NCBI GenBank assembly: GCA_023242925.1
Contig: CP096134.1
Span: 744,001 to 808,000 of the forward strand
DNA from: Hyphomonadaceae bacterium JAD_PAG50586_4
GTDB lineage: Bacteria > Pseudomonadota > Alphaproteobacteria > Caulobacterales > Aquidulcibacteraceae
Length of the DNA stretch: 64,000 bases
Reading direction: 5' to 3'
The position numbers and the translations under genes were made by a program. Below, piece after piece: positions 1-64,000 of the stretch (its first letter is position 1; each line of letters begins with the position of its first letter). The notes beneath the pieces are model-generated. The model was given only the letters and a program-made list of their open reading frames with translations, ran no database searches and was not told the DNA's origin.

Positions 1-558
1 ATCCTCGCAGATCTCGACGTGGAAGGTGAAATCGGGATTGTCGGCGTGAAAGAAGATTTGGTTCGCGCCGAAATTTGTGCCGCCGTCGAGAAAGGGAATG
101 GCGTGGATGTGGCGGTCGGGCGCGACGCCGAAATAGCGCTTCTCGTAAAACTCGCGGTAGTTCGGCAGGAACGATTTCGGGACGATGCCGATGATCTCAC
201 CGCGATGGATGAGCACTGCGCAATTGTAGAGCGCGCCGCGCAAGCGGATCGGCGCGCCGACGATCAGGATGGGGAAGAGCTTTTCGCTTTCGGCTTTGAG
301 CTTCGCAAGTGCGGCTTCGACGGCATTGAGAAGCGAATCCTGCAGCAACAGGTCGTCGATGGCGTAGCCGGTGAGCGACAGCTCTGGCGTCAGCAGGACG
401 GCGGCTTTCTCGGCATCGGCCTCGCGCCAGAATTTTAGGATGCGATCGGCGTTCGCGGCCGGATCGGCGGGCGCGACGATGGGCGCGCAGGCGGCGACGC
501 GCACGAAGCCGTGCGTGTAGAGGTTTTGGAAGCGATCGGCGGCGGAGAGGCGGGCCAT
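1..558 (-). CDS. nadE: Glutamine-dependent NAD+ synthetase, N-terminal part (runs off window start)
   Basis: The first 186 codons of a gene whose 3' end lies outside the window. The visible part is the nitrilase-type glutaminase domain, which releases ammonia from glutamine for the C-terminal NAD+ synthetase domain (last step of NAD biosynthesis, cytosolic). The catalytic triad can be read: Glu59 in LLTPELSLTGY, Lys128 in IVPKSFLPNYREFYEKRYF, and Cys184 in VEICED just before the window edge. The LPNYREFYEKRYF signature is typical of bacterial glutamine-dependent NadE rather than generic nitrilases. The ATG at 558 gives a normal N-terminus (MARLSAADRFQNLYTHGFVR). The synthetase domain itself is not visible. 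Confidence 0.9.
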   Translation of the reverse strand, partial: MARLSAADRFQNLYTHGFVRVAACAPIVAPADPAANADRILKFWREADAEKAAVLLTPELSLTGYAIDDLLLQDSLLNAVEAALAKLKAESEKLFPILIVGAPIRLRGALYNCAVLIHRGEIIGIVPKSFLPNYREFYEKRYFGVAPDRHIHAIPFLDGGTNFGANQIFFHADNPDFTFHVEICED

Positions 559-613
559 TTGGTCCTGTGTATCACATTATGCTCAGGATGACCATAATAG
601 CGGATGCGCCCGC

Positions 614-847
614 CTAGTCCTTGTTGTCATCCAATTCGAGCTCGACGCGGTCGTCGTAGCCTTGGCGCGCGGAGTGAAACACGAGCGCCATTAAGCCTCC
701 GCCAACGGCCAGCGATAAAACCGTGCCGATGGTTAACGCGATCCAGCCGTGGACGCTCATGTATGAGGCGTCCCAGCCTGAGAGCACGCCGAACATGACC
801 GCCGCGAGGATGCCGCCCAGCGACATCGTGAGCAGGAAGACTTTCAT
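614..847 (-). CDS. Small two-helix membrane protein, function unknown
   Basis: A 77-residue protein with two predicted membrane helices (about residues 3-24 and 34-58) and a charged, acidic C-terminus ending in VELELDDNKD. It starts with ATG at 847 and lies between the ydbL end and nadE, all on the minus strand, so it could be co-transcribed. No catalytic motif is visible and I do not recognise the family. The strong hydrophobic pattern and the good fit into the gap support it being a real gene. Confidence 0.6.
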   Translation of the reverse strand: MKVFLLTMSLGGILAAVMFGVLSGWDASYMSVHGWIALTIGTVLSLAVGGGLMALVFHSARQGYDDRVELELDDNKD

Positions 848-907
848 AGATAAGATATGGGCGCACGCTTGCGCGTGCGCCAGCCATCTTGCTTGCGTGA
901 TCGAAGC

Positions 908-1300
908 TTAGCTGCCGCAGAAGCTCGGCGTTGCGACCGGCGCGGACGCCGTGCGTTGGCGCCATTGGCCGCCTTCATCGCGATAGCGCTCGCCCATCGC
1001 GATGCGGCGCTCAAAGACTTCGCAAGCGACGGCCGCCGCCATCTCGTTCACCGAAACGGCGCGTTCGGCGGCGCGGCGCGTGTAGAGCTGGCGGCGTTGA
1101 ATGTTGTTTTGCTCAACGCGGCCGCGCAGATCGGCGCTGATCGTGGCGCCCGGTACGAAGCCGAGATAGCCGTCGGCTTGTTCGCCGATCAGCCCTTGGC
1201 TGCGCGCTTGCAGCAGCGGATCGCCGGCTTGGCCCAGAGCGGGCGTGGCCAAAGTCAATGCGCCGATGAGAAGGGTGGCGGTTGCTAAAGCGCGGATCAT
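908..1300 (-). CDS. ydbL: YdbL-like periplasmic protein (DUF1318)
   Basis: A 130-residue protein with a clear Sec signal peptide (MIRALATATLLIGALTLATPALG, cleavage near residue 23). The mature part carries the DUF1318-type sequence QARSQGLIGEQADGYLGF followed by a helical region. In Enterobacteria YdbL is a periplasmic partner of YdbH and YnbE, thought to help control assembly of that bridge. The start overlaps the upstream ynbE stop by 4 bases (ATGA), so the two are translationally coupled. It is the third gene of a ydbH-ynbE-ydbL operon. The C-terminal Cys (SFCGS) is unpaired unless it pairs with Cys at VACEVF. Confidence 0.82.
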   Translation of the reverse strand: MIRALATATLLIGALTLATPALGQAGDPLLQARSQGLIGEQADGYLGFVPGATISADLRGRVEQNNIQRRQLYTRRAAERAVSVNEMAAAVACEVFERRIAMGERYRDEGGQWRQRTASAPVATPSFCGS

Positions 1301-1509
1301 GGCGTGGTGCCTCCGAACAGACCTGAGTTTTCGTCGAGCAATTCCGCCGCGTCGCGCTCAAGGCGCACGATCACCTCCTGGCGGATATTGACGTTGAGAT
1401 TGATTTCGATCGGCTCATCTGGCGCCTGAATCTGCACGGGTATGCAGCCGGCCGCGAGCACCGCCGCGCCGAGCGCTGGAAGTAAAGCTGATCGCAGGTG
1501 AGCTCTCAT
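1297..1509 (-). CDS. ynbE: YnbE-like outer-membrane lipoprotein
   Basis: A short lipoprotein (70 residues from the ATG at 1509; a longer in-frame ORF begins at 1599 but overlaps ydbH and would put residues before the signal peptide). The signal peptide ends in a lipobox LAAGC, and the mature protein contains the family segment PIEINLNVNIRQEVIVRLE. In E. coli YnbE is an outer-membrane lipoprotein that stacks onto the end of YdbH to complete an intermembrane bridge for phospholipid transport. Gene order and 4-base overlap with ydbL support the assignment. Confidence 0.82.
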   Translation of the reverse strand: MRAHLRSALLPALGAAVLAAGCIPVQIQAPDEPIEINLNVNIRQEVIVRLERDAAELLDENSGLFGGTTP

Positions 1510-1570
1510 GCGTTGAAACTCCTGGACGCTTCGTAATGCGAGCCAGCTGAACCGGCCCTGAACCTGCGCT

Positions 1571-4500
1571 TTAATCGGTTCCCGGGGCGCCGGGGTCAAC
1601 CTCTTGTGTGGGCGCGGGTTCCTCGTCTTGCTCCTCGGCTTGCCTGATGAGCGAGCCGGGGTCGGCGATCGAGGCGGCGGTTTGAGCGAGGCGGCGGAAT
1701 GGCGCGCTCACGGTGACGTTGAAATCGAACGGCACGCCGCGCACGGTGACGCGGCCAAGGCCGGGGATGGGGGCCACGTCGCCAAGATCGACCGGTTCGC
1801 CCGAATTGCGGCCACTGAAGGTGATCGACGAGATCACATCGCCGTTGAGATCGCCGTCGAGAGTGAGGCCCAGCGTGTCATAGCGGAAGCTGCGTAGCGC
1901 ATCGAACGCGAGCTTTGACGGGCCGGTGGCGGCGTCGCCGGCGTTGCCTGTATATGAAATGGTGCCGCCCTCGGGCGCCGCGCGCAGCACGCCGCCGTCC
2001 ACGAAGGCGCTGACGCGGGTGAGGCGCAGCGGGAACGAGCCTTCGATGCGGCCGGTGGCGTTGAGGTCGGGCACGTTGAGCGCGGAGACAAGTTCGGTCG
2101 CGTCGACGTCGCGAAGTGTCAGCTCGAAACGTGTCTCGTCAGCGCCAAGCGTGATGCGCGTCGGGGCCATCGCGAGCGTGCCGGCGGCAAAGTCAAATTC
2201 GGCCTGCTCAATGGAGACTTGTTGTTCAGGCAGCAATTGAAAGCGCACGCGCCCATTGCGTACAACGACGCCAGGATTGAGCAGGCCCACTTGCAGGGCT
2301 TGGCCAGGCGGCGTCGTCAGCGCGAAAAGGTCGTCGAAATAGATTTCACCGTTGACGTTGTTGACGACGGGAATGGTGGAGGTCGCGAGCGAGACATTGT
2401 CGAAACGCGCGCGCCCTACGCCGGCGATGGCTTCGTCGTTCCAATTGATTTCGGCGGTGACGATGGCGTCGCCGGTGACGCCTTCGACCATGCCGCGCGC
2501 TTGCTCGGTGATGTCGTAGGGCTGCAGCGTCGGGCCGAAGCTGATCCGCTCTGCGTTGATGTGGGCAAGGCCCGCGCCCCGATCGATATCGTGTTGCGCT
2601 TCGAAGCGCGCGAGTTGTTGGCGATTGGTGTCGAGCACGATGGCGCCGTTGGCGTTGATCTCGCCGTTGGCGAGCACCGCGTTCATCTCGACGATGCGTA
2701 GCGGATTGAAGAGCGGCCGATCTTCTTCTGTCGGCGGCGCGTTGGCGGTGAGCAACGCTTCGCCGGCGTTGACGCGGATCACCGGCTTGTCGTTCTCGGG
2801 CGCGGCGCTCCAAGCACCAGCGATGGTGGAGATCGTGCCGGGCAAGGCGGGGTCGGTCAGTGCGCCTTCGGCGAATTGGCCCTCGACGCGCCAGCTTTCG
2901 GCCATGTGCGCGTTGGCGGTGAGGCTGGCCATGACGATCGCTAATGTGCGGTCTTCCGCCATGTCGATGGTGAGGCGCGGATTGTTGGCCGTCATCGCTA
3001 ACGTCATGTCGCCACTGCGGCCGCTGAAACGGCCGACGACATTGCCAGCGCTGACGCGCGCGGGTTGCGCGGCCTCGCCAGCCATGCGGCCGTTGAGGGC
3101 GAGACTGCGAATAGTGAAGCCGCCGGAGAGCGCGCCATTTTCGTTCGCGGCGATCAGCGCGCCATCGAGTGCACAAAGCGAAAGGTCGCCATTGGTGAAA
3201 GAGAGGCCGGCTGCGTCGAGGCCGCCGAGGCGCGTGGGCAAGCAACCGCCGTTTGGCGTGACGCGCCAACCATTGCCCCAGGCGATGGTCACGTTGAGAT
3301 TTGGCGTGAGATCGCGCACTTCGCCGTCGCCGAGCGGGCCGGTGATCTGCACAGGGCCGCGCAATTCTATGCCGCCGCCGTCCTCGCCGCTGGCGCTGAT
3401 GGTGATGCCGATTTCTTCCGCCGCGATGCTTGCGGTGTCCGCGCGCCAATTTGTGAGCGTGAGCGTGCCGTCGGCTTCGAACGGCGCTTCGGGCGACCAG
3501 GTCAGAGTGTCGAGCAACAGCGACGCATTGGGCGCGCCGCCGCCGCTGAGTTGCAGTTCCACGGCGCCGGTGAGAGTGGGGCCGGGCCAATTCAGTAGAA
3601 GCGCAGGCGCATCTTGGCGCAGCGGCGCGATGCGGGCGTTAAGGCCGCTCGCCGCGCGCGCTTCGACGGGGGCGGCGATGACGAAGCGCGGATTGCCGGC
3701 TTCGGAACTGATCGTGAGCGGCGCGGTGAGGGTGAAGGAATCGGCGGCGCGATCGAGCGCGGCTTCGGCGGATGCAAAGGTGGGGCCTAGTGGAGAGCCG
3801 TCGAGATTGGGGAAGGCGTCGCGAATGCCTTCCTGTGAGTCAGCGTTCAAACGTGCTTGCTGCAAGCGTAGGCGCGCTTCGCCACCATAGGTGATCTGGT
3901 CGGCGAGCTCGAAGGTGAGCGTGCCCGCCACATCGGGGTCGCGGCCGATGATGCCGAATGCGGCAAGGCCGGCGGCGATCACATTCCAACGCGCCGTGCC
4001 GCTTGGGCCATCGCCATCTGCGCTCAGATCGAGGCGCGTTTGCGTGAGCGCGTTGGCGTCAAGGCGCAACGCGGCGGCTGTCGCGCCGCTTTGCACGTTC
4101 CATTGTTCGAACTCGAGCGCATCGTCGCGCATGGCGCTGTGCAGGCTGAGTGCGCCGGTGAGTGTGTCGCCCGCGAATGTTTCGGCGTTCAACGCGCCCG
4201 CGCGCCATGCGCCTTCAACATCGATGCGCGACAGATCGAGCGGCGCGCGACCGAGTGCGCGCAGCGAGACGTTTTGCGCGCGGGCGTCAGCCCAAGCCAA
4301 ATCCGCAAATGCTGCGTTCAGGCGGAAAGCGATGTTCTCGTCGCGCGAGATGATGACGAGTTCGGCGGCGCCGCGCGTAAGCGCGTAAGTGTCTTGCGCT
4401 TGCGTTGTGTCGGCGATGCGCGCGGTGGCGGTGAAATTTTCGCCAATTGTGCCGCTCGATTCAAACGTGGCGTTGAGCGCGCCGAAGGGTGCTTCGATCT

Positions 4501-5014
4501 CGGCCGCGCCATCAATGATTTCGAGCGCGAGGCGCGGGATGGAAGGGCGACGCGCGGGGCCGCTGTCGGCCTCGAAGCGATCCAGCGTGCCTGCCGAGAC
4601 GTGGCCTTCGCGGTCAACGCGCAAGCGGAGCTTCGGCTCAATCACACGCACGGAGAGAAGGCGCGGCACGAGGCCGTGCCATTCCCAGCGGGCTTCAATT
4701 TCGGCGATTTCGACGTCGGGCGCGTCCGCTGCGCCAATGCGGAACTCGCTCAGTGTAATGCGCTCCCAATCGAGATTAACGACCTGTAAGTCCGCCTCTG
4801 TCCCGCGCTCGGACAAAGCTTGCCCGATCATGAATTCGGCCAACGGCATACGCACTAACCACACGCCGGCGGCGACCAAAGCGGTGCTGACCCCCAGCGC
4901 CAGCAGCGCTGTGGCCCAACCGACCAATAATCGGCGTGGGGGCGGCGAATCTTCCGGGGGCTCTGACAGCCCTTGGACTTGACTCGCAACGGCCTGGTTA
5001 GACCTATGTGCCAT
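1571..5014 (-). CDS. ydbH: YdbH-like AsmA-family intermembrane lipid-transport protein
   Basis: A large protein (about 1147 residues from the ATG at 5014) with one N-terminal membrane anchor (LLVGWATALLALGVSTALVAAGVW) followed by a very long beta-rich periplasmic region, as in AsmA/YdbH proteins. Repeated short strands with alternating small and hydrophobic residues form the predicted lipid groove, and the C-terminal segment (VRGVPFDFNVTVSAPFRRLAQ) matches the end of YdbH-type proteins. In E. coli YdbH, YhdP and TamB share phospholipid transport from inner to outer membrane. It is followed by ynbE and ydbL. A longer ORF to 5077 exists, but the ATG at 5014 precedes a normal cytoplasmic tail. 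Confidence 0.82.
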   Translation of the reverse strand: MAHRSNQAVASQVQGLSEPPEDSPPPRRLLVGWATALLALGVSTALVAAGVWLVRMPLAEFMIGQALSERGTEADLQVVNLDWERITLSEFRIGAADAPDVEIAEIEARWEWHGLVPRLLSVRVIEPKLRLRVDREGHVSAGTLDRFEADSGPARRPSIPRLALEIIDGAAEIEAPFGALNATFESSGTIGENFTATARIADTTQAQDTYALTRGAAELVIISRDENIAFRLNAAFADLAWADARAQNVSLRALGRAPLDLSRIDVEGAWRAGALNAETFAGDTLTGALSLHSAMRDDALEFEQWNVQSGATAAALRLDANALTQTRLDLSADGDGPSGTARWNVIAAGLAAFGIIGRDPDVAGTLTFELADQITYGGEARLRLQQARLNADSQEGIRDAFPNLDGSPLGPTFASAEAALDRAADSFTLTAPLTISSEAGNPRFVIAAPVEARAASGLNARIAPLRQDAPALLLNWPGPTLTGAVELQLSGGGAPNASLLLDTLTWSPEAPFEADGTLTLTNWRADTASIAAEEIGITISASGEDGGGIELRGPVQITGPLGDGEVRDLTPNLNVTIAWGNGWRVTPNGGCLPTRLGGLDAAGLSFTNGDLSLCALDGALIAANENGALSGGFTIRSLALNGRMAGEAAQPARVSAGNVVGRFSGRSGDMTLAMTANNPRLTIDMAEDRTLAIVMASLTANAHMAESWRVEGQFAEGALTDPALPGTISTIAGAWSAAPENDKPVIRVNAGEALLTANAPPTEEDRPLFNPLRIVEMNAVLANGEINANGAIVLDTNRQQLARFEAQHDIDRGAGLAHINAERISFGPTLQPYDITEQARGMVEGVTGDAIVTAEINWNDEAIAGVGRARFDNVSLATSTIPVVNNVNGEIYFDDLFALTTPPGQALQVGLLNPGVVVRNGRVRFQLLPEQQVSIEQAEFDFAAGTLAMAPTRITLGADETRFELTLRDVDATELVSALNVPDLNATGRIEGSFPLRLTRVSAFVDGGVLRAAPEGGTISYTGNAGDAATGPSKLAFDALRSFRYDTLGLTLDGDLNGDVISSITFSGRNSGEPVDLGDVAPIPGLGRVTVRGVPFDFNVTVSAPFRRLAQTAASIADPGSLIRQAEEQDEEPAPTQEVDPGAPGTD

Positions 5015-5201
5015 GATGCCTTGCTTGGCGTGGTCCTTGCTGGGGTAATTACTCTTACTGATGCATTCCTGAGGCAAAGGAATGACGTCAATTGGGTTTC
5101 CGGCAAGATAACCAAAATGCTGAAAACGCTTGTCGAGACAGCGTTTTTCGCCAAGCCGGGGGTGGAGTAGAGGTTTGAGAGCAGAATTCGCTCAGCGCCT
5201 A

Positions 5202-6542
5202 ATGAAGGCTCGTAAAGGTTACGCTGGCTACGCCGTCATGGCGGGCGCGGCGATCCTGGGTCTTGGTCTCGCGTGGAACGCGGGGCTGTTTTCGGGTGCG
5301 TCCGAAGCGCGCGCCGCCGAAAACGCGCTTGTCCGTGAGGAAGCCTCGCGGCGCGCTGAGCATCTAGCGTTTACAGAAGTTTACCTGGCGCATGAAGCGC
5401 GCGAAGTGCGCGTGGGTAACGGCGAGACGCTCGCTACGGTGCTGACGCGCGCAGGCGCGACGCGTGCGGAGACGAATGCGGCGTTGGCCTCGATCGCCGA
5501 TGTTTACAATCCGCGTCGCCTGCGGCCGGGCCAAGAGATTAGTTTGTTCTTCGATCGCCGCTCTGGCGACGCGCGTTTGACCGGCATTGCGTTCCGTTCG
5601 GAACCAGGCGCGTCGGTCACGGCGAACCGCACCAATGCCGGGGGCTTCGAAGCGCGCGAAGTGCTGATGCCGCTGACGTTCGAGATCGCGCGCATTGCGG
5701 CGCCGGTTGAAACCACGCTTTATGGCACTGCGATGCAACTGGGCGCGACAGATCGCGAAGTGGCAGCGCTCGCCGATGCGTTTGCTTATGACGTCGACTT
5801 CCAACGCGACGTGCGCCCGGGCGACAATTTCGAGCTCGTGTTCGAACGCTTCTATGACGACGAAGGCAATACGGTGCGCACTGGCGAGCTGTTGTTCGTT
5901 GGTTTGGAAACGCGCCGCGGCCGTCGTGACTTCTATCAATTCCTGGCGCCTGGCGACACGCGTCCGGACTGGTACGATCCCGAAGGCCATAGCGCGCGGC
6001 GCTTCCTGATGAAGACGCCAATCAACGGCGCGCGGCTTTCGTCTGGCTTCGGCATGCGCCGCCACCCGATCCTTGGGTACTCACGTTTGCATCGTGGCAC
6101 CGACTTCGCCGCGCCGATTGGTACACCGATCCTGGCGGCGGGCGACGGCACCGTGGTGCGCGCGGGGCCGTTCAGTTCGTACGGGAATTATGTCCGCATT
6201 CGTCACGCCAATGGCTACGAGACGGCGTACGCGCATATGTCGCGTTTTGCGCGCGGGATGCGCGCGGGCGCACGCGTGCAGCAGGGGCAGGTGATCGGTT
6301 ACGTGGGCAACACCGGCCGTTCGACTGGGCCGCACCTGCATTACGAAGTCATGCAGCGCGGCCGCCAAGTAAACCCGATGACGTTGCGTGTGGCCAATGG
6401 TCGGAACCTTGAGGATCGCGCGCTCGAATTGTTCATGATCGAGCGCGAGCGAATCGACACGCTGCGTCACGTGCGCGATGCGGAAGTGACGCAGGTGTCA
6501 GCTCCGGGACCGGCGCAATCGGGATCGCCAGCGTCGCCGTGA
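5202..6542 (+). CDS. M23 family metallopeptidase (LytM domain), membrane anchored
   Basis: A cell-wall endopeptidase-like protein of about 446 residues. An N-terminal membrane helix (YAVMAGAAILGLGLAWNAG) is followed by a LysM/OapA-like region (VGNGETLATVLTRAGATRAETNAAL, split by context) and a C-terminal LytM domain. Zinc-site motifs are intact: HRGTDFAAP (HxxxD) and GPHLHYEV (HxH), so it should be an active DD- or LD-endopeptidase or an amidase activator. The ATG at 5202 is chosen; an upstream in-frame TTG at 5130 would add an unusual basic leader. It is divergent from ydbH, with a shared promoter region of about 190 bases. Confidence 0.88.
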   Translation: MKARKGYAGYAVMAGAAILGLGLAWNAGLFSGASEARAAENALVREEASRRAEHLAFTEVYLAHEAREVRVGNGETLATVLTRAGATRAETNAALASIADVYNPRRLRPGQEISLFFDRRSGDARLTGIAFRSEPGASVTANRTNAGGFEAREVLMPLTFEIARIAAPVETTLYGTAMQLGATDREVAALADAFAYDVDFQRDVRPGDNFELVFERFYDDEGNTVRTGELLFVGLETRRGRRDFYQFLAPGDTRPDWYDPEGHSARRFLMKTPINGARLSSGFGMRRHPILGYSRLHRGTDFAAPIGTPILAAGDGTVVRAGPFSSYGNYVRIRHANGYETAYAHMSRFARGMRAGARVQQGQVIGYVGNTGRSTGPHLHYEVMQRGRQVNPMTLRVANGRNLEDRALELFMIERERIDTLRHVRDAEVTQVSAPGPAQSGSPASP

Positions 6543-6666
6543 CGTGATGCGCGCAACTGATGCGCGCAGATGCACAACTTCCTTGTTGAGCGCGCCGAGA
6601 ATCCGGCGCAGTGTCCGCAGCGGCAGGAGGTCGCGGCGGGGGCCGCACACCTAATGAGTGGTGCGC

Positions 6667-7317
6667 ATGGGAATTCGGGCTCTAGTTGCCGACGATCACG
6701 AGCTGTTCCGCAGCGGTCTCAAGCAATTGCTGATCGACGTTCTGCATGCGGATGATGTCCGCGAGGCGGAAACGCTCGACCAAGCGTTGGAGATGCTGAC
6801 TAACGACGGCGCTGGCGATCTTGTGCTGCTGGATCTGCGCATGCCGGGCATGTCGGGCGTCGAGGCGCTGTCGGCGCTGCGTGATGGCTTTCCCGACGCC
6901 AAAGTCGCTGTCGTTTCGGCTTGGGAGGATCGCGGCGACATTCTCGCGGCTCTGGGCGCGGGCGTTCACGGCTACATTCCGAAATCCCTGCCCTCGGCCG
7001 AGATCGCCGCAGCGATCCGTTCGATCCTCGATGGCCGCATCTATGTGCCGCAATCGATTGGGCGGCGCGAGCAGGGCGCCAAGCCGGACGGCGCGGCGGC
7101 TTCGCTGCAGCCGAGCACCGGCGCCTTCGGGCAAGACAAGCTGACGGGTCGTCAAAAGGAAGTGCTGACCGAGTTGCTCAAGGGCCAGGCCAGCAAAGAG
7201 ATCGCACGTACGCTCGATATTGCCGAAGGCACGGTGAAGATTCACCTGGCGGCGATCTATCGCGCGCTCGGCGTGCGTACGCGCGCTGAAGCGATCGCGA
7301 AACTCAAATCACACTAA
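6667..7317 (+). CDS. NarL/FixJ-type response regulator (receiver + LuxR HTH)
   Basis: A 216-residue two-domain regulator. The receiver begins with the acidic pair in RALVADDHELF, has the phospho-acceptor Asp in VLLDLRMPGMSG and the conserved Lys in YIPKSLP. The C-terminal LuxR helix-turn-helix reads LTGRQKEVLTELLKGQASKE followed by IARTLDIAEGTVKIHLAAIY. It converges with, and overlaps by 4 bases, the end of the hybrid histidine kinase on the other strand, which makes that kinase or its paralogue a likely partner. The ATG at 6667 is preferred over the GTG at 6658 because it begins exactly at the receiver fold. Confidence 0.9.
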   Translation: MGIRALVADDHELFRSGLKQLLIDVLHADDVREAETLDQALEMLTNDGAGDLVLLDLRMPGMSGVEALSALRDGFPDAKVAVVSAWEDRGDILAALGAGVHGYIPKSLPSAEIAAAIRSILDGRIYVPQSIGRREQGAKPDGAAASLQPSTGAFGQDKLTGRQKEVLTELLKGQASKEIARTLDIAEGTVKIHLAAIYRALGVRTRAEAIAKLKSH

Positions 7318-9049
7318 GCGACGCTGGCCAGCTGAGCTGAAGCCAAGGCGCCGAGCGTCTCGGCGTCGATCGGCTTGATCAGCCAGCCAAAACCGGAAGC
7401 GCGCAATTGCGCGAGCGTGTCCGGATCGGTGTCGCCGGTGATCATGATTGCGGGCGGAGGCGGATTGAAGCGCGCGCGCACGCGGCGGGTGATGTCGAGG
7501 CCTTGCAGGCCACCATCGATGCGCAGATCCATCACCAACAATTCGGGACGCAAGCCGCCTCGTAGGGCGAGGTTTATCTCGGCTTCGCGGGCGCTGGCGT
7601 GCACGATCGCGCCCAGATCGCGCAAGGCGCCGGCGACAGCTTCGCGGGCGAGCGCATCATCGTCCAACAACAGCACTTGTGCGCCCGCGACACTGCGCGT
7701 GGCTATGTCAGCGTGGGCGATTGCGTTCGTGTTGGCGCGGCGCGCGCGTAGCGTGAAGCGAGCGCCGTGGCCCGGTGCGGAATCAAGCGCAGCGGCATGT
7801 TGAGAAGCTTCGAGATGCGGCGAACGATGGCGAGGCCAAGGCCCAAACCGTCGCCCTTGCTGCGTTCGAGGCGCACAAATTCGTCGAACATGCGCTCTTG
7901 ATCGTCGCGCGCGATGCCGGGGCCGTCGTCGGCCACGGTGATGTCCACGGCTTGACCAGAGGGCGCAATCTCGATGCGCGCTGCGCCGCCGCCATGCTTT
8001 ATGGCGTTGACCACGAGGTTGGAAAGCGCGCGTTCGAACAGCGTCTCATCCGTGTCGATGCTGATCGCGGTGGGTGCGGCGTCGATGGTGCGGCCGGGAT
8101 GTTCGGCGATGATGCGATCGATGATGGGTTGTAGCGGTGTCGGCGCGTATTCCGGCGTGATCGCGCCGGACTGGACGCGTGCAAGGTCGAGCAAAGTGGC
8201 GAACATACCGACCATGGATTGGGTGGCGCGCTCGGCTTTGGTGAGAATGTCGCGCGCCTCGGCGCCTTCGATGCGGCGTTCCAAGGCGCTGAGATAAAGC
8301 GTCAGCGCATGGAGCGGCTGGCGCATGTCGTGGCTGGCGACGGCGAGGAAGCGGGTCTTAGCGGCGTCCGCCTCGGCGGCGGCGGCGCGGGCGATTTCGG
8401 CGGCGTCGCGGGCCAAGCGCCAGCGCGCGCGTTCGCCGCGCACTGCAAAAGCGCCGAGTGCGGCGGCGATAAGGGCGAGCAGTCCGAGCGCGATCGTGGT
8501 GGTGTCGAGCCGTTCGCGCGAGCTGCGCTCGTTCTCACGGGCGACGTCGTTGATGGCGTTGGCGCGGGCGAGCAGGCGGGTGACCTCGGCGCGCAACTCG
8601 GCGCGGTAGGTGGTGGATTGGCTGGCGAGCTCGGCGCCGCGGAGACTACGGGGCGGTGAAAGGTCATTCTCGATCAGCGTTGCGATGCTTGAGCTGATCT
8701 CGGCCAGCTCAGGGTCAATCGCGGCGTGGCTCTGGAGTATCGCGATCTGCGCGCGGACGTCGGCGTCGGCGGCGTCAGCTTGTAGGCGCATCTCCGGTGT
8801 GCTGGAGGTGCGCAGCAGCAGGCGTGCGGCTTTGACGTCGGTGAGCCCTTGCATGATCGCCAATGTGTCGCTGCGCATGTTGCGGGAGATGGCGACGGTT
8901 TCGAGCGTGCGCTCGTGCAGGCGGCGTTGCTGGCTGAATTCGGTCAACAGCGCCAACACCAGCAAAGCTACAAGTGCAATCGCTGCGATCAGAATCAGTT
9001 CCGCGCGCGATCGACGCGGGTCCAGCGCGTCAATCCGGTCAAGCAGCAT
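7314..9049 (-). CDS. Hybrid sensor histidine kinase, frameshifted before the receiver domain
   Basis: Two ORFs (7703-9049 and 7314-7676) form one gene equivalent to the intact neighbour at 9039-10799. The N-terminal part has a membrane helix, a helical sensor region and a second helix, then HisKA (phospho-His in ASHDMRQPLHAL), HATPase (N-box NLVVNAIKHGG, DDGPGI, GLGLGLAIV). Right after LNMPLRLIP the frame is lost. In the next frame the expected GHGARFTLR and then the receiver (LLLDDDALAREAVAGALRDL, Asp in LLVMDLRIDG) continue. A single missing base near 7778 explains it. The receiver ORF alone could start at 7676, but alignment to the paralogue argues for one hybrid kinase. Confidence 0.82.
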
Positions 9050-10799
9050 GGACTTGCGCCGCCGCGGCCTCGCTAAGGGATTGGGCGTCGACGGGCTTGA
9101 TCAGCCACGCGTAGCCGGCGGCGCGCAGCATTGCCAGTGTCTCGGGGCCCGTGTCTCCGGTGACGACAATGACGCGCGGCGGCGAGGCGAGCTTGGCGCG
9201 GGCGCGATTGGCGATATCGATGCCTTGGAGTTGGCCGTCGATGCGCAAATCCATCACGAGGAGATCAGGCGTGGCCCCCTGTGCGAGGAGGGCGGAGAGA
9301 TCGGGTTCATTGCTGCCGGCGCGGACCTCGGCGCCCACATCGCGGAGCGCGCCGGCGATGGCTTCGCGCGCGAGCGGATCGTCGTCGATGACGATGATGT
9401 TGGCGCCGGCGAGGGTGACTTCGCCGTGCTTTGCGCTGCGTGCGGCCGCGCCGCCATTGGCGGCGACAAGCGGCATACGCAGGATGAAGCGCGCGCCGCG
9501 CCCAGGCGCCGAGACCAGGCGGATCGGCACGTTGAGCAGGCCGGCGATGCGCCGCACGATGGCGAGACCAAGCCCCAAGCCCTCGGCGCCGGCGCGGCCA
9601 TCGAGGCGCACGAATTCCTCGAAGACGCGCTCTTGATCTTCGATCGGAATGCCGGGGCCGTCGTCCGCCACATCGACCTCGACGAAGCTTGCGAAGGCGC
9701 GCGCCTCGATATGCGCCTTGCCGCCGCCGTGCTTCATCGCGTTGGCCACGAGATTGGCGAGAACACGCTCAAGCAAATTTGGATCGGTACGCACGATGGC
9801 CTGCGTGGGCGCCGCGTCGACATTGCCGCCTGGGTGCTCAGCGATCACCCGGTCGAATACCTCCTGCAGGGGCACATCGACAATCTCGGGCTGCACGACG
9901 CCAGCTTGGACGCGCGCGAGGTCGAGCAGCATCGCGAACATGCCGACCATGGATTGTGTGGCGCGATCCATCTTTTGCAGAATGTCACGCGCTTCGGCGC
10001 CTTCGACGCGGCGTTCAAGCGCGCTGAGATAAAGAGTCAGCGCGTGAAGGGGCTGGCGCATGTCGTGGCTCGCAACAGCGAGGAAGCGCGTTTTGGCGAG
10101 ATCGGATTCATGCGCCTTGGCGCGGGCGTCTTCCGTGGCTTGATGTGCGAGTCGCCATTGTTGACGTTCGCGGCGGAGCGCGAAGATGGCGAGGCCTGAT
10201 GTGGCCAAGGAAAGTGCGCCAAGTAGCATCGTGATGAAATCGAGCCGCTGGTGGGCGCGATCCTCGGCCACGCGCGACACATCGATACGGCCGTTGAGCG
10301 TCACTTGCAGCGCGTCGCTCTGCTCGCGGAAGCGCGTGTAGATGTCTTCGTGGGGCTGGTCGAGCACCGCTGCGCCCGGTCGCGCCGCGACCTCCGCGTC
10401 GAGGATGTTGAGCCGGCGTTCGATCAGATTTTCGAGTTCTGTGAGGCTTGCGCTAACCTCGCTGTCGCCAGCCGCGAGTATCTGCGCATTGCGCACACGA
10501 TCGCGCGCGACATCCTTGGCGCGCTCATAATCCGCAAGCAGCGCGCGGTTGCGGGTGGCGACATAACGGCTGGCGAGCGTCTCGGCGTCGCTCTGGCCGC
10601 GCGCGGCGCCGGCGATTTCGGCGCGGACGGCCCGCACCATGGCCACGACTTCGTATTCGTTGGTGTTGAGGCGTGCGCCGCTCAGCAGTAGCGAGCCCAG
10701 CACGACGACCAGCACCGAAACGACGGCAATGGCCGCGACCAAGATGAACTCGGCGCGGAGTGTTGTCTTGTTGGAGTCAGCGCCGGGTGATTCCGCCAT
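9039..10799 (-). CDS. Hybrid sensor histidine kinase with C-terminal receiver
   Basis: An intact 586-residue inner-membrane kinase. Two membrane helices (about residues 15-40 and 190-210) flank a helical CHASE3-like periplasmic sensor. Then come HisKA (ASHDMRQPLHAL), the ATPase domain (NLVANAMKHGG, DDGPGIP, GLGLGLAIV) and a receiver (IIVIDDDPLAREAIAG, phospho-Asp in LLVMDLRIDG, Lys in WLIKPVD). It is a close tandem paralogue of the downstream gene, whose start overlaps its 3' end by 11 bases. The same strand also carries a lone receiver upstream. Together with the LuxR regulator at 6667 this forms a multi-component phosphorelay; the signal cannot be read from the sequence. Confidence 0.92.
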   Translation of the reverse strand: MAESPGADSNKTTLRAEFILVAAIAVVSVLVVVLGSLLLSGARLNTNEYEVVAMVRAVRAEIAGAARGQSDAETLASRYVATRNRALLADYERAKDVARDRVRNAQILAAGDSEVSASLTELENLIERRLNILDAEVAARPGAAVLDQPHEDIYTRFREQSDALQVTLNGRIDVSRVAEDRAHQRLDFITMLLGALSLATSGLAIFALRRERQQWRLAHQATEDARAKAHESDLAKTRFLAVASHDMRQPLHALTLYLSALERRVEGAEARDILQKMDRATQSMVGMFAMLLDLARVQAGVVQPEIVDVPLQEVFDRVIAEHPGGNVDAAPTQAIVRTDPNLLERVLANLVANAMKHGGGKAHIEARAFASFVEVDVADDGPGIPIEDQERVFEEFVRLDGRAGAEGLGLGLAIVRRIAGLLNVPIRLVSAPGRGARFILRMPLVAANGGAAARSAKHGEVTLAGANIIVIDDDPLAREAIAGALRDVGAEVRAGSNEPDLSALLAQGATPDLLVMDLRIDGQLQGIDIANRARAKLASPPRVIVVTGDTGPETLAMLRAAGYAWLIKPVDAQSLSEAAAAQVHAA

Positions 10800-10835
10800 A
10801 GTCCTTGTCTTACCGCCATGCGGGCGGACGCCAAA

Positions 10836-11207
10836 CTATGTCGCGCTTTCAAGCCAAGCCACGATGGCGTCGGCGCGGGCGGGTTTTTGCATCATGGCGA
10901 AGCCGGCGTTACGCGCGGCAATGTCTGAGCGGGCGCGCAGCGTGCCGGAGAGGACGAGCACGCGGGCCTGCTGGGCTGTGGATAAAAGGTCGGCGGCAAT
11001 GCTCACGCCGTTGGGGCCGTCGCCCAGGTCGTAATCGGCGATAATGAAGTGAAGCTCGCCAGCGCGCCCGGCGACGGCGGCGTCAACGAGGGTTGCGTGC
11101 GCGGCGAGGGCGACTTCGGCGCCCCAATCCTGCAGCACCAATGTCAGCGCTTCCGCCGACACCGGATCGTCTTCGAGGACTAGAACGAACGGCTTGTTGC
11201 GAACCAT
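10836..11207 (-). CDS. Stand-alone response regulator receiver domain
   Basis: A 123-residue protein made only of a CheY-like receiver: acidic pocket in LVLEDDPVSAEAL, phospho-Asp in FIIADYDLGDGPNG, Thr/Ser in VLVLSGTLRARSD, and Lys in MMQKPARAD. The ATG at 11207 is preferred; an in-frame GTG at 11225 is also possible. It has no output domain, so it probably acts as a phosphate relay or sink with the two hybrid kinases just downstream on the same strand (37-base gap). Confidence 0.87.
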   Translation of the reverse strand: MVRNKPFVLVLEDDPVSAEALTLVLQDWGAEVALAAHATLVDAAVAGRAGELHFIIADYDLGDGPNGVSIAADLLSTAQQARVLVLSGTLRARSDIAARNAGFAMMQKPARADAIVAWLESAT

Positions 11208-11418
11208 TTGCGTGGACCAAACCACGCCAAGGCGATGCTGGGCAGGCGAAAAATGGTCTTAGACCGCAGGGCATAGGCCCAAAGAGATATCACACTGGCG
11301 CCCCCGGTGGCGCCCGGAGTTATAGGCCATCGACCAAGACTTCTGTGTAATATTCGCGTGCGCAGATTTTTGTCATCATTACCGCAGTTAGAGTTTTGCC
11401 TGCCTGCGAGAAACAATT

Positions 11419-11757
11419 GTGACGAAAGCAAACGCCTACCAATTCGCCAGCGACGAGTCCCAAGACGAATGGGTCAGCACTGGCGGCGGCGGCCGTGAGC
11501 CGTCGGATTATTGCTCCCGTGAAGGCGCGGTCGCGCTGAAAGCCAAGATCGAAGCGTATTGGGCCGAGCGCGGCCAGAACGTGATGATCGCCCTCCATAA
11601 TGTCGGCTTCCACCCGGCCATCCGCGCGGCGCGTTACGACGTGCGCAGCGACATGGTTAACGGGATGCCGCGGACACGCGGCGCCAGCGCGCCCACGCCG
11701 AAGGAAACCTTTGTCGAAGACTTCGACGTCAACGACGACGATCTGGCGTTCGAATAG
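11419..11757 (+). CDS. Hypothetical protein, 112 residues
   Basis: A soluble, mixed-charge protein starting with GTG at 11419, with no signal peptide or membrane segment. The central part (NVMIALHNVGFHPAIRAARY) looks like an ordered alpha/beta segment, and the C-terminus is strongly acidic (VEDFDVNDDDLAFE). I do not recognise the family. It is followed after 33 bases by the hotdog thioesterase on the same strand, so the two may be co-transcribed. Codon use resembles the neighbours, supporting a real gene. Confidence 0.6.
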   Translation: MTKANAYQFASDESQDEWVSTGGGGREPSDYCSREGAVALKAKIEAYWAERGQNVMIALHNVGFHPAIRAARYDVRSDMVNGMPRTRGASAPTPKETFVEDFDVNDDDLAFE

Positions 11758-11790
11758 AGATCGGCGCGCCGGCCATGTATAAGCCGGCGC

Positions 11791-12261
11791 ATGTCAGACG
11801 ATCTCGCACCACCGGCAACACTTGAAGCGCCCGACGGCTACGTCGCCCTCGATTTTCGCCGCGGCTTCGTAGGACAAATCGGCCCTCTGCACCGTCGCGT
11901 TAGCGATGGGATAGTCACGATGGGTTTCCGCGTCGAAGAGCGCCACACCAACGGCATGAAGAACGCCCACGGCGGCATGCTCATGAGCTTTGCCGATATG
12001 GCCTGGGGCCAGATCGTTTCGGTTGAGACATCCTCCTATTGGGTGACGGTCCGGTTGACCGTTGATTTTCTGTCCAGCGCTCATGTCGGCGAATGGGTCG
12101 AGGGCGGAAGTGAAGTCATCGAGGCCAAGCAAGACCTGTTTTTGGTCCGGGGCCGGGTTTGGGTTGGCGATCGGACGTTGATGACCGGGACCGGGGTCTT
12201 CAAACCGATCCAGCGCCGCGACCCACGGCCCGGCGAAAAGGCCTACGCCGCCTCCGCGTAA
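11791..12261 (+). CDS. PaaI/YigI-family hotdog-fold thioesterase
   Basis: A 156-residue single-domain hotdog protein. The family signature is visible as [20 protein letters not shown], where the AHGG segment provides the catalytic centre of PaaI-type acyl-CoA thioesterases, followed by [20 protein letters not shown] and a final beta-sheet. It should hydrolyse acyl- or aryl-CoA thioesters in the cytosol; the substrate cannot be predicted. It sits 33 bases after a small hypothetical gene and upstream of the outer-membrane barrel gene. Confidence 0.85.
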
Positions 12262-12431
12262 TCATTTGTTAAAGTTAAGGAAAGTTCGGTGGCGGGCGCT
12301 GGAAGGCGTCAGCGCCGGCATGGTCCCTTAACCCGAACCAGTGCTCCCTTGCCACAGAGCCCCAGAGAAATGCCCGCCCAGGTGGCGGGGTTCCCCTGGC
12401 GCGCGTATGGTCCGCCAAGGGAGGGCGCAGA

Positions 12432-13799
12432 ATGACATCCTCGAAGTCGCCGGCGGGGCCGGCCGATCAAACATTCCCGCCGCACGTGCAACGCGTTGCA
12501 ACGGCGCGCATTTTGCACAATCGCTCCAAGCCTACTCATCGCTCGCATTTGCTCGCGACGCTGGTGTCGTTTGGGGGGACTTTAGTGCGCGTTCATCCGG
12601 CTCTTTCGATGTTTGCGGCTTCGCTGATCGCGTTCGCGCCGGTTCATGCGCTCGCGCAGGACCAGGAGGCCAGCACCTCGGTTCGCGATCGTCCGCGTGA
12701 GGAATACGATCCGCTCGGTGTGCGGTTCGGCGCCTTTAACCTGAACGCCTCGGTCGATCTGGCGGCTGAGAGCAATGACAACATCTTCGCCGAGGAAGTC
12801 GGCCAAGACGAAGACATGATCTTCACGGTGGCGCCGCGCGCCGCGCTGCGTTCGAATTGGTCGCGCCATGCGATCGAAGTTGACGCCGGCGCTCGTTTCG
12901 AGAGCCACGAGGATTTCTCGAGCGAAGACGTCGACACCGGTTATGCGCGCCTGCGCGGCCGCCTCGATATCGGCTCGCGTTCGAACGTGGCGCTGGATGC
13001 GGGTCTCTCGCACGAGCGCGAAGCCCGTTCAGATTCTGACGCGCCGACCACGGGCGATCCGGTCGAGTATGATCGCTCGGACCTGGCGCTGACGGCCGCG
13101 CACACGTTCAACCGTTTCACGATCACGGGTGCGATTGCGCAGCGCGATTATAGCTTCGACGGCCCGGTGCAGAGCGCGCGCGACAACGACCAAACCAGCT
13201 TCCGCGCCCGTGTGGACGCCGAACTGACGCCGCGTTTGGGTCTCGTGTTTGAAGCAACGACGGATGAGCGTGATTACGAGAATTCCGCCAGCTTGAGCTC
13301 GGAAGGCACGACGCTGCTTGCTGGCGTCAACATGAACTTCACGGATTTGCTGGTAGGTGAAATCACCGCCGGCCAATTCACCCGTGACTACGATGGCGGC
13401 GCCAGTGCGGACGGCCTTGCGGTCATGGCCAATCTGGAATGGTACCCGACGGGTCTGACGACGGTGACGTTCAACGCGCGTCAAAACGCCGAAGACGTTG
13501 TCGGCGCCACCACCGCGACGCCGTTCACGGAAAGCCAATATGGCGTCCGCGTCGATCACGAATTGCTGCGTAACGTCATTCTCACCGCCGGCGCGCAAGC
13601 CGGCCGCCGCGAATATGAAGATCCGATCGATCGCGAGGACGAAGTCCTCGGCGTTGAGGTCGGCGCTGATTATATTATGAACCGTCGTGTCGCTCTGCGC
13701 GCCCGTTACACGTTTGATGACGTGCAATCGAGCGGCGCCGATCGCTACCGCGACTTTGAGGTGAATGCATTTACGCTCGGCGTGAGCTTCCGCCTCTAA
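12432..13799 (+). CDS. Outer-membrane beta-barrel protein of exopolysaccharide loci (BBP2-like)
   Basis: A protein of 455 residues with a late signal sequence (MFAASLIAFAPVHALAQ, about residues 60-76) followed by a beta-rich domain with regular amphipathic strands and a terminal FTLGVSFRL, typical of BAM-inserted barrels ending in an aromatic or Leu. It resembles the putative beta-barrel porin 2 family found with polysaccharide export clusters. The ATG at 12432 has a strong GGGAGG ribosome site; a GTG at 12585 with its own G-rich site would place the signal peptide at the extreme N-terminus and is a real alternative. It likely helps secretion or anchoring of the polymer, working with Wza at 50729. 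Confidence 0.78.
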   Translation: MTSSKSPAGPADQTFPPHVQRVATARILHNRSKPTHRSHLLATLVSFGGTLVRVHPALSMFAASLIAFAPVHALAQDQEASTSVRDRPREEYDPLGVRFGAFNLNASVDLAAESNDNIFAEEVGQDEDMIFTVAPRAALRSNWSRHAIEVDAGARFESHEDFSSEDVDTGYARLRGRLDIGSRSNVALDAGLSHEREARSDSDAPTTGDPVEYDRSDLALTAAHTFNRFTITGAIAQRDYSFDGPVQSARDNDQTSFRARVDAELTPRLGLVFEATTDERDYENSASLSSEGTTLLAGVNMNFTDLLVGEITAGQFTRDYDGGASADGLAVMANLEWYPTGLTTVTFNARQNAEDVVGATTATPFTESQYGVRVDHELLRNVILTAGAQAGRREYEDPIDREDEVLGVEVGADYIMNRRVALRARYTFDDVQSSGADRYRDFEVNAFTLGVSFRL

Positions 13800-13857
13800 G
13801 GTTTGGGCGGGCGCACGTTGGGCTGGACGCACGCGTTTAAGCTTGGACTTCGAGTGT

Positions 13858-14286
13858 ATGCCCGCCGCTAAGGCCAAAAAGGCCAGGACGACAAAGCCGA
13901 AAAAGAAGAGCGCCGCGCGGAAACGTGCGGCGTCCGGCGTTAAATTGAACGACGCGTTGGCCGCCGCTGCGTGGGCGGAGGCGGATCGCGCTCTGGCCGA
14001 AGCGTTGGCGCTCTATGACGAGGCGCTGCAAGGCGAGGGCGGCGCGCGCGATCTGGCGCTCGAAATGCTCGGCCAGTCGCTGACGATTGCGGCGCGTAAG
14101 CGCGGCCTGTCGCGTCTCGGCGAACTCGGCGGGCGCGAAGCTTTTGATCCGGATCGTCACGAATTCATCAAACCGACCAAGAAGCCGCCCAAATCCGTGC
14201 GCATCGTGGCGCGTGGCGTGGCCCGGGGCGGCGAGATGCTGACCAAGGCGCGCGTCGGACCGGTGGGGCGGGCGAAGACCAGATGA
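13858..14286 (+). CDS. GrpE-like small protein paired with an Hsp70-like ATPase
   Basis: A 142-residue protein with a Lys/Ala-rich N-terminal tail (PAAKAKKARTTKPKKKSAAR), a helical middle, and a C-terminal segment that resembles the beta domain of GrpE: FDPDRHEF, then VRIVARGVARGGEMLTKARV, which lines up with the LDPxxHxA...V...GY...GR...A.V pattern of GrpE. It overlaps the Hsp70-like gene by 4 bases (ATGA), the expected arrangement for a dedicated nucleotide-exchange partner. The resemblance is by eye and needs a profile search; otherwise it would be hypothetical. Start ATG 13858 is preferred over an in-frame TTG at 13843. Confidence 0.55.
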   Translation: MPAAKAKKARTTKPKKKSAARKRAASGVKLNDALAAAAWAEADRALAEALALYDEALQGEGGARDLALEMLGQSLTIAARKRGLSRLGELGGREAFDPDRHEFIKPTKKPPKSVRIVARGVARGGEMLTKARVGPVGRAKTR

Positions 14287-15659
14287 GCGAATGGACGCTC
14301 TGCATCGATTTCGGGACGGCGTTCTCGAAGGCCGCGGCTGCGCCGCGCGATGCCTGGACGCGCTTTGATCCGCGCTTCGTGCGGCCGTTGATGCTGGGCG
14401 GTGTGCAGGAAACGGGCAATGCGTTCCTGCTGGAGAGCGCGGTTTTCGTCGATGACGATCGCATCCTGTTTGGCCGCGCGGCAATGGCGCGGGCTGATAG
14501 TTTGGCGCAGCACAAGCGCATGGCGCTGCGCTCGTTTAAGACGCTGTTGGGCGTTAGCGACCTCGATCGCGCGCTGAACACTAACGCACCAACGTCCATC
14601 GATCCGCACCGTATGTTTCAGATGCGCGATCTGGTCGTGCTGTATCTGGCGTACCTGCTGGCGGCGGTGGACGCCGCCGCCGCGTATGATGAGCTGGTTT
14701 CGAAGGCCTCCGGCATCGAGTGGCGCTATGCGGCGCCGGCGTGGCGCAGCGGCGATAGCGCCGGCATGCACCCGGCGATCGTGCGCCTGTTCGGCGAGGC
14801 GGACGCGCTCCGCACGGCGATGGGCGACGACATGCTAGAGCCCGCCGGTGTGCCGATCACGACGGTGCAGACGCAATTGCCTAAGGCGATGGCCAAGCCT
14901 GAGGCGTTTGAGATGGGGCTGATCTTTGAAGCGACGGCGGCGGCCGCGTTCAGCTCGATCGGCCTGCAAGATAGCGCTTCGCATATGATCGTTGTCGATA
15001 TGGGCGCGGGTACGACTGACGTTGCAGCACTGGTGCGCTCAGGCTCGAAATTGTCGGAGCTGGATAGCGCGCGGATCACGCTGAAGCAGGCGGGTGATTT
15101 CATCGACCGTGCGCTGGCGAATGTCGTGCTCGACATGAGCAAGTGGGCGAAGACGCAAACCCAGAAAACTGAGCTCTGGGATGCGCTGATGCGCAATATG
15201 CGTGACATCAAAGAAAGCGTGTTTGCGGATGGACAGGCGACACTGCGCCATGAAGGGCGCGTCATCCGCGTGAGCTTGAAGGACCTTGAGCGCAATGGTG
15301 ATTTCAAGACCTTTCAGAGGAGCCTGCAGGATGCGTACGATCAGGGCCTGCTCGTGGTGAACGATAGTGCGATGGCGCACGGCGCGCCGCAGATCCAGGC
15401 GATCGCTGTCGGTGGAGGCGCGGCGGCGCCCTTCATCCAAAGTTTGATCCGCGCCAAGCCGCTGCGGCAAGTGCGTGTGCCGGTGAAGGCGCGGCCGGCG
15501 ACGCCGGATTGGGCGCACTCGCGCAACTTCCACGGCAATCTGGCGCCCGTGTTTCCGCAATTGGCGATCGCGATTGGCGGGGCGTTGGCGCCGCCGGAAA
15601 TGCTGGCGGCGATTGGCGGCTTTAGTCCGCCCGCAGGCGCCCGAAGCGGTAGCCGCTAG
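14283..15659 (+). CDS. Hsp70/actin-fold ATPase without a substrate-binding domain
   Basis: A 458-residue protein of the Hsp70/actin superfamily. Phosphate-1 motif LCIDFGTAFSKAA lies at the N-terminus, phosphate-2 motif VVDMGAGTTDVAAL in the middle, and an adenosine-type motif AIAVGGGAAAPFIQSL near the C-terminus. It is about the length of the ATPase domain plus an insert and lacks the C-terminal peptide-binding domain of DnaK, so it is a non-canonical Hsp70. Coupled upstream to a GrpE-like protein; no J-domain protein is nearby. Its 3' end overlaps the convergent CpsD-like gene by 38 bases. Client or role unknown. Confidence 0.8.
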   Translation: MSEWTLCIDFGTAFSKAAAAPRDAWTRFDPRFVRPLMLGGVQETGNAFLLESAVFVDDDRILFGRAAMARADSLAQHKRMALRSFKTLLGVSDLDRALNTNAPTSIDPHRMFQMRDLVVLYLAYLLAAVDAAAAYDELVSKASGIEWRYAAPAWRSGDSAGMHPAIVRLFGEADALRTAMGDDMLEPAGVPITTVQTQLPKAMAKPEAFEMGLIFEATAAAAFSSIGLQDSASHMIVVDMGAGTTDVAALVRSGSKLSELDSARITLKQAGDFIDRALANVVLDMSKWAKTQTQKTELWDALMRNMRDIKESVFADGQATLRHEGRVIRVSLKDLERNGDFKTFQRSLQDAYDQGLLVVNDSAMAHGAPQIQAIAVGGGAAAPFIQSLIRAKPLRQVRVPVKARPATPDWAHSRNFHGNLAPVFPQLAIAIGGALAPPEMLAAIGGFSPPAGARSGSR

Positions 15660-16662
15660 GCACGCGGTTCACATAGACGCCGGCCCCGCCGTGCCGCACG
15701 CGCAGCGCGCGCATGGTTTCACGGATCGCCGCACGCGGCGTGTGATCCCAAGCGGCGACGACGATATTCTTATCCGCCAAACGCGCCACCATCGGGCCAT
15801 CGGCTGTGCCCGCCGGCGGGCAATCCAGAATGACGATGTCGTAGGTGGCGCGGGCGCGTTGCAACATTTGCTCGAAGCCGCGCGTACCGGCGAGGCCGCG
15901 CCAAGCAGAACGTGGGCGCGCGGCAGGGATAAAGTGAAGGCCGGTTTCTTCTTCTTCGGTGATGAATCGCTGCCAATCCTCGGGCGACTCGGAGGCTTCG
16001 AGCACGCCTTCGGCCGGTTCGGGGCCCAGCGCTTTGGTGAGCGCGCGTTGGCGCAGATCGCAATCGATCAGAAGCACGCGCTTGTCTTGCTGGGTGGCGC
16101 TGATCGCAGCGCACATCGCGGCTGTGGTGGCGCCTTCGCCAGCGGCGGGTGCGATAAAGGCGACAACGCCGCGTGGGGGCAACGAGTGCTGCAGGTCGCG
16201 AAACGCGGTCGCGAATGCAGAGGCAGGCTGGAAGGCGAGCAGACCGAGCGGCGAGCGGCGATTGGGCGGCAGCTGCCGCAGATCCATAGCGCTCACTTCG
16301 GGGGCGGCGCCGAGCATCGCATAGCGGCGCTTCTTGCCGCTGAAGTCGGTGATGCCGATGGCGTCGCGCCAAGTTTCGCGCGCGAAAGCAGTAATCGTTG
16401 CAACCAGAAGTGCGACGCCTAGCCAGGCGAAGGCGATCGGCAGCCAAGGCGTCAGGGGTGTGAGGAAGCTGTGGATAAGCGCGGCTGGAATGAACAGCGA
16501 TGTGAGCAGCGCGAACATGGGCAATTGCCGGCGCATGGCGCGTTTGAACTGGCGCCACGCCATGTTGGGAGCGCGCGCCACTCTACGTTGCGCCGCGCGC
16601 GGCTCTACGCGCTGCGTTTGAGCAGCGTAGTCGCGTACCGAGTCGTAGGTTTGATCCGGCAT
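15622..16662 (-). CDS. CpsD/HfsB-like BY-kinase family ATPase with degenerate P-loop
   Basis: A 346-residue protein with two membrane helices (about residues 49-90) then a MinD/ParA-fold domain like the cytoplasmic part of bacterial tyrosine kinases. Walker A' (LLIDCDLRQRALTKAL) and Walker B (YDIVILDCPPAG) are clear. The P-loop, however, reads APAAGEGATTAA: the lysine of GEGKTT is Ala178. The C-terminus (VPSGYRFGRLRAD) has no tyrosine cluster. It is therefore probably not an active kinase; it may regulate the Wzc-like protein at 52120. It is divergent from purU and starts the polysaccharide region. Confidence 0.83.
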   Translation of the reverse strand: MPDQTYDSVRDYAAQTQRVEPRAAQRRVARAPNMAWRQFKRAMRRQLPMFALLTSLFIPAALIHSFLTPLTPWLPIAFAWLGVALLVATITAFARETWRDAIGITDFSGKKRRYAMLGAAPEVSAMDLRQLPPNRRSPLGLLAFQPASAFATAFRDLQHSLPPRGVVAFIAPAAGEGATTAAMCAAISATQQDKRVLLIDCDLRQRALTKALGPEPAEGVLEASESPEDWQRFITEEEETGLHFIPAARPRSAWRGLAGTRGFEQMLQRARATYDIVILDCPPAGTADGPMVARLADKNIVVAAWDHTPRAAIRETMRALRVRHGGAGVYVNRVPSGYRFGRLRAD

Positions 16663-16690
16663 CGTGCGATCGGGATCCGATTAAGTTTTG

Positions 16691-16700
16691 CAAGCGCTTG
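16691..16700. promoter_or_regulatory. 10-base perfect palindrome upstream of the CpsD-like gene
   Basis: The palindrome CAAGCGCTTG lies 29 bases upstream of the CpsD-like start in the divergent region shared with purU. It could be an operator, but a 10-base palindrome can occur by chance and no repeat of it was noticed elsewhere. Low confidence. Confidence 0.2.
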
Positions 16701-16921
16701 TTATCATCAGCCCCAGAGCGCGCGAAACGCACTGAGTCGCGAGTTTTGCAGTAGTGGCGCAAGGCCGCAATGCACTATTTTGTTCCAACACGGTGAACAT
16801 CGGCTAGATGCTCGATGTTGGCGATGGCGCATGGCAGTGGGATTGCAGCGCTGCATTGTGGAGCGTGAAATCACGCGCGCGTCAGGCGAAAGACGCACGC
16901 GCAGGGAGTATGTGCGTACCG

Positions 16922-17767
16922 ATGCAATATGTGCTGACAGCGTCGTGCCAGGATAGGACAGGCATCGTCGCGGCCGTGACCACGCTGCTGGCGGCGCAGG
17001 ACTGCTTCATTATTCGCACGCGCTCCTTTGGCGACCCCGATACAGGGCGCTTTTTCCTAAGGATTGAGTTTCACCCAACCGGCGCGTTTTCGCTGGAAGC
17101 GTTTGAGCGCGAGTTTAGCGAGGTCGCTGCGCGGTTTGAGATGGAATGGCGCTGCCTGCCGAAGGACCGCAAACTCAAGACGCTGATCTTGGTCTCCAAG
17201 TTCGACCATTGCGCCAATGCGCTGCTTTACGCGGCGCGGGTGGGCGAGTTGCCGATCGAGCCGGTGGCGATCGTCTCGAACCACCATGATCTTGGAGCGC
17301 CGCTCGCGCATTGGAACACGCCTTTCCACCTCGTGCCGGTAACGCCGACGACGAAGCCGGAAGCGGAAGCCAAGATGTTTGCGCTGATGGAAAGTACAGG
17401 CGCCGAGCTTGTTGTGCTCGCGCGCTACATGCAGGTGCTGAGCGAAGATGCGAGCCGACGCCTCTGCGGGCAGTGCATCAACATCCACCATTCCTTTCTA
17501 CCAAGCTTCAAGGGTGCAAAGCCCTACCATCAGGCGCACGCGCGCGGCGTGAAGACGATTGGCGCGACCGCGCACTACGTGACGGGCGAACTCGATGAAG
17601 GCCCGATCATCGCGCAGGTGACCGAGCCGGTGGACCATAATTTCAGCGTGCCGGATTTGGTGACGCTCGGCCGCCATCTGGAATCATCGGCGCTGGTGCG
17701 TGCGGTGAAGGCGCACGCCGAGCGGCGGGTGTTCATCAATGGCGTGAAGACGGTGGTGCTGTCTTAA
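16922..17767 (+). CDS. purU: Formyltetrahydrofolate deformylase
   Basis: Hydrolyses 10-formyl-THF to THF plus formate, feeding formate to purine synthesis and balancing one-carbon pools (cytosol). An N-terminal ACT domain (YVLTASCQDRTGIVAAVTTL) is followed by a formyltransferase-fold domain. The catalytic region INIHHSFLPSFKGAKPYHQA and then GATAHYVTGELDEGPII is intact. From the ATG at 16922 it is 281 residues, matching PurU length; an ATG at 16910 has a closer AGGGAG ribosome site and adds four residues. It stands between polysaccharide genes without an obvious link and converges with the next glycosyltransferase (4-base overlap). Confidence 0.93.
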   Translation: MQYVLTASCQDRTGIVAAVTTLLAAQDCFIIRTRSFGDPDTGRFFLRIEFHPTGAFSLEAFEREFSEVAARFEMEWRCLPKDRKLKTLILVSKFDHCANALLYAARVGELPIEPVAIVSNHHDLGAPLAHWNTPFHLVPVTPTTKPEAEAKMFALMESTGAELVVLARYMQVLSEDASRRLCGQCINIHHSFLPSFKGAKPYHQAHARGVKTIGATAHYVTGELDEGPIIAQVTEPVDHNFSVPDLVTLGRHLESSALVRAVKAHAERRVFINGVKTVVLS

Positions 17768-18875
17768 GCGGCCGCCTGCTGCTTGGGCGCCAGATCGATC
17801 GCGGCGAGGAATGCGTCTGCCGCGGCGCTAACCGAGAAATCCTGCGCCCGCGCACGGAGCGCGTCCTTATCGTGTTTTGCGTCGAGCGCTTCGCGCATGG
17901 CTTTGGCCATCGCCATCGCGTCGCCGACGGGGACGAGCGCGCCATGGCGGCCGTCGGCGAGCACCTCGCGCGGCGCCGTTGGGCAATCTGTGGCGACGAT
18001 TGGCAAGCCGAGCGCCATCGCTTCGACAATGGCGATACCAAAGGATTCCGTGATCGAGCTTGAGACGAAGAGATCGCCCTTGGCCAACAAGTTCGCGGGA
18101 TTTTCGACTTGGCCGGCGAACAGGACTTTGTCGCCAAGGCCGAAGCCGGTGGCGGCGGCTTCAAGCGCTGTGCGTTCTTCGCCGTCGCCAATCAGCAGCA
18201 ACGTGCCTGCGCTGCCGCGCGAGAAATACTGGAAGGCGCGCATCAATGTCTTGAAATCCTTCGCGGCGTTCAAGCGGCCGAGCGAGACTATGCATGGGCC
18301 TTTGATGCGCGCGATCAATGTTTGCTCTGAGGCAGAGAGCGGACCGCTCTTGGGCGATGGCACGGCGTTGTAAACAAACGCCGCGTTGATCGCGTTTGGC
18401 GCGCAAAGCGCAACGGCGTCATCGGCGGCGCCTTTCGAGACGCAGATGATCTTGTCGCAGACGGGATAAAGCGCGCGGATCAATTTGGTTTCGACCTTGC
18501 CGCGTACGCCGCGCGCGGCGCGCATACTGGACAGCACCGCGTGTTCCCAGCCGATCAAGGGGTTCGGATCAGGCCGACACGCTTCATCAAAGCGGCGGTG
18601 AGGATGTTGTGCGTCATCACCGCGATCAAATGATTGGGCGCTTCTTCTTTGACGGCCTTCGCGAGGGCGGGGCCGGCGAGGGCCGTGCGCGGGGCGTCGA
18701 GATAGCGGACTGGACCGACTTCCGCGAATGCGTCGTCCAGTGGGCCGCCGCGACGATCGACGATGAAGCGCACGTCGTCGCCGCGCCGTTTCAACTCTTG
18801 CGAGAGCCACAGCGTCGATTTCTCGGCGCCGCCAACAGCGAGGTAGGGCATGTAGAAGGCGAGGCGCGTACTCAT
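17764..18875 (-). CDS. Glycosyltransferase family 4, frameshifted near 18571
   Basis: A GT-B glycosyltransferase split over two frames. The N-terminal domain begins at ATG 18875 (MSTRLAFYMPYLAVGGAEKS) and runs to AALMKRVGL. One base is then missing near 18571 and the sequence resumes as DPNPLIGWEHAVLSS in the next frame. The C-terminal domain has the donor-binding features IVSLGRLNAAKDFKTLMRAF and ITESFGIAIVEAMALGLPIV (the E-x7-E motif). It should transfer a nucleotide-activated sugar to a lipid-linked intermediate at the inner face of the membrane. The start overlaps the stop of the polymerase-like gene by 4 bases, so both belong to one operon. Confidence 0.83.
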
Positions 18876-20203
18876 GTTTGCGGACGCAAATCTTGCGGAC
18901 GTGGGCCGAGTTCGGTCGGGCGTCGGATTTCACGCGTCTTTGCTTGGACCTGCGCGCGCAATGGCAGTGCGCAGATGAGTGCGAGCACGAAACTGAGCGC
19001 CGGCGCTTTCACGTTGAGCACGTTATTGGTATTGGCCGACAGCAGGAACGCCGCCGCACCAAGCATTGCGCCGTGGCGCATTAAGGCGCTCTTGATGATG
19101 GTGTAGTGAATCGATCCGAACAGGACGATCATGACGACCAGTCCAAACTGGAAGATCATCATCACGATCGGGCTTTCGATGGCGCTGTTCTGGAGAAACA
19201 CGCGACTCAACATGGTGAGCTTGTCGATGTCGCTGCCGAGGAAAAGTTCGCGCGGCGTGAGGTATTGAAGCACGCCAAAGATATCGATGCGCGTCATCGT
19301 GCTCTTGTCGACGATCTTGTCTTGGAATCGGTAGAGCAGTGTGTCCGCGAGGCCGGACATCAGGACGATTGGCGCGATGACGATAACCGCGAGCACGGCG
19401 ATCATGATCATGCCAGCTTGCTCTGGGCTGCGCTTCGTTTCCGCGCGCATCATGGTCACGAAGGTGAAGAGGTAGAAGAGCGTGGCGATAAGCGTGGAGG
19501 CGCGCGCGCCGCTGACGAACACACCTAGCAGGAAGAACGTCATCAAACCGATGCGCACCACAAAGGGCGCGCGTAACGCCGGCGTGAACACCATGATGGT
19601 GAGCGTCATCAGGCCGTTGTCGAGTGGGTGTCCCATGAATGCGGTCGGCCGGAATGTCGCCTCGCGATAGCGAAACGGCATGACGCGGTTCTGGGTCAGG
19701 AATTCGAAGATCGAGACCGTTGTGTTGATCGCCATCAGCGCCACCATCGTCATGATGACGCGCTGGCGCATCTCAGGCGCCATGCGGGTGACAAGCCAAC
19801 CTGCGAGCGCGCCGCAGATAATCGAGTCGATGAGATAGCCGACCGCTTGCGTGCGGCCTTGCGCGATACTGGTGAGCGCGGCGAACGCAGCGGCGGCGCA
19901 TAGGATCAAGAGCGGCGCGTGTTTGCGCATATCGATCAGGGCGCGCGCGTCCGAACGCATAATCTCCCAGATCGCGCAGAGCACGATCAGATACGTGCCC
20001 GGATGGATCTTGAAGGCGATGAAGCCGCTCGACGCGGTGTACGGCAGGAAAAGGTCGAGAAAGGGCGGCGGCAAGAACACCCGCACGGCCAAGGCCGCGC
20101 AGAAAAACAGCGCGAATTCCGACTCATACGGGCGGGAATTAACCCTCACGAAATCCTCCGCCGGGTGCGCTCGCACCCTGGCCACAAGCTGCACCCAATG
20201 CAA
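18872..20203 (-). CDS. Polysaccharide polymerase / O-antigen ligase-like membrane protein (VpsF-like)
   Basis: A 443-residue integral membrane protein with about ten to eleven hydrophobic helices and a large periplasmic loop (about residues 280-340, containing DKIVDKSTMTRIDIFGVLQY and LFLGSDIDKLT). This topology fits Wzy polymerases or the VpsF group of exopolysaccharide proteins. It probably joins repeat units in the periplasm or acts in assembly. It is co-transcribed with the downstream glycosyltransferase (4-base overlap). A second Wzy/ligase-like gene exists at 49196, so the division of labour is unclear. Confidence 0.75.
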   Translation of the reverse strand: MHWVQLVARVRAHPAEDFVRVNSRPYESEFALFFCAALAVRVFLPPPFLDLFLPYTASSGFIAFKIHPGTYLIVLCAIWEIMRSDARALIDMRKHAPLLILCAAAAFAALTSIAQGRTQAVGYLIDSIICGALAGWLVTRMAPEMRQRVIMTMVALMAINTTVSIFEFLTQNRVMPFRYREATFRPTAFMGHPLDNGLMTLTIMVFTPALRAPFVVRIGLMTFFLLGVFVSGARASTLIATLFYLFTFVTMMRAETKRSPEQAGMIMIAVLAVIVIAPIVLMSGLADTLLYRFQDKIVDKSTMTRIDIFGVLQYLTPRELFLGSDIDKLTMLSRVFLQNSAIESPIVMMIFQFGLVVMIVLFGSIHYTIIKSALMRHGAMLGAAAFLLSANTNNVLNVKAPALSFVLALICALPLRAQVQAKTREIRRPTELGPRPQDLRPQT

Positions 20204-20229
20204 CTAGCGGGCCCTTAAGACGGTGGATA

Positions 20230-20940
20230 TTAGGCGACGGCGGCGGTGAGTGGCGCGCTGTTTTTGTTAGCCGCGGCGGGCGCCCAATTGTCGCGCCAGG
20301 CCAGCACCGACATGGGCACGCCGAGCGGCCTCTCGACCGCAAAGTTCGCGACCGGGAACAAGGCGCGCATGTCGGCGAGGCCGAGCGGATTATAGAAGCG
20401 CATGCGCTCCATCGCGTCCGCGACGTTCGCCGATCTGGCGCTGGAACCGAGGCGGAAGCGCGCCAAAAGCGCCGCCTGCACTTTGCGCGGATAGATCGCG
20501 AAGAAGGGCGCGAGCGGAGTTGGAAAATGCGGATCGACCGGTGAGTTCTTGTTCGGCGCCTGGATGAAGAACGGCTTGCCGCTGTCGCAGATTTTGGCGG
20601 CGAGGCGCGCTTGCGCCTGTCGGGAGTCTAAATGCTCGAGGAAGCTATTGGAAAAGATCAGATCGAACGAGGCGAGGTAGTCGGCGGTGACGTCGTTGGC
20701 GTCGAAAACGCGGTTAACGATCTGTGCGCCGTCGTTGCCGTAGCCGGCGGCGGTTGTGTCGATGTGGTGGTTGTTGATCAGCGTGATGTGGAGCTGATCT
20801 TCGGGCGTCAGACCCCAGCCGCGCCAAAACGGCACCGTGCCGCCCAGGTCCACAATTCTCAGAGGACGGCGCGCGGGTAAGAAATTCTGAAAATGAGCGC
20901 GTCGGCGCGCGCGGGTCCATGCTCGAAGTTTCTGAAGCAT
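20230..20940 (-). CDS. Class I SAM-dependent methyltransferase
   Basis: A 236-residue methyltransferase. The SAM-binding glycine motif appears as LRIVDLGGTVPFW, followed by the acidic strand LINNHHID, and a post-I region FDLIFSNSFLEHL that matches the catalytic-loop strand of small-molecule methyltransferases. Substrate is likely a sugar or lipid-linked glycan given the neighbours, but this is inference. It ends 26 bases before the polymerase-like gene on the same strand, and its start faces a promoter-like AT-richer region at 20941-21192. Confidence 0.8.
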   Translation of the reverse strand: MLQKLRAWTRARRRAHFQNFLPARRPLRIVDLGGTVPFWRGWGLTPEDQLHITLINNHHIDTTAAGYGNDGAQIVNRVFDANDVTADYLASFDLIFSNSFLEHLDSRQAQARLAAKICDSGKPFFIQAPNKNSPVDPHFPTPLAPFFAIYPRKVQAALLARFRLGSSARSANVADAMERMRFYNPLGLADMRALFPVANFAVERPLGVPMSVLAWRDNWAPAAANKNSAPLTAAVA

Positions 20941-20949
20941 GTGTGGCTC

Positions 20950-21017
20950 CGATTACTGAAAATACAGAAAGTCAAAACGTGCGGGCGCTTTCACCTCTTT
21001 GGGGAAAGCAGTAATCG
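20950..21017. repeat. 9-base inverted repeat in the divergent promoter region
   Basis: Arms CGATTACTG (20950-20958) and CAGTAATCG (21009-21017) are perfect inverse copies separated by 50 bases, within the AT-richer gap between the methyltransferase (minus) and the GINT1-like gene (plus). They could be paired operator sites or a long-loop hairpin. The arrangement is seen directly; a regulatory role is a guess. Confidence 0.4.
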
Positions 21018-21192
21018 ATGCTGTGAGTAACTCCGCATTAACCTAAAAATACAAGTCAATTATTGTGAACTTTTCGAGGTGGCGGCGATCTGGGTGACCC
21101 AGGCCCGGCATTTGCAGGAAATTTCCCCGGTTTGGCGTAGTGTGTCGGCGCGTGCCGGCGCGTGCGGGCGTGTCGCGGCTAGGGGTGGTTCG

Positions 21193-22649
21193 ATGAAGGT
21201 CGCGATCGTGGTTGCGCCCGCCAGGTATTGGCGATGGCAGCGCCTGCTCGCAGACCGTTTGGGCGCGCGGCATGTGGTTTCCGTGTTTGCGGGGGCGATG
21301 CTTTTGGGCTGCCGCCATCGATGCGCGCGCTGTTGGCGATGGAGCGGCGCGTGTTCAAAGCCCCAGCGGACCTTGTGCGGGAAACGGCGCCGGCCGAAGC
21401 GGGCGCGCCTGAGGGCTTCGACCTGGTGATCGATCTGAGCGGCGGTCCTGCGCGACGGGGCGCGCTACGTTTGCTTTATGACGGCGAGGCGGACGAAGCG
21501 TTCTTGTGGGGGCGCTTGTTGCGTAAACAGCCGCCGATGATCGCGGTTGTGCGCGATGGCGAGACTTTGGCCGCTTCCTATGCGGCGATCGAAGATGATT
21601 TGGTGTTGGCGCGTGGTCTGCGCTTCGCATTTTCGCGCGCGGCGCTGCTGATCGAGCGTGCAGTTGAAATTGTTGAAGGCGCGCGACGCAAGGCGCTGGC
21701 GCCTGATCCCGCGCCGCATGCGCCGCAACGCTATAGCGACGCCTTGATCGCGCCGTTCGTTTTGGCGCGCGCGGTGGCGGCGGTGCAGGCGCTCTCGCGC
21801 AAGCGTGGGCATTGGGTGACGGCATGGCGTCGTGGCGGCGGGCCGTTTGCGGTCGCGAGCGCGGACGGCGCCTTCATGGCCGATCCGTTCCTGGTGTCGC
21901 GTGGCGGCGAAGATTTCTTGTTCGCTGAAGCGTTGGTCGATGGTGGTCCAAAGGGGCGCATCGTCGCCGCGCGCTTGCCCAAAGCGACACAAAGCGCGCA
22001 CTTCGAACACGTCCTTTCGGAGGCGCATCATCTCTCTTACCCGCATGTGTTCGAGCATGACGGTGCGATGTTCATGATGCCGGAGACGGCACAGGCGGGA
22101 AAACTGAGCGTTTATCGCGCCACGGATTTTCCGCTGCGTTGGGAGAAGCATGCAGACGTGATGGACAATGCGCACGTGGCGGATGCAACCATCGTGCAGC
22201 GCGACGATTGCTTCTATTTGTTCTGCACGCTTGTGCCACAGAGCGGATCGTCGTGGGACGAGCTCTCCATTTTTCATGGCCCCAGCGTGTTTGGTCCGTG
22301 GGCGCCGCATGCGCTGAACCCGGTAAAGTCGGACGCGCGTGGTTCGCGTATGGGCGGGCGGTTTCGGATCGTCGGCGATCGCTTGTTGCGGCCGGCGCAA
22401 GATTGCAGCACCGGCTATGGCGCAAAGCTCGCTTGGTATGATGTGACGGAACTGACTCCGGAGACGTTCGCGGAGCGCCGGATCGGCGAGTGGGATCCGA
22501 AATTGTTTGGTGATTTCACAGGGCTTCACACCTATGACGCCTATGGCGATGTTGAAGTTCTGGACATCAAGATGGATCGGCCGCGCCGCGCGCTGCCGCA
22601 GCCGCGTATTGTTGGCGGCGACGAGATAAGGATTCCCGATGCGCACTGA
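21193..22649 (+). CDS. GINT1-like glucosamine transferase family protein, frameshifted near 21293
   Basis: Begins at ATG 21193 (MKVAIVVAPARYWRWQRLLA), a Rossmann-like N-terminal domain. The frame breaks inside a run of five G at 21291-21295; one more G would join VVSVFAG to GDAFGLPPSMRALLAMERRV in the next frame. The C-terminal half is a five-bladed beta-propeller like that of glucosamine inositolphosphorylceramide transferases and GH43-like folds: FMADPFLVSRGGEDFLFAEA, SEAHHLSYPHVFEHDGAMFM, VADATIVQRDDCFYLFCT. It is thus likely a glycosyltransferase-like protein of the polysaccharide pathway. It overlaps the next glycosyltransferase gene by 11 bases. Confidence 0.77.
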
Positions 22650-23763
22650 TCACCGCAAGCCGCGTGTGTTGTGTGTGGTGCCGCGCGGGCTTGAGGGCCG
22701 CGGCGGCATTGAGCGCGCGTTCCGCTATATTTCGCAGCACGATGACGCGCCGGCAGATTTCACGTTTCTGGCGACGCGGGGCGATGGCTCTCGCATGGGC
22801 TCATTGCTGATTTTCGCGAACGCAATCGCGCGCTTCACCTGGATCGCGGGGACGCGGCAGGCCGACATTGCGCACATCAATCTCTCGCTGCGCGCCAGCG
22901 CGTATCGCAAAGCGTTGCTGTGGGGCATCGCCAAGGTCTTCGGGCTGCCGGTGATCTTCCACTATCACGGCGGCGGCTTTGATCGGCGCGTGCATGAGAA
23001 GAAGCTTTGGATCGATGTCACCAAGTACATTCTGCGCCGCGCCGACGGCGTGATTGCACTGGGTGAACGCTGGCGTCAGGTGTTCGTGCAAGAGGTCGGT
23101 GTGCCGGCCGAACGCACGATCGTGATTTACAACGCCGTGCCGGATTTTGCTGCTGGACGTGATCTCACGCGAGCCGCTGACCGGCCGTTGACGATTTTCT
23201 TCGCCGGTGAGATTGGTGAGCGCAAGGGCGTCGACGTTTTGGCGGGGGCGCTAGCAAAACTTGGCACGCGCCAAGATTGGCGCTGTATGATCGCGGGAAA
23301 TGGCGATGTCGCGCCGTTCGCGCGGACTCTTACCGATGCGGGCGTTGCCGATCGCGTGAGTTTTCCGGGCTGGATTGGCATGGACGACATCCACGCCGGC
23401 ATGTTGACCGCCGATATCGTGGTGTTGCCGTCGCGCAGTGAAGCGTTGCCGATTTCGCTCATCGAAGGCGCAGCAGCCGGCGCGGCGATGGTGTGCACAG
23501 GTGTCGGTGCGTCGGCGGAAATCAATGAGAATTGCGTGACTGGCTACGTGCTGCCGATCGAGGTGGATGCGTTCGCGCAAGCGTTCGTCGAATTGGCGGC
23601 CGACCGTGGCAAGCTCGCGGCGATGCAGAAGGCAGCACGCGCGCGCTATCTCGAACGCTTTACGTTCGCGCGCATGCTGGAGCGCTTAGGTGAAGCTTAC
23701 GCGCTGGTGTTGGACGCCAAGGCCGCGTCGCGCGCCGGATCGCGGCCGAGGGCGGCGGCGTAA
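22639..23763 (+). CDS. Glycosyltransferase family 4 (GT-B)
   Basis: An intact 374-residue glycosyltransferase. The acceptor domain starts with VLCVVPRGLEGRGGIERAF and contains PVIFHYHGGGFDRRV. The donor domain has TIFFAGEIGERKGVDVLAGA, and the E-x7-E region SRSEALPISLIEGAAAG. It lies 11 bases into the end of the GINT1-like gene, so the two are co-translated. The 3' end overlaps a convergent glycosyltransferase by 67 bases. Donor and acceptor are not predictable by eye. Confidence 0.88.
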   Translation: MRTDHRKPRVLCVVPRGLEGRGGIERAFRYISQHDDAPADFTFLATRGDGSRMGSLLIFANAIARFTWIAGTRQADIAHINLSLRASAYRKALLWGIAKVFGLPVIFHYHGGGFDRRVHEKKLWIDVTKYILRRADGVIALGERWRQVFVQEVGVPAERTIVIYNAVPDFAAGRDLTRAADRPLTIFFAGEIGERKGVDVLAGALAKLGTRQDWRCMIAGNGDVAPFARTLTDAGVADRVSFPGWIGMDDIHAGMLTADIVVLPSRSEALPISLIEGAAAGAAMVCTGVGASAEINENCVTGYVLPIEVDAFAQAFVELAADRGKLAAMQKAARARYLERFTFARMLERLGEAYALVLDAKAASRAGSRPRAAA

Positions 23764-24937
23764 GCGGCGAGCAGCTTCGGCTCTTGGTGCTCCCAGCAGA
23801 GGTCTGACTCGAAGCGCTTGCGGCCGTATTCGCCGAGTTGCTTAGCGAGTGCGGGATCATCAAGCAATTGCTCAATCTTGGCGGCGAAGTCCTGCACGTC
23901 GTTGGGCTTCGCATAAAGCGACGCCTCCTGCGCCGAGAAGCGACCTTCGGTGCATTCGAACTGCACGATTGGTTTGGCCATCGCCATGTATTCAACGATC
24001 TTGTTCATCGTCGATTTGTCGTTGAGTTCGCTCGGGCGATCCGGGTTCACCAAAACGGTCGAGCGGCCAAGCCAATGCTTCAAATCCGGATCCGAGACAC
24101 GGCCGGTGAAGCGGACGTGGTTGGAGAGATTGAGTGCGGCGGCTTGTGCTTCGAGATCGCGGCGGGCGCTCCCGTCGCCAACGAGCACGAAGCGGACGTC
24201 ATCGCGTTTCTTGGTGTAAACGATGTGATGCGCGGCCTCGAGCAAGAGGTCCAAGCCCTCTTGGGCGCCCATAACGCCAACATAGCCGACGAGCTTTTCT
24301 GTTTCGCCAGAGCTTGCAGCGCGGTCGATCCAGGCTTGGCGCGGTGCGCTGCGGACGACGTACACGTTCTCCGGTTTCATTTTGCCGCGTGAAACGGCGA
24401 CGCGCTTGTAGCTTTCATTGGTCGCGATCGACACGTTCGACATCGCGAACGTCAGCCGTTCAAACAGCACCATGAGCGAACGCAGGAAGGGGCGTGGCTT
24501 ATCGTATTTGGAATCGAGCAATTCGGGGCAGAGATCGTGGTGGTCGAAGATGAAGCGGCAGCCGAAGAGTTTGAAGGGGCTGCGACCAGGAAGAGCAAGT
24601 CCGGTGGGTTGCAGGCGTGGATCACATCGATGCCGCGCGCGAACGCCACGCGTAGCGTGAGAACGAAGCTTGAGATCAGCGCGACCGGATATTCGAAGAG
24701 ATAGCCGGCAAAGCCTGAGGCTTCGATCGGCAGGGAATAGCGATAGACGTATATGCCGTCGATGCGCTCAAAGCCTTTGTCGTATCCTTTGCCTTTGGGG
24801 CAGATGACGTTGACCTCGTAGCCCGCCGCATGCAGCGAGCTCGCTTCCATCCACACGCGCCGGTCAAACGGCACGGGCAGATTTTCGACCAGGATCAGGA
24901 CGCGGCCGAGCGGTTTGCTGTTGGGGTCGTTGCTCAC
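23697..24937 (-). CDS. Glycosyltransferase family 4 (WbuB-like), frameshifted near 24577
   Basis: Starts at ATG 24937 and reads RVLILVENLPVPFDRRVWME, typical of WbuB/fucosaminyl-transferase-like GT4 enzymes, to LLFLVAAP. A run of four C (24576-24579 on the given strand as G) needs one more base; then FKLFGCRFIFDHHDLCPELL continues in the other frame through the C-terminal domain (GYVGVMGAQEGLDLLLEAAH, and YMAMAKPIVQFECTEGRFSA). The protein would be about 413 residues. Its start overlaps the TIGR04325-like methyltransferase stop by 4 bases. Both halves are well conserved, so the break is probably a sequence error. Confidence 0.83.
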
Positions 24938-25707
24938 TTCAGTCTCGCATAGAAGCCGCGGCTGGTGGATTGGCCGAACGTCGGATGCGCGCGGCTCAAG
25001 GTGGGGATGTCCCAGGCATCTTCGATCGCGTAGCCCATGTCGGTGAGCGAGGCGACGAACGCGGCGTGATCGCGCACTTGGTAAGGAATTTCGGCGGTGT
25101 CGAAATCTTCGAGCGTGACGACGGTCGGTCCTTCGCGCGTGGCGACTTTATTGAGGATGAGGTGTGTGGGCTTTTGCGACAGGCGCGCGACAAAATCGGG
25201 AAATGGGATGTCGAGATATTGCAGCAGACCGGAGGCGAGCAGAATGTCGGCGGGCGGCGTCGCTTCGAGCTGGTCGTAGAAGGACACACCGCGCAAGCCA
25301 TCCTTGGCGGCGCGCACACGACCGGCTTTCACAATCTCCGGTACGTCATAGACCGCCCAATCGAAATCCGCGGGCAAATCGAGCGCATCGCGGAAGGCGC
25401 GGAACTTGGTGCCCATATGGCCGCCAGCGTCGACGAGGCGCGTGGTGTTTGGTAGCACGCGCTGCAGCCAGAACATCACTGGATAATCCCAGGCGGTGCG
25501 CAGGCACATTTTCTCGAATGAGATGTCGGCGATCTCGGCATGATTGTAGCCGGCGAGCACGCCGGGGCGAACGGCCGCGAGTGCTTCGGCGTGCGAGGCG
25601 AAGGCGCCGCGAAACTGCGGGCCGTCCTGCACGGCGCCGACGCGGCGACGCACAGCTTGGACGACGCGGTTAAGCACGCCTTTAGAATTGGCGCCGATGT
25701 CGGCCAT
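24934..25707 (-). CDS. Putative methyltransferase of the TIGR04325 (LIC12133) family
   Basis: A 257-residue protein with a Rossmann methyltransferase core: LVDAGGHMGTKFRAF is the SAM-binding motif, DWAVYDVPEIV the acidic strand and ILLASGLLQYLD the post-I strand. The C-terminal part (LNKVATREGPTVVTLEDF, then GFYARL) matches this family, which is common in LPS and exopolysaccharide clusters. Probably methylates a sugar of the repeat unit. It is the first gene of a two-gene operon with the downstream WbuB-like glycosyltransferase. The gap 25708-25922 upstream is the divergent promoter region with the flippase. Confidence 0.8.
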   Translation of the reverse strand: MADIGANSKGVLNRVVQAVRRRVGAVQDGPQFRGAFASHAEALAAVRPGVLAGYNHAEIADISFEKMCLRTAWDYPVMFWLQRVLPNTTRLVDAGGHMGTKFRAFRDALDLPADFDWAVYDVPEIVKAGRVRAAKDGLRGVSFYDQLEATPPADILLASGLLQYLDIPFPDFVARLSQKPTHLILNKVATREGPTVVTLEDFDTAEIPYQVRDHAAFVASLTDMGYAIEDAWDIPTLSRAHPTFGQSTSRGFYARLK

Positions 25708-25922
25708 GACGTCTCGAACCTGGTTCCCGTTTGGATACGCGCTCGGTGCAAGTTTCGCACCGGAGGAGACCCGCGCCGGCTATATCAGAGGCGCTGCGCG
25801 CCGCCCACAATTGCCGCGGTTAACGCCGCGTTTTTACATTGTGTGCGGCGCAATTGATGCATGGTTGACTTGGCCCCGCGGCCTGGATCATCAACGCGGC
25901 GCAGAGTTAACGGAATACAGGC

Positions 25923-28058
25923 GTGGCGCTTCGCAAATTCGCATTCAATGTGGCGTCGCTGACGCTTGCGCGCGGTTTGCAAACCGTTGCGAGTATTGTC
26001 GCGATCCCGATCCTGGCGCGCTTTCTGCAGCCCAGCGAATTCGGCCTGATCGCGCTGGCGATGCCGTTCATCTTGTTTTGCATGGCGATTGGCGACGCGG
26101 GTTTAGGTCAGTCGCTGGTGCGTGTGAACCAAAGCGAGACTGTGGTCTGGTCGAGCGCGTTTTGGTTGATCATGGCCTTGAGTGGCGGGTTGTCACTCTT
26201 CGTTCTGGCGCTGGCGTGGCCGTACGCGATTGCGTTTGAGCACCCGGAAGTGGCGCCGATCGTGGCGGTATTGGCGATCTCGCCCTTCCTGCAGGGGCTG
26301 ACGGCGCTGCCGGTGGCGGAATTGCAGCAGCGCGAGCGTTTCCAATTGCTCGCAGCGACCGAAGTGATCGCATCGTTTGCGGCGCTGGTGTCGGCTTTAG
26401 TGCTGGCTGCGACGGGCGCGGGCGTGTGGGCGCTGGTTTCGCAAGCTACGCTTTATTGGGTGGTCAAGGCGATCGCTATCCTTTTCGCGTCGAGCTTTCG
26501 GCCGAAGCTTCAGTTCGCGGTGTCGGCGCTGGAGGGGCATTTTACCTTCAGCCGCGACTCCGCGATCGGCAATCTGGTGGCGTTCTTCAACCGCCAGATT
26601 GATCCGCTGGTGATTGGTAGAATGATGGGCGCTACGCCGCTCGGCCTCTATTCGATGGCCAATCGCTTGGCGATTTTGCCGGCGCAATTGTTGGCGGCGC
26701 CGGCGCAGAACACGCTCTATGTGAAGATGGTGGCGCTGCGCCACGATATAGCAGCCTTGCGCGATCTGGTGCTGATCTCGTCGCTGGCCGTGGCGATCTT
26801 GGTGTTTCCGCCGATGGCGATTGCATCGGTATCGAGCCATTCCTTCTTCGTCGTGTTCTTGTCCGAGAAGTGGGCTGAAGCGGCGATTTTGTTCGCGATC
26901 CTGGCGCCGGTGGCGGCGATCCAAGTTGTTTCCACGATCTGGACGCCGATGCTGCTGGCCACGGAAAACACCACGCTGCGCTTGCGCATCGGCATTGAGA
27001 TGACAGTGATGTGGCTTGCGATCTTGCCGTTCGCGGCGATGTATGGGTTGCTGGCGGTCGTGATCGCGTATGTCGTCAGCTACACGGCGTTTTCGCTGCT
27101 CCGTTCCTACAATAAATTTCTGTCTCCCGTGCAGCTCAACGTCATCGACATGACGCGGAGCTTGGCCGCGCCGCTGCTGGTTTCGACCGGTGCGGCGCTT
27201 GTGCACCTTGGTGCTATGTGGGCTTTGCGTCTGCCGCCGCTCGGCGAGGTAGCCCTGGCGCTGGCGGAGATGGTGCTGGCGTTAGCGTTGCTGGTGCTGG
27301 TCTGTCGCAAAACGCTGAGGGCGCATGTCGGCCAGTTGCGTGCGTTATTTTCGGCCGCTCCCCCGCTTGCCGAGGGGGCGCGCGTGGCGTCGCCGATTAA
27401 GATCTACGTCTGGCCGCTTGATCCAACGGCGCCGGCCGCCGCAGGGGAGCTGGCGAGCTTGTCGGAGAAGGAAGCGGCGCGGATGGCGCGCTTCGTGTTC
27501 GACAAGGATCGCTTCCGCTTCGGGCAATCACATGCGCGCTTGCGGGCGTTGCTGGGCGCGCATCTGGGTGTGGCGCCCGCTGATTTGCGCTTCGCGGAGA
27601 ACGCGCACGGCAAACCTCTGCTCGTCGGCGGGCCGTTCTTCAATCTCAGCCATTCGCACAATCTGGCCGCGCTCGCGATGAGCGACGATCTCGATCTCGG
27701 CCTAGACATCGAGCATGTGCGTGCGATCGAAGGGCCGCAGATCGCGCGGCGCTTCTTCTCACCGCAGGAATGCTCAGCGCTCAACGCGTATGAGGGCGAG
27801 AATTACGAGAACGCTTTCTATCGTTGCTGGACGCGCAAGGAAGCCTACGTGAAGGCACAAGGTGAGGGCCTTGGCATTCCATTGGATTCGTTTGATGTGA
27901 CGCTAGATGCGGAAACGCCGCCGCGTTTGCTGCGCATTGATGGCGATGATGCGAGCGCTTGGAAGATGTGGGCGTTTAGCCCGGCGCCGAATTATCAGGG
28001 CGCGGTGGCGTTGCGCACGGCTGAGGCGATTTCGTTTGAGGTGATCACCTCCGCGTAA
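25923..28058 (+). CDS. Wzx-type polysaccharide flippase read through into an Sfp-type 4'-phosphopantetheinyl transferase
   Basis: One 711-residue ORF with two unrelated parts. Residues 1-470 form a MATE/MviN-like flippase with about twelve to fourteen helices (starts ALRKFAFNVASLTLARGLQT), the lipid-linked repeat-unit exporter. Residues from about 488 onward are a complete Sfp-type PPTase: IKIYVWPLD, FFNLSHSHNLAALA, LGLDIEHVRAI and RCWTRKEAYVKAQGEGL, with the Mg-binding D-x-E and the KEAY-K motifs. The PPTase would activate the carrier domains of the adjacent NRPS-PKS. A GTG at 27385 preceded by GAGGGGG could start the PPTase separately, and a one-base error in the C5 or G5 runs at 27359-27380 would separate the two genes. 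Confidence 0.82.
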   Translation: MALRKFAFNVASLTLARGLQTVASIVAIPILARFLQPSEFGLIALAMPFILFCMAIGDAGLGQSLVRVNQSETVVWSSAFWLIMALSGGLSLFVLALAWPYAIAFEHPEVAPIVAVLAISPFLQGLTALPVAELQQRERFQLLAATEVIASFAALVSALVLAATGAGVWALVSQATLYWVVKAIAILFASSFRPKLQFAVSALEGHFTFSRDSAIGNLVAFFNRQIDPLVIGRMMGATPLGLYSMANRLAILPAQLLAAPAQNTLYVKMVALRHDIAALRDLVLISSLAVAILVFPPMAIASVSSHSFFVVFLSEKWAEAAILFAILAPVAAIQVVSTIWTPMLLATENTTLRLRIGIEMTVMWLAILPFAAMYGLLAVVIAYVVSYTAFSLLRSYNKFLSPVQLNVIDMTRSLAAPLLVSTGAALVHLGAMWALRLPPLGEVALALAEMVLALALLVLVCRKTLRAHVGQLRALFSAAPPLAEGARVASPIKIYVWPLDPTAPAAAGELASLSEKEAARMARFVFDKDRFRFGQSHARLRALLGAHLGVAPADLRFAENAHGKPLLVGGPFFNLSHSHNLAALAMSDDLDLGLDIEHVRAIEGPQIARRFFSPQECSALNAYEGENYENAFYRCWTRKEAYVKAQGEGLGIPLDSFDVTLDAETPPRLLRIDGDDASAWKMWAFSPAPNYQGAVALRTAEAISFEVITSA

Positions 28059-29222
28059 GGTGTTGAGCTCGCGTCGAGCAACGCTTCGGGTTGGCTACGC
28101 AGATAGCGATTGAAGAAAGCGAGCACGTAAGCGTTGCGGATAGTTTGCGCACGCGCGGGCGAGAGCATGAGCCATTTGCGGGCGTTACTGGCTTGGCCAT
28201 ATTCGTCGGTCAACGCTTCATGCAGCGCGCCGCGTACGAGGAACGCGTAGGTGTCGTCATGTGCGGCGGCGCGCTCAGCTTCCAGCAACGCCATCTCACG
28301 CACGATCGCATACTCATAGCGGCGGCTCGAGGCGTCCCGTGGCGCCGATGGCGGTTCGAAATCGGCGAGTAATGTGAGATAGGGCGCCGCCGGGGGCTGT
28401 GTAGCGGCTTGGCCGAATAGGCTGCCGTCGAGATTGACGATTGCGCGGAAGCGCTGGTCCATGGTCGCGGCTTCGGCCGCGGTCGCGCCGCCAAACGAGA
28501 AGCCGAGGAATCCGACACGATCGAAATCAATACGCTCGCGCCAGGTTGCAGGCATGCAAGCTTGTAAGGCATCTAGCGTGGCGACGGCCTTTTGCGATCT
28601 CGAGGGTGACGCGGCGATCGGCGTTGGCGCGGGTTTGGGCGACGGATTCGGCGCTTGAGAGATCGATCGTAGAGGTGCGAACGCGCTCGTCGTCGACGTT
28701 TGCGTACGGCGTATCCTGCGCAATGTCATCGATGCTGACCACAACATAGCCGGCGCTTGCGAGCGTTGCGCGAAAACCTGGGTTCTCGGCGCGCGCGTTG
28801 CCCCAGCCGGGGGCGTAGAGAATAACGCGGATCGCGCCGAGCTCGGGCGATGGCGGCGCGGCAAACGCTTCGGCGCATGTGTTGGCCGAGGAGGCGCCCA
28901 CGCCAGGGCGGCTGATGTCGACGCGAATGCCACCGTCGAGTGCGAGACTGTAGTGGACGATCGGGTCGAGGCGCATGCGCGCCGGCCCGACGAATTGGCG
29001 GACCACTTCGCTCAGATGCACGGCGCCGCGCCAAGCGGGCATGATGGTGAGCACAATGAGCGCGCCGAGCGCCAGCGAGCTCCACGTGTGTAGCGCGCTG
29101 CGTGGCGCAATGCGCGCCGGCGAGAACCAGAGATAAGCGAGCGCGAGTGCGGCCAGCACGAAGAGCGAAAGCGGCCAGTACCGCGCGAGCAGACGCGCGA
29201 GATATCCGACCGTGTCGATCAC
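27995..29222 (-). CDS. Membrane-anchored alpha/beta hydrolase, frameshifted near 28590
   Basis: Begins at ATG 29222 with two or three membrane helices (LSLFVLAALALAYLWF; LALGALIVLTIMPAW), then a periplasmic alpha/beta-hydrolase fold like platelet-activating-factor acetylhydrolase/dienelactone hydrolase. The frame breaks in a TTTT run (28590-28593): removing one base joins RRVTLEIAK to AVATLDALQACMP. The nucleophile elbow is GFSFGG, Asp in IVNLDGSLFG. It overlaps the C-PCP-TE synthetase gene by 4 bases, so it is the last gene of the NRPS-PKS operon and may hydrolyse, transfer or release the product outside the membrane. Its tail overlaps the convergent PPTase. Confidence 0.77.
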
Positions 29223-31987
29223 TTAGGCGCTTTACGGCGCACCGCGTCGAGAAACACTTTCACGTGCGCGCCAATGGCGGGTGAATTGGCGTCGGACAAA
29301 ATCGTGGTGTGCGTGCCGATGGCTTCGCGCACTACGACATGGCCGTTAGCGCCGTCGCGCCAGCCGAGATTGTGATCGAAGAGGCGCCCGCGCGGCATCT
29401 GCTCGCTACGGAAAATGAGCAGCTCGCCCTCGGTTTCGGTGATCGTGAAGCGATTGCGCGCCTCAATGAGGATGTGGTGATACCAGGGTGGGTCAAAGCC
29501 CTCGGCCTGCTTTGGCGCGCTCTTAATCCAGCCAAGAGCGAGCGCGGCGTTGACGATCGCGCGGGTAAATTTAAAGCTCGTCGCCCACTCGCCGAAATTC
29601 ATCTCGCCGGAGGAGAATTTTTGCCAGCGTCTCGTGTGCGCGTCGAGGCGATCGGCGAGCGTGATGACTGTTCTGTTCCAGAACGGAAGATTGCGAGTGT
29701 AACCTGGCCGCCAAGCGTCATAAGCGATGACGGCTTCCACGACGTCACCCTGCGCCCGTAATTGGCGCGCGATTTCGATCGCGAGCAAACCGGCGACGCA
29801 CAGGCCCATGAGGACATATGGCCCGGTGGGATGCGCGGTCTTCAGCAGCTTCACGTAATCTGCGGCGATCGCTTCGAACGAGAGATAATCGGCTTCGTGC
29901 GCGGTGTTCGGGTGAAAGAGCTGCAGCGACGTCAGCGGCTGATCCGGGCCGAGTTGTTTGGCGAGGCCGTAATAGAGAATGGGATTGTCGATGGCGATGA
30001 TCGGCGTTTGGGCGCCGCCGCTCGTCAGTCGCACGACATGCCAATCATCCTCGGCTGCTGCGCTCTTCGGCTTACCTAGCTGCGACGCGAACTCGCGCAG
30101 GGTGGGGCCTTTGAAGAGCGAGATCGGATCGAGGCGCACGCCGAATTGGTCGTGCACCTTGGCGATCATCTGCACGGCGAGCATGGAATGGCCGCCGAGG
30201 TCGAAGAAATGCGAGTCCGGGCCGACCGCATCGACCTTCAGCACGTCCGTCCAAATCTTGCCGACGCGGGCGATGATGTCGGTATCGACGTCGCCGAGCA
30301 GCGCGCGGGCGAACCGGCGCGGCGCGGGGAGTGCTGCCTCGTCGATGGAGCCGTCGGCGCGGCGCGGCAGTGCGCGGATCACGCTGATGCCGGCGAGGGT
30401 CGGCTCGATGTGATCTTGTTCGAGCATCGCACGCAGCGCGTCGGGCAGCGCTTCGAGCGCTTCGAGCCTATCGGCGGCGGGCGCCACGAAGGCGAACGCA
30501 TCGGCGCCGCGCTTCAGCGCGTGTGCGTCGCTGACGCTGGCGTGTGCCTTCAGGCGATCGACGATTGGGCTCAGATCAATGACGGGCGCGCTGGTGACGG
30601 CGATGTCGCGTGCTGGCGCTTCCGGCAAGGCAGAGAGCTTGATGCTCGGGTCGGCGACGACGCGTTCCAGCGTCTCGCGCCAATGCTGCAGCAGGCTTTC
30701 GGCGGTTTGGGCGCTGTAGAGATCGGTGTTGTACTCGATCGACATGCGCCAACCGTCGTCGCGGCCGATCATTTGGAAGTTGAGGTCGTAGAACGCGCCC
30801 GGCGACGGCGAAGGCACGCCCTTCAGCGTGAATTTGTCATAGCTCGCGTCTTCCAGGAAGGCGCGCTGCAGGATGACATTGATGGCGATGAGCGGCGTGC
30901 GGCTGAGATCGCGCGCCGGGTTTAGCATCTCCACAAGCTTGTGGAACGGCATGCGCTGATTGTTGAGCGCATCGCCCATCGTGCCATTGGCGCGGCCGAG
31001 AAATTCCGTGAACGAGGGATCGCCTGAGGCATTCATACGCAGCACGAGATTGTTGATGAAGACGCCGATCAGGTTTTCCAGATCGACGTCCTCGCGGCCG
31101 GCCATCTGTGTGCCGATGGTGACGTCCGTCTTGCCGACGAAGCGCGAGAGCGAGGCGCCGATGATGGCGCAGCCGAAATTGAAGAACGAGCAGCCGAAGC
31201 GCTTTGGCGTTTCTTCCAGCGCCTTGCCGACTTCTGTCGAGAGCTTGGTGGTGACGATCGCGCCATTAGTGGTGCGGCGTTCGCCGCGCGGCTGATCGGT
31301 CGGCACCTCAAAATACGGCGCGCCGGTGAGCTGCTTTTTCCAATAGTCGCGTTCGGTCTGGAAGTCGCCGCTGTCGTAATATTCCCGAAGCCAGAGCGCA
31401 TAATCGCCGTACTGCAACGGGAGTTCGGGCAGGTTTGGCGCCGTGGATCGTAGCAGTGCTTCGATTGTCGTGCCGATCTCGCGGCCGAGCACACGGATGG
31501 ACCAGCCATCGAACACGGATTGGTGCACGCAGATCAGCAGCAGCGCGCGATCGTCTTCCATCTGCATCATCGTCGCGCGCAGGAGTGGCGGCGTGGCGAG
31601 GTCGAAGGGTGCGACGGCTTCTTGCTTGCCGATTTCGGTGGCGCGGGCTTCGCGCTGATCGAGCGGCAAATGCTGGAGATCGATCAGCGTGAGCTTGAAA
31701 TTCACCTGCTCCATCGGCTCTTGCATCGGAACGCCGTCGATGCCGACGAAACGTGTGCGCAGTGATTCATGGCGCGCGATGATTTTCCGGAACGCTTGCT
31801 CGACGATCGCCGACGGCACACGGCCCTTCAATTCCCAACGCACGGCGATGTTCAGCGCCGGATTGCCCGGCTGCATCTGGTTTAAGAACCAGCAGCGCTC
31901 CTGTGCAGGTGTGCACGGAAGCAGCATGCGCCCGTCTGTGACGGGCGCTGTTTCTGGCTGATTGGGATCGTCGGCGATGTGGCTCAT
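29219..31987 (-). CDS. NRPS terminal protein: condensation - (A remnant) - carrier - thioesterase
   Basis: A 922-residue synthetase. Residues 20-450 form a condensation domain whose active motif reads HQSVFDG: His155, but Gln156 where the catalytic second His is expected. Residues about 460-545 contain only what looks like the C-terminal subdomain of an adenylation domain (LPRRADGSIDEAALPAPRR); the ATP-binding core is absent. A carrier follows with FFDLGGHSMLAVQM (Ser601, the phosphopantetheine site), then a thioesterase with MGLCVAGLLA (Cys730 in the nucleophile position) and a His in IGTHTTILS. It should accept the chain from the upstream Gly module and release it, perhaps onto an unusual acceptor. 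It is 6 bases downstream of the PKS-NRPS gene. Confidence 0.85.
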   Translation of the reverse strand: MSHIADDPNQPETAPVTDGRMLLPCTPAQERCWFLNQMQPGNPALNIAVRWELKGRVPSAIVEQAFRKIIARHESLRTRFVGIDGVPMQEPMEQVNFKLTLIDLQHLPLDQREARATEIGKQEAVAPFDLATPPLLRATMMQMEDDRALLLICVHQSVFDGWSIRVLGREIGTTIEALLRSTAPNLPELPLQYGDYALWLREYYDSGDFQTERDYWKKQLTGAPYFEVPTDQPRGERRTTNGAIVTTKLSTEVGKALEETPKRFGCSFFNFGCAIIGASLSRFVGKTDVTIGTQMAGREDVDLENLIGVFINNLVLRMNASGDPSFTEFLGRANGTMGDALNNQRMPFHKLVEMLNPARDLSRTPLIAINVILQRAFLEDASYDKFTLKGVPSPSPGAFYDLNFQMIGRDDGWRMSIEYNTDLYSAQTAESLLQHWRETLERVVADPSIKLSALPEAPARDIAVTSAPVIDLSPIVDRLKAHASVSDAHALKRGADAFAFVAPAADRLEALEALPDALRAMLEQDHIEPTLAGISVIRALPRRADGSIDEAALPAPRRFARALLGDVDTDIIARVGKIWTDVLKVDAVGPDSHFFDLGGHSMLAVQMIAKVHDQFGVRLDPISLFKGPTLREFASQLGKPKSAAAEDDWHVVRLTSGGAQTPIIAIDNPILYYGLAKQLGPDQPLTSLQLFHPNTAHEADYLSFEAIAADYVKLLKTAHPTGPYVLMGLCVAGLLAIEIARQLRAQGDVVEAVIAYDAWRPGYTRNLPFWNRTVITLADRLDAHTRRWQKFSSGEMNFGEWATSFKFTRAIVNAALALGWIKSAPKQAEGFDPPWYHHILIEARNRFTITETEGELLIFRSEQMPRGRLFDHNLGWRDGANGHVVVREAIGTHTTILSDANSPAIGAHVKVFLDAVRRKAPK

Positions 31988-31993
31988 CGGGAT

Positions 31994-34468
31994 TTATGTC
32001 CGTTGGCGGCGCGCACCGCCGCGGAAGTCGCGCAGCGAAGGCCGAGTGGAAGCGGCTTCTTCGCCGGAGGCCATGCGCTCGGCCAGTTCGGCCAATTCAG
32101 CGACGGTCGGGTGACGCATCACGTGCTTGGCTTCGAGGCCGATGCCTTGGTCGATCATGCGCGCGGCGATGCGGAAGAGCGTCAGGCTGTCGGCGCCGAG
32201 CGAGAACATATTGTCGTGGACGGAGATCGCGGGGATCTGCAGTACGGCTACGCAGATGTCGGCAAGCTTCTGCTCCATGGCGTTGCGCGGGGCGACAATG
32301 GTACGCTCGGGCAGCGTTGCGGTGACGTCCGGCTCCGGCAACGCTTTGCGGTCGAGCTTGCCGTTCGCCGTGAGCGGCAGCGCATCGAGCGCCATCCACA
32401 TGGTTGGGACCATGTAGTCGGGCAATTGCGCGGCGAGCGTGTCGGTGAGTTGCTTGGCGTCGAGTGCAGCACCTTGGTTCAGCACGACATAGCCGACGAG
32501 GCGGGGCGTGTCGCCGCCACGTAGTGCAGTGGCTGCGGCGTTGACGCCCGGCGCTTTGCGCAGCGCGGTTTCAATGTCTTCGAGTTCGATGCGGAAGCCG
32601 CGCAGCTTCACCTGGTGATCGCTACGGCCGAGCAATTGGATGTCGCCATTTGCGAGGCGGCGGCCAACATCGCCCGTATTGTAGAGGCGTTGCGCGGCGC
32701 GGCCCGGCAAAGTCACGGTGCGGAACGCGCCGGCGGTAAGGTCGTCGCGCTTGAAATAGCCAAGCGCCAGACCATCGCCGCCGATATAGAGCTGACCCGT
32801 CACGCCGATGGGCGCGAGTTGATCGTTTGCGTCGAGGATGAAGAGCTGGGTGTTGTCGATCGGCTCACCGATCGTGATCGGCTTGCCATTTTCAACGCGG
32901 GTGCACGATGACCAAATCGTTGTTTCGGTCGGGCCGTACATATTCCAGAGGTCGGCGCCGGTCGCAGTGAGCGCATCGGCCAGATCGCGCGGCAGCGGTT
33001 CGCCGCCGCACAGCATCTTGAGGCCAGCACGTGGCTTGAAGCCGGCTTCCATCAACATGCGCCAGAGCGACGGCGTGGCTTGCACCACTGTGGCGCCGAC
33101 ATTGTTGACCAGGTCGACCAAGCCGAAGCCGCCGCGCACGACGTCACGGTCGGCGATGACGACACGGCCGCCCTTGATCAGCGGCAGATAAAGTTCGAGG
33201 CCGGCGATGTCGAACGAGATCGTCGTCACGGCCACGAGCACATCGCTCGCTTCAAAGCCAGGCTTCTTCGCCATCGAGAGCAGGAAGTTGACGACCGCGC
33301 GATGGGGCACGGCCACGCCTTTCGGCACGCCGGTGGAGCCCGAGGTGAAGATCACATAGGCGGCGCGCTCCGGATCGCCGAGCGCAGGCTCGATGACGCT
33401 TTCAGATTCTTGCGCGATCGCGGCCGCATCCTGATCGATGCGGATGATTTTCACGCCGGCCGGTGCGAAGGTGGCGGCGATGTCGTTGTTGCAGACGATG
33501 GCGGCGACGTCAGCGGCTTCCACGGTTTGGCGCAGGCGCGCGGCCGGGTGCGTCGCGTCGAGCGGCACGTAGGTGTGGCCGGCCTTCATGACGGCGATCA
33601 AGGTCGCCAGCATGTCGATGGAACGGTCGGTGGCGACGGCGATGCGTTGGCCGAGGCCAGGCGCGGACTTACGGAAGTGACGTGCCAGCTGGTTGGCGCG
33701 CTTGTCGAGCGCCGCATAGGTGATGCTCTCGTCGCCGCACATTGCGGCAATGGCGTCCGGCGTCTTCGCGGCTTGTGCGGCAATCAGATCATGGACGAAC
33801 GCGTCAGTCGGAAAGCCGGCGCGCGTGTCGTTTAGCGCGTCGATCAGCCAATTGAGTTCACTCGGGCCGTGCATCGGCAGTTCGGCGACCTTGAGGCTCA
33901 TGTCGGCCGCGAGTGCGGAGAGGATCGCCCGATAATGGCCGACCCAGCGCTGGATCGTGGCGGCGTCGAACACGTCGGTGTTGAAGTCGCAATCGATACG
34001 CAGGCCGTCGTCGGACTCCACGACGTTCCAGAATATGTCGAAGTTCGAGAACGCTTTCGGGTTCGGTGCGATCGCGACTTTCAGGCCGCCGAATTCGACA
34101 CCATCGGCTATGCGCTCGAGGTTGAACTGGATTTCGGTCAGCGGCAGGCGGTTCGGGTCGCGCTTGACGCCGAGCTTTCGCACCAAAGTGCCAAAGGTGA
34201 AGTCCTGGTGCTCATACGCGTCCAGCACTTGCTTCTTGGCGTTCTGGAGATGCGTGGCAAACGGCGCTTGCGCGTCGAAGGCGGCGCGGATCGGCAGGAA
34301 GTTGACGGCGTGACCGACAAGGATTTCGCCGTCGAGGAGGCTTTGCCCAGCCGTCGGCACGGCGACGACAACGTCATTGGCGTTGGCGAGGCGGCCCATC
34401 ATCACTTGCAGCGTGGCCAGCAGGGTCGCGAACAACGTGCACCCTTGCTTGGCGCCGGCCTTCTTCAC
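31994..34468 (-). CDS. NRPS module, 3' part: end of condensation domain, glycine-type adenylation domain, carrier
   Basis: An 824-residue reading frame that continues the protein encoded at 34374-40007 after a frameshift near 34495. It opens in the middle of a condensation domain (GCTLFATLLATLQVMMGRL), then a full adenylation domain: AYVIFTSGSTGVPKGVAVPH, NMYGPTETTIW, LGRSDHQVKLRGFRIEL and LTANGKLDRKALP. The specificity residues I extract are D-I-L-Q-L-G-M-I-W-K, close to the known glycine code. The carrier is MFSLGADSLTLFRIA. The GTG at 34468 is only the first possible start after the break. It would be the second module of the line. Confidence 0.86.
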   Translation of the reverse strand: MKKAGAKQGCTLFATLLATLQVMMGRLANANDVVVAVPTAGQSLLDGEILVGHAVNFLPIRAAFDAQAPFATHLQNAKKQVLDAYEHQDFTFGTLVRKLGVKRDPNRLPLTEIQFNLERIADGVEFGGLKVAIAPNPKAFSNFDIFWNVVESDDGLRIDCDFNTDVFDAATIQRWVGHYRAILSALAADMSLKVAELPMHGPSELNWLIDALNDTRAGFPTDAFVHDLIAAQAAKTPDAIAAMCGDESITYAALDKRANQLARHFRKSAPGLGQRIAVATDRSIDMLATLIAVMKAGHTYVPLDATHPAARLRQTVEAADVAAIVCNNDIAATFAPAGVKIIRIDQDAAAIAQESESVIEPALGDPERAAYVIFTSGSTGVPKGVAVPHRAVVNFLLSMAKKPGFEASDVLVAVTTISFDIAGLELYLPLIKGGRVVIADRDVVRGGFGLVDLVNNVGATVVQATPSLWRMLMEAGFKPRAGLKMLCGGEPLPRDLADALTATGADLWNMYGPTETTIWSSCTRVENGKPITIGEPIDNTQLFILDANDQLAPIGVTGQLYIGGDGLALGYFKRDDLTAGAFRTVTLPGRAAQRLYNTGDVGRRLANGDIQLLGRSDHQVKLRGFRIELEDIETALRKAPGVNAAATALRGGDTPRLVGYVVLNQGAALDAKQLTDTLAAQLPDYMVPTMWMALDALPLTANGKLDRKALPEPDVTATLPERTIVAPRNAMEQKLADICVAVLQIPAISVHDNMFSLGADSLTLFRIAARMIDQGIGLEAKHVMRHPTVAELAELAERMASGEEAASTRPSLRDFRGGARRQRT

Positions 34469-37400
34469 CGCGCGATAGAGATTCTGCGTCGATGAAATCG
34501 GTGTACGTGGCGCCGGCGAAGGTTTTCACCGCTGGGCGCGCGCGGTCGTACGGCAGCTCAGCCAGCGCCGGGATTGTCTTGTATTGGTTCAGCCAATAGG
34601 TCTCGATCTCGGCTTTGGTGGCGCCGCGCGCGGCTTGGTCGGTCGCGTATTGCGCGTAGGAAAGCGGCTTCGGCAGATCGGCCTTCGCGCCGGCGAGGCG
34701 GGCGCCGTACGATTTCGAGAGCTCATCGACGATGATGTTGAGTGACCAACCGTCGGCGACGATGTGATGGCCGGTGAAGACCAGCACATGCAGCTGCGGG
34801 CTGAGCTTCAGCACATGAGCGCGCATGACCGGGCCGTTGATCAAGTCGAACGGTGTCGCGGCGTCTTGCGCCATGAAGGCTTTCAGCGACGCTTCCGAAT
34901 CAGCTTCATTGCTGACGTCGATGACCGGGAGATCGATGACAGCGTCAGGCGAGATGATCATGCGATCGCCAGCGCGCGAGAAGCGGGCGCGCATCGCGTC
35001 GTGACGCAGTGAGACGTCCTTCATTGCGTTGGCGAGCGCATCGGTGCTGAGCGGGCCTTCGAAGCGCACGCTCATGCTTTCGTTGAAGGCGCAGGAGGCT
35101 TCGTCGCCCATTTGCGAGGCGAGCCAGACTTCGATCTGCGGCTCGGTCAGCGGCGACTCACTCGGCGACGCGGCGGTGGCGACAGCGGCGGACGCAGCGG
35201 CCGCGCCTTCTTTCGGCGCGAGGATGCCGGCGCCCTGCAGCGCGTCGAGCGCTTGGCCGAACACGCGATAGACCTTTTCCAGATCTTCGTCCGTGTGTGT
35301 GGTCGTCAAAAAGCAGGGGAAGCCTTCCTGAATGTGGACGCCCAAATGGCGCACATAGAGGTAGAACAAGCTGCCCAGGCGATCTTCGCCGGCGAAATTG
35401 ATGTTGAACCAGGACGAGAAAGTTTCCGCGCGCGTGGCGATGCCGCGACGGGCGAGATCGGAATTGATGCGCTCCACGAGAGCGTTGCAACGCTCCGCGA
35501 GCTTGGTCTGCAAGCTCGGACCTTGCTCTTCCATGTACGTCATAACCGCGTGGCAGGCGGCGAGCACGAGCGGGTGACGCACGAACGTGCCGGCGAAGAA
35601 CGTGGGCGCCACTTCCGGCACGGAATCATCGCCATAGCGCCATTGACCGCCATCAAGCGCGTCCATGAAGCGCGGCGCGCCGGCGAGAATGCCCACCGGC
35701 ATGCCGCCGCCAAGCACTTTGCCGTACGTCGCCATATCGGCGCGGACGCCATAGAGCGCCTGCATGCCGCCTTGGTGCGTGCGGAAGCCGGTGACGACTT
35801 CATCGAACACGAAAGCCGTGCCGGATTGCTCGGTGATGACGCGAATCTCTTTCAGGAACTCGGTCGGGCGAATTTCCGGGTGACGGCTTTGCACCGGCTC
35901 AACAATGACGGCCGCAAGGTCGTTCGCGTTGGCGCAGATCCAATCAAGCGATTCCGGCGCGCCGTAATTCAGCACGATCATGTTTGCGACCGATTCCGGC
36001 GGCACGCCGATTGTGACCGGCAATGCTTTCGGGCCTTGGCGCTTGCCGCCGGGCTTCACCAGCACTTCGTCGAACTGGCCGTGATAATCGTTGTTGAAGA
36101 CGACGATCTTGTTGCGGCCAGTTACGGTACGGGCGAGGCGCATCGCCGCCATCACCGCTTCCGAACCGGTGTTGCAGAACGTCACGCGTTCCATGCCGAT
36201 CATGTTGGCGATTTGCTTGGCGACCACGCCGGCGAGCGGCGCTTGCGGGCCGATGGCGAAACCGGCCTTGGTTTGCTCAATCACCGCCTCTTGGACGAAG
36301 TCCGGCGCGTGGCCGAACATGGTCTGGCCAAAGCCGTTGACGAGGTCGATATATTCGTTGCCGTCGACGTCCCAGATGCGCGAGCCCTTCGAGCGCGGCG
36401 ACACGATCGGATAGACGGCTTCCTTCCATTCGGCGCGGAAGCCGTTGGCGGCGCGCGGATCGGCGAGGGTTGGCCGATTGTCGGCGGTGTAGGATTTCGA
36501 GCCCGGCGTGCGCGCTGTGTATTGCTGCACGAAGGTTTCGATGAAATCGCGCTGCGCGTTCGACACTTGCTGCGCTTGCGGGCGGGCGCCGCGCAGATAT
36601 TGCTTGAAGCGTTGCGGGGTGGTGTCTTCGTCGTCGGCTGGCGCGTCAGCAGCCGGCGCTTTTGCAGTTGGCGCAGGCGCAGCTTTCGCGGCAGGCGCTG
36701 CGACGGGAGCCGCAACCGGAGCCGGTGCAGCCGCCGCCATTGGCATCGCCGCCGGCACGCCTTGCATCGCGGCGAGTTGTTGCGCGAACAGGTTTTGCAT
36801 CGCCGCCATTTGCGCGGCGAAAACGCCTTCCATGCCGCCGGCGATCGGCATCGGCTGCGCCATCATCGGCGCGGCGACCATTTGCATCGGGGCTTGCGCG
36901 ACGGGCGCCGCAGCCACTGACGCAGCGGCGGCTGGCGCGGCTTCGGCAGGCATCGTGGCGTCGAGGAAGGCGACCAGAGCTTCAACGGTTGGAATGTCGT
37001 TCACGAGCTGGCGGAAGGTGATCTTCACCCCGAACTTCGAAGCGAGCTGCTGCACGACTTGGCCGAGCAACAAGCTGTCGAAGCCAAGCTCAAGGAAGCT
37101 CGCATTCGTATCCGCGCCTTCAAGCGACTCGCCTGAGAGGTCTTCGAGGATTTCCGTGATCGCGGCGCGGAAGTTGGCCAGGCGCGCTTCAGAGGACGGC
37201 ATAGACATGAGTACAGGTTCCGGGTTGGAAGCTTGGATTGGGACGTAGGTTGGCGGCGCCACGAGTGTTGGCGTCGGGAAGGAAATCACCTGCGCTTGCT
37301 GCGCCTGATGGGCGTGCTTTGGGGCGTCGATGAAATGGCTTTGGCGTTGGAACGGGTAGGTTGGCAGCGAGATCCGGCGCCCTTCGAGGGGACGACGCGC

Positions 37401-40007
37401 GTTCCAATCGATCGCGGCGCCCATGGCCCACAGGCGGCCGAAGGCTTCGGCCATGGTGACATCGTCGGCGCTCGTACGCGTCGCTTCCGGCATGGAATTG
37501 ATCAGTGCGCCAGCGCCGCCCTTGCCGAGAATTTGCGAGGCGAGGGTCGCCAGTGTGCGACCGGGGCCGACTTCGATGAGGATGGGCTTGGCGTCTTTGC
37601 TGACCGCAGCGATACCATCGGCGAAGCGCACAGCTTCGCGGCAATGACGCGCCCAATAATGCGGTTCGCGCGCTTCGTCCGGCTTGATCCAATCGCCGGT
37701 GAGGCTGGAGACGTACGGAATGCTCGGTGCGCTGAAGCGAATTTTTGCGGCTTCCTGCGTCAGCGCTTCGACCACGGGCGCCATCATGCGCGAGTGGAAG
37801 GCGTGCGAAGTGTGTAGGCGGCGATGCACGACACCTGCCGCATCGAGCGTCTTTTCCAGCGCGTCGACATCCTCGAACGTGCCGGAGACGACGCAAAGGT
37901 TCGGCGAATTGATCGCGGCGAGATCGAGCGTGTCGCCGAGATAGGGGCGCAGATCAGCTTCGCTCAGGCGCACCGAGAGCATCGCGCCGCCTGGCATGTC
38001 CTGCATTAAGCGGCCGCGCGCGGCGATGAGCGTCAGCGCGTCTTCGAATTGCATCACGCCCGAGAGGCACGCGGCGACAAACTCGCCGACGCTGTGACCG
38101 ATCATGGCCGTGGGTTGCACGCCCCAGCTCATCCAAAGACGCGCGGTGGCGTATTCAATCAGGAAAAGCGCGGGTTGTGCGAGCAGCGTGGAGCGGATCG
38201 GATGCGGCGCGTCCTCGGAGGGCGGCGCATCGTCGTAGAGGATTTTCAGCAGGTCGAGACCGGAGAGGCGCTGCAGCAAAGCCGCGCCCTTCTGCATGAT
38301 GTCGCGGAAGAGCGGCTCGCGTTCATAAAGGTCGCGACCCATGCCGGGATATTGCGCGCCCTGGCCCGGGAACATGAAGATGATAGGCGCGCTGTCGGCG
38401 GCGGTGCTGATCGCGGTTGCGCCGCGCAGCTTGGCGATGGCCTCTTCGCGCGTGCTTACGGCGATGACTGTTCGCTTCGGGAAAGCGCGGCGGCCTTCGA
38501 TCAGCGTGAATGCGACGTCGTTGAGCGCGAGTGCGGGTGTCGCTTCCAAATGTGCAGCGAGGCGTTCCTTGGCCTGCGCAAGCGCTTCGTCGCTGCGCGC
38601 GGAGAGCGGCAGGATGATCGGCGTATCGTCTTGCGCGGTTTCGGCGGCGATGACGCGCGGCGCTTCTTCCAACACAAGGTGCACGTTGGTGCCGCCCATG
38701 CCGAAGGAGCTGACGCCAGCGCGACGCGGCGTTGCGCCACGCGGCCAGGGCATTAGCTTATCGACGACGTAGAACGGGCTGTTGGCGAAATCGATGCGCG
38801 GGTTCGGCGCGGCGTAGTTCGCCATCGGCGGCATTTCGCCGTGGTGCAGACTGAGTGTTGCTTTGATGAGACCGGCTACGCCGGCGGCGGCGTCGAGGTG
38901 GCCGATGTTCGCTTTGATCGAACCGAGGCCGCAGAATTGGCGCGTCTCGCTGCCAAAGGCTTTGCGTAGGCCTTCAAACTCGATCGGATCGCCGAGCGGC
39001 GTCGCGGTGCCGTGGCACTCGATGTAGGAAATGGACTCTGGATCGACGCCAGCGACAGCTTGTGCAGTGGCGATGACGGCGGCTTGGCCATCGACGCTTG
39101 GCGCGGTGAAGCCGACTTTGTCGGCGCCGTCATTGTTGATCGCCGCGGCGCGGATCACCGCGTAAATCCGATTGCCGTCGCGCAGCGCGTCTTCGAGGCG
39201 CTTCAACAGCACTACGCCCGCGCCCATGCCGAACACGGTGCCCGCGCCCTTGGCGTCGAACGGGCGGCAGATGCCGTCCGGGGCGACGATACCTTCTTCT
39301 TGGAAGAGGTAGCCGCGCTTGATTGGGAACGAGATCGACACGCCGCCCGCAAGCGCCATGTCCGATTGATAGAGCTGCAAGCTTTGGCACGCTTGCGCCA
39401 CGGCGAGCAGCGAGGTTGAGCACGCGCTCTGCACATTGATGGCGGGGCCGCGCAGATTGAGTTTGTAGGCGACGCGGGTGGCGAAGAAGTCTTGCAGACC
39501 GCCGGTCCAGGTCGAGAAATCGGCGACCTGATAATTGCTCGCCGCGCGTTCCATCGCCGCGCGGTCCGGCATGACGTGCGTGGCCATATAAGTGGAGAAG
39601 GCGGTGCCTGCGAACACGCCGATGGCGCCGTCATAGCGCGAGGAATCAACGCCGCCGTCTTCCAACGCTTCCCATGCGCATTCGAGGAAAACGCGATGTT
39701 GCGGGTCGATCGAAGCGGCTTCGCGCGCGAGCATGCCGAAAAAACCGGCGTCGAACTTGTCGACGTCCTCGATGATCGGCCGCGCTTTTACAAAATTCGG
39801 ATCGTTGCGTACTTCGGGCGGATGCGCGTCTTCAAGCTCTTGGTCGCTGAAGCGCGTGACCGAGCACACGCCATTGCGGATGTTGTCCCAAAACTGGTCA
39901 AGGTTCTTCGCACCAGGGAAACGACCGGAGATACCGACGATAGCAATCGCGTCCGACGCGAGTGCGTCAGATGCGTTTTCGTCTGCTATCGTGTCGTTCC
40001 CAGACAC
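34374..40007 (-). CDS. Hybrid PKS-NRPS megasynthase: KS-AT-ACP-aminotransferase-C (frame lost in C domain)
   Basis: A 1877-residue protein as read. KS: NVQSACSTSLLA (Cys196), ECHGTATPLGDP and KANIGHLDAAAG complete the Cys-His-His triad. AT: MIGHSVGEFVAA (Ser639) and HTSHAFHS, the HAFH type usual for malonyl-CoA. ACP: FLELGFDSLLLGQ. After an Ala/Pro/Met-rich linker comes a class-III aminotransferase with MATYGKVLGGGMPVG (PLP lysine Lys1430), as in mycosubtilin/iturin and microcystin McyE-type enzymes. Then a condensation domain with intact GHHIVADGW (His1748). There is no KR, DH or MT. The frame changes near 34495 and continues at 31994-34468. Start GTG 40007 overlaps the A-PCP stop. Confidence 0.9.
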   Translation of the reverse strand: MSGNDTIADENASDALASDAIAIVGISGRFPGAKNLDQFWDNIRNGVCSVTRFSDQELEDAHPPEVRNDPNFVKARPIIEDVDKFDAGFFGMLAREAASIDPQHRVFLECAWEALEDGGVDSSRYDGAIGVFAGTAFSTYMATHVMPDRAAMERAASNYQVADFSTWTGGLQDFFATRVAYKLNLRGPAINVQSACSTSLLAVAQACQSLQLYQSDMALAGGVSISFPIKRGYLFQEEGIVAPDGICRPFDAKGAGTVFGMGAGVVLLKRLEDALRDGNRIYAVIRAAAINNDGADKVGFTAPSVDGQAAVIATAQAVAGVDPESISYIECHGTATPLGDPIEFEGLRKAFGSETRQFCGLGSIKANIGHLDAAAGVAGLIKATLSLHHGEMPPMANYAAPNPRIDFANSPFYVVDKLMPWPRGATPRRAGVSSFGMGGTNVHLVLEEAPRVIAAETAQDDTPIILPLSARSDEALAQAKERLAAHLEATPALALNDVAFTLIEGRRAFPKRTVIAVSTREEAIAKLRGATAISTAADSAPIIFMFPGQGAQYPGMGRDLYEREPLFRDIMQKGAALLQRLSGLDLLKILYDDAPPSEDAPHPIRSTLLAQPALFLIEYATARLWMSWGVQPTAMIGHSVGEFVAACLSGVMQFEDALTLIAARGRLMQDMPGGAMLSVRLSEADLRPYLGDTLDLAAINSPNLCVVSGTFEDVDALEKTLDAAGVVHRRLHTSHAFHSRMMAPVVEALTQEAAKIRFSAPSIPYVSSLTGDWIKPDEAREPHYWARHCREAVRFADGIAAVSKDAKPILIEVGPGRTLATLASQILGKGGAGALINSMPEATRTSADDVTMAEAFGRLWAMGAAIDWNARRPLEGRRISLPTYPFQRQSHFIDAPKHAHQAQQAQVISFPTPTLVAPPTYVPIQASNPEPVLMSMPSSEARLANFRAAITEILEDLSGESLEGADTNASFLELGFDSLLLGQVVQQLASKFGVKITFRQLVNDIPTVEALVAFLDATMPAEAAPAAAASVAAAPVAQAPMQMVAAPMMAQPMPIAGGMEGVFAAQMAAMQNLFAQQLAAMQGVPAAMPMAAAAPAPVAAPVAAPAAKAAPAPTAKAPAADAPADDEDTTPQRFKQYLRGARPQAQQVSNAQRDFIETFVQQYTARTPGSKSYTADNRPTLADPRAANGFRAEWKEAVYPIVSPRSKGSRIWDVDGNEYIDLVNGFGQTMFGHAPDFVQEAVIEQTKAGFAIGPQAPLAGVVAKQIANMIGMERVTFCNTGSEAVMAAMRLARTVTGRNKIVVFNNDYHGQFDEVLVKPGGKRQGPKALPVTIGVPPESVANMIVLNYGAPESLDWICANANDLAAVIVEPVQSRHPEIRPTEFLKEIRVITEQSGTAFVFDEVVTGFRTHQGGMQALYGVRADMATYGKVLGGGMPVGILAGAPRFMDALDGGQWRYGDDSVPEVAPTFFAGTFVRHPLVLAACHAVMTYMEEQGPSLQTKLAERCNALVERINSDLARRGIATRAETFSSWFNINFAGEDRLGSLFYLYVRHLGVHIQEGFPCFLTTTHTDEDLEKVYRVFGQALDALQGAGILAPKEGAAAASAAVATAASPSESPLTEPQIEVWLASQMGDEASCAFNESMSVRFEGPLSTDALANAMKDVSLRHDAMRARFSRAGDRMIISPDAVIDLPVIDVSNEADSEASLKAFMAQDAATPFDLINGPVMRAHVLKLSPQLHVLVFTGHHIVADGWSLNIIVDELSKSYGARLAGAKADLPKPLSYAQYATDQAARGATKAEIETYWLNQYKTIPALAELPYDRARPAVKTFAGATYTDFIDAESLSRGEEGRRQARVHVVRDPAGHAASDDGPPRQRQ

Positions 40008-41896
40008 TAGCCCCTGCCTTTCTTGGCGTCCCGCATACGTGCAAGCGCCTCAGCCTGGCGCTTCGCTTTGTCCTTAACTGCAAGAGCCGCGCCGCCGGTT
40101 TCGCCTTTAGGTTTGCGTAACCGTTCGGCCAGGTCGCGGATCTTGGGCGCTTCGAACAGCACTACTAATGGAACGTCGGGACTGAGTTTTTCCTGAATTT
40201 TCGCGTGTACGCGGATTAAAAGAAGTGAGGTGCCGCCGAGGTCGAAGAAATTATCGTCGAGACCGACGGCGCCGATGCCCAAAACTTCACGCCAAATTTC
40301 CGCTAACGTGCGTTCGGTGTCGTCGTTGGTTTCCAATGGCTTAAAGTCGAGGCGCGGCGCGGGCAGCGCCTTACGATCTAATTTACCAGCCGGCGTCAGC
40401 GGGAACCTCTCCATCACGACAACGTCGGAGGGGATCAAGTGCGCCGGTGCGTGCGTTTTTAAGCGTTCGATAATGGCTGCGCCAAAGGCGGGCGGCGCCG
40501 GTTGCTCGACGGGCTTCAAATAGGCGGCGAGGCGTTTGATGCCGGGCATGTCTTCACGCAGGATCGCCGCGGCGTCGGCGACTTCATCGTCCATGCGCAG
40601 CAGGGCTTCGACTTCGTCGAGTTCGACGCGCTTGCCGTTCAGCTTCACTTGCCGATCGTTGCGACCGACAAATTCGATCAAGCCATCCGGGCGGCGGCGT
40701 ACGATATCGCCTGTGCGATAGAGTCGTTCACCGGTTTGCGGGTGGCGTACGAATTTTTGCGCGGTGAGTTCGGGCTGGTTGTGATAGCCGATGGCGAGAC
40801 CATCGCCGCCTGTGCAAAGCTCACCAGTTTCGCCGTCAGCAACTTCGCGCAACGCCTCATCCATCACGTAGATGGTGCAATGATCGACGGCGTCGCCAAT
40901 CGGCACGGAGCCTTCGCACCAGCCTGTCGGCGGCAGCACAAAACACGTGGTAATAATGCTGTTTTCAGTGGGGCCGTAGGCGTTCACGACCATCGTGTTT
41001 GGCATGGCGCGCGCAGCTTTATCCGCGTGCTGAACGGAGAACACGTCGCCGCCGACGAACATGCCGCGCAGGCTCGCGAGCGCAGCCGGATTGTGCTCGA
41101 CCATGTAATGGAAGATGCCGGTGCTGAAGATGGTCCACGTCGCCTTCGTGCGATTGACGGCGTCGATGATGCGATCGAGCGACGGCGTCGCGTCCGGCAA
41201 AATTGCTAGCGTGCCGCCGTTTGCAAGCGCGCCCCAGATTTCTAATTGGCTGGGGTCGAACGAGAGCGCCACCATGTGCAGCACCACGTCGCCAGGACCG
41301 GTGATGCCGACGAATTTGTTGCGCCACGTGCTGCGCACCACGCCGCGGTGCGGGACGATGACGCCCTTGGGCTGGCCCGTGGAACCAGAGGTGTACATGA
41401 GATAGGCGGCGTCTTCAGGCGCACCTTCGTGGGCGGCGATCTGGGCGTCGCCAGGCTCATAGCTCAGCAGGATCGTGTTCGCAGGCGGGAACCCGAGCTG
41501 CAGGAAATTGAGGGCATCGGCCTGCGCGAACAGGGCTTTCGGGGCGGCGTCGCTTAGCATGAAAGCGAGGCGTTCGCGCGGGTAGGCGGGGTCAAGCGGC
41601 GTGAAGGCCGCGCCGACCTTAAGCGTCGCGATCATTGCCGCGATCGCTTCGATCGAGCGAAGGGTCAGCAGGGCGACGACGTCGCCCGGGCCAACGCCGA
41701 TCGCCTGAAGCTTGGCCGCGAGCTTGTTCGAGAACGCGTCGAGTTCCGCGTAGCTCAGGGTGCGGCCTTCTTGTTCCACGGCCGTCACGTGCGGCGCGGA
41801 TTGTACGTAGCCGGCGAAGAGCTGGGTGAGGGTCTTGTCGCGAGGGTAAGTGGCGGGCGAGACGACGCCGAAGGCGGGATTCTCAGCTAGGCTCAT
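40007..41896 (-). CDS. NRPS loading protein: adenylation domain and peptidyl carrier
   Basis: A 629-residue protein with one adenylation domain (AAYLMYTSGSTGQPKGVIVP, VNAYGPTENSIITTC, YRTGDIVRRRPDGLIEFVG, LTPAGKLDRKALP) and one carrier (DDNFFDLGGTSLLLIRV), followed by a Lys-rich tail (KDKAKRQAEALARMRDAKKG). No condensation domain precedes it, so it should load the starter unit. Specificity residues read D-P-L-I-F-G-A-I-I-K, for which I recall no standard assignment. It is the first gene of the minus-strand operon and its stop overlaps the PKS start (TAGTG). Confidence 0.9.
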   Translation of the reverse strand: MSLAENPAFGVVSPATYPRDKTLTQLFAGYVQSAPHVTAVEQEGRTLSYAELDAFSNKLAAKLQAIGVGPGDVVALLTLRSIEAIAAMIATLKVGAAFTPLDPAYPRERLAFMLSDAAPKALFAQADALNFLQLGFPPANTILLSYEPGDAQIAAHEGAPEDAAYLMYTSGSTGQPKGVIVPHRGVVRSTWRNKFVGITGPGDVVLHMVALSFDPSQLEIWGALANGGTLAILPDATPSLDRIIDAVNRTKATWTIFSTGIFHYMVEHNPAALASLRGMFVGGDVFSVQHADKAARAMPNTMVVNAYGPTENSIITTCFVLPPTGWCEGSVPIGDAVDHCTIYVMDEALREVADGETGELCTGGDGLAIGYHNQPELTAQKFVRHPQTGERLYRTGDIVRRRPDGLIEFVGRNDRQVKLNGKRVELDEVEALLRMDDEVADAAAILREDMPGIKRLAAYLKPVEQPAPPAFGAAIIERLKTHAPAHLIPSDVVVMERFPLTPAGKLDRKALPAPRLDFKPLETNDDTERTLAEIWREVLGIGAVGLDDNFFDLGGTSLLLIRVHAKIQEKLSPDVPLVVLFEAPKIRDLAERLRKPKGETGGAALAVKDKAKRQAEALARMRDAKKGRG

Positions 41897-42327
41897 GGCG
41901 TGCGCTCATTCTCAGCGGCTGATACGGAAGCGCGCCCCGCGGATGATCCGCGCGCGCGCCAATTCCGGCCCGAATTTCGGCTCGTTTCCCGACCGGTACG
42001 TATCCGGATAGGCGTGTGCATTGCAACAAAACTCGCGCCAGAGGGGACGAAAATGGGACGGTAGGCAGCGACCTACCCGGCCGCTGTTACCTCTATGCAA
42101 TACCTGGGCTCAGCGGACCCCCTGATTGCGAGCGGTGGCGCCGGGGCGTCTGTGTCGATTCAGCACGTTTGTTAGCGATGATGGTGAGTGGGCCTTAACC
42201 AAGTCGGCTGGCGGATTTCTTGCATTGCCCACAGAAGAAAGGCCGCTCTTCGAGCGTCGCCGATAAAAAACCTTGCCTTGTTGCAGCGCACCGAGTTTGC
42301 GAAGCGGCTGGGACAATTGGAGTTTCT
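41897..42327. other. 431-base divergent intergenic region between the NRPS-PKS operon and algD
   Basis: No plausible coding frame was found here. It must hold the promoters for the minus-strand synthetase operon and the plus-strand algD operon. A purine-rich ribosome site (TTGGAG) lies just before the algD ATG at 42328. No convincing sigma-70 pair, riboswitch or repeat was recognised by eye. Confidence 0.6.
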
Positions 42328-43644
42328 ATGAAGGTCGCAATTATCGGCATCGGTTATGTGGGCGCCGTCTCGGCCGCCTGCTTGGCGCGCGACGGGCATG
42401 AGATCGTCGCTGTCGACGTGAACCCCACCAAGGTGAAGGCGATTTTGAGCGGCCAGGCGCCGATCATCGAGCCGAGCTTGCCGGAAGTGACGGCCGAAGC
42501 CGTGGCCGCCGGCCGTCTGCGCGCGACCGAGGATGTCGCGACCGCCGTAGCCGAGACGGATATGTGCCTGATCTGCGTCGGCACGCCGTCGACGCAGGCG
42601 GGAAGCCTGGAGCTTAATTACGTGCTGCGCGTGGCCGAGCAGATCGGTGCGGCGCTGAAGAAGCGCAAAGGTCATTATTCGGTGGTCGTGCGCTCGACCA
42701 TTCTGCCCGGTACGATGGATGGGATTGTCATCCCCGCGCTCGAAGCGGCGTCCGGCATGAAGGCCGGCAAGGGCTTCGGCATCGGTTATTATCCAGAGTT
42801 TCTACGCGAAGGCAGCGCGATCAAGGATTACGATGATCCAGGTCTGATCGTGTTCGGCGCGCGCGACGATGCGACGTTCGAACGTTTGAGTTCATTGCAA
42901 GAGAGCACACGCGACCGCGTGCAGCGCGTCGAGATGCGCACGGCCGAAGGCATCAAATATTTCTGCAATGCTTGGCATGCGCTGAAGATCAGCTTCTCCA
43001 ACGAAGTGGGCAACATCTGCAAGGCGCATGGCGTCAACGGCGTTGAGGTGATGGAAGCACTGGTTTCCGACAATCGCTTGAATGTGTCGAAAGCCTATAT
43101 GCGGCCGGGCTTCGCCTATGGCGGCTCATGCTTGCCGAAGGATTTGCGCGCGTTGCGTTATGCGGCGCGTCAGCTCAATGTGCCGACGCCGGTGCTCGAT
43201 GGCGCGGGGCTCGCCAATGACGTGCAGATCGATCAGGCCTTTCAGCTCGTCACGCGCGTGAAGAACGTGAACCGTCGCGTCAGTTTCTTGGGTGTGAGCT
43301 TTAAGCCGGACACCGACGATCTGCGCGAAAGCCCGAACGTCGTGCTGGCGGAGCGGCTGCTTGGCAAGGGTTATGACATCGCGATCTACGACGCCAACGT
43401 GCGCATGTCGCGTCTGACTGGCGCCAACCTCGCTTATATTCTTGATCTTTTGCCGCACATCTCGCGTATGTTGCGCGAAGATTTGGATCAGGTGCTCGCG
43501 TTTTCGGACACGATCATCGTCGGCCATGCCAAATTGCTGAAGGGCGTCGATCGCGCAAAGCTTGAAGGCAAAACGATTATCGATCTCGCTGGCTTGCCGC
43601 CAGAATGGCGTGAGCGCAAAGATTATTACGGAATCTGCTGGTAA
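42328..43644 (+). CDS. algD: GDP-mannose 6-dehydrogenase
   Basis: Oxidises GDP-mannose twice to GDP-mannuronate, the precursor of uronate-containing polysaccharides (cytosol, NAD+ dependent). The N-terminal Rossmann motif is KVAIIGIGYVGAVSAACLA, followed by HEIVAVDVNPTKV and QAPIIEPSLPEV, which favour AlgD over UDP-glucose dehydrogenase. The catalytic Cys268 is in YGGSCLPKDLRAL, the same position number as in Pseudomonas AlgD. The C-terminal domain has LGVSFKPDTDDLRESPNVVL. The ATG at 42328 is chosen over a longer ORF from 42220 since it starts exactly at the Rossmann fold. GH5 and heparinase-like genes follow. Confidence 0.9.
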   Translation: MKVAIIGIGYVGAVSAACLARDGHEIVAVDVNPTKVKAILSGQAPIIEPSLPEVTAEAVAAGRLRATEDVATAVAETDMCLICVGTPSTQAGSLELNYVLRVAEQIGAALKKRKGHYSVVVRSTILPGTMDGIVIPALEAASGMKAGKGFGIGYYPEFLREGSAIKDYDDPGLIVFGARDDATFERLSSLQESTRDRVQRVEMRTAEGIKYFCNAWHALKISFSNEVGNICKAHGVNGVEVMEALVSDNRLNVSKAYMRPGFAYGGSCLPKDLRALRYAARQLNVPTPVLDGAGLANDVQIDQAFQLVTRVKNVNRRVSFLGVSFKPDTDDLRESPNVVLAERLLGKGYDIAIYDANVRMSRLTGANLAYILDLLPHISRMLREDLDQVLAFSDTIIVGHAKLLKGVDRAKLEGKTIIDLAGLPPEWRERKDYYGICW

Positions 43645-43666
43645 GGCCTGCTAGACGGACGGGGCG

Positions 43667-44917
43667 ATGACAGATGACGCGCCCCATTCTCCTTCAACGA
43701 TAACGCGCCGCAGCGCAGGCCTTGGCCTGCTCGGCGTCGCCGCCGCATGTTCGCAACCCGCGTCAGCGCAGATCGCACGCACCAATCCGCTCGCGCTGCG
43801 GCGCGGCATCGGTGTGCATCACATGCTGAACTGGGCGGAGTTTGATCGCGACGGCTACCGATGGCCGCCGTTCACCCGCGCCGATTACCAAAGCACAGAC
43901 GAAGAGATGGCGAACCTTCTCAACGTGGGCTTCGATTTTGTGCGGCTGACGGTTGGGCCTGACATCTTCATGGCGAGCGAAGGCGCGCGTTCGGCTGATT
44001 TGGCGCGGATTTTACGCGATCGCGTTACGCGATTTCGCGCGGCGGGCCTGAACGTCATCGTCGATCTGCATCCGACATCGCGCAATCCGGCCTATGCGCC
44101 CGCGCGGCTGTGGGAAGGCGCCGGCGCTTTGGTGTTCCGGCGCTACGTCGAGATCGTGGGTGAGGTGGCGGGCGTCATCGCTGACATGGACGGCGTCGCA
44201 TTCGAGCTGATGAACGAGCCGCAGGCTTATGGGTTGGGTGCTGCGCATCGCTGGCAGGAGATGAGCCAGCGCTTGGTCAACAGCGCGCGCGCGCAAGCGC
44301 CGACTTTGCCGCTCATCGTGTCCGGCGGCTTTGGCGGTGGACATGAAGGGCTGGTGATGTCGCGGCCGTTCGACGATCCGCGCATCATCTACACGTTTCA
44401 CTATTATAGTCCGCTTACCTTTACGCATCAGGGCGCGATCGATGATGCGCACTTTATCAGTAAACTGCCCTGGCCAGCGTCCGAGAGTTCGTTGAGCAAC
44501 GAATTGCGCGCGGCGACACAGCGGATCAATGTAGAATTGCCCGCAAATCAGCGCGCGCGCGCAATCGAGACGGCACGCAACGAATTGCGCGAGTATTTCG
44601 AAAACGATCGCGGTGAAGCGAGGATCACGCAGTCGTTCGGCGAGGTATCGCGCTGGGCCGACCAGCACGGCATTCCACGCGGCGCCATTCTGCTCGGCGA
44701 GTTCGGCGTAGTGCGCTTCCATCGCCAATACCAAGGCGCCCAGGAGCGCCATCGCACACGCTGGCTGCGGGCCGTGCGCACCGAGGCGGAGCGTTTGGGC
44801 TTTGGCTGGTCGGTGTGGGCCTATCGCGGCGACGGCGGAATGGCGCTGGTGGACGAGGAGAGCGTGCTGGCGTTCGATCAGCCGTCGCTGCGCGCGTTGG
44901 GGCTCAACGTCGGTTAG
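43667..44917 (+). CDS. Glycoside hydrolase family 5, secreted
   Basis: A 416-residue endoglycanase-like enzyme. The N-terminus has a twin-arginine-like signal (ITRRSAGLGLLGVAAACS) that also contains a possible lipobox. The TIM-barrel core shows RRGIGVHHMLNW, LNVIVDLHP, the acid/base Glu in VAFELMNEPQ and the nucleophile Glu in ILLGEFGVV, as in GH5. It may trim or clear the exopolysaccharide in the periplasm, as hydrolases in many EPS clusters do. It is 22 bases after algD, so co-transcribed. The 3' end overlaps the convergent heparinase-like gene by 4 bases. Confidence 0.85.
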   Translation: MTDDAPHSPSTITRRSAGLGLLGVAAACSQPASAQIARTNPLALRRGIGVHHMLNWAEFDRDGYRWPPFTRADYQSTDEEMANLLNVGFDFVRLTVGPDIFMASEGARSADLARILRDRVTRFRAAGLNVIVDLHPTSRNPAYAPARLWEGAGALVFRRYVEIVGEVAGVIADMDGVAFELMNEPQAYGLGAAHRWQEMSQRLVNSARAQAPTLPLIVSGGFGGGHEGLVMSRPFDDPRIIYTFHYYSPLTFTHQGAIDDAHFISKLPWPASESSLSNELRAATQRINVELPANQRARAIETARNELREYFENDRGEARITQSFGEVSRWADQHGIPRGAILLGEFGVVRFHRQYQGAQERHRTRWLRAVRTEAERLGFGWSVWAYRGDGGMALVDEESVLAFDQPSLRALGLNVG

Positions 44918-46848
44918 AGAATTTCAATCGTTGTCGTGAGCACGGCGCGTGCGTCCGCGGTTTCACCGCTGGCGACGAGGCGTTGCGCGGCAGCGAGTTT
45001 GCCAAAGCCGGGCGAGACTTCGACCGTTACAAGCTCTGCTCTGCAGGGCTGATCGAACTGCATGCTAACACGCACGCGCGCGCCGCTAGGCGCTGTCACA
45101 AGCGCCGCGTCCGCGTAGAACTCGACGTTCGCATCCTGATGAAACGTGTAGCCGGCGGACCAGCTCGTCGGCGCGGCGAGTGTGCCTTCCAGGCTATCGA
45201 CGACAATGAGGCGCGCGCCGTCGACCTGCACGCTGCGCACATGCTTTACGCCGTGCGAGGCGAAATAGCCATCATGCTCGGCGCTGAAATTGGGGGCCGG
45301 CGTTCGGAGCTGCGTCTTCGCGTGTTGCGACCAATTGAATGGGCCGGCGATGCGGCTTTGGTTTTGGCCGTCGAGGCAAAGCGTGTTGTGCGCGAGCGTG
45401 CCGCGGAAGCGATCGCGGGCGTCATTGTGCGTGTGATAGAGAAAGGTGCCAGCGTCGATGATGATCGGTTCATCGCCAATGTGCAGCCAAACCGCGAGCG
45501 CGTCGGCATGACCGTGAGCGGCGATGGAGAGGAAGCCCAGTGGTGCGTGGTCGATCGCGAACATGGCGTCGCCATGCGCGGTGGGGATGCGCCAGACGCT
45601 GTAACCGCCGTCTGCAAACGTGCGCTGGCCCTTTGGGGCGATGGCGGCGGGCGCGGCTGACGACGTGAACGCGACAAACAAAGTCGGCGCTTGCGGCGGT
45701 GGCGCGCTTTCGCCGTCGTTCAGCCAACGTGAGATCGTGGCACAAATTGCCGCCGGATAGGGATAGTCGCACCTCGGCCCGAGTGCCACGACGCGGCCTT
45801 CGTCGTCGTCGCAGATTGCCGGCGTGCGGCCGGCATCGTCCATCATCCAACGCAGGTGGCGCGCAGCGTCGCGTAAGCACGCCTTGTAGGTTGCAGAATG
45901 CGCCTCGCCGCTCGCTTCGGCGCACATCGCCGCGAGAGCGAGCCACTCGAGCGAGTAGGCAGCGTATGTCGGGGATTGCTCAGCGCCGACGCCGTCGGCG
46001 TGGAATTGTTTGAGCACTTCGCTTTCGAGCTCGTGCGCTTCATGCGCGCGGCGCGTAGCGCCCGGCAGTTCCGGCGCGCAGGTGTACGCGACACAAAGCG
46101 CGGCGAGTTCGGCGATGCGGTGATTGTTCGCTGACGAAAAGAGCGACGGATAGCGCGCCAGCATCCACACGTGCGCGGCCAAGAATTGGCGCAGACGCGG
46201 TGCGAAACTCGGCGGCGCGAGATCGGCGATCAACGTGTTGGCGAAGAGGCCGACGATCACGCGCGTCGCGAACTCGATGCCGTTCGTCCAGTTCACGCCG
46301 TCATAGGGCGGGTTGAACTCCATCCAGCCGTCAATGACGTCGGCGATGTCGGCCGCGAGGGCGCGATCCTGATCGCGGTGCGCAGCCACAGCGAGCGGCA
46401 TTAGGAATTGGAGGCGGTTGATTTCCCAGACGAATTTAACATCGCCAAAGCCCTCCGCATGGCGATAGGCGCTCTTCGAGGCGCGCTCGCCACGGCCTGG
46501 CCAATGTTTGCCGGAGGCTGGATCGAGCGACCACAAATCGGTACGCCACCATTCACGCTGCGCAGGCTTCGGCCATTGCGCTGAGAGGAACCCGATGTCG
46601 CCGTTCAACGTGTTGCGCGCGTCGCGCTCGATGATCTCGGTGAGGTTCTTCGCGCAATCTTCAACGCGCAAACCAGGCAGCGGCGCGATGGCGCCCTCGA
46701 ACTTGAAGCGATCCCAGCTCCAATTGGTGCGACTGTCGGCGAATTGCTTGCCGCGCTCGATGAAGCGATGTGCGACTTCCGGCGGCGACATGCTGGCGAG
46801 GCGGCGCACATACCATGCGAGGCGGCTGCCCTTGGATGAGGTGCTCAC
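44914..46848 (-). CDS. Heparinase II/III family protein (polysaccharide lyase-like)
   Basis: About 644 residues: an alpha/alpha-toroid domain at the N-terminal side (SWDRFKFEGAIAPLPG; WEINRLQFLMPLAVAAHRDQ) and a C-terminal beta-sandwich with SIAAHGHADALAVWLHIG and then IIDAGTFLYHTHNDARDRFR, the heparinase II/III catalytic region. It likely cleaves a uronate-containing glycan, consistent with algD in the same locus. No clear signal peptide. The GTG at 46848 overlaps the CapK-like gene stop (GTGA); an in-frame ATG at 46863 is the alternative. It forms an operon with that upstream gene. Confidence 0.83.
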   Translation of the reverse strand: MSTSSKGSRLAWYVRRLASMSPPEVAHRFIERGKQFADSRTNWSWDRFKFEGAIAPLPGLRVEDCAKNLTEIIERDARNTLNGDIGFLSAQWPKPAQREWWRTDLWSLDPASGKHWPGRGERASKSAYRHAEGFGDVKFVWEINRLQFLMPLAVAAHRDQDRALAADIADVIDGWMEFNPPYDGVNWTNGIEFATRVIVGLFANTLIADLAPPSFAPRLRQFLAAHVWMLARYPSLFSSANNHRIAELAALCVAYTCAPELPGATRRAHEAHELESEVLKQFHADGVGAEQSPTYAAYSLEWLALAAMCAEASGEAHSATYKACLRDAARHLRWMMDDAGRTPAICDDDEGRVVALGPRCDYPYPAAICATISRWLNDGESAPPPQAPTLFVAFTSSAAPAAIAPKGQRTFADGGYSVWRIPTAHGDAMFAIDHAPLGFLSIAAHGHADALAVWLHIGDEPIIIDAGTFLYHTHNDARDRFRGTLAHNTLCLDGQNQSRIAGPFNWSQHAKTQLRTPAPNFSAEHDGYFASHGVKHVRSVQVDGARLIVVDSLEGTLAAPTSWSAGYTFHQDANVEFYADAALVTAPSGARVRVSMQFDQPCRAELVTVEVSPGFGKLAAAQRLVASGETADARAVLTTTIEIL

Positions 46849-48089
46849 GCGGCCGGCTTCCACTCGTGAATGATGAAGGGCTGCTTTCCTGCCGCACTTT
46901 TGCGGAACGCGTCAACGAACTCGATTTCGATATCCACGATCGGCCCAATTTTAGTGCGGGCGGTGGCGAGGATCTGTGCGGCGAGCGCATCGGAGCAATC
47001 CTGTTCGGAGCGCACGAGGATGCGTATTTTGCCGGGGCCAGTTTGCACGATCTGCAGCCCTTCGATCTGATCGAACGGGCGCGGAATGTGATTCAAGCCG
47101 AGGAACACTTCGCCGCCAGGCCCATACACAACATCGCTTGCGCGGCCGCTTACGCCCGCGAATGAAGCTTTGCCCTGTGCGATCGCCTCGAGATCGTCGC
47201 TTTCGCCGAGCACGATTTGATCGCCGCTGCGATAGCGCAGCAGGAATTGCGCGCGGTTGTGATAATTCGAGCCGACGATCTCGACGGCGCCGGCGGCATC
47301 GCGCTGGAGTTCGACTTTGCCGTAACCGGCGTGAAAGAAATATTGGCCGGGTTCGACGGAATAGGCGAAGGCGACGCGTTCGGCTTGGCCGTAATAATCG
47401 ATCACCTGCGCGCCGAACACGTCCGCGAGTTTTGCGCGCGACTGTGGCGGCAATTCTTCGGATGAGGTTAGCACCAGCTTGAAGCGCAGCGGGCGTTTTG
47501 CGCGGGCCGAAAGCGTTGCAAGCGCGACCGCCATTGACGGATAGGCGTAAAGCACGTCCGGTGCGAACGCTTCGAGCATGTCGGCGTAGGCGGGGAACGT
47601 CTCGTCATCCAAATGGTGCGCGGAGAGGGTGGCGATGCGGCGATCGGCGCTGATCTTCCAGAACGGCGGTGCGCGATCTTCTGGCGGCTTGATCGTATCG
47701 GCGCGGAGCACCGCGACTTTTGCCGTGGCGAAGTTCAAGCCTGCTTTGGCGACAAGCCAATCGATCACCGCCTGCTCGAACATCACCAGCGAAACCGAGC
47801 GTGCGACTTCGAGTGACGCGCCCGAGGTGCCGGAGGTTCGGCCGGTCGACACCGGGAGCAAGTTCTTTGCGCGATAGTGCGAAGGATTGGCGCGGACTTC
47901 GGCTTTCGTGAGCAGTGGCGCAGCCGAAAGCGTAGCGAGCCCGGCGTAAGCTCGCGCGCCGCGCGCGGCGGCGATGAGGGCTGCTTCGAGTTTGCGATCT
48001 TCGTCGCCGCGTGCGCTGGCGCTTAGAGTTTCGTAGCGACGCAGGAAAGCGCGCGCGACGGGGTAATAAGGCGGCGCGCGGCGGGCCAA
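46845..48089 (-). CDS. CapK/phenylacetate-CoA ligase-like adenylate-forming protein
   Basis: A 414-residue member of the ANL superfamily as found in capsule and EPS clusters (CapK-like). The nucleotide-binding loop is VSTGRTSGTSGASLEVARS, and the second motif VLTSSEELPPQSRAKLADVF then VIDYYGQAERVAFAY. These proteins probably activate a carboxylate or help attach an acyl or amino-acyl group to the polysaccharide; the real reaction of CapK proteins is not well defined. The apparent start is TTG at 48089, so an alternative upstream start may exist. It is translationally coupled to the heparinase-like gene. Confidence 0.8.
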   Translation of the reverse strand: MARRAPPYYPVARAFLRRYETLSASARGDEDRKLEAALIAAARGARAYAGLATLSAAPLLTKAEVRANPSHYRAKNLLPVSTGRTSGTSGASLEVARSVSLVMFEQAVIDWLVAKAGLNFATAKVAVLRADTIKPPEDRAPPFWKISADRRIATLSAHHLDDETFPAYADMLEAFAPDVLYAYPSMAVALATLSARAKRPLRFKLVLTSSEELPPQSRAKLADVFGAQVIDYYGQAERVAFAYSVEPGQYFFHAGYGKVELQRDAAGAVEIVGSNYHNRAQFLLRYRSGDQIVLGESDDLEAIAQGKASFAGVSGRASDVVYGPGGEVFLGLNHIPRPFDQIEGLQIVQTGPGKIRILVRSEQDCSDALAAQILATARTKIGPIVDIEIEFVDAFRKSAAGKQPFIIHEWKPAA

Positions 48090-48131
48090 TTGTTGGATCG
48101 GTGAGATCTTTTGATTAGCCCAAGCATTATC

Positions 48132-48947
48132 TCACTCGTATGGCCGGGTGTAGGGCGAGATTCCAGCTTCGTGTGCGATGCGCAGGCGCTCGCTCGATTG
48201 CCATTGTTGGATCAACAGCACTTGGTACACAGCGTCGGCCGGCAGGTAGTCCACGCAGGCGCGCAACGCTTCTGGTGTGACGGGCACACGTGTGAGCGCG
48301 AGCAGGCGTGGATCATCAGCGCCGCCGACAAGGCCGAGTTGGTGGCCCATTTGCAACCGTGCGCAATAGGTGGCGAGCGGCGCCATTTCGACGGCGCGCC
48401 AGGAATAGGCCAAGCAATCATCGGCGGCGCAGAGGCCATTGGGCTCGCCAGTGAGATCGTACGCGGCGAGGCGGGCCCAGGGCGCTGGCTGGATGGGCGC
48501 GCGCGAGAGCGTGCGTTCGGCGTTCAGGATGGCGCGGTTGCGGAAGTCGGTGTTGTCCGGCATTTGCGCGGCGAGCGCGGCGTAGCTCCAGGACACGGCT
48601 TCTTGCGCGCCGGCGTGCCAGGCGGCGGGCTGCGCCCAATTGCTCTCGATCGTGTTTGCGGCAAGCAGCAGCGCGGAGGTGCGGGCAGGGCCTTCGTCCT
48701 GCGTGAGGGCGCGGAGTGCTGCGGCGAGTGCCGTATTTGTGGAATGAGCGGCTTCGAACACCATCACGCCGCCGACGGCCATGCCCAATGCTGCAACGCA
48801 GAAGACGGCGCGCAGGATGCGCGCGTAAACGCCCGCGAGCGCCGTGGGAGATTGCACGCGCCGCCGCCGCGGACCCGCTGGGCGCGCGCGCAGGATGTCA
48901 TTTTCGTTAGATGACGCGTGTGCACTGTGTTTTCGCGACGATGTCAT
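48132..48947 (-). CDS. Hypothetical membrane-anchored protein with helical periplasmic domain
   Basis: A 271-residue protein with a basic cytoplasmic tail, one membrane helix (IYARILRAVF-like region at about residues 42-65, FCVAALGMAVGGVMVFEA) and a mostly helical C-terminal domain containing repeated helix pairs that resemble TPR-like units. Two Cys in LCAADDCLAY may form a disulfide. I recognise no family, but its place between the CapK-like gene and the O-antigen-ligase-like gene suggests a role in polysaccharide export or assembly. Divergent from the short ORF at 49043. Confidence 0.6.
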   Translation of the reverse strand: MTSSRKHSAHASSNENDILRARPAGPRRRRVQSPTALAGVYARILRAVFCVAALGMAVGGVMVFEAAHSTNTALAAALRALTQDEGPARTSALLLAANTIESNWAQPAAWHAGAQEAVSWSYAALAAQMPDNTDFRNRAILNAERTLSRAPIQPAPWARLAAYDLTGEPNGLCAADDCLAYSWRAVEMAPLATYCARLQMGHQLGLVGGADDPRLLALTRVPVTPEALRACVDYLPADAVYQVLLIQQWQSSERLRIAHEAGISPYTRPYE

Positions 48948-49042
48948 GGGCGACTCATGGAACTCTCTGCGCGGTAATGAGTTGGAAACTGCGTTTGGAA
49001 CCGTGCTGTTAACGTTTTGCCTGAATTGTAGCGCTCGCTCTG

Positions 49043-49216
49043 ATGCTTATGACGCGCACCCAACGCTCGCCCCTTGAGGCCATTGTACCGCCGCCAGTCG
49101 CGCGCACGCGCGAACCTGCGCGCGGTATGCCTGTGTATGTGTCGGTACTGGCGGCCATTGGGGTCAGTTTGCTCCTTTGGACTGGCATTTTCGGCCTAGT
49201 TTCTCTGATTTTTTGA
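49043..49216 (+). CDS. Small single-pass membrane protein, 57 residues
   Basis: A short ORF starting at ATG 49043 (MLMTRTQRSPLEAIVPPPVA) with a proline/arginine-rich head and a strongly hydrophobic C-terminal helix (VYVSVLAAIGVSLLLWTGIF) ending FGLVSLIF. The membrane-helix pattern is unlikely in a random frame. Its 3' end overlaps the convergent O-antigen-ligase-like gene by 21 bases and it is divergent from the gene at 48132. Function unknown. Confidence 0.5.
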   Translation: MLMTRTQRSPLEAIVPPPVARTREPARGMPVYVSVLAAIGVSLLLWTGIFGLVSLIF

Positions 49217-50569
49217 GCCTTTTCGCTTGGCGGCGCCGTTCGCGAACGCGCCCAGGCAAAACATGATCAACGCCGCGATCGCTGGCGTCTGCAAACCAAA
49301 ATCCACAAAGCCATGAATGAGCGCGAGTGCGGCGGCGGCGAATGACGCGGCAGCCCATTCCGAGCCTGAGCTCTTGTTTGCGGCAGAGACGCCAGCGCGC
49401 GCCATGGTTGGCGCCAGCATCAGTGTCAGCAGCACAAAGCCGATGATCCCGACTTCTTCGAGCGCCTGCACATAGATGTTGTGCGCTGAGCCGACATCGC
49501 CGGCGTCGCGCCAGGTGGCGAGGGTGAGATAATGGGCGTTGAGTTCGTGGAAGGTGTTCAGGCCGTGGCCGAGCAGTGGGCGCTGAAGGAAGATCTGCCA
49601 ATGCATGTCGAGCAGGGTGGCGCGGACGCTGGCGTCTTCGCCGACATGCAGCAAACGCGAGAACAGCATCTGGCCGCCAGAGACGATGAGCACGAGCGCC
49701 AAGATCGCGATCGTGAACACGGCGCTGCGTGAAAGCTCGCCCGCGCCGGCCGAACGCCGCCACGGCGCCCAAACCAGCACGCCGAATATGGCAAACGCAG
49801 CAGCTGTCGCCAAAATGCCGGCGCGTGAACCAGTCAGCACGAGGCAAGCGAGCGTGAGCGCCAGCACGATCAGCGTCAGTGGGGCGGTGAGCGGCAAAAG
49901 CAACGGACGCAATTGCGCCGGCTGCGAGAGCACGTAATCGCTGGGCTTGCGCGTGGCGCGCACGAGACGCGCACTGAGCAGCAAGGCGAACACGCCAAAT
50001 GTTGTGGCGGCAGCGTTGGCGCTGCCGAATTGTGCTTCCAAGCGCGCGTCGGCGCCGGTCATCAACCAATAGAGCGAGAGTGCGCCAAACAGCGCCGCGA
50101 AAGCGAGCACGAGCGCTGAAAGCGCGCGGCGATCCTCGCGTGAGTGAATGGTGAGCGCGCCCAGTGCGAAGGCGGCGAGCGGCGCGAAGAGCGCGGCGAC
50201 ACCCTCAATGGTGCGATAGGGCGAGATCGAGATGGCGCCGTGGTCAAAGCCAAACTGGCGCCAGAAGGGATGCCAATAGTCGCGCAGGGGCGCGAAATTT
50301 TCGGTCGCGATCCAAGCCGTGGCGGTCGTGTAGGTGACAAAGCAGATGGCGGCGAGGATCGCCAACCAATGCCGGTTCGCCAGCGCGATCAGCGCCTCAC
50401 CGCGCGCGTTGGCGGCGACCAGGATAAGCGTGGCTGCGAGGAGCGCGGCCAATACGGCGGCATTGGCCGCCGATTGCGCGCCGCCCAAGCACAGGCCAGC
50501 CGTGATGAGCCCCAGCGCCGCCGTGGCGCCGAGCCGACCGATCACGTCCTGGGACGTTCGCGCCGCCAT
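49196..50569 (-). CDS. O-antigen ligase / Wzy-like polysaccharide polymerase
   Basis: A 457-residue membrane protein with about ten helices and the Wzy_C-type periplasmic motif: LLGHGLNTFHELNAHYLTLA then GSAHNIYVQALEEVGIIGFV. The conserved His and acidic residues after GHGLN and in SAHN are the hallmark of O-antigen ligases and polymerases. It should polymerise repeat units or ligate chains on the periplasmic side. It is a second candidate polymerase besides the gene at 18872. It is divergent from wza, so a promoter lies in 50570-50728. Confidence 0.85.
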   Translation of the reverse strand: MAARTSQDVIGRLGATAALGLITAGLCLGGAQSAANAAVLAALLAATLILVAANARGEALIALANRHWLAILAAICFVTYTTATAWIATENFAPLRDYWHPFWRQFGFDHGAISISPYRTIEGVAALFAPLAAFALGALTIHSREDRRALSALVLAFAALFGALSLYWLMTGADARLEAQFGSANAAATTFGVFALLLSARLVRATRKPSDYVLSQPAQLRPLLLPLTAPLTLIVLALTLACLVLTGSRAGILATAAAFAIFGVLVWAPWRRSAGAGELSRSAVFTIAILALVLIVSGGQMLFSRLLHVGEDASVRATLLDMHWQIFLQRPLLGHGLNTFHELNAHYLTLATWRDAGDVGSAHNIYVQALEEVGIIGFVLLTLMLAPTMARAGVSAANKSSGSEWAAASFAAAALALIHGFVDFGLQTPAIAALIMFCLGAFANGAAKRKGSKNQRN

Positions 50570-50728
50570 TGCTTACTCCAGACACATCCTTGTTGGGGTG
50601 CATGCAAGCACCTGGCCACGCGTCAGGCGTGGAAAACGGCGCTTGGCTCTCCCGGTGGCGTCGCACTTGCTTGTATAAGCTCCAGCAGCCGGCGGCTTGG
50701 GCCGTATCGGCGCTACGGGAGTGTTGGA

Positions 50729-51292
50729 ATGGCTCTGGATGGCACGCGTCGCCTTTTCTTGCTTGGCCTGCTTGCGGGCGGCGCCAGCGCGTGCGCTTCG
50801 ACGATCCCGACCGGGGATTCTGGAGTCGAGGTCAGCGAATATCGCCTGGGCTCTGGAGATCAGCTCCGCATCACCGTGTTCGGCGAGGCCGAACTCACCG
50901 GGCAATATCTGATTAACCCTCAAGGCGAGATCGCCTTCCCGCTGGTCGGCAACATCCAGGCGCGGGACAAGACGATCGCTGAGCTGACCACCGCCATTCG
51001 TACAGCGCTCGAGCAGGGCTTCGTGCGCCAACCCAACGTGGCGGTCGAAGTCTTGACCTACCGGCCATTTTTTATCCTGGGAGAAGTACGGACCCCGGGC
51101 ACTTACGCCTATTCGGCGAATTTGACCGTCTATAACGCCGTCGCGACCGCCCAAGGCTTCACGTATCGCGCCGATCGCGGCCGCGTTTACATCAAGCATG
51201 CTTGGGAAGATCAAGAGCGCGTCTACCCGTTGACGACGACGACGCCGGTGCAGCCAGGTGACACTGTCCGCATTGGCGAGCGTTTGTTCTGA
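50729..51292 (+). CDS. Polysaccharide export lipoprotein, Wza-like
   Basis: A 187-residue outer-membrane export protein. The lipoprotein signal is FLLGLLAGGASAC, followed by the Poly_export domain (YRLGSGDQLRITVFGEAEL, INPQGEIAFPLVGNI) and a SLBB domain (FFILGEVRTPGTYAYSAN). It forms the outer-membrane channel for polymer secretion together with the Wzc-like protein at 52120. The ATG at 50729 is chosen because the signal peptide starts there; the longer ORF upstream is antisense to the ligase gene. A GGAG ribosome site precedes the ATG. It is shorter than E. coli Wza, as is usual in alphaproteobacterial systems. Confidence 0.92.
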   Translation: MALDGTRRLFLLGLLAGGASACASTIPTGDSGVEVSEYRLGSGDQLRITVFGEAELTGQYLINPQGEIAFPLVGNIQARDKTIAELTTAIRTALEQGFVRQPNVAVEVLTYRPFFILGEVRTPGTYAYSANLTVYNAVATAQGFTYRADRGRVYIKHAWEDQERVYPLTTTTPVQPGDTVRIGERLF

Positions 51293-51362
51293 TTTTCAGG
51301 CGAATTGTCTTGAGCGCTCCCCCTCCCGTCTTAAGGATTTGGCAACCAATAAGGTGGGTGTC

Positions 51363-51863
51363 ATGCGCAGAACTGCGTTTGTGGGGGTCCTCGCGACCGG
51401 CATTTTGGCTTCGGCGTGGTTTGCGGTGCAGCCTCTGGCTGATCCGTACCATCCCGCATCCGCGGAAGTGGCCAATCCCAATGTGGCGCAGCCTGATGTG
51501 CCGGGCCTGACCGAGATCGGCTCCACCGTAGAGGTGGCGATGGCCAATCCGTCCTCCAGCGAACTCGCCGCCGACCTCGAGCACGCGCTGCTGGGCGACG
51601 AATGCCTCAGCGAAGGCGAGGCGTTGGTTAAGATTATTAACGTCACTTCGGGCGCGGACCACGAAACCGCCGCCGCCGCAGTGGAACAAGTTTCGGCGCG
51701 CGCGCATTCGTGCGGCGCGATCGATGTGGCGCTCGGCCGTTCGCGCGGCGTGGCGCAGCAAACCACGCAACCCCAGCCGCAACCGCAAGCGACCGAACCG
51801 GCCTTCTTTGGCACGGGCGCGCCTGTGGGCGGCGGCGGCGGCCCTGGCTATCGCCACGGCTAA
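51363..51863 (+). CDS. Hypothetical secreted protein in the Wza-Wzc operon
   Basis: A 166-residue protein from ATG 51363. It has an N-terminal signal or anchor (RTAFVGVLATGILASAWFAV), a soluble middle with two Cys (GDECLSEGEALVKI and RAHSCGAIDVAL) that may pair, and a low-complexity Gln/Pro and Gly tail (QPQPQPQA; GAPVGGGGGPGYRHG). Family not recognised. Its position 70 bases after wza and before the Wzc-like gene suggests a periplasmic accessory of export. Confidence 0.6.
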   Translation: MRRTAFVGVLATGILASAWFAVQPLADPYHPASAEVANPNVAQPDVPGLTEIGSTVEVAMANPSSSELAADLEHALLGDECLSEGEALVKIINVTSGADHETAAAAVEQVSARAHSCGAIDVALGRSRGVAQQTTQPQPQPQATEPAFFGTGAPVGGGGGPGYRHG

Positions 51864-52119
51864 CCGGCGTTAACCATCGCGGGGCGCGGTGGCGGACGGC
51901 GGTTTCAAAATGGAGGAATGCCCCTAGCCAGTCGCATGTCTGCGGCTGGCGTTCGTGTCCGGGCGAAGGCGGTTTGGGCGGATGGACGCCTGATCGGCAG
52001 TGGAACTCGGCTCGATCCCCTGTCACGCGAGTTTGTGGCCGGGAATTTGCTTTGGAGGATGGGCCGTCAGCCAAAGCAATCGCTGTGAGGGACGTCTCAC
52101 GGCTTTCTGGGTGCATAGA

Positions 52120-54277
52120 ATGAATTTGATTACCATCCGTCAGCCCGTGGACGAGCTGGACACCGTTTCGGCCCCTGAGCCGAAAGGCGGCGGGCAGGGC
52201 ATGTCCCTGATCAAATGGGTTCTGGCCTTTTTGGTACGTCGCTGGATGCTGATCGGCGCCATCGCGGGCGTGATCGCCTCGATCGCTTTCGTCGCTCAGA
52301 TGATGCAGCCGCCGAAATACGCGGCCTCGTCCATCCTCCTGATTAACCCAGGGCAAGACCGCGTTCTGTCTCAAGACCAGATGGTGACCGGCAACGATAT
52401 GCTGCCGGCTTCGGCCATTGTTGAATCGCACATCGAAGTGCTGACCTCGCCCATGATGATGGGACGCCTAGTGGATTCGTTGGGCCTGGCCACGCCGCCG
52501 GCGGGGACGGACACAGCGACCGATCCGCTCGAAATCGCGCAGCGTCGCCAGTCGGTGATCAATGCGGTGTCGGGCGCTATCCGCGTGCAGCGTCTGGGTT
52601 CGAGCTACACCGTTAGCATCACGTCTGAAACCGAGAGCCCGCAGCTTTCGGCCGACATGGCCAACAGCTTGGCGGAACTCTATCTCGCCTATCAGCTCGA
52701 AAGCCGCTTCCAAACGGCTGAGCGCGCCAATTCATGGCTGTCGCAGCGTCTCGCTGAATTGCGCGATGACGTGCAGCGCAAGGAAGAAGAGGCCGAACGC
52801 TATCGCGCGTCATCTGGTCTACTCTCGACCCAGGGCGTGTTGTTTACCGAACAACAGACCAGCGAGATCCAAGGTAGCATGCTGCAAGCACGCGCCGATC
52901 TGGCCGAGAAAGAAGCGCAATACCGTCAGTTGCAGCAAGTGATCCAAAGCGGCGGCAGCGTCGATACGATCGCCGGCGTGCTGAACTCGCAAGTGATTGC
53001 GCAATTGCGCGCGCGTGAAGCGGACATAGCGCGTCGTCAGGCCGACGCTGAATCGCGTTATGGTGAATTGCACCCGACGGTTCAGAACGTGCGCGCTGAG
53101 CGCGAGGACATCCGCAACCAGATCAACGCGGAGGCTCAACGGGTCGCCGCCGGCATGCGCAACGAAGTTGAAATCGCACGCGCCCGCGTCGCCACGATGC
53201 AGAGCAGCTTGGGTGATGTGCGTGGCCAACTCGCCGGCAATTCGGACGCGATGGTGCGTTTGCGCGAACTTGAGCGCGAAGCCGCGGCCGCGCGTACCGT
53301 TTATGAGAGTTTCCTGCAGCGTTTCCACGAGATCAGCGACCAAGGGAACATCCGCACGACGACGACGCAGCTTGTGTCGGCGGCGACAATCCCAACGCGC
53401 AAAAGCTCGCCGAGCCTGCGTTTGGCGCTGATGGTGTCGCTGGCGCTCGGCTTGGCGCTTGGCTTGGCCGTCGGCGTGCTGGCGGAAGCTTTGGACGAGG
53501 GGTTCCGCACCGCTGACGAAGTGGAACAGAAACTCGGCGTCGCTGTGTTATCGTCCGTGCCGAAACTGCGCCGCAAGGATCTGGCGTCGCTGCCGGAGAG
53601 TGCGCAGCACCCGCAGGTTATCTCGTCGAGCGTCAAATGTCGGCGTTCACCGAGAGCTTGCGCGTGGCGCGCACCTCGATCGTGTACGGGAACACCAACA
53701 CCAAGAACCAAGTTGTCGCAATCACATCGGCGTTGCCGAACGAAGGTAAAACCACGGTTGCGCTTTGTTTGGCGCGCGCCTCGGCTCTGTCGCAACAAAA
53801 AGTTCTCATCATCGATTGCGATTTGCGTCGTCGCTCGCTGAAGGAAGTGCTGCATTTCGAGCCGCAAGACGGCTTGCTGCAGGTCCTGAATAATGAGGCG
53901 GATTGGCGCAATGTCGTGTTCCTCGACGAGCCAAGCGGTATGCATGTTCTGCCGCTGCGCGAGTCTCGCTTCATTCCGGACGACGTCTTCGGTTCAAGCG
54001 AATTCGCCAATCTGATCGCGGAACTTCGCAACCATTACGACCTGATCCTGTTGGATTGCGCGCCGGTGCTGGCGGTCGCGGAAACGCGCGTTATCGCATC
54101 GCTCGCGGATTCAACGGTGATCGTCGCGCGTTGGGAAAAACACCGGTGCATGCGATCCGTGCGACGCTGCAACAATTGTCGACTACGCGTGACAACGTGC
54201 TCGGCATCATCCTGAACAACGTCGATACCCGCGTGCCGGGCTACGCGTATCACATGGGTTCGTACTACGAAGCGTGA
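52120..54277 (+). CDS. Wzc-like chain-length determinant/BY-kinase, two frameshifts (near 53608 and 54138)
   Basis: A bacterial tyrosine kinase/polysaccharide co-polymerase of about 718 residues when joined. N-terminal Wzz domain between two helices (LIGAIAGVIASIAFVAQMM and LRLALMVSLALGLALGLAVG), with coiled-coil LSQRLAELRDDVQRKEEEAE and GNVR-like region. The first break near 53608 leads into YLVERQMSAFTESLRVARTS; then the canonical P-loop SALPNEGKTTVAL, Walker A' VLIIDCDLRRRSLKEV and Walker B YDLILLDCAPVL. A second break in a run of five A (54136-54140) is needed to reach the C-terminus, whose tail YAYHMGSYYEA is the usual tyrosine cluster. It controls polymer length and export with Wza. Confidence 0.85.
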
Positions 54278-54319
54278 CGCGAAAATGTCGCGCTTGATCC
54301 ACAGTTTTCGGGCCAGCGG

Positions 54320-54338
54320 CGCGCGCAGAATGCGCGCG
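54320..54338. terminator. Possible hairpin after the Wzc-like gene
   Basis: A 7-base perfect stem (CGCGCGC / GCGCGCG) with a 5-base loop lies 43 bases after the Wzc-like stop. There is no T-run after it, so it is at best a weak or Rho-assisted terminator. Low confidence. Confidence 0.3.
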
Positions 54339-54539
54339 TCTCTGCTATCGAATGGCCGCGAAAACGAAAGCCGCGCTTCAGGCTGTGGCGAATTTAGCGA
54401 GCCACACGAAAATCTCGAAAAACAGGCCTCCAGACACAATTGTTGGCTTGCAATCCGACCAAAGATTTCGTTGTGGTAATGGAAATCCGCTCGGCGTGTC
54501 TCAGAAGCGATGACAAGTCTGCTGCGGTGGGGAATTCGG

Positions 54540-55289
54540 ATGCTGGATAAAGTGAGCGCAGGCGTGGGGACGCCCAGTCGGCAGCGGAATGCTGTTCGCG
54601 TGATCGCCGACGTCGTCAACGAAACCGACGCGATGGCGAGCGCGGTGATCATCGAAACCGATCCGCAAGTGTGGCGTCGCCGCTCGCGTCTGGCGCGCAC
54701 CGAGCCTGTCGGCGGCGCGCTGAAGCGCGGGTTCGATATCTGCGCCGCAGGTGTAGGCCTCATTATCCTTGCGCCTCTGCTGGCCGTGATCTGGTTGATG
54801 GTGCGCATGGAGCGCAATGGCGCTCTGGCGGTGTTCAAGCAACAGCGCGGCGGGTTCGACGGCAAGCCGTTCCAAATCTACAAGTTCCGCACAATGGTCT
54901 GCGCCGAGAACGGCAAGGACGTGAACGACGATCGGATCACGCCGCTGGGCCGGTTCCTGCGCCGCATGAGCTGGGATGAGCTGCCGCAACTTTTCAACGT
55001 GCTTAAGGGCGATATGTCGATCGTCGGCCCACGCCCGCATGCGCTTGAGCACGATCGTTCGTTTGCCGAAATCGACGCTACCTATCCGCAGCGCTTCGCC
55101 GCCCGCCCGGGCATTACCGGTCTGGCGCAAGTGTCCGGTTGCCGTGGCCCGACGGAGACGGACGAAAAGGTTGTCGCCCGCACCGGCTACGATGTCGAAT
55201 ACACCCGCACCTGGTCGCTCTGGGCGGACATCAAGATCCTCGGCCGCACCATGCTGCTGGTGGTGAAGCGCGACCCGGGAGCGATCTGA
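54540..55289 (+). CDS. Undecaprenyl-phosphate sugar phosphotransferase (initiating glycosyltransferase)
   Basis: A polyprenol-phosphate hexose-1-phosphate transferase of the WcaJ/PssA type. A single membrane helix (FDICAAGVGLIILAPLLAVI) precedes the catalytic domain with the motifs FQIYKFRTMV, DELPQLFNVLKGDMSIVGPR and FAARPGITGLAQVSG. It starts each repeat unit by moving a sugar phosphate from an NDP-sugar to the lipid carrier. An upstream ATG at 54510 adds ten residues; the ATG at 54540 has the better ribosome site. It is 260 bases after the Wzc-like gene, likely with its own promoter. Confidence 0.9.
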   Translation: MLDKVSAGVGTPSRQRNAVRVIADVVNETDAMASAVIIETDPQVWRRRSRLARTEPVGGALKRGFDICAAGVGLIILAPLLAVIWLMVRMERNGALAVFKQQRGGFDGKPFQIYKFRTMVCAENGKDVNDDRITPLGRFLRRMSWDELPQLFNVLKGDMSIVGPRPHALEHDRSFAEIDATYPQRFAARPGITGLAQVSGCRGPTETDEKVVARTGYDVEYTRTWSLWADIKILGRTMLLVVKRDPGAI

Positions 55290-55332
55290 CCTCAACGTTT
55301 GTCACTGCCCCGGTCCTTGCATAAGCAGGAGC

Positions 55333-56105
55333 ATGGGCTTTTTCGGGATGTTTGAGCGCGCCAAACCCGCGCTGTTCCCTGACGGACGCGTGGGGTTCGC
55401 CGTAGGCGATATCCACGGGCGCGCCGACTTGCTCGCCAAATTGCTCAATTTGTTTGAGGCGCGCGCCGAGCAGGAGGTGCGCGAGGGGGAGCGCCGGTTC
55501 TGGTCTTCCTGGGCGATTACGTGGATCGCGGAGCCGATAGCGCCCGCGTGCTCGACCTGCTGATCAGCCGCCGGCCGCACACTTATGAGCGCCATTACCT
55601 TCGGGGTAATCACGAGCAGGCGATGCTCGCCTTTATGGAAGCGCCACTTTCCAATCGGGGGTGGCTCATCCATGGCGGCACCGACACGCTGCAATCCTAT
55701 GGAATCGCACCGCCGTCGCCAATGCATGCGACGGCTGACGAATGCGAGGCGGCCGCGGCTGCTTTAAGAGCCGCGCTGCCGCCCGAGCATCTCAGCTTCT
55801 TACAAGGGCTTGAACGCTACGCCGAATTTGGCGGCTACGCGTTCGTCCATGCCGGGGTGAAGGCTGGGCGGTCGTTGGCGAAGCAAAAGGACGGCGATCT
55901 GCTTTGGATCCGCGAGCGCTTCCTCAACAGCAAACGCCGCTTCTCGCACCGCGTCGTCCATGGGCATACGCCGGCCGACGCGCCTTTCGCCGACGAACGC
56001 CGCGTCGGAATCGACACCGGCGCCTACGCGACAGGCGTGCTCACGGCCGCCCGGCTGGAAGGCGAGGCTGTTGATTTCCTTTCCGTGACCGATCGGTCGC
56101 GCTGA
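55333..56105 (+). CDS. PP2A-like metallophosphatase, frameshifted near 55494
   Basis: A serine/threonine-phosphatase-type metallophosphoesterase of about 257 residues. The N-terminal GFAVGDIHGRADLLAKLLNL is in one frame; one C is missing near 55494, after which VLVFLGDYVDRGADSARVLD continues in the next. All metal-site motifs are present when joined: GDIHG, GDYVDRG, GNHEQ, FVHAGV and VHGHT. It may dephosphorylate BY-kinase targets, or be diadenosine-polyphosphate hydrolase-like; the exact substrate is uncertain. It follows the sugar phosphotransferase by 43 bases. Confidence 0.82.
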
Positions 56106-56188
56106 TTTGCGCAGGGGCGGGCCTATTGTGACCGCCTGCGGCGCGGTTTACACCCGCCGGTCGAAGGTTCTGCGAGGAGACACTGGAA

Positions 56189-56494
56189 ATGGCGGCAGGC
56201 GGCCACGCGCGCGGTGAGATGGACATCCACGACCAGCGCGACACGTTTCATGGCTTTTTGATCGCATCGATCTGGGGCTGCGGCTTGATTGCGCAATCGG
56301 TCGCGTTGCTGACGCTGGCTTTTGCGATGGGACTTGGCTGGTGGCCGGGCCTATTTGCGTCAGTCGCGATCGGCGTCGCTGTGGGGCTCTTCTTCCGGAT
56401 GTCGGGCGTCTATTGGGCGGTGCAAATCGCGCTCTTAGTCGTTCTTGGTGTTGGTGGTCTCGTCGTGCCGGCGCTCGCCGGCTTGATGGGCTGA
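56189..56494 (+). CDS. aa3-type cytochrome c oxidase subunit IV
   Basis: A 101-residue protein with the short cytoplasmic head GEMDIHDQRDTFHGF typical of the small subunit IV of bacterial aa3 oxidases, followed by three hydrophobic segments (the usual family has one or more helices). It is an accessory structural subunit at the inner membrane. The rest of the oxidase genes are not in the window. It is followed after 4 bases by pntAA, so it shares its transcript; this arrangement is common in Alphaproteobacteria. Confidence 0.8.
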   Translation: MAAGGHARGEMDIHDQRDTFHGFLIASIWGCGLIAQSVALLTLAFAMGLGWWPGLFASVAIGVAVGLFFRMSGVYWAVQIALLVVLGVGGLVVPALAGLMG

Positions 56495-56498
56495 TCCG

Positions 56499-57635
56499 TT
56501 GAAGATCACCTTTCTCAAGGAAAGCGCGACCGGAGAAACGCGCGTCGCCGCCTCGCCGGAAACGGTGAAGAAGATCATCGGGCTGGGCCACAGCGTGACG
56601 GTGCAAACCGGCGCAGGTGTCGCCGCCAGCGTGCCGGACGATCAATTCAAAGCCGCTGGCGCGGAGATTTCGCCTGATGGCGGCATTGGCAGCGCAGACC
56701 TTGTCGTGAAAGTGCGGCGTCCGACGGATTCTGAGATCGGCGCGATGAAGGCGGGCGCCGGCTTCGTCTCGCTGCTTGAGCCTTACGGTGACCGCGGCGT
56801 GGTCGAAGCTTTGGCGAAGGCCAAGATCGACGCGCTGGCGATGGAATTCATCCCGCGCATCAGCCGCGCGCAATCGATGGACGTGCTGAGTTCGCAAGCG
56901 AACCTCGCCGGCTATCGCGCCATGATCGAAGGCGCCGCACTCTACGGCCGCGCCATGCCGATGATGATGACGGCCGCTGGGACAGTGGCTGCGGCGAAGA
57001 CGTTTATCATGGGCGTCGGCGTTGCCGGCCTGCAGGCGATCGCGACCGCGCGCCGTTTGGGCGGTGTCGTGAGCGCCACCGACGTGCGCCCGGCGACGAA
57101 AGAACAAGTCGCCTCGCTCGGCGCAAAATTCGTCGCGGTTGAAGACGAAGAGTTCAAACAGGCCGAAACCGCTGCGGGTTACGCGAAGGCGATGAGCCCG
57201 GAATATCAAGCCAAGCAAGCGGAACTCGTCGCCCAGCACATCGCCAAGCAAGACATCGTTATCACGACGGCGCTGATCCCGGGCCGCCCGGCGCCGGTGC
57301 TCGTCACCGAAGCAATGGCGAAATCGATGCGTCCGGGTTCGGTGATTATCGATCTTGCCGTCGCGCAGGGCGGCAATTGCCCGCTCTCGAAGCCAGATGA
57401 ACTCGTTGAAGTGAACGGCGTGAAGATCATGGGCTTCACCAATCTGCCGGCGCGTTTGCCGGCGGATTCCTCGGCGCTTTACGCGAAGAACTTCCTCGCG
57501 CTGCTGCCGCTGCTCGCCGACAAAGAGAGTAAGGCGTTTTCGCCGGCTTGGGACGACGAGATCATCAAGGGCGCCGTGTTGTCGAAGGGCGGCGCGCTGA
57601 TCCATCCGCACTTCGCGCCTGCGAGCGCGGCATGA
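56499..57635 (+). CDS. pntAA: NAD(P)+ transhydrogenase subunit alpha part 1 (NAD-binding)
   Basis: The soluble NAD(H)-binding part of the proton-pumping transhydrogenase, 378 residues, starting with TTG at 56499. Sequence is typical: ITFLKESATGETRVAASPET, then VGVAGLQAIATARRLGGVVS (nucleotide loop), VVITTALIPGRPAPVLVTEA and GSVIIDLAVAQGGNCPLSKP. It interacts with PntAB and PntB to reduce NADP+ with NADH, driven by proton flow. The next gene overlaps it by 4 bases, but pntAB lies about 730 bases later and pntB about 2.4 kb later. Confidence 0.94.
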   Translation: MKITFLKESATGETRVAASPETVKKIIGLGHSVTVQTGAGVAASVPDDQFKAAGAEISPDGGIGSADLVVKVRRPTDSEIGAMKAGAGFVSLLEPYGDRGVVEALAKAKIDALAMEFIPRISRAQSMDVLSSQANLAGYRAMIEGAALYGRAMPMMMTAAGTVAAAKTFIMGVGVAGLQAIATARRLGGVVSATDVRPATKEQVASLGAKFVAVEDEEFKQAETAAGYAKAMSPEYQAKQAELVAQHIAKQDIVITTALIPGRPAPVLVTEAMAKSMRPGSVIIDLAVAQGGNCPLSKPDELVEVNGVKIMGFTNLPARLPADSSALYAKNFLALLPLLADKESKAFSPAWDDEIIKGAVLSKGGALIHPHFAPASAA

Positions 57636-57982
57636 ACGACGCCGAGTTCGCGGAGCGCTACTATGCGGCCTGGAACGCGCGCGATCTCGAAGCCATCCTG
57701 GCGCTCTACGCCGAGGATATCGAATTCTCTTCGCCTTACATCGCCGCCCTCGGCTTTTCGCCGGACGGCGTGATCCACGGCAAGCCGATGTTGCGCGCCT
57801 ATGTCGAGCGTGCGCTTGATCGTGCGCCAGCGCTGACGTTCACGCCGGAAGGGCTGATGATCGGCGCGCGTGGGCACACGCTCTTCTATCGCAATCACCG
57901 CGGAGAACGCGCGGCGGAAACCCATGAAATGGACTTGCTCGGCTTGGTGATCCGCGCCGACGCCACTTACGAAACCGCATAA
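57632..57982 (+). CDS. SnoaL/NTF2-like protein inserted in the pnt operon
   Basis: A 116-residue NTF2-fold protein from ATG 57632 (MNDAEFAERYYAAWNARDLE), with the family pattern LALYAEDIEFSSPYIAALGF and the C-terminal strands TLFYRNHRGERAAETHEMDL. Such domains act as small isomerases, hydrolases or binding proteins; no specific activity can be read. Its start overlaps the pntAA stop by 4 bases. Confidence 0.8.
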   Translation: MNDAEFAERYYAAWNARDLEAILALYAEDIEFSSPYIAALGFSPDGVIHGKPMLRAYVERALDRAPALTFTPEGLMIGARGHTLFYRNHRGERAAETHEMDLLGLVIRADATYETA

Positions 57983-58005
57983 CAATAATAGCAGGAGGAA
58001 GCGCC

Positions 58006-58359
58006 ATGGCCGGCAACGGACGCAAGCTCGCTCTCGCGGCTGTGTTGGGCGCTTTGATGTGCGCAAGCCCCGTGAAAGCGCAAGATGGCGCGGCGAGCTT
58101 CGCGCAGGATTTGACGAATTGCGCTGGTGCGGTCGCCGCGCATGCCGGCATTGACGTGCTCGCCTATCCGAGCGGCGCGAGCGGTGAATGGGCCGATGTG
58201 CTTGGCGACATTATCGCGGCGATGAATCGAGAAGAAGGCGTGCAGGGCATGACAGGTCGCTATGCGGCCAGTGCTGCGCGCGTTCATTGGGTTGAGCAAC
58301 CGCGCGATGCGCGCGAGGCCGCGGCGAACGAATGTCGCGTGCGGTTTGGGAGAGGGTGA
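58006..58359 (+). CDS. Hypothetical secreted protein in the pnt operon
   Basis: A 117-residue protein with a Sec signal peptide (LALAAVLGALMCASPVKA, cleavage before QDG). The mature part is helical with a Cys in LTNCAGAVAAHAGID and one near the end (ANECRVRF), likely a disulfide. It starts 23 bases after the NTF2-like gene with an AGGAGG ribosome site and ends 2 bases before pntAB. Family unknown. Confidence 0.65.
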   Translation: MAGNGRKLALAAVLGALMCASPVKAQDGAASFAQDLTNCAGAVAAHAGIDVLAYPSGASGEWADVLGDIIAAMNREEGVQGMTGRYAASAARVHWVEQPRDAREAAANECRVRFGRG

Positions 58360-58361
58360 GC

Positions 58362-58664
58362 ATGGTCGATCCGTTTGTTTTCTATCTGGCCATTTTCGTG
58401 CTGGCGATATTCGTCGGCTATTACGTCGTGTGGTCGGTGACGCCGGCGCTGCACACGCCGCTGATGGCCGTCACTAACGCGATTTCGTCGGTGATCATCG
58501 TCGGCGCGCTGATCGCGGCGGCTGCAAGCGCGCAAGCTGACGGCGGCTGGATCGCCAAAGGCGCGGGCGGCCTGGCGGCAGCACTCGCCGCGGTGAACAT
58601 CTTCGGCGGCTTCCTTGTCACCCAGCGCATGCTGGCGATGTATAAGAAGAAGGAAAAGAAGTGA
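58362..58664 (+). CDS. pntAB: NAD(P)+ transhydrogenase subunit alpha part 2 (membrane)
   Basis: A 100-residue membrane subunit with three helices (FVFYLAIFVLAIFVGYYVVW; LMAVTNAISSVIIVGALIAA; GLAAALAAVNIFGGFLVTQR) and the family sequence TPALHTPLMAVTNAIS. It forms part of the proton channel with PntB. Start ATG 58362 is chosen; an in-frame start at 58332 lies inside the preceding gene. The stop overlaps the next gene by one base. Confidence 0.92.
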   Translation: MVDPFVFYLAIFVLAIFVGYYVVWSVTPALHTPLMAVTNAISSVIIVGALIAAAASAQADGGWIAKGAGGLAAALAAVNIFGGFLVTQRMLAMYKKKEKK

Positions 58665-59438
58665 TGCGCCGACCGGCGCTCGCACGAACTCTTGCCATCG
58701 CGCCGACGCTTTGCGCTGCCGTGACGGCGTTGCTTATTGCGTTTGCGCCGGCAGCGAACGCGCAGCGTGTGCTGACGCGCGAAGCGGGCTCCGTGCGTAT
58801 GATCTATGCGCCGTGGGAGGGCGCGCTGGAGCCGCGCATCGTGCGTGCCGGTGACGAGGCGTGGGCGGAGACGCTGATCATCGACGACGCCGTGCGGCTA
58901 GAGAGGGACGTGCCTGCGCGTGTGCGGCCAGGCGCGCTCGCGGCGCAATCGGGAACAGTGCTCTACGGCTATCAGCTGCTGCGCGGCGCCGCCTATTGCG
59001 TGCCGTTTGATCTTTCTACCGATCATGTGCGCTCAGTGCAGTGTTTTCGCGATTTCAACGACGACAGCATTTTCGACGGTACTTATGTCGCCGAGATCCT
59101 ACAATCGCGACGCTCGTGCGTTCCCGCGGCATGTCTATGCGCTGATCGGTCAGCGCGGCGCTATCAATTACACGCGTCTAGACGTGAGCGAGGCGCCGCG
59201 CTTTCCCGCGCGCGTGGTGTTCGTCCGCATGAGCGACGGCGCACCGCGCTTGCGGTTGGAAACTGATCGAGACATTGGCTCGCTGGAACAAGATTGCCGT
59301 ATTGTGGAGGCGGAAGTCTGCGATTGGGCGGGGGCGGTGTTTCGCTTCAAGCCGCAGGAAGACGGCGCCGTCGAAATTCAACGCGTGCACGTCAGCGCGG
59401 AGCGCGCCTTCTCCATCACGATGAGGGATGCGCGATGA
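58664..59438 (+). CDS. Hypothetical exported protein, frameshifted near 59099
   Basis: A protein of about 258 residues with a signal peptide (TLCAAVTALLIAFAPAANA). The first frame runs through RVLTREAGSVRMIYAPWEGA, YCVPFDLSTDHVRSVQCFRD and FNDDSIFDGTYVAEIL; the sequence then continues in another frame as YNRDARAFPRHVYALIGQRG to the stop at 59438. The phase change near 59099 is +1 or -2. Conserved Cys residues and a beta-rich pattern suggest an extracytoplasmic domain. Family unknown. Confidence 0.62.
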
Positions 59439-60061
59439 ATTCCGCCGATTGGCGCGCGCTGCTTGAAGCTTACCTCGACGGGCGTCTGTCAGCCGAGGCG
59501 TTCATGCGTCGCTTCGTCGATGCTTGGCGCGCCGCCGATGGCCGTGTGCCGGGCGCGATTGCTGGCATGCAGGCGACGGTAGAGGCCTTTGAGGCTGAAG
59601 TCGCCGACGTGCGCGAAGAGGGCGTGATCAGCGAAGACGAACTCCGTCAAGCCGCGCAGCGTGCGCTCTACAATCTCGCTGACGAGCCGACGATTGCGCC
59701 GCAAACCTTCGATCGCACCCGCGCGCGTGAAGAGATGCGGCGCATGCAAATCCAGGTGCGCGGTTGCGCTGGGATTGGCTGCCTGATCGCGCTTGTTTGG
59801 GTGGCGCTCTGCATCCTGCAGATCACCTTCGTGAGCGATTGGATTCAACACAGCTTCGGCTGGAGCGCATGGCCCTCGGCGGTGGTCGGCTTCTTCCTCG
59901 CTTTCGTGCCGATCGTAGGCAATCTATTGGCGTTCCTCGCCGCAACTGAATTGCGCGACTGGCCGACATGGCTGGCCGCTGTCGTTTTCTTCGCCGCGCC
60001 TGCGGCGACATTACTTTCCGGCTGGACGCGTTGGCGCCGGCAGGGACCACCCAGGGGCTGA
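59435..60061 (+). CDS. Hypothetical membrane protein in the pnt operon
   Basis: A 208-residue protein. The N-terminal 110 residues are soluble and helical (SADWRALLEAYLDGRLSAEA; EEGVISEDELRQAAQRALYN), followed by three predicted helices (IGCLIALVWVALCILQITFV; AVVGFFLAFVPIVGNLLAFL; LAAVVFFAAPAATLL). It overlaps the preceding gene by 4 bases and ends one base before the pntB start. No recognised family. Confidence 0.65.
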   Translation: MNSADWRALLEAYLDGRLSAEAFMRRFVDAWRAADGRVPGAIAGMQATVEAFEAEVADVREEGVISEDELRQAAQRALYNLADEPTIAPQTFDRTRAREEMRRMQIQVRGCAGIGCLIALVWVALCILQITFVSDWIQHSFGWSAWPSAVVGFFLAFVPIVGNLLAFLAATELRDWPTWLAAVVFFAAPAATLLSGWTRWRRQGPPRG

Positions 60062-60062
60062 C

Positions 60063-61463
60063 ATGAACGCTGATCTCGCCGCACTTTTGTATCTCGTCTC
60101 AGGGGTGCTTTTCATTCTCGCGCTGCGTGGACTTTCGAGCCCGGAGACCAGCCGTCAGGGTAATAATTTCGGCATGCTCGGCATGGGCATCGCTATCGTC
60201 ACGACGTTGCTGCTGGTCGATCTCGACACCACGACGATGCTGATTATCGGCGGCGCCATCCTGATTGGCGGCGGCATCGGCGCGGTGATTGCGCGCTCGA
60301 TCAAGATGACGGAGATGCCGCAACTCGTGGCGGCGTTCCACTCGCTCGTCGGCTTAGCCGCCGTTGCGGTTGCTGCGGCGGCGTATTATGCGCCTGACAG
60401 CTTCGGCATTTCCGAAGGCGCGCACATCCATATGCAATCGCTGATCGAGCTTTCGCTCGGCACGGCCATTGGCGCTGTTACATTCACGGGCTCGGTGATC
60501 GCGTTCGCGAAGCTCAACGGCAATATGAGCGGCGCGCCGATCATGTTGCCCGCGCGTCATCTCATCAACATCGCGCTGGCGCTCGCCATCGTCGCGATCA
60601 TCGTGCTGATGGTGCAGGCGGGCGGCACGGTGGAATGGCATTATTGGGCGCTCGTCGGTCTCTCGCTGCTGATCGGCATTCTGCTCATCATCCCGATCGG
60701 CGGCGCGGACATGCCGGTCGTCGTCTCGATGCTGAACTCGTACTCGGGTTGGGCGGCCGCCGCTCTTGGCTTCACGCTGGAGAACGTCGCGCTGATCATC
60801 ACGGGCGCGCTCGTCGGCTCCTCGGGCGCGATCCTCAGCTACATTATGTGCAAAGGCATGAATCGCAGCTTCATCAGCGTCATCCTTGGCGGCTTCGGTA
60901 CGGCCGATGGCGGGCCGGCGGCTGGCCATGTCGAAACGCGCCCGGTAAAGCAGGGCAGCGCCGACGATGCGGCTTTCATCATGAAGAATGCCAGCAAGGT
61001 GATCATCGTGCCGGGCTACGGCATGGCCGTCGCGCAAGCGCAGCACAGCGTGCGTGAATTGGCTGATATGCTGAAGAAGGAAGGCGTGGAGGTGAAGTAC
61101 GCCATTCACCCCGTCGCTGGCCGTATGCCGGGCCACATGAACGTGCTGCTGGCCGAAGCCAACGTGCCATACGATGAAGTGTTCGAACTCGAAGACATCA
61201 ACAACGAGTTCAGCCAAGCCGACGTCGCCTACGTCATCGGCGCCAATGACGTCACCAACCCCTCAGCGAAGACCGATCCGAAATCGCCGATCTTCGGCAT
61301 GCCGATCCTGGACGTTGAAAAGGCTAAGACCGTGCTCTTCATCAAGCGCGGCATGGGCTCAGGCTATGCCGGCGTCGAGAACGAACTCTTCTTCCGCGAC
61401 AACACGATGATGCTGTTCGGCGATGCGAAAAAGATGACGGACGAGATCGTGAAGGGGCTGTAG
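60063..61463 (+). CDS. pntB: NAD(P)+ transhydrogenase subunit beta
   Basis: The 466-residue NADP-binding and membrane subunit. Nine or so helices in the first 270 residues, with the family segments TMLIIGGAILIGGGIGAVIA and MPVVVSMLNSYSGWAAAALG, then the soluble dIII domain with VIIVPGYGMAVAQAQHSVRE (NADP loop) and HPVAGRMPGHMNVLLAEANV. It completes the transhydrogenase with pntAA and pntAB. The gene is intact. Confidence 0.95.
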   Translation: MNADLAALLYLVSGVLFILALRGLSSPETSRQGNNFGMLGMGIAIVTTLLLVDLDTTTMLIIGGAILIGGGIGAVIARSIKMTEMPQLVAAFHSLVGLAAVAVAAAAYYAPDSFGISEGAHIHMQSLIELSLGTAIGAVTFTGSVIAFAKLNGNMSGAPIMLPARHLINIALALAIVAIIVLMVQAGGTVEWHYWALVGLSLLIGILLIIPIGGADMPVVVSMLNSYSGWAAAALGFTLENVALIITGALVGSSGAILSYIMCKGMNRSFISVILGGFGTADGGPAAGHVETRPVKQGSADDAAFIMKNASKVIIVPGYGMAVAQAQHSVRELADMLKKEGVEVKYAIHPVAGRMPGHMNVLLAEANVPYDEVFELEDINNEFSQADVAYVIGANDVTNPSAKTDPKSPIFGMPILDVEKAKTVLFIKRGMGSGYAGVENELFFRDNTMMLFGDAKKMTDEIVKGL

Positions 61464-61464
61464 C

Positions 61465-62196
61465 TTGGGGCTTGATATTTCTGTCGGCATGCTCGCTGAC
61501 CTTCTTGTCAACGATGAAGAAGGTGCGAAGTGGCTGCGGGAGGATATCGAGAAACTCAATGCTGTCCTACTCAAGGCGGGGCTTTCATCTCACGTAGAGC
61601 CTGCGGAAACCGACAGCGCGAGCATCGCGACGTACGGCTATTCCGGGCTTCACTATCTGCGACGATGCGCTGTGCATTTGCAGTACGCTGGCCGACTTCC
61701 GCCACGCTGGCCTACCGAGCAGCCAACCGATGATCCGTTCTACATTCGCTACAGCGACGAGTTTCGAGACGGGAACGCAAGCCTTCAGCCCGGCGACTTC
61801 GCGCGGTCATCGGAGAGGAAGTTTGACCATGTTTACATGCACAGCGATGCGGAGGGATATTATGTTCCGCAACGCTTCGATCGTGTGCTGATTGCGAATG
61901 GGGAGGCCTATGGCTGGGTCGGCTCCTGTTACGCGTTGGCGGAAGAATGTGAACGTCTGGCCAGTGCTCTAACATTGCCGCAAGAGCTGCTCGCCAACGG
62001 TGAGGACGAGGCGTTTACCGAGGCGATCCTAGATCAGCGCCGTTCCGATCGATCAGATTTTCTCTCCAACCTGTTTAAGCCCAAACAAGGCGCAGCGCTT
62101 TGGCGCGCACACCCGGTCGCCGCCATGATGTGTGCGAAGCTGCATAACATGGCGAGCCATTCCATTCGAACCGGCGCGCTGGTGGTTTTTTGCTAG
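61465..62196 (+). CDS. Hypothetical protein, 243 residues
   Basis: A soluble protein starting with TTG at 61465, one base after the pntB stop. It begins LDISVGMLADLLVNDEEGAK and contains YGYSGLHYLRRCAVHLQYAG and then FDHVYMHSDAEGYYVPQRFD, features of a bacterial family of unknown function that I cannot name. Base composition looks slightly less GC-rich than the neighbours, which could mean transfer, but this is an impression. A role as a toxin-immunity-like protein is possible but unsupported. Confidence 0.6.
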   Translation: MGLDISVGMLADLLVNDEEGAKWLREDIEKLNAVLLKAGLSSHVEPAETDSASIATYGYSGLHYLRRCAVHLQYAGRLPPRWPTEQPTDDPFYIRYSDEFRDGNASLQPGDFARSSERKFDHVYMHSDAEGYYVPQRFDRVLIANGEAYGWVGSCYALAEECERLASALTLPQELLANGEDEAFTEAILDQRRSDRSDFLSNLFKPKQGAALWRAHPVAAMMCAKLHNMASHSIRTGALVVFC

Positions 62197-62216
62197 ATGG
62201 AGTGGGGAGGATCGCG

Positions 62217-63005
62217 ATGAGGCGATGGAGCGCCATTGCGATTGTCGCGACACTGATCGTCGCCGCCATTCTGATGCTGCTCGCCGCCTACTCAAATTCC
62301 CTCATCTATCACCCGCACACCGAGCAGGTGGCGCCCAATTTCGCTGACACCGAGGCTGTGCCCATCGCGACAGAGGACGGCGAGAGCATTGTTGCTTGGT
62401 ATCGCGCACCCGCCGAAGGCCAGCCGATCTTTCTCTTTTTTGACGGCAATGGCGGGCGACCCCAGATTTGGGAAGGGCGGTGGCGGCGCATTGCGGAAAG
62501 CGGCGCGGGTTTTCTCGCCGTCTATTATCGCGGCTATTCGGGATCGACGGGCAGCCCCAGCGAGCAGGGCATGCGCCTTGATGCGCGCGCTGGATACGAT
62601 TGGCTGATCGCGCAGGGCTACACGCCGGACGACGTCGTTATTCACGGCTTCTCGCTCGGCTCCGGCGTTGCGGTGCAGCTTGCGGCGGAGCGGCCTGCAC
62701 GGGCTTTGATCCTGGAGGCGCCTTTCACGGGCGTCGATGATGTGGCGGCCACGCATTTTTCCTTCGCGCGTTATCTTATCCGCGACGACTGGCGCTCGCG
62801 CGATTATATCGGCCGCGTGGAGATGCCGGTGCTGATCGTACACGGCGATGCGGATTCGGTGATCCCGGTCGCGCAGGGCGAACAATTGTTCGCGCTGGCG
62901 CCTGAGCCGAAGCAATTGGTGCGCATGCCCGGTTCGGATCACGCCACGCTCGTGCGCGATGGCATTTACGACCACATTTGGCCGTTTCTCGCCGCGCATC
63001 CCTGA
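62217..63005 (+). CDS. Membrane-anchored alpha/beta hydrolase
   Basis: A 262-residue hydrolase of the BEM46/ABHD13-like type. An N-terminal helix (IAIVATLIVAAILMLLAAYS) anchors it, followed by FFDGNGGRPQIWEGR, YYRGYSGSTGSPSEQG, the nucleophile elbow HGFSLGSGVA, the Asp region LIVHGDADSVIP and the His in GSDHATLVRDG. The catalytic triad is complete. The ATG at 62217 has a good GGGGAGG ribosome site. Substrate unknown, likely an ester or lipid. Confidence 0.87.
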   Translation: MRRWSAIAIVATLIVAAILMLLAAYSNSLIYHPHTEQVAPNFADTEAVPIATEDGESIVAWYRAPAEGQPIFLFFDGNGGRPQIWEGRWRRIAESGAGFLAVYYRGYSGSTGSPSEQGMRLDARAGYDWLIAQGYTPDDVVIHGFSLGSGVAVQLAAERPARALILEAPFTGVDDVAATHFSFARYLIRDDWRSRDYIGRVEMPVLIVHGDADSVIPVAQGEQLFALAPEPKQLVRMPGSDHATLVRDGIYDHIWPFLAAHP

Positions 63006-63068
63006 CACGCAATTCACGTTTGCCGCGCGCGCTGCTCCGCTAAGTTCCGCGCGCTACGGAGTGCGCGC

Positions 63069-63794
63069 ATGGCGGACGTTTTTATCTCTTACAAGAAATC
63101 GGACGCGGATCGTGTGCGGCCGTTGGTGACGCATTTGCGCGATGCGGGGCTTGATGTCTGGTGGGATGAGGGGATTCAACCGTCGACGTCGTGGCGCGCG
63201 GAAATCGCCAAGCAGCTTGCGGCGGCGAAGTGCGTGGTCGCGGTTTGGACCAATGATAGCGTCGATCACGAACAAGGCGCGTGGGTGATGGAAGAGGCGA
63301 CGCATGGACTCGCGCGCAAAGTGCTGGCGCCAGTGCGGCTCGATCTCGTCGCGCCGCCGCTGGGCTTTGGCGAAGTGCAATACGCCGATCTCGCGGCGTG
63401 GAGCGGCGGCGGCGACGATCCGCGCTTGAAGCACTTTATCTCCGTCGTCCAAGCGATCGTGCGCGCCGAGCCGATGCCGGCAGCGCCTCGGCCCACCCAT
63501 TTCGAAGCGCCAGGCATCAAGCTGCAAGGCGTGACGATGCAGAACGTTAACATCCATGTCGGCGAGCGCGGGCGCGACAACGAGGATGCGGACGATGATG
63601 CGCCGACTGCGGCAGCTGCGCCCGCGCGACGCGGTGGAGGCTTTTCACCCTCCATGTTCATCACGCGTGCGATCGGCGTGATCTTTCCTTTGGTCGGGAT
63701 CATCATTTTCGTCTTTGCGATGGGCGGCATGGCGTGCGATGCGGGAAACGCGCCCGGCGCATTCTGCCGCGCGCTCGATGCGTTGAGGCAATGA
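63069..63794 (+). CDS. TIR-domain protein with C-terminal membrane helix
   Basis: A 241-residue protein. Residues 1-130 form a TIR domain: ADVFISYKKSDADRVRPLV, LDVWWDEGIQPSTSWRAEIA, CVVAVWTNDSVDHEQGAWVM then EEATHGLARK, where the Trp/Glu region matches the NADase-type active site. A linker (residues about 165-195, acidic then Ala-rich) leads to one membrane helix (IGVIFPLVGIIIFVFAMGGM). Such bacterial TIR proteins can be NAD+ hydrolases in defense or signalling; no partner gene is obvious here, apart from the DUF1801 gene one base downstream. Confidence 0.85.
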   Translation: MADVFISYKKSDADRVRPLVTHLRDAGLDVWWDEGIQPSTSWRAEIAKQLAAAKCVVAVWTNDSVDHEQGAWVMEEATHGLARKVLAPVRLDLVAPPLGFGEVQYADLAAWSGGGDDPRLKHFISVVQAIVRAEPMPAAPRPTHFEAPGIKLQGVTMQNVNIHVGERGRDNEDADDDAPTAAAAPARRGGGFSPSMFITRAIGVIFPLVGIIIFVFAMGGMACDAGNAPGAFCRALDALRQ

Positions 63795-63795
63795 G

Positions 63796-64000
63796 ATGGC
63801 TGAACCGAAGACGCAAAAAACCAAGGCATCCGTCACACAATTCATCGCCGCCGTCGAAGACGAGACGCGGCGCAAGGATGCGAAGGCGATCGACAAATTG
63901 ATGCGCGAGGTCAGCGGCGAGAAGCCGGCGATGTGGGGCCCGACGATTGTCGGCTATGGGCAATGGGTGAACACGAACACGCTGGGCGCAGCGCCCTGGC
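63796..64000 (+). CDS. DUF1801 domain protein, 5' part (runs off window end)
   Basis: The first 68 codons of a gene that continues beyond the window, starting one base after the TIR gene stop. The visible sequence (ASVTQFIAAVEDETRRKDAK; LMREVSGEKPAMWGPTIVGY) matches the DUF1801 family. Function is not known. Likely in the same transcript as the TIR gene. Confidence 0.8.
   Translation, partial: MAEPKTQKTKASVTQFIAAVEDETRRKDAKAIDKLMREVSGEKPAMWGPTIVGYGQWVNTNTLGAAPW

Follow-up and report, generated by a model that had tools for sequence, protein, structure and literature searches.

A hybrid NRPS-PKS operon tied to alphaproteobacterial exopolysaccharide loci and its possible role in polymer decoration

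The window, a 64,000-nucleotide stretch of contig CP096134.1, carries on its minus strand an operon that encodes a modular hybrid NRPS-PKS assembly line and a membrane-anchored hydrolase. The congener G044 (contig JAFLCU010000002.1) served for comparison. In the direction of transcription the operon includes the following features.

40007..41896, minus strand: A-PCP loading module (Pfam AMP-binding and PP-binding; 90% identity to G044)
34374..40007, minus strand: KS-AT-ACP-aminotransferase-C, N half of the C domain (Pfam, sequence and orthologue motifs)
34374..34468, minus strand: frame-break region within the C domain (single frame in G044)
31994..34468, minus strand: C (C half)-A-PCP (Pfam, pocket residues)
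29219..31987, minus strand: C*-(A-domain remnant)-PCP-TE release module (Pfam; alignment of 121 homologues and alignment to solved C domains)
28527..29222, minus strand: membrane-anchored alpha/beta hydrolase, N-terminal part (the unbroken G044 protein has two hydrophobic segments)
27995..28933, minus strand: C-terminal part of the alpha/beta hydrolase, read in a different frame (Pfam: PAF-AH_p_II over its cut-off, a PETase-like match under it)

The first-pass annotation had described four closely spaced minus-strand genes with the domain order A-PCP / KS-AT-ACP-AMT-C-A-PCP / C-PCP-TE / membrane hydrolase. Pfam confirms the order and the tight spacing, with neighbouring genes overlapping by 1 or 4 bases or separated by 6 (the two broken genes excepted); two of the four genes are not intact but frame-broken in the window. 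The operon is not a chance arrangement, since its Pfam E-values reach 2.6e-88 and orthologues are present in several orders. All C-domain matches of genome G000 fall within it. A protein search with the hydrolase found nine relatives including itself, one of them from Vitreimonas flagellata.

The A, KS, AT, C and carrier domains are present with their active-site motifs, including HAFHS in the AT and HHIVADGWS in the module-2 C domain of the window. The AT motif, HAFHS and the module-2 HHxxxDG were present in 18/18 orthologous large proteins (the set left after removal of one overlapping spurious ORF), and the KS and aminotransferase patterns in 16 of the 18 each. The aminotransferase domain resembles GSA aminomutases. 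By alignment, the pocket of the first A domain (A1) is D-P-L-I-V-G-A-I-I, a code that to our knowledge matches none described; its first Asp is kept in all 18 A1 domains read, and the codes differ between loci. The second pocket (A2), DILQCGMIW, we take to be glycine-type, as it is in 19/19 loci read (19 of the 42 loci described below) and in the second A domain of the unrelated NRPS of G031, a member of the same genus.

The operon is embedded in a set of polysaccharide genes.

18872..20203, minus strand: VpsF-family polysaccharide protein, Wzy-like (NCBIfam 204.6 bits against a cut-off of 150)
21228..22649, plus strand: GINT1_N / GH43-like protein (Pfam)
22639..23763, plus strand: GT4 glycosyltransferase (Pfam)
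24934..25707, minus strand: TIGR04325-family methyltransferase (NCBIfam 179 bits, cut-off 80)
25923..~28058, plus strand: one ORF with a Wzx flippase in its first ~490 aa and a 4'-phosphopantetheinyl transferase, PPTase, in its last ~220 aa (Pfam, NCBIfam)
42220..~43644, plus strand: UDP-glucose/GDP-mannose dehydrogenase, 'algD' (Pfam)
43667..44917, plus strand: GH5 glycoside hydrolase (Pfam)
44914..46863, minus strand: heparinase II/III-family protein (Pfam)
46845..48089, minus strand: backbone marker weakly similar to AMP-dependent CoA ligases (in 3/60 family genomes)
49196..50569, minus strand: Wzy_C / O-antigen-ligase-type polymerase (Pfam)
50837..51292, plus strand: Wza-like export protein, matched part (NCBIfam, under the curated cut-off)
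52000..53841, plus strand: Wzz/Wzc co-polymerase, frame-broken, with the kinase part reaching ~54274 (Pfam)
54510..55289, plus strand: initiating sugar transferase (Pfam 200 bits; best NCBIfam match WcaJ, under its cut-off)
60063..61463, plus strand: pntB, right-hand boundary of the variable exopolysaccharide (EPS) address (Pfam)

The initiating transferase, Wzx, Wzy, Wzz and, below its NCBIfam cut-off, Wza together make up the set of a Wzx/Wzy-dependent EPS locus. The TIGR04325 methyltransferase also adjoins the synthetase in other genera, with 47-57% identity to the loci of other families, and we know of no established role for this family. Among the literature matches listed, the one paper that mentions both TIGR04325 and 'exopolysaccharide' concerns Leptospira transcriptomes. 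No enzyme plainly joining an acyl group to a sugar was found among these genes. The GINT1_N protein, a homologue of which immediately follows the C-PCP-TE gene in Rhizobium loci, was considered as an acyl-transfer enzyme and rejected on account of the GH43 domains in some of its relatives.

Several reading frames are interrupted in the window. In the second synthetase gene a change of frame near 34.48 kb leaves two ORFs, with the C domain divided between them; G044 encodes a single chain of 2671 aa (open frame 2693), and this chain, together with 17 other orthologues read, rules out a genuine two-gene split. The hydrolase, broken into two ORFs in the window, is a single 419-aa ORF in G044. The operon had been placed between algD and a Wzx with an appended PPTase; Pfam bears out the location, and the fusion did not survive comparison, as G044 has Wzx and PPTase as separate ORFs, each in its own frame, and annotated loci of Loktanella, Rhizobium, Jannaschia and Rhodobacter have a stand-alone PPTase gene. 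Proteins of the two relatives are broken in the window in 6/30 and 7/27 cases, against 1/24 each way between G044 and G031. This excess and the intact genes of the congener indicate that the breaks in the window, and the apparent fusion, are probably assembly indels.

The C-PCP-TE domains assigned to the release module by the first-pass annotation are present, and the gene also conceals an A-domain remnant, an HQxxxDG motif in the C domain (HQSVFDG in the window) and a Cys thioesterase. C domains of the line are thus not uniformly HHxxxDG: among 121 homologues (the best 120 of 343 proteins retrieved, and that of G044) the catalytic position is occupied by Gln in 101, His in 12, Glu in 6 and Pro in 1, the one gap being P0025, a fragment without a C domain. 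The A domain of this module is usually gone, leaving a C-terminal remnant in the window protein, and the A3 motif is absent from 108/108 proteins with HQ, HE or HP. Ten homologues without the A domain still have HH, so that loss of the His does not strictly track loss of the A domain. The PCP Ser and the TE nucleophile, Cys730 in the window, are kept in 121/121. The conserved Asp757 (115/121) lies 27 residues past Cys730, and His893 is conserved too.

Could the last module be a decayed relic, and the window operon a pseudogene cluster? The module has lost its A domain and catalytic His, and two genes of the operon are frame-broken. Against this, G044 is intact, dN is far below dS between the window and G044 synthetases, the Ser and Cys residues are invariant, and the surplus of breaks in the window points to its assembly. 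We regard decay as very improbable.

The NRPS thioesterases SulM (sulfazecin) and ObiF1 (obafluorin) are described as having a Cys nucleophile and a catalytic Asp after strand 7 (PMC11298585). The window TE shares the Cys nucleophile; its Asp757, judged by spacing, is taken to be at the usual position instead. On this difference in spacing a SulM-like, beta-lactam-forming TE was rejected.

The link of the synthetase with EPS genes was followed across genomes. Wzz (PF02706) and the PF02397 sugar transferase lie no more than 30 kb away in 23/23 genomes with an orthologue (expected 1.0 and 0.93), and 0/6 of the other C-domain (NRPS) loci of these 23 genomes have Wzz or the sugar transferase on the contig. 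Counts across the 42 loci compared (the window and 41 others) are not independent: a single rhizobial arrangement recurs in many of them, and five of them, along with the inserts of G031 and G053, supplied the marker proteins. Wzx was found in 41, PPTase in 40, the sugar transferase in 40, Wza in 38 and TIGR04325 in 33. For the 33 loci below 95% nucleotide identity the numbers are 32, 31, 31, 30 and 24, given in the same order. Every locus (42/42) has Wzx or Wza, and in 40/42 three or more of the set Wzx, Wzz, Wza and sugar transferase are present. PPTase is absent from the G291 and G751 stretches, and TIGR04325 from 9/42.

These loci span the genus of the window, Rhizobiaceae, Rhodobacterales and one further alphaproteobacterial family (G291). 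A plasmid search gave, among the matches listed, 38 records in which one place spans 80% or more of the query. Loci H1-H19 are the best 19 of that ranking (H18 covers 72%); the entries listed below them have 28-35% identity and resemble general NRPSs, with 1080 further records beyond the list. A class-wide survey found matches in 17/387 genomes at E 1e-60, the window's own included; of these only G291, by identity and span, looks orthologous besides the window. There was no match in the 76 genomes of the G416 family. An rRNA probe target occurred in 1/389 genomes and did not serve to recognise Rhizobiaceae. Weak matches also occur in G010, G012 and G055, and G058, a member of the window's genus, carries two other NRPS genes, near which a PPTase is the sole EPS marker.

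Judged from gene content, the link between synthetase and exopolysaccharide is strong and general. It supports the earlier suggestion, taken as joint alternatives, of a product that is synthesised along with the polysaccharide, bound to it or exported at its side. Of the two kinds of separation that the first-pass annotation had named, EPS loci without this synthetase do occur (G031, and G033, G051, G055 and G047 at the same address), and the synthetase apart from EPS genes was not seen among the 23 genomes and 42 loci.

Three distinct assembly lines, each with a Wzx of its own, occupy one chromosomal EPS address in the genus. G031 keeps the EPS genes of the window at about 86% nucleotide identity; its Wzx, TIGR04325 methyltransferase and synthetase are gone save for short remnants, that of TIGR04325 being a 34-residue match. 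An insert of ~11.7 kb at the far end of the G031 locus encodes the line A-PCP-C-A-PCP-TE together with a different Wzx, a CheR-type methyltransferase and an esterase. The third line (A-PCP, KS-AT-KR, DH, PCP-TE) stands at the same address in G053, accompanied by a hydrolase, a Wzx and a methyltransferase. The G032, G046 and G042 stretches, which have Wzx and not the shared address, were left out of these counts. Synthetase dS is 0.41-0.85, against 1.1-2.2 in the flanks; as pntB (0.40) and pntAA (0.62) are similarly low, this is weak evidence of transfer.

The pairing with Wzx does not prove decoration, because flippases of the MOP family could export a free product. The line might make a free small molecule (a signal, antibiotic or metallophore) that is co-expressed with EPS and leaves through a Wzx-like MOP flippase, the shared location reflecting shared biofilm regulation. 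Some free products are exported by MOP-superfamily transporters, the TE could merely hydrolyse, CRP and response-regulator genes stand beside the cluster in annotated Rhizobium loci, and the G031 and G053 lines each have a hydrolase and a methyltransferase, common in free-product clusters. However, Wzx or Wza accompanies the synthetase at every one of the 42 loci, G031 has lost the line together with its Wzx and bears a different line, with a different Wzx, at the end of the same backbone locus, and no resistance gene or TonB receptor was seen among the window ORFs scanned, a part of all ORFs. We consider a free product fairly unlikely.

The domain order can be set against known systems. McyE/NdaF-type modules of the microcystin and nodularin synthetases have the same KS-AT-ACP-aminotransferase-C-A-PCP order and join a beta-amino acid to the next residue. 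Compared by domain order, the window line differs in having no C-methyltransferase domain by Pfam, an A-PCP loading module, a glycine-type second A domain, a C*-PCP-Cys-TE end and an EPS locus around it. MycA/ItuA-type modules of the iturin lipopeptide synthetases likewise have a PKS module, an aminotransferase and then an NRPS; the window line is short, with no fatty-acid loading module recognised, and lies in an EPS context. Wzx/Wzy-dependent EPS loci, which share with the window Wzx, a Wzy-like protein, Wzz, a Wza-like protein and the initiating transferase, can carry non-sugar substituents such as pyruvate or acyl groups, and substituents and Wzx can co-vary. What differs here is the proposed source of the substituent, an NRPS-PKS line accompanied by a PPTase of its own.

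On balance we favour a reading of these sequences in which the dedicated line would build a short glycine-ended acyl group that the Cys-TE likely moves to a sugar of the EPS repeat unit before the partner Wzx exports it. A1 would load an amino acid, perhaps aliphatic, KS-AT would extend the chain by two carbons, and the aminotransferase would convert the beta-keto group to a beta-amine, yielding a 3,4-diamino acid to which glycine is then joined. The chain may move without elongation to the last PCP via the C* domain, a thiol-to-thiol transfer for which the catalytic His would not be needed. The Cys-TE could then pass it to an amine or hydroxyl of a sugar linked to a nucleotide or to undecaprenyl. 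The TIGR04325 methyltransferase would trim the unit, and Wzx would recognise and flip it, with Wzy/Wzz/Wza polymerising and exporting it. The neighbouring PPTase would activate the carriers, and the membrane-anchored hydrolase may edit the unit. Attachment to the EPS is what we infer, and the group likely decorates its units.

A lipid-like or peptide anchor or primer of the polysaccharide, in place of a side-chain substituent, would account for the tie to Wzx and the initiating sugar transferase, and a comparable role has been proposed for rkpA-F in the Sinorhizobium K-antigen. Yet the predicted product would be short, polar and amine-bearing, and an ordinary initiating sugar transferase is still present in the window, which makes an anchor improbable.

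With somewhat less than even confidence, we extend the decoration reading to a new class: swappable NRPS/PKS cassettes that sit in EPS loci with their own Wzx and methyltransferase, like sugar-serotype genes elsewhere, and that may give peptide or beta-amino-acyl groups to glycans through a repurposed C*-PCP-Cys-TE with a non-condensing, pass-through C domain. Among the matches listed, whose titles and abstract beginnings were covered (subscription papers and most preprints lie outside), none dealt with EPS decoration by an NRPS or NRPS-PKS. If the reading is right, some modular peptide/polyketide synthetases would be structural coat enzymes and not solely makers of free metabolites, and the absence from the cluster of an obvious dedicated exporter or resistance gene would be explained. 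Bacteria would have a new way to vary their coats, a small amino-acid tag placed on the polymer before export, and with it a non-sugar axis of variation bearing on phage or host recognition and adhesion. Amine-bearing EPS would be predicted in rhizobia and roseobacters, and the Cys-TE end would offer a glycan-directed release module for engineering. Cultured rhizobia carry the same operon, and the reading is directly testable there.

The operon lies on the minus strand of a 4.18 Mb genome (single contig, 92.8% completeness), whose three C-domain matches all (3/3) fall inside it. Its genes and their Pfam domains in the window are as follows.

40007-41896, minus strand, A-PCP
34374-40007, minus strand, KS-AT-ACP-aminotransferase-C
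31994-34468, minus strand, rest of the second gene's C domain and A-PCP
29219-31987, minus strand, C-PCP-TE
27995-29222, minus strand, alpha/beta hydrolase, in two frames

The operon is surrounded by genes encoding Wzx with a PPTase, a TIGR04325 methyltransferase, VpsF-type and Wzy_C proteins, glycosyltransferases, a nucleotide-sugar dehydrogenase, GH5, heparinase, Wza-like and Wzz/Wzc proteins, and the initiating sugar transferase. The EPS locus also holds a formyltetrahydrofolate deformylase gene (16808-17764; above the PRK06027 cut-off, slightly below that of TIGR00655). A weak MreB/Hsp70-like actin-fold protein adjoins an EPS tyrosine kinase (14283-15656, 15622-16662), and several congeners retain this pair where the variable EPS address meets its flank.

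Neither the hydrolase gene nor the second synthetase gene is split in the congener G044, where each is a single open reading frame. Six of 30 G044 proteins, and seven of 27 from a second congener, G031, are broken across frames in the window, affecting nine distinct genes in total; the break in 21154-22646 touches only about 46 N-terminal residues.

Window genes frame-broken relative to G044 or G031.
660-1495
17767-19223
21154-22646
23700-25066
27998-29222
34374-34468
52009-54274
55267-56102
58259-59435

Conversely, 3 of 28 window frames are broken in G044 and 4 of 29 in G031, those of Wzx-PPTase and Wzz among them, and between G044 and G031 the figure is 1 of 24 in each direction. Since breaks are commoner in the window than between these two relatives, the window breaks are most likely assembly indels. 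The same applies to the appended PPTase of the first-pass annotation: the two domains do share one frame in the window, but the joined frame is most likely the product of an assembly indel. Other window findings based on fusions or splits therefore call for caution. The window frames were left unrepaired, and domain analysis was carried out on the intact G044 chain.

A protein search with the C-PCP-TE protein retrieved 343 relatives, of which the best 120, including the window's own, were listed. Within the Rhizobiaceae, recognised by a MinD match, an orthologue is present in 20 of 393 genomes and 9 of 99 genera. Of 60 genomes from the family to which the window belongs, 8 gave any match, full-length only in the window's genome and G044.

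In all 23 genomes examined (20 Rhizobiaceae, the window's genome, G044 and G291, a carrier from another alphaproteobacterial family) the orthologue has Wzz and a PF02397 sugar transferase no more than 30 kb away, against expectations from genome-wide counts of 1.0 for Wzz and 0.93 for PF02397. The same genomes hold six further C-domain loci, none of which has Wzz or PF02397 on its own contig (contigs of any length counted). Seven annotated plasmid stretches from Loktanella, Rhizobium, Jannaschia and Rhodobacter likewise place the synthetase amid EPS genes, with a PPTase in 7/7, a flippase in 6/7 and a sugar transferase in 5/7; in two of the seven A-PCP is fused onto the large protein. Markers were then tallied by tblastn in 42 loci (19 plasmid stretches and the same 23 genomes), five of which supplied the markers and so match themselves.

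Loci with each marker, among all 42 and among the 33 below 95% identity.
Wzx: 41; 32
PPTase: 40; 31
Sugar transferase: 40; 31
Wzz: 39; 30
Wza: 38; 30
Pyruvyl transferase: 35; 27
GINT1-like: 35; 27
TIGR04325: 33; 24

The sole locus lacking Wzx, in Rhizobium SL42, retains Wza; those lacking the PPTase are in G291 and the carrier genome G751. By our reading there are about eight arrangements, one of them common to most rhizobial loci. In the congener G058 the only marker near two NRPS genes is a PPTase.

Within the genus, the EPS address carries different lines. In G031 the EPS genes are collinear with those of the window at ~86% nucleotide identity, but nothing of the synthetase is left except ~226 bases of A-PCP; Wzx is largely gone, the TIGR04325 gene is down to 34 residues, and the PPTase and hydrolase are retained. 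An insert of ~11.7 kb separates its pntB from the next shared gene and encodes a CheR-type methyltransferase, a dimodular A-PCP-C-A-PCP-TE synthetase, an esterase and a different Wzx. Synthetase, esterase and Wzx occupy L137:2743-11524 (G031:C2:192.7-201.5 kb) on the margin of this EPS locus, and the methyltransferase gene adjoins them. The synthetase has a Ser as TE nucleophile and NHxxxDN as C motif. A TIR-domain protein adjoins the swapped region (L137:839-1594). At the same address G053 has a third line, A-PCP, KS-AT-KR, DH and PCP-TE, followed by a hydrolase, Wzx and a methyltransferase (together L046:5774-19573, G053:C5) and bounded by actin-like, tyrosine-kinase and Wzz genes on one side and pntAB on the other; one of its frames also gives a luciferase-like monooxygenase domain. 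Four further relatives have Wzx and Wzz there without the synthetase trio: G033 and G051 (both sides seen), and G055 and G047 (ydbH side). The large synthetase gave a weak match in both G033 and G051 (28-30%), and G033 also has an A-domain-like match (29% over ~500 residues).

The notion that synthetase and EPS genes always occur together thus holds in one direction: this line was not seen without EPS genes among the loci compared, but G031, G033, G051, G055 and G047 have an EPS backbone without it. Such a pattern of loss and replacement is what a decoration module that is matched to its flippase would be expected to show. Wzx may instead export a free product rather than a decorated unit; the pattern, taken alone, is compatible with this. 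The synthetase block (29170-42057) is 86.5% identical to that of G044, with adjoining EPS flanks mostly at 67-75%; dS between the two is 0.41-0.85 for the synthetase and 1.1-2.2 for the flanks, and is low for pntB too. Among the literature matches listed, no EPS-bound NRPS-PKS product and no such gene set is described; the domains and the kind of EPS locus are known, and their combination and mode of exchange were not found described there.

The aligned pocket of the second A domain reads DILQ-x-G-(M/L)-(I/V)-W in all 19 loci read, which we take to be a glycine code. That of the first A domain varies between loci, with its first Asp retained in 18/18; two codes are presumably valine-like and several others aliphatic-type, those of Jannaschia and Loktanella being unlike these. 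The AT motif is HAFHS (18/18), presumably of malonyl type, and the C domain of module 2 retains HHxxxDG in 18/18 and in the window.

The last module was compared in 121 proteins (the best 120 of 343 homologues plus that of G044). At the second His position of its C motif 101 have Gln, 6 Glu, 1 Pro, 12 His and 1 a gap; in an alignment with three solved C domains the Gln faces their second His. Two proteins, both HH, keep the A3 motif typical of A domains; HH is likewise seen in G291, and its last A domain carries the glycine code too. A3 is absent from ten further HH proteins and from all 108 HQ, HE or HP proteins, nine of which still have a Pfam A domain with empty A3 columns. The C-to-PCP linkers fall into bins of ~375-449 (n = 9), 100-149 (n = 63) and 25-74 residues (n = 47), which suggests step-wise loss of the A domain.

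The PCP Ser and the TE Cys are retained in 121/121, Asp757 in 115/121 and His893 in 113/121. Because A domain and His are mostly lost but the PCP Ser and the TE Cys never are, the last module probably adds no residue any more and is retained as a carrier-release unit. Hand-over within it would be from thiol to thiol, needing no catalytic base. In SulM and ObiF, both Cys thioesterases, the Asp follows strand 7 (PMC11298585); the last-module TE shares the Cys nucleophile, but its Asp spacing, unlike theirs, looks usual. Nine longer homologues of 1207-1258 aa (P0108, P0112, P0113, P0116, P0117, P0119, P0122, P0123 and P0124; one named gammaproteobacterial) have an HQ C domain and a Cys TE together with an A domain that Pfam still recognises but that lacks A3, and are perhaps intermediates of A-domain loss.
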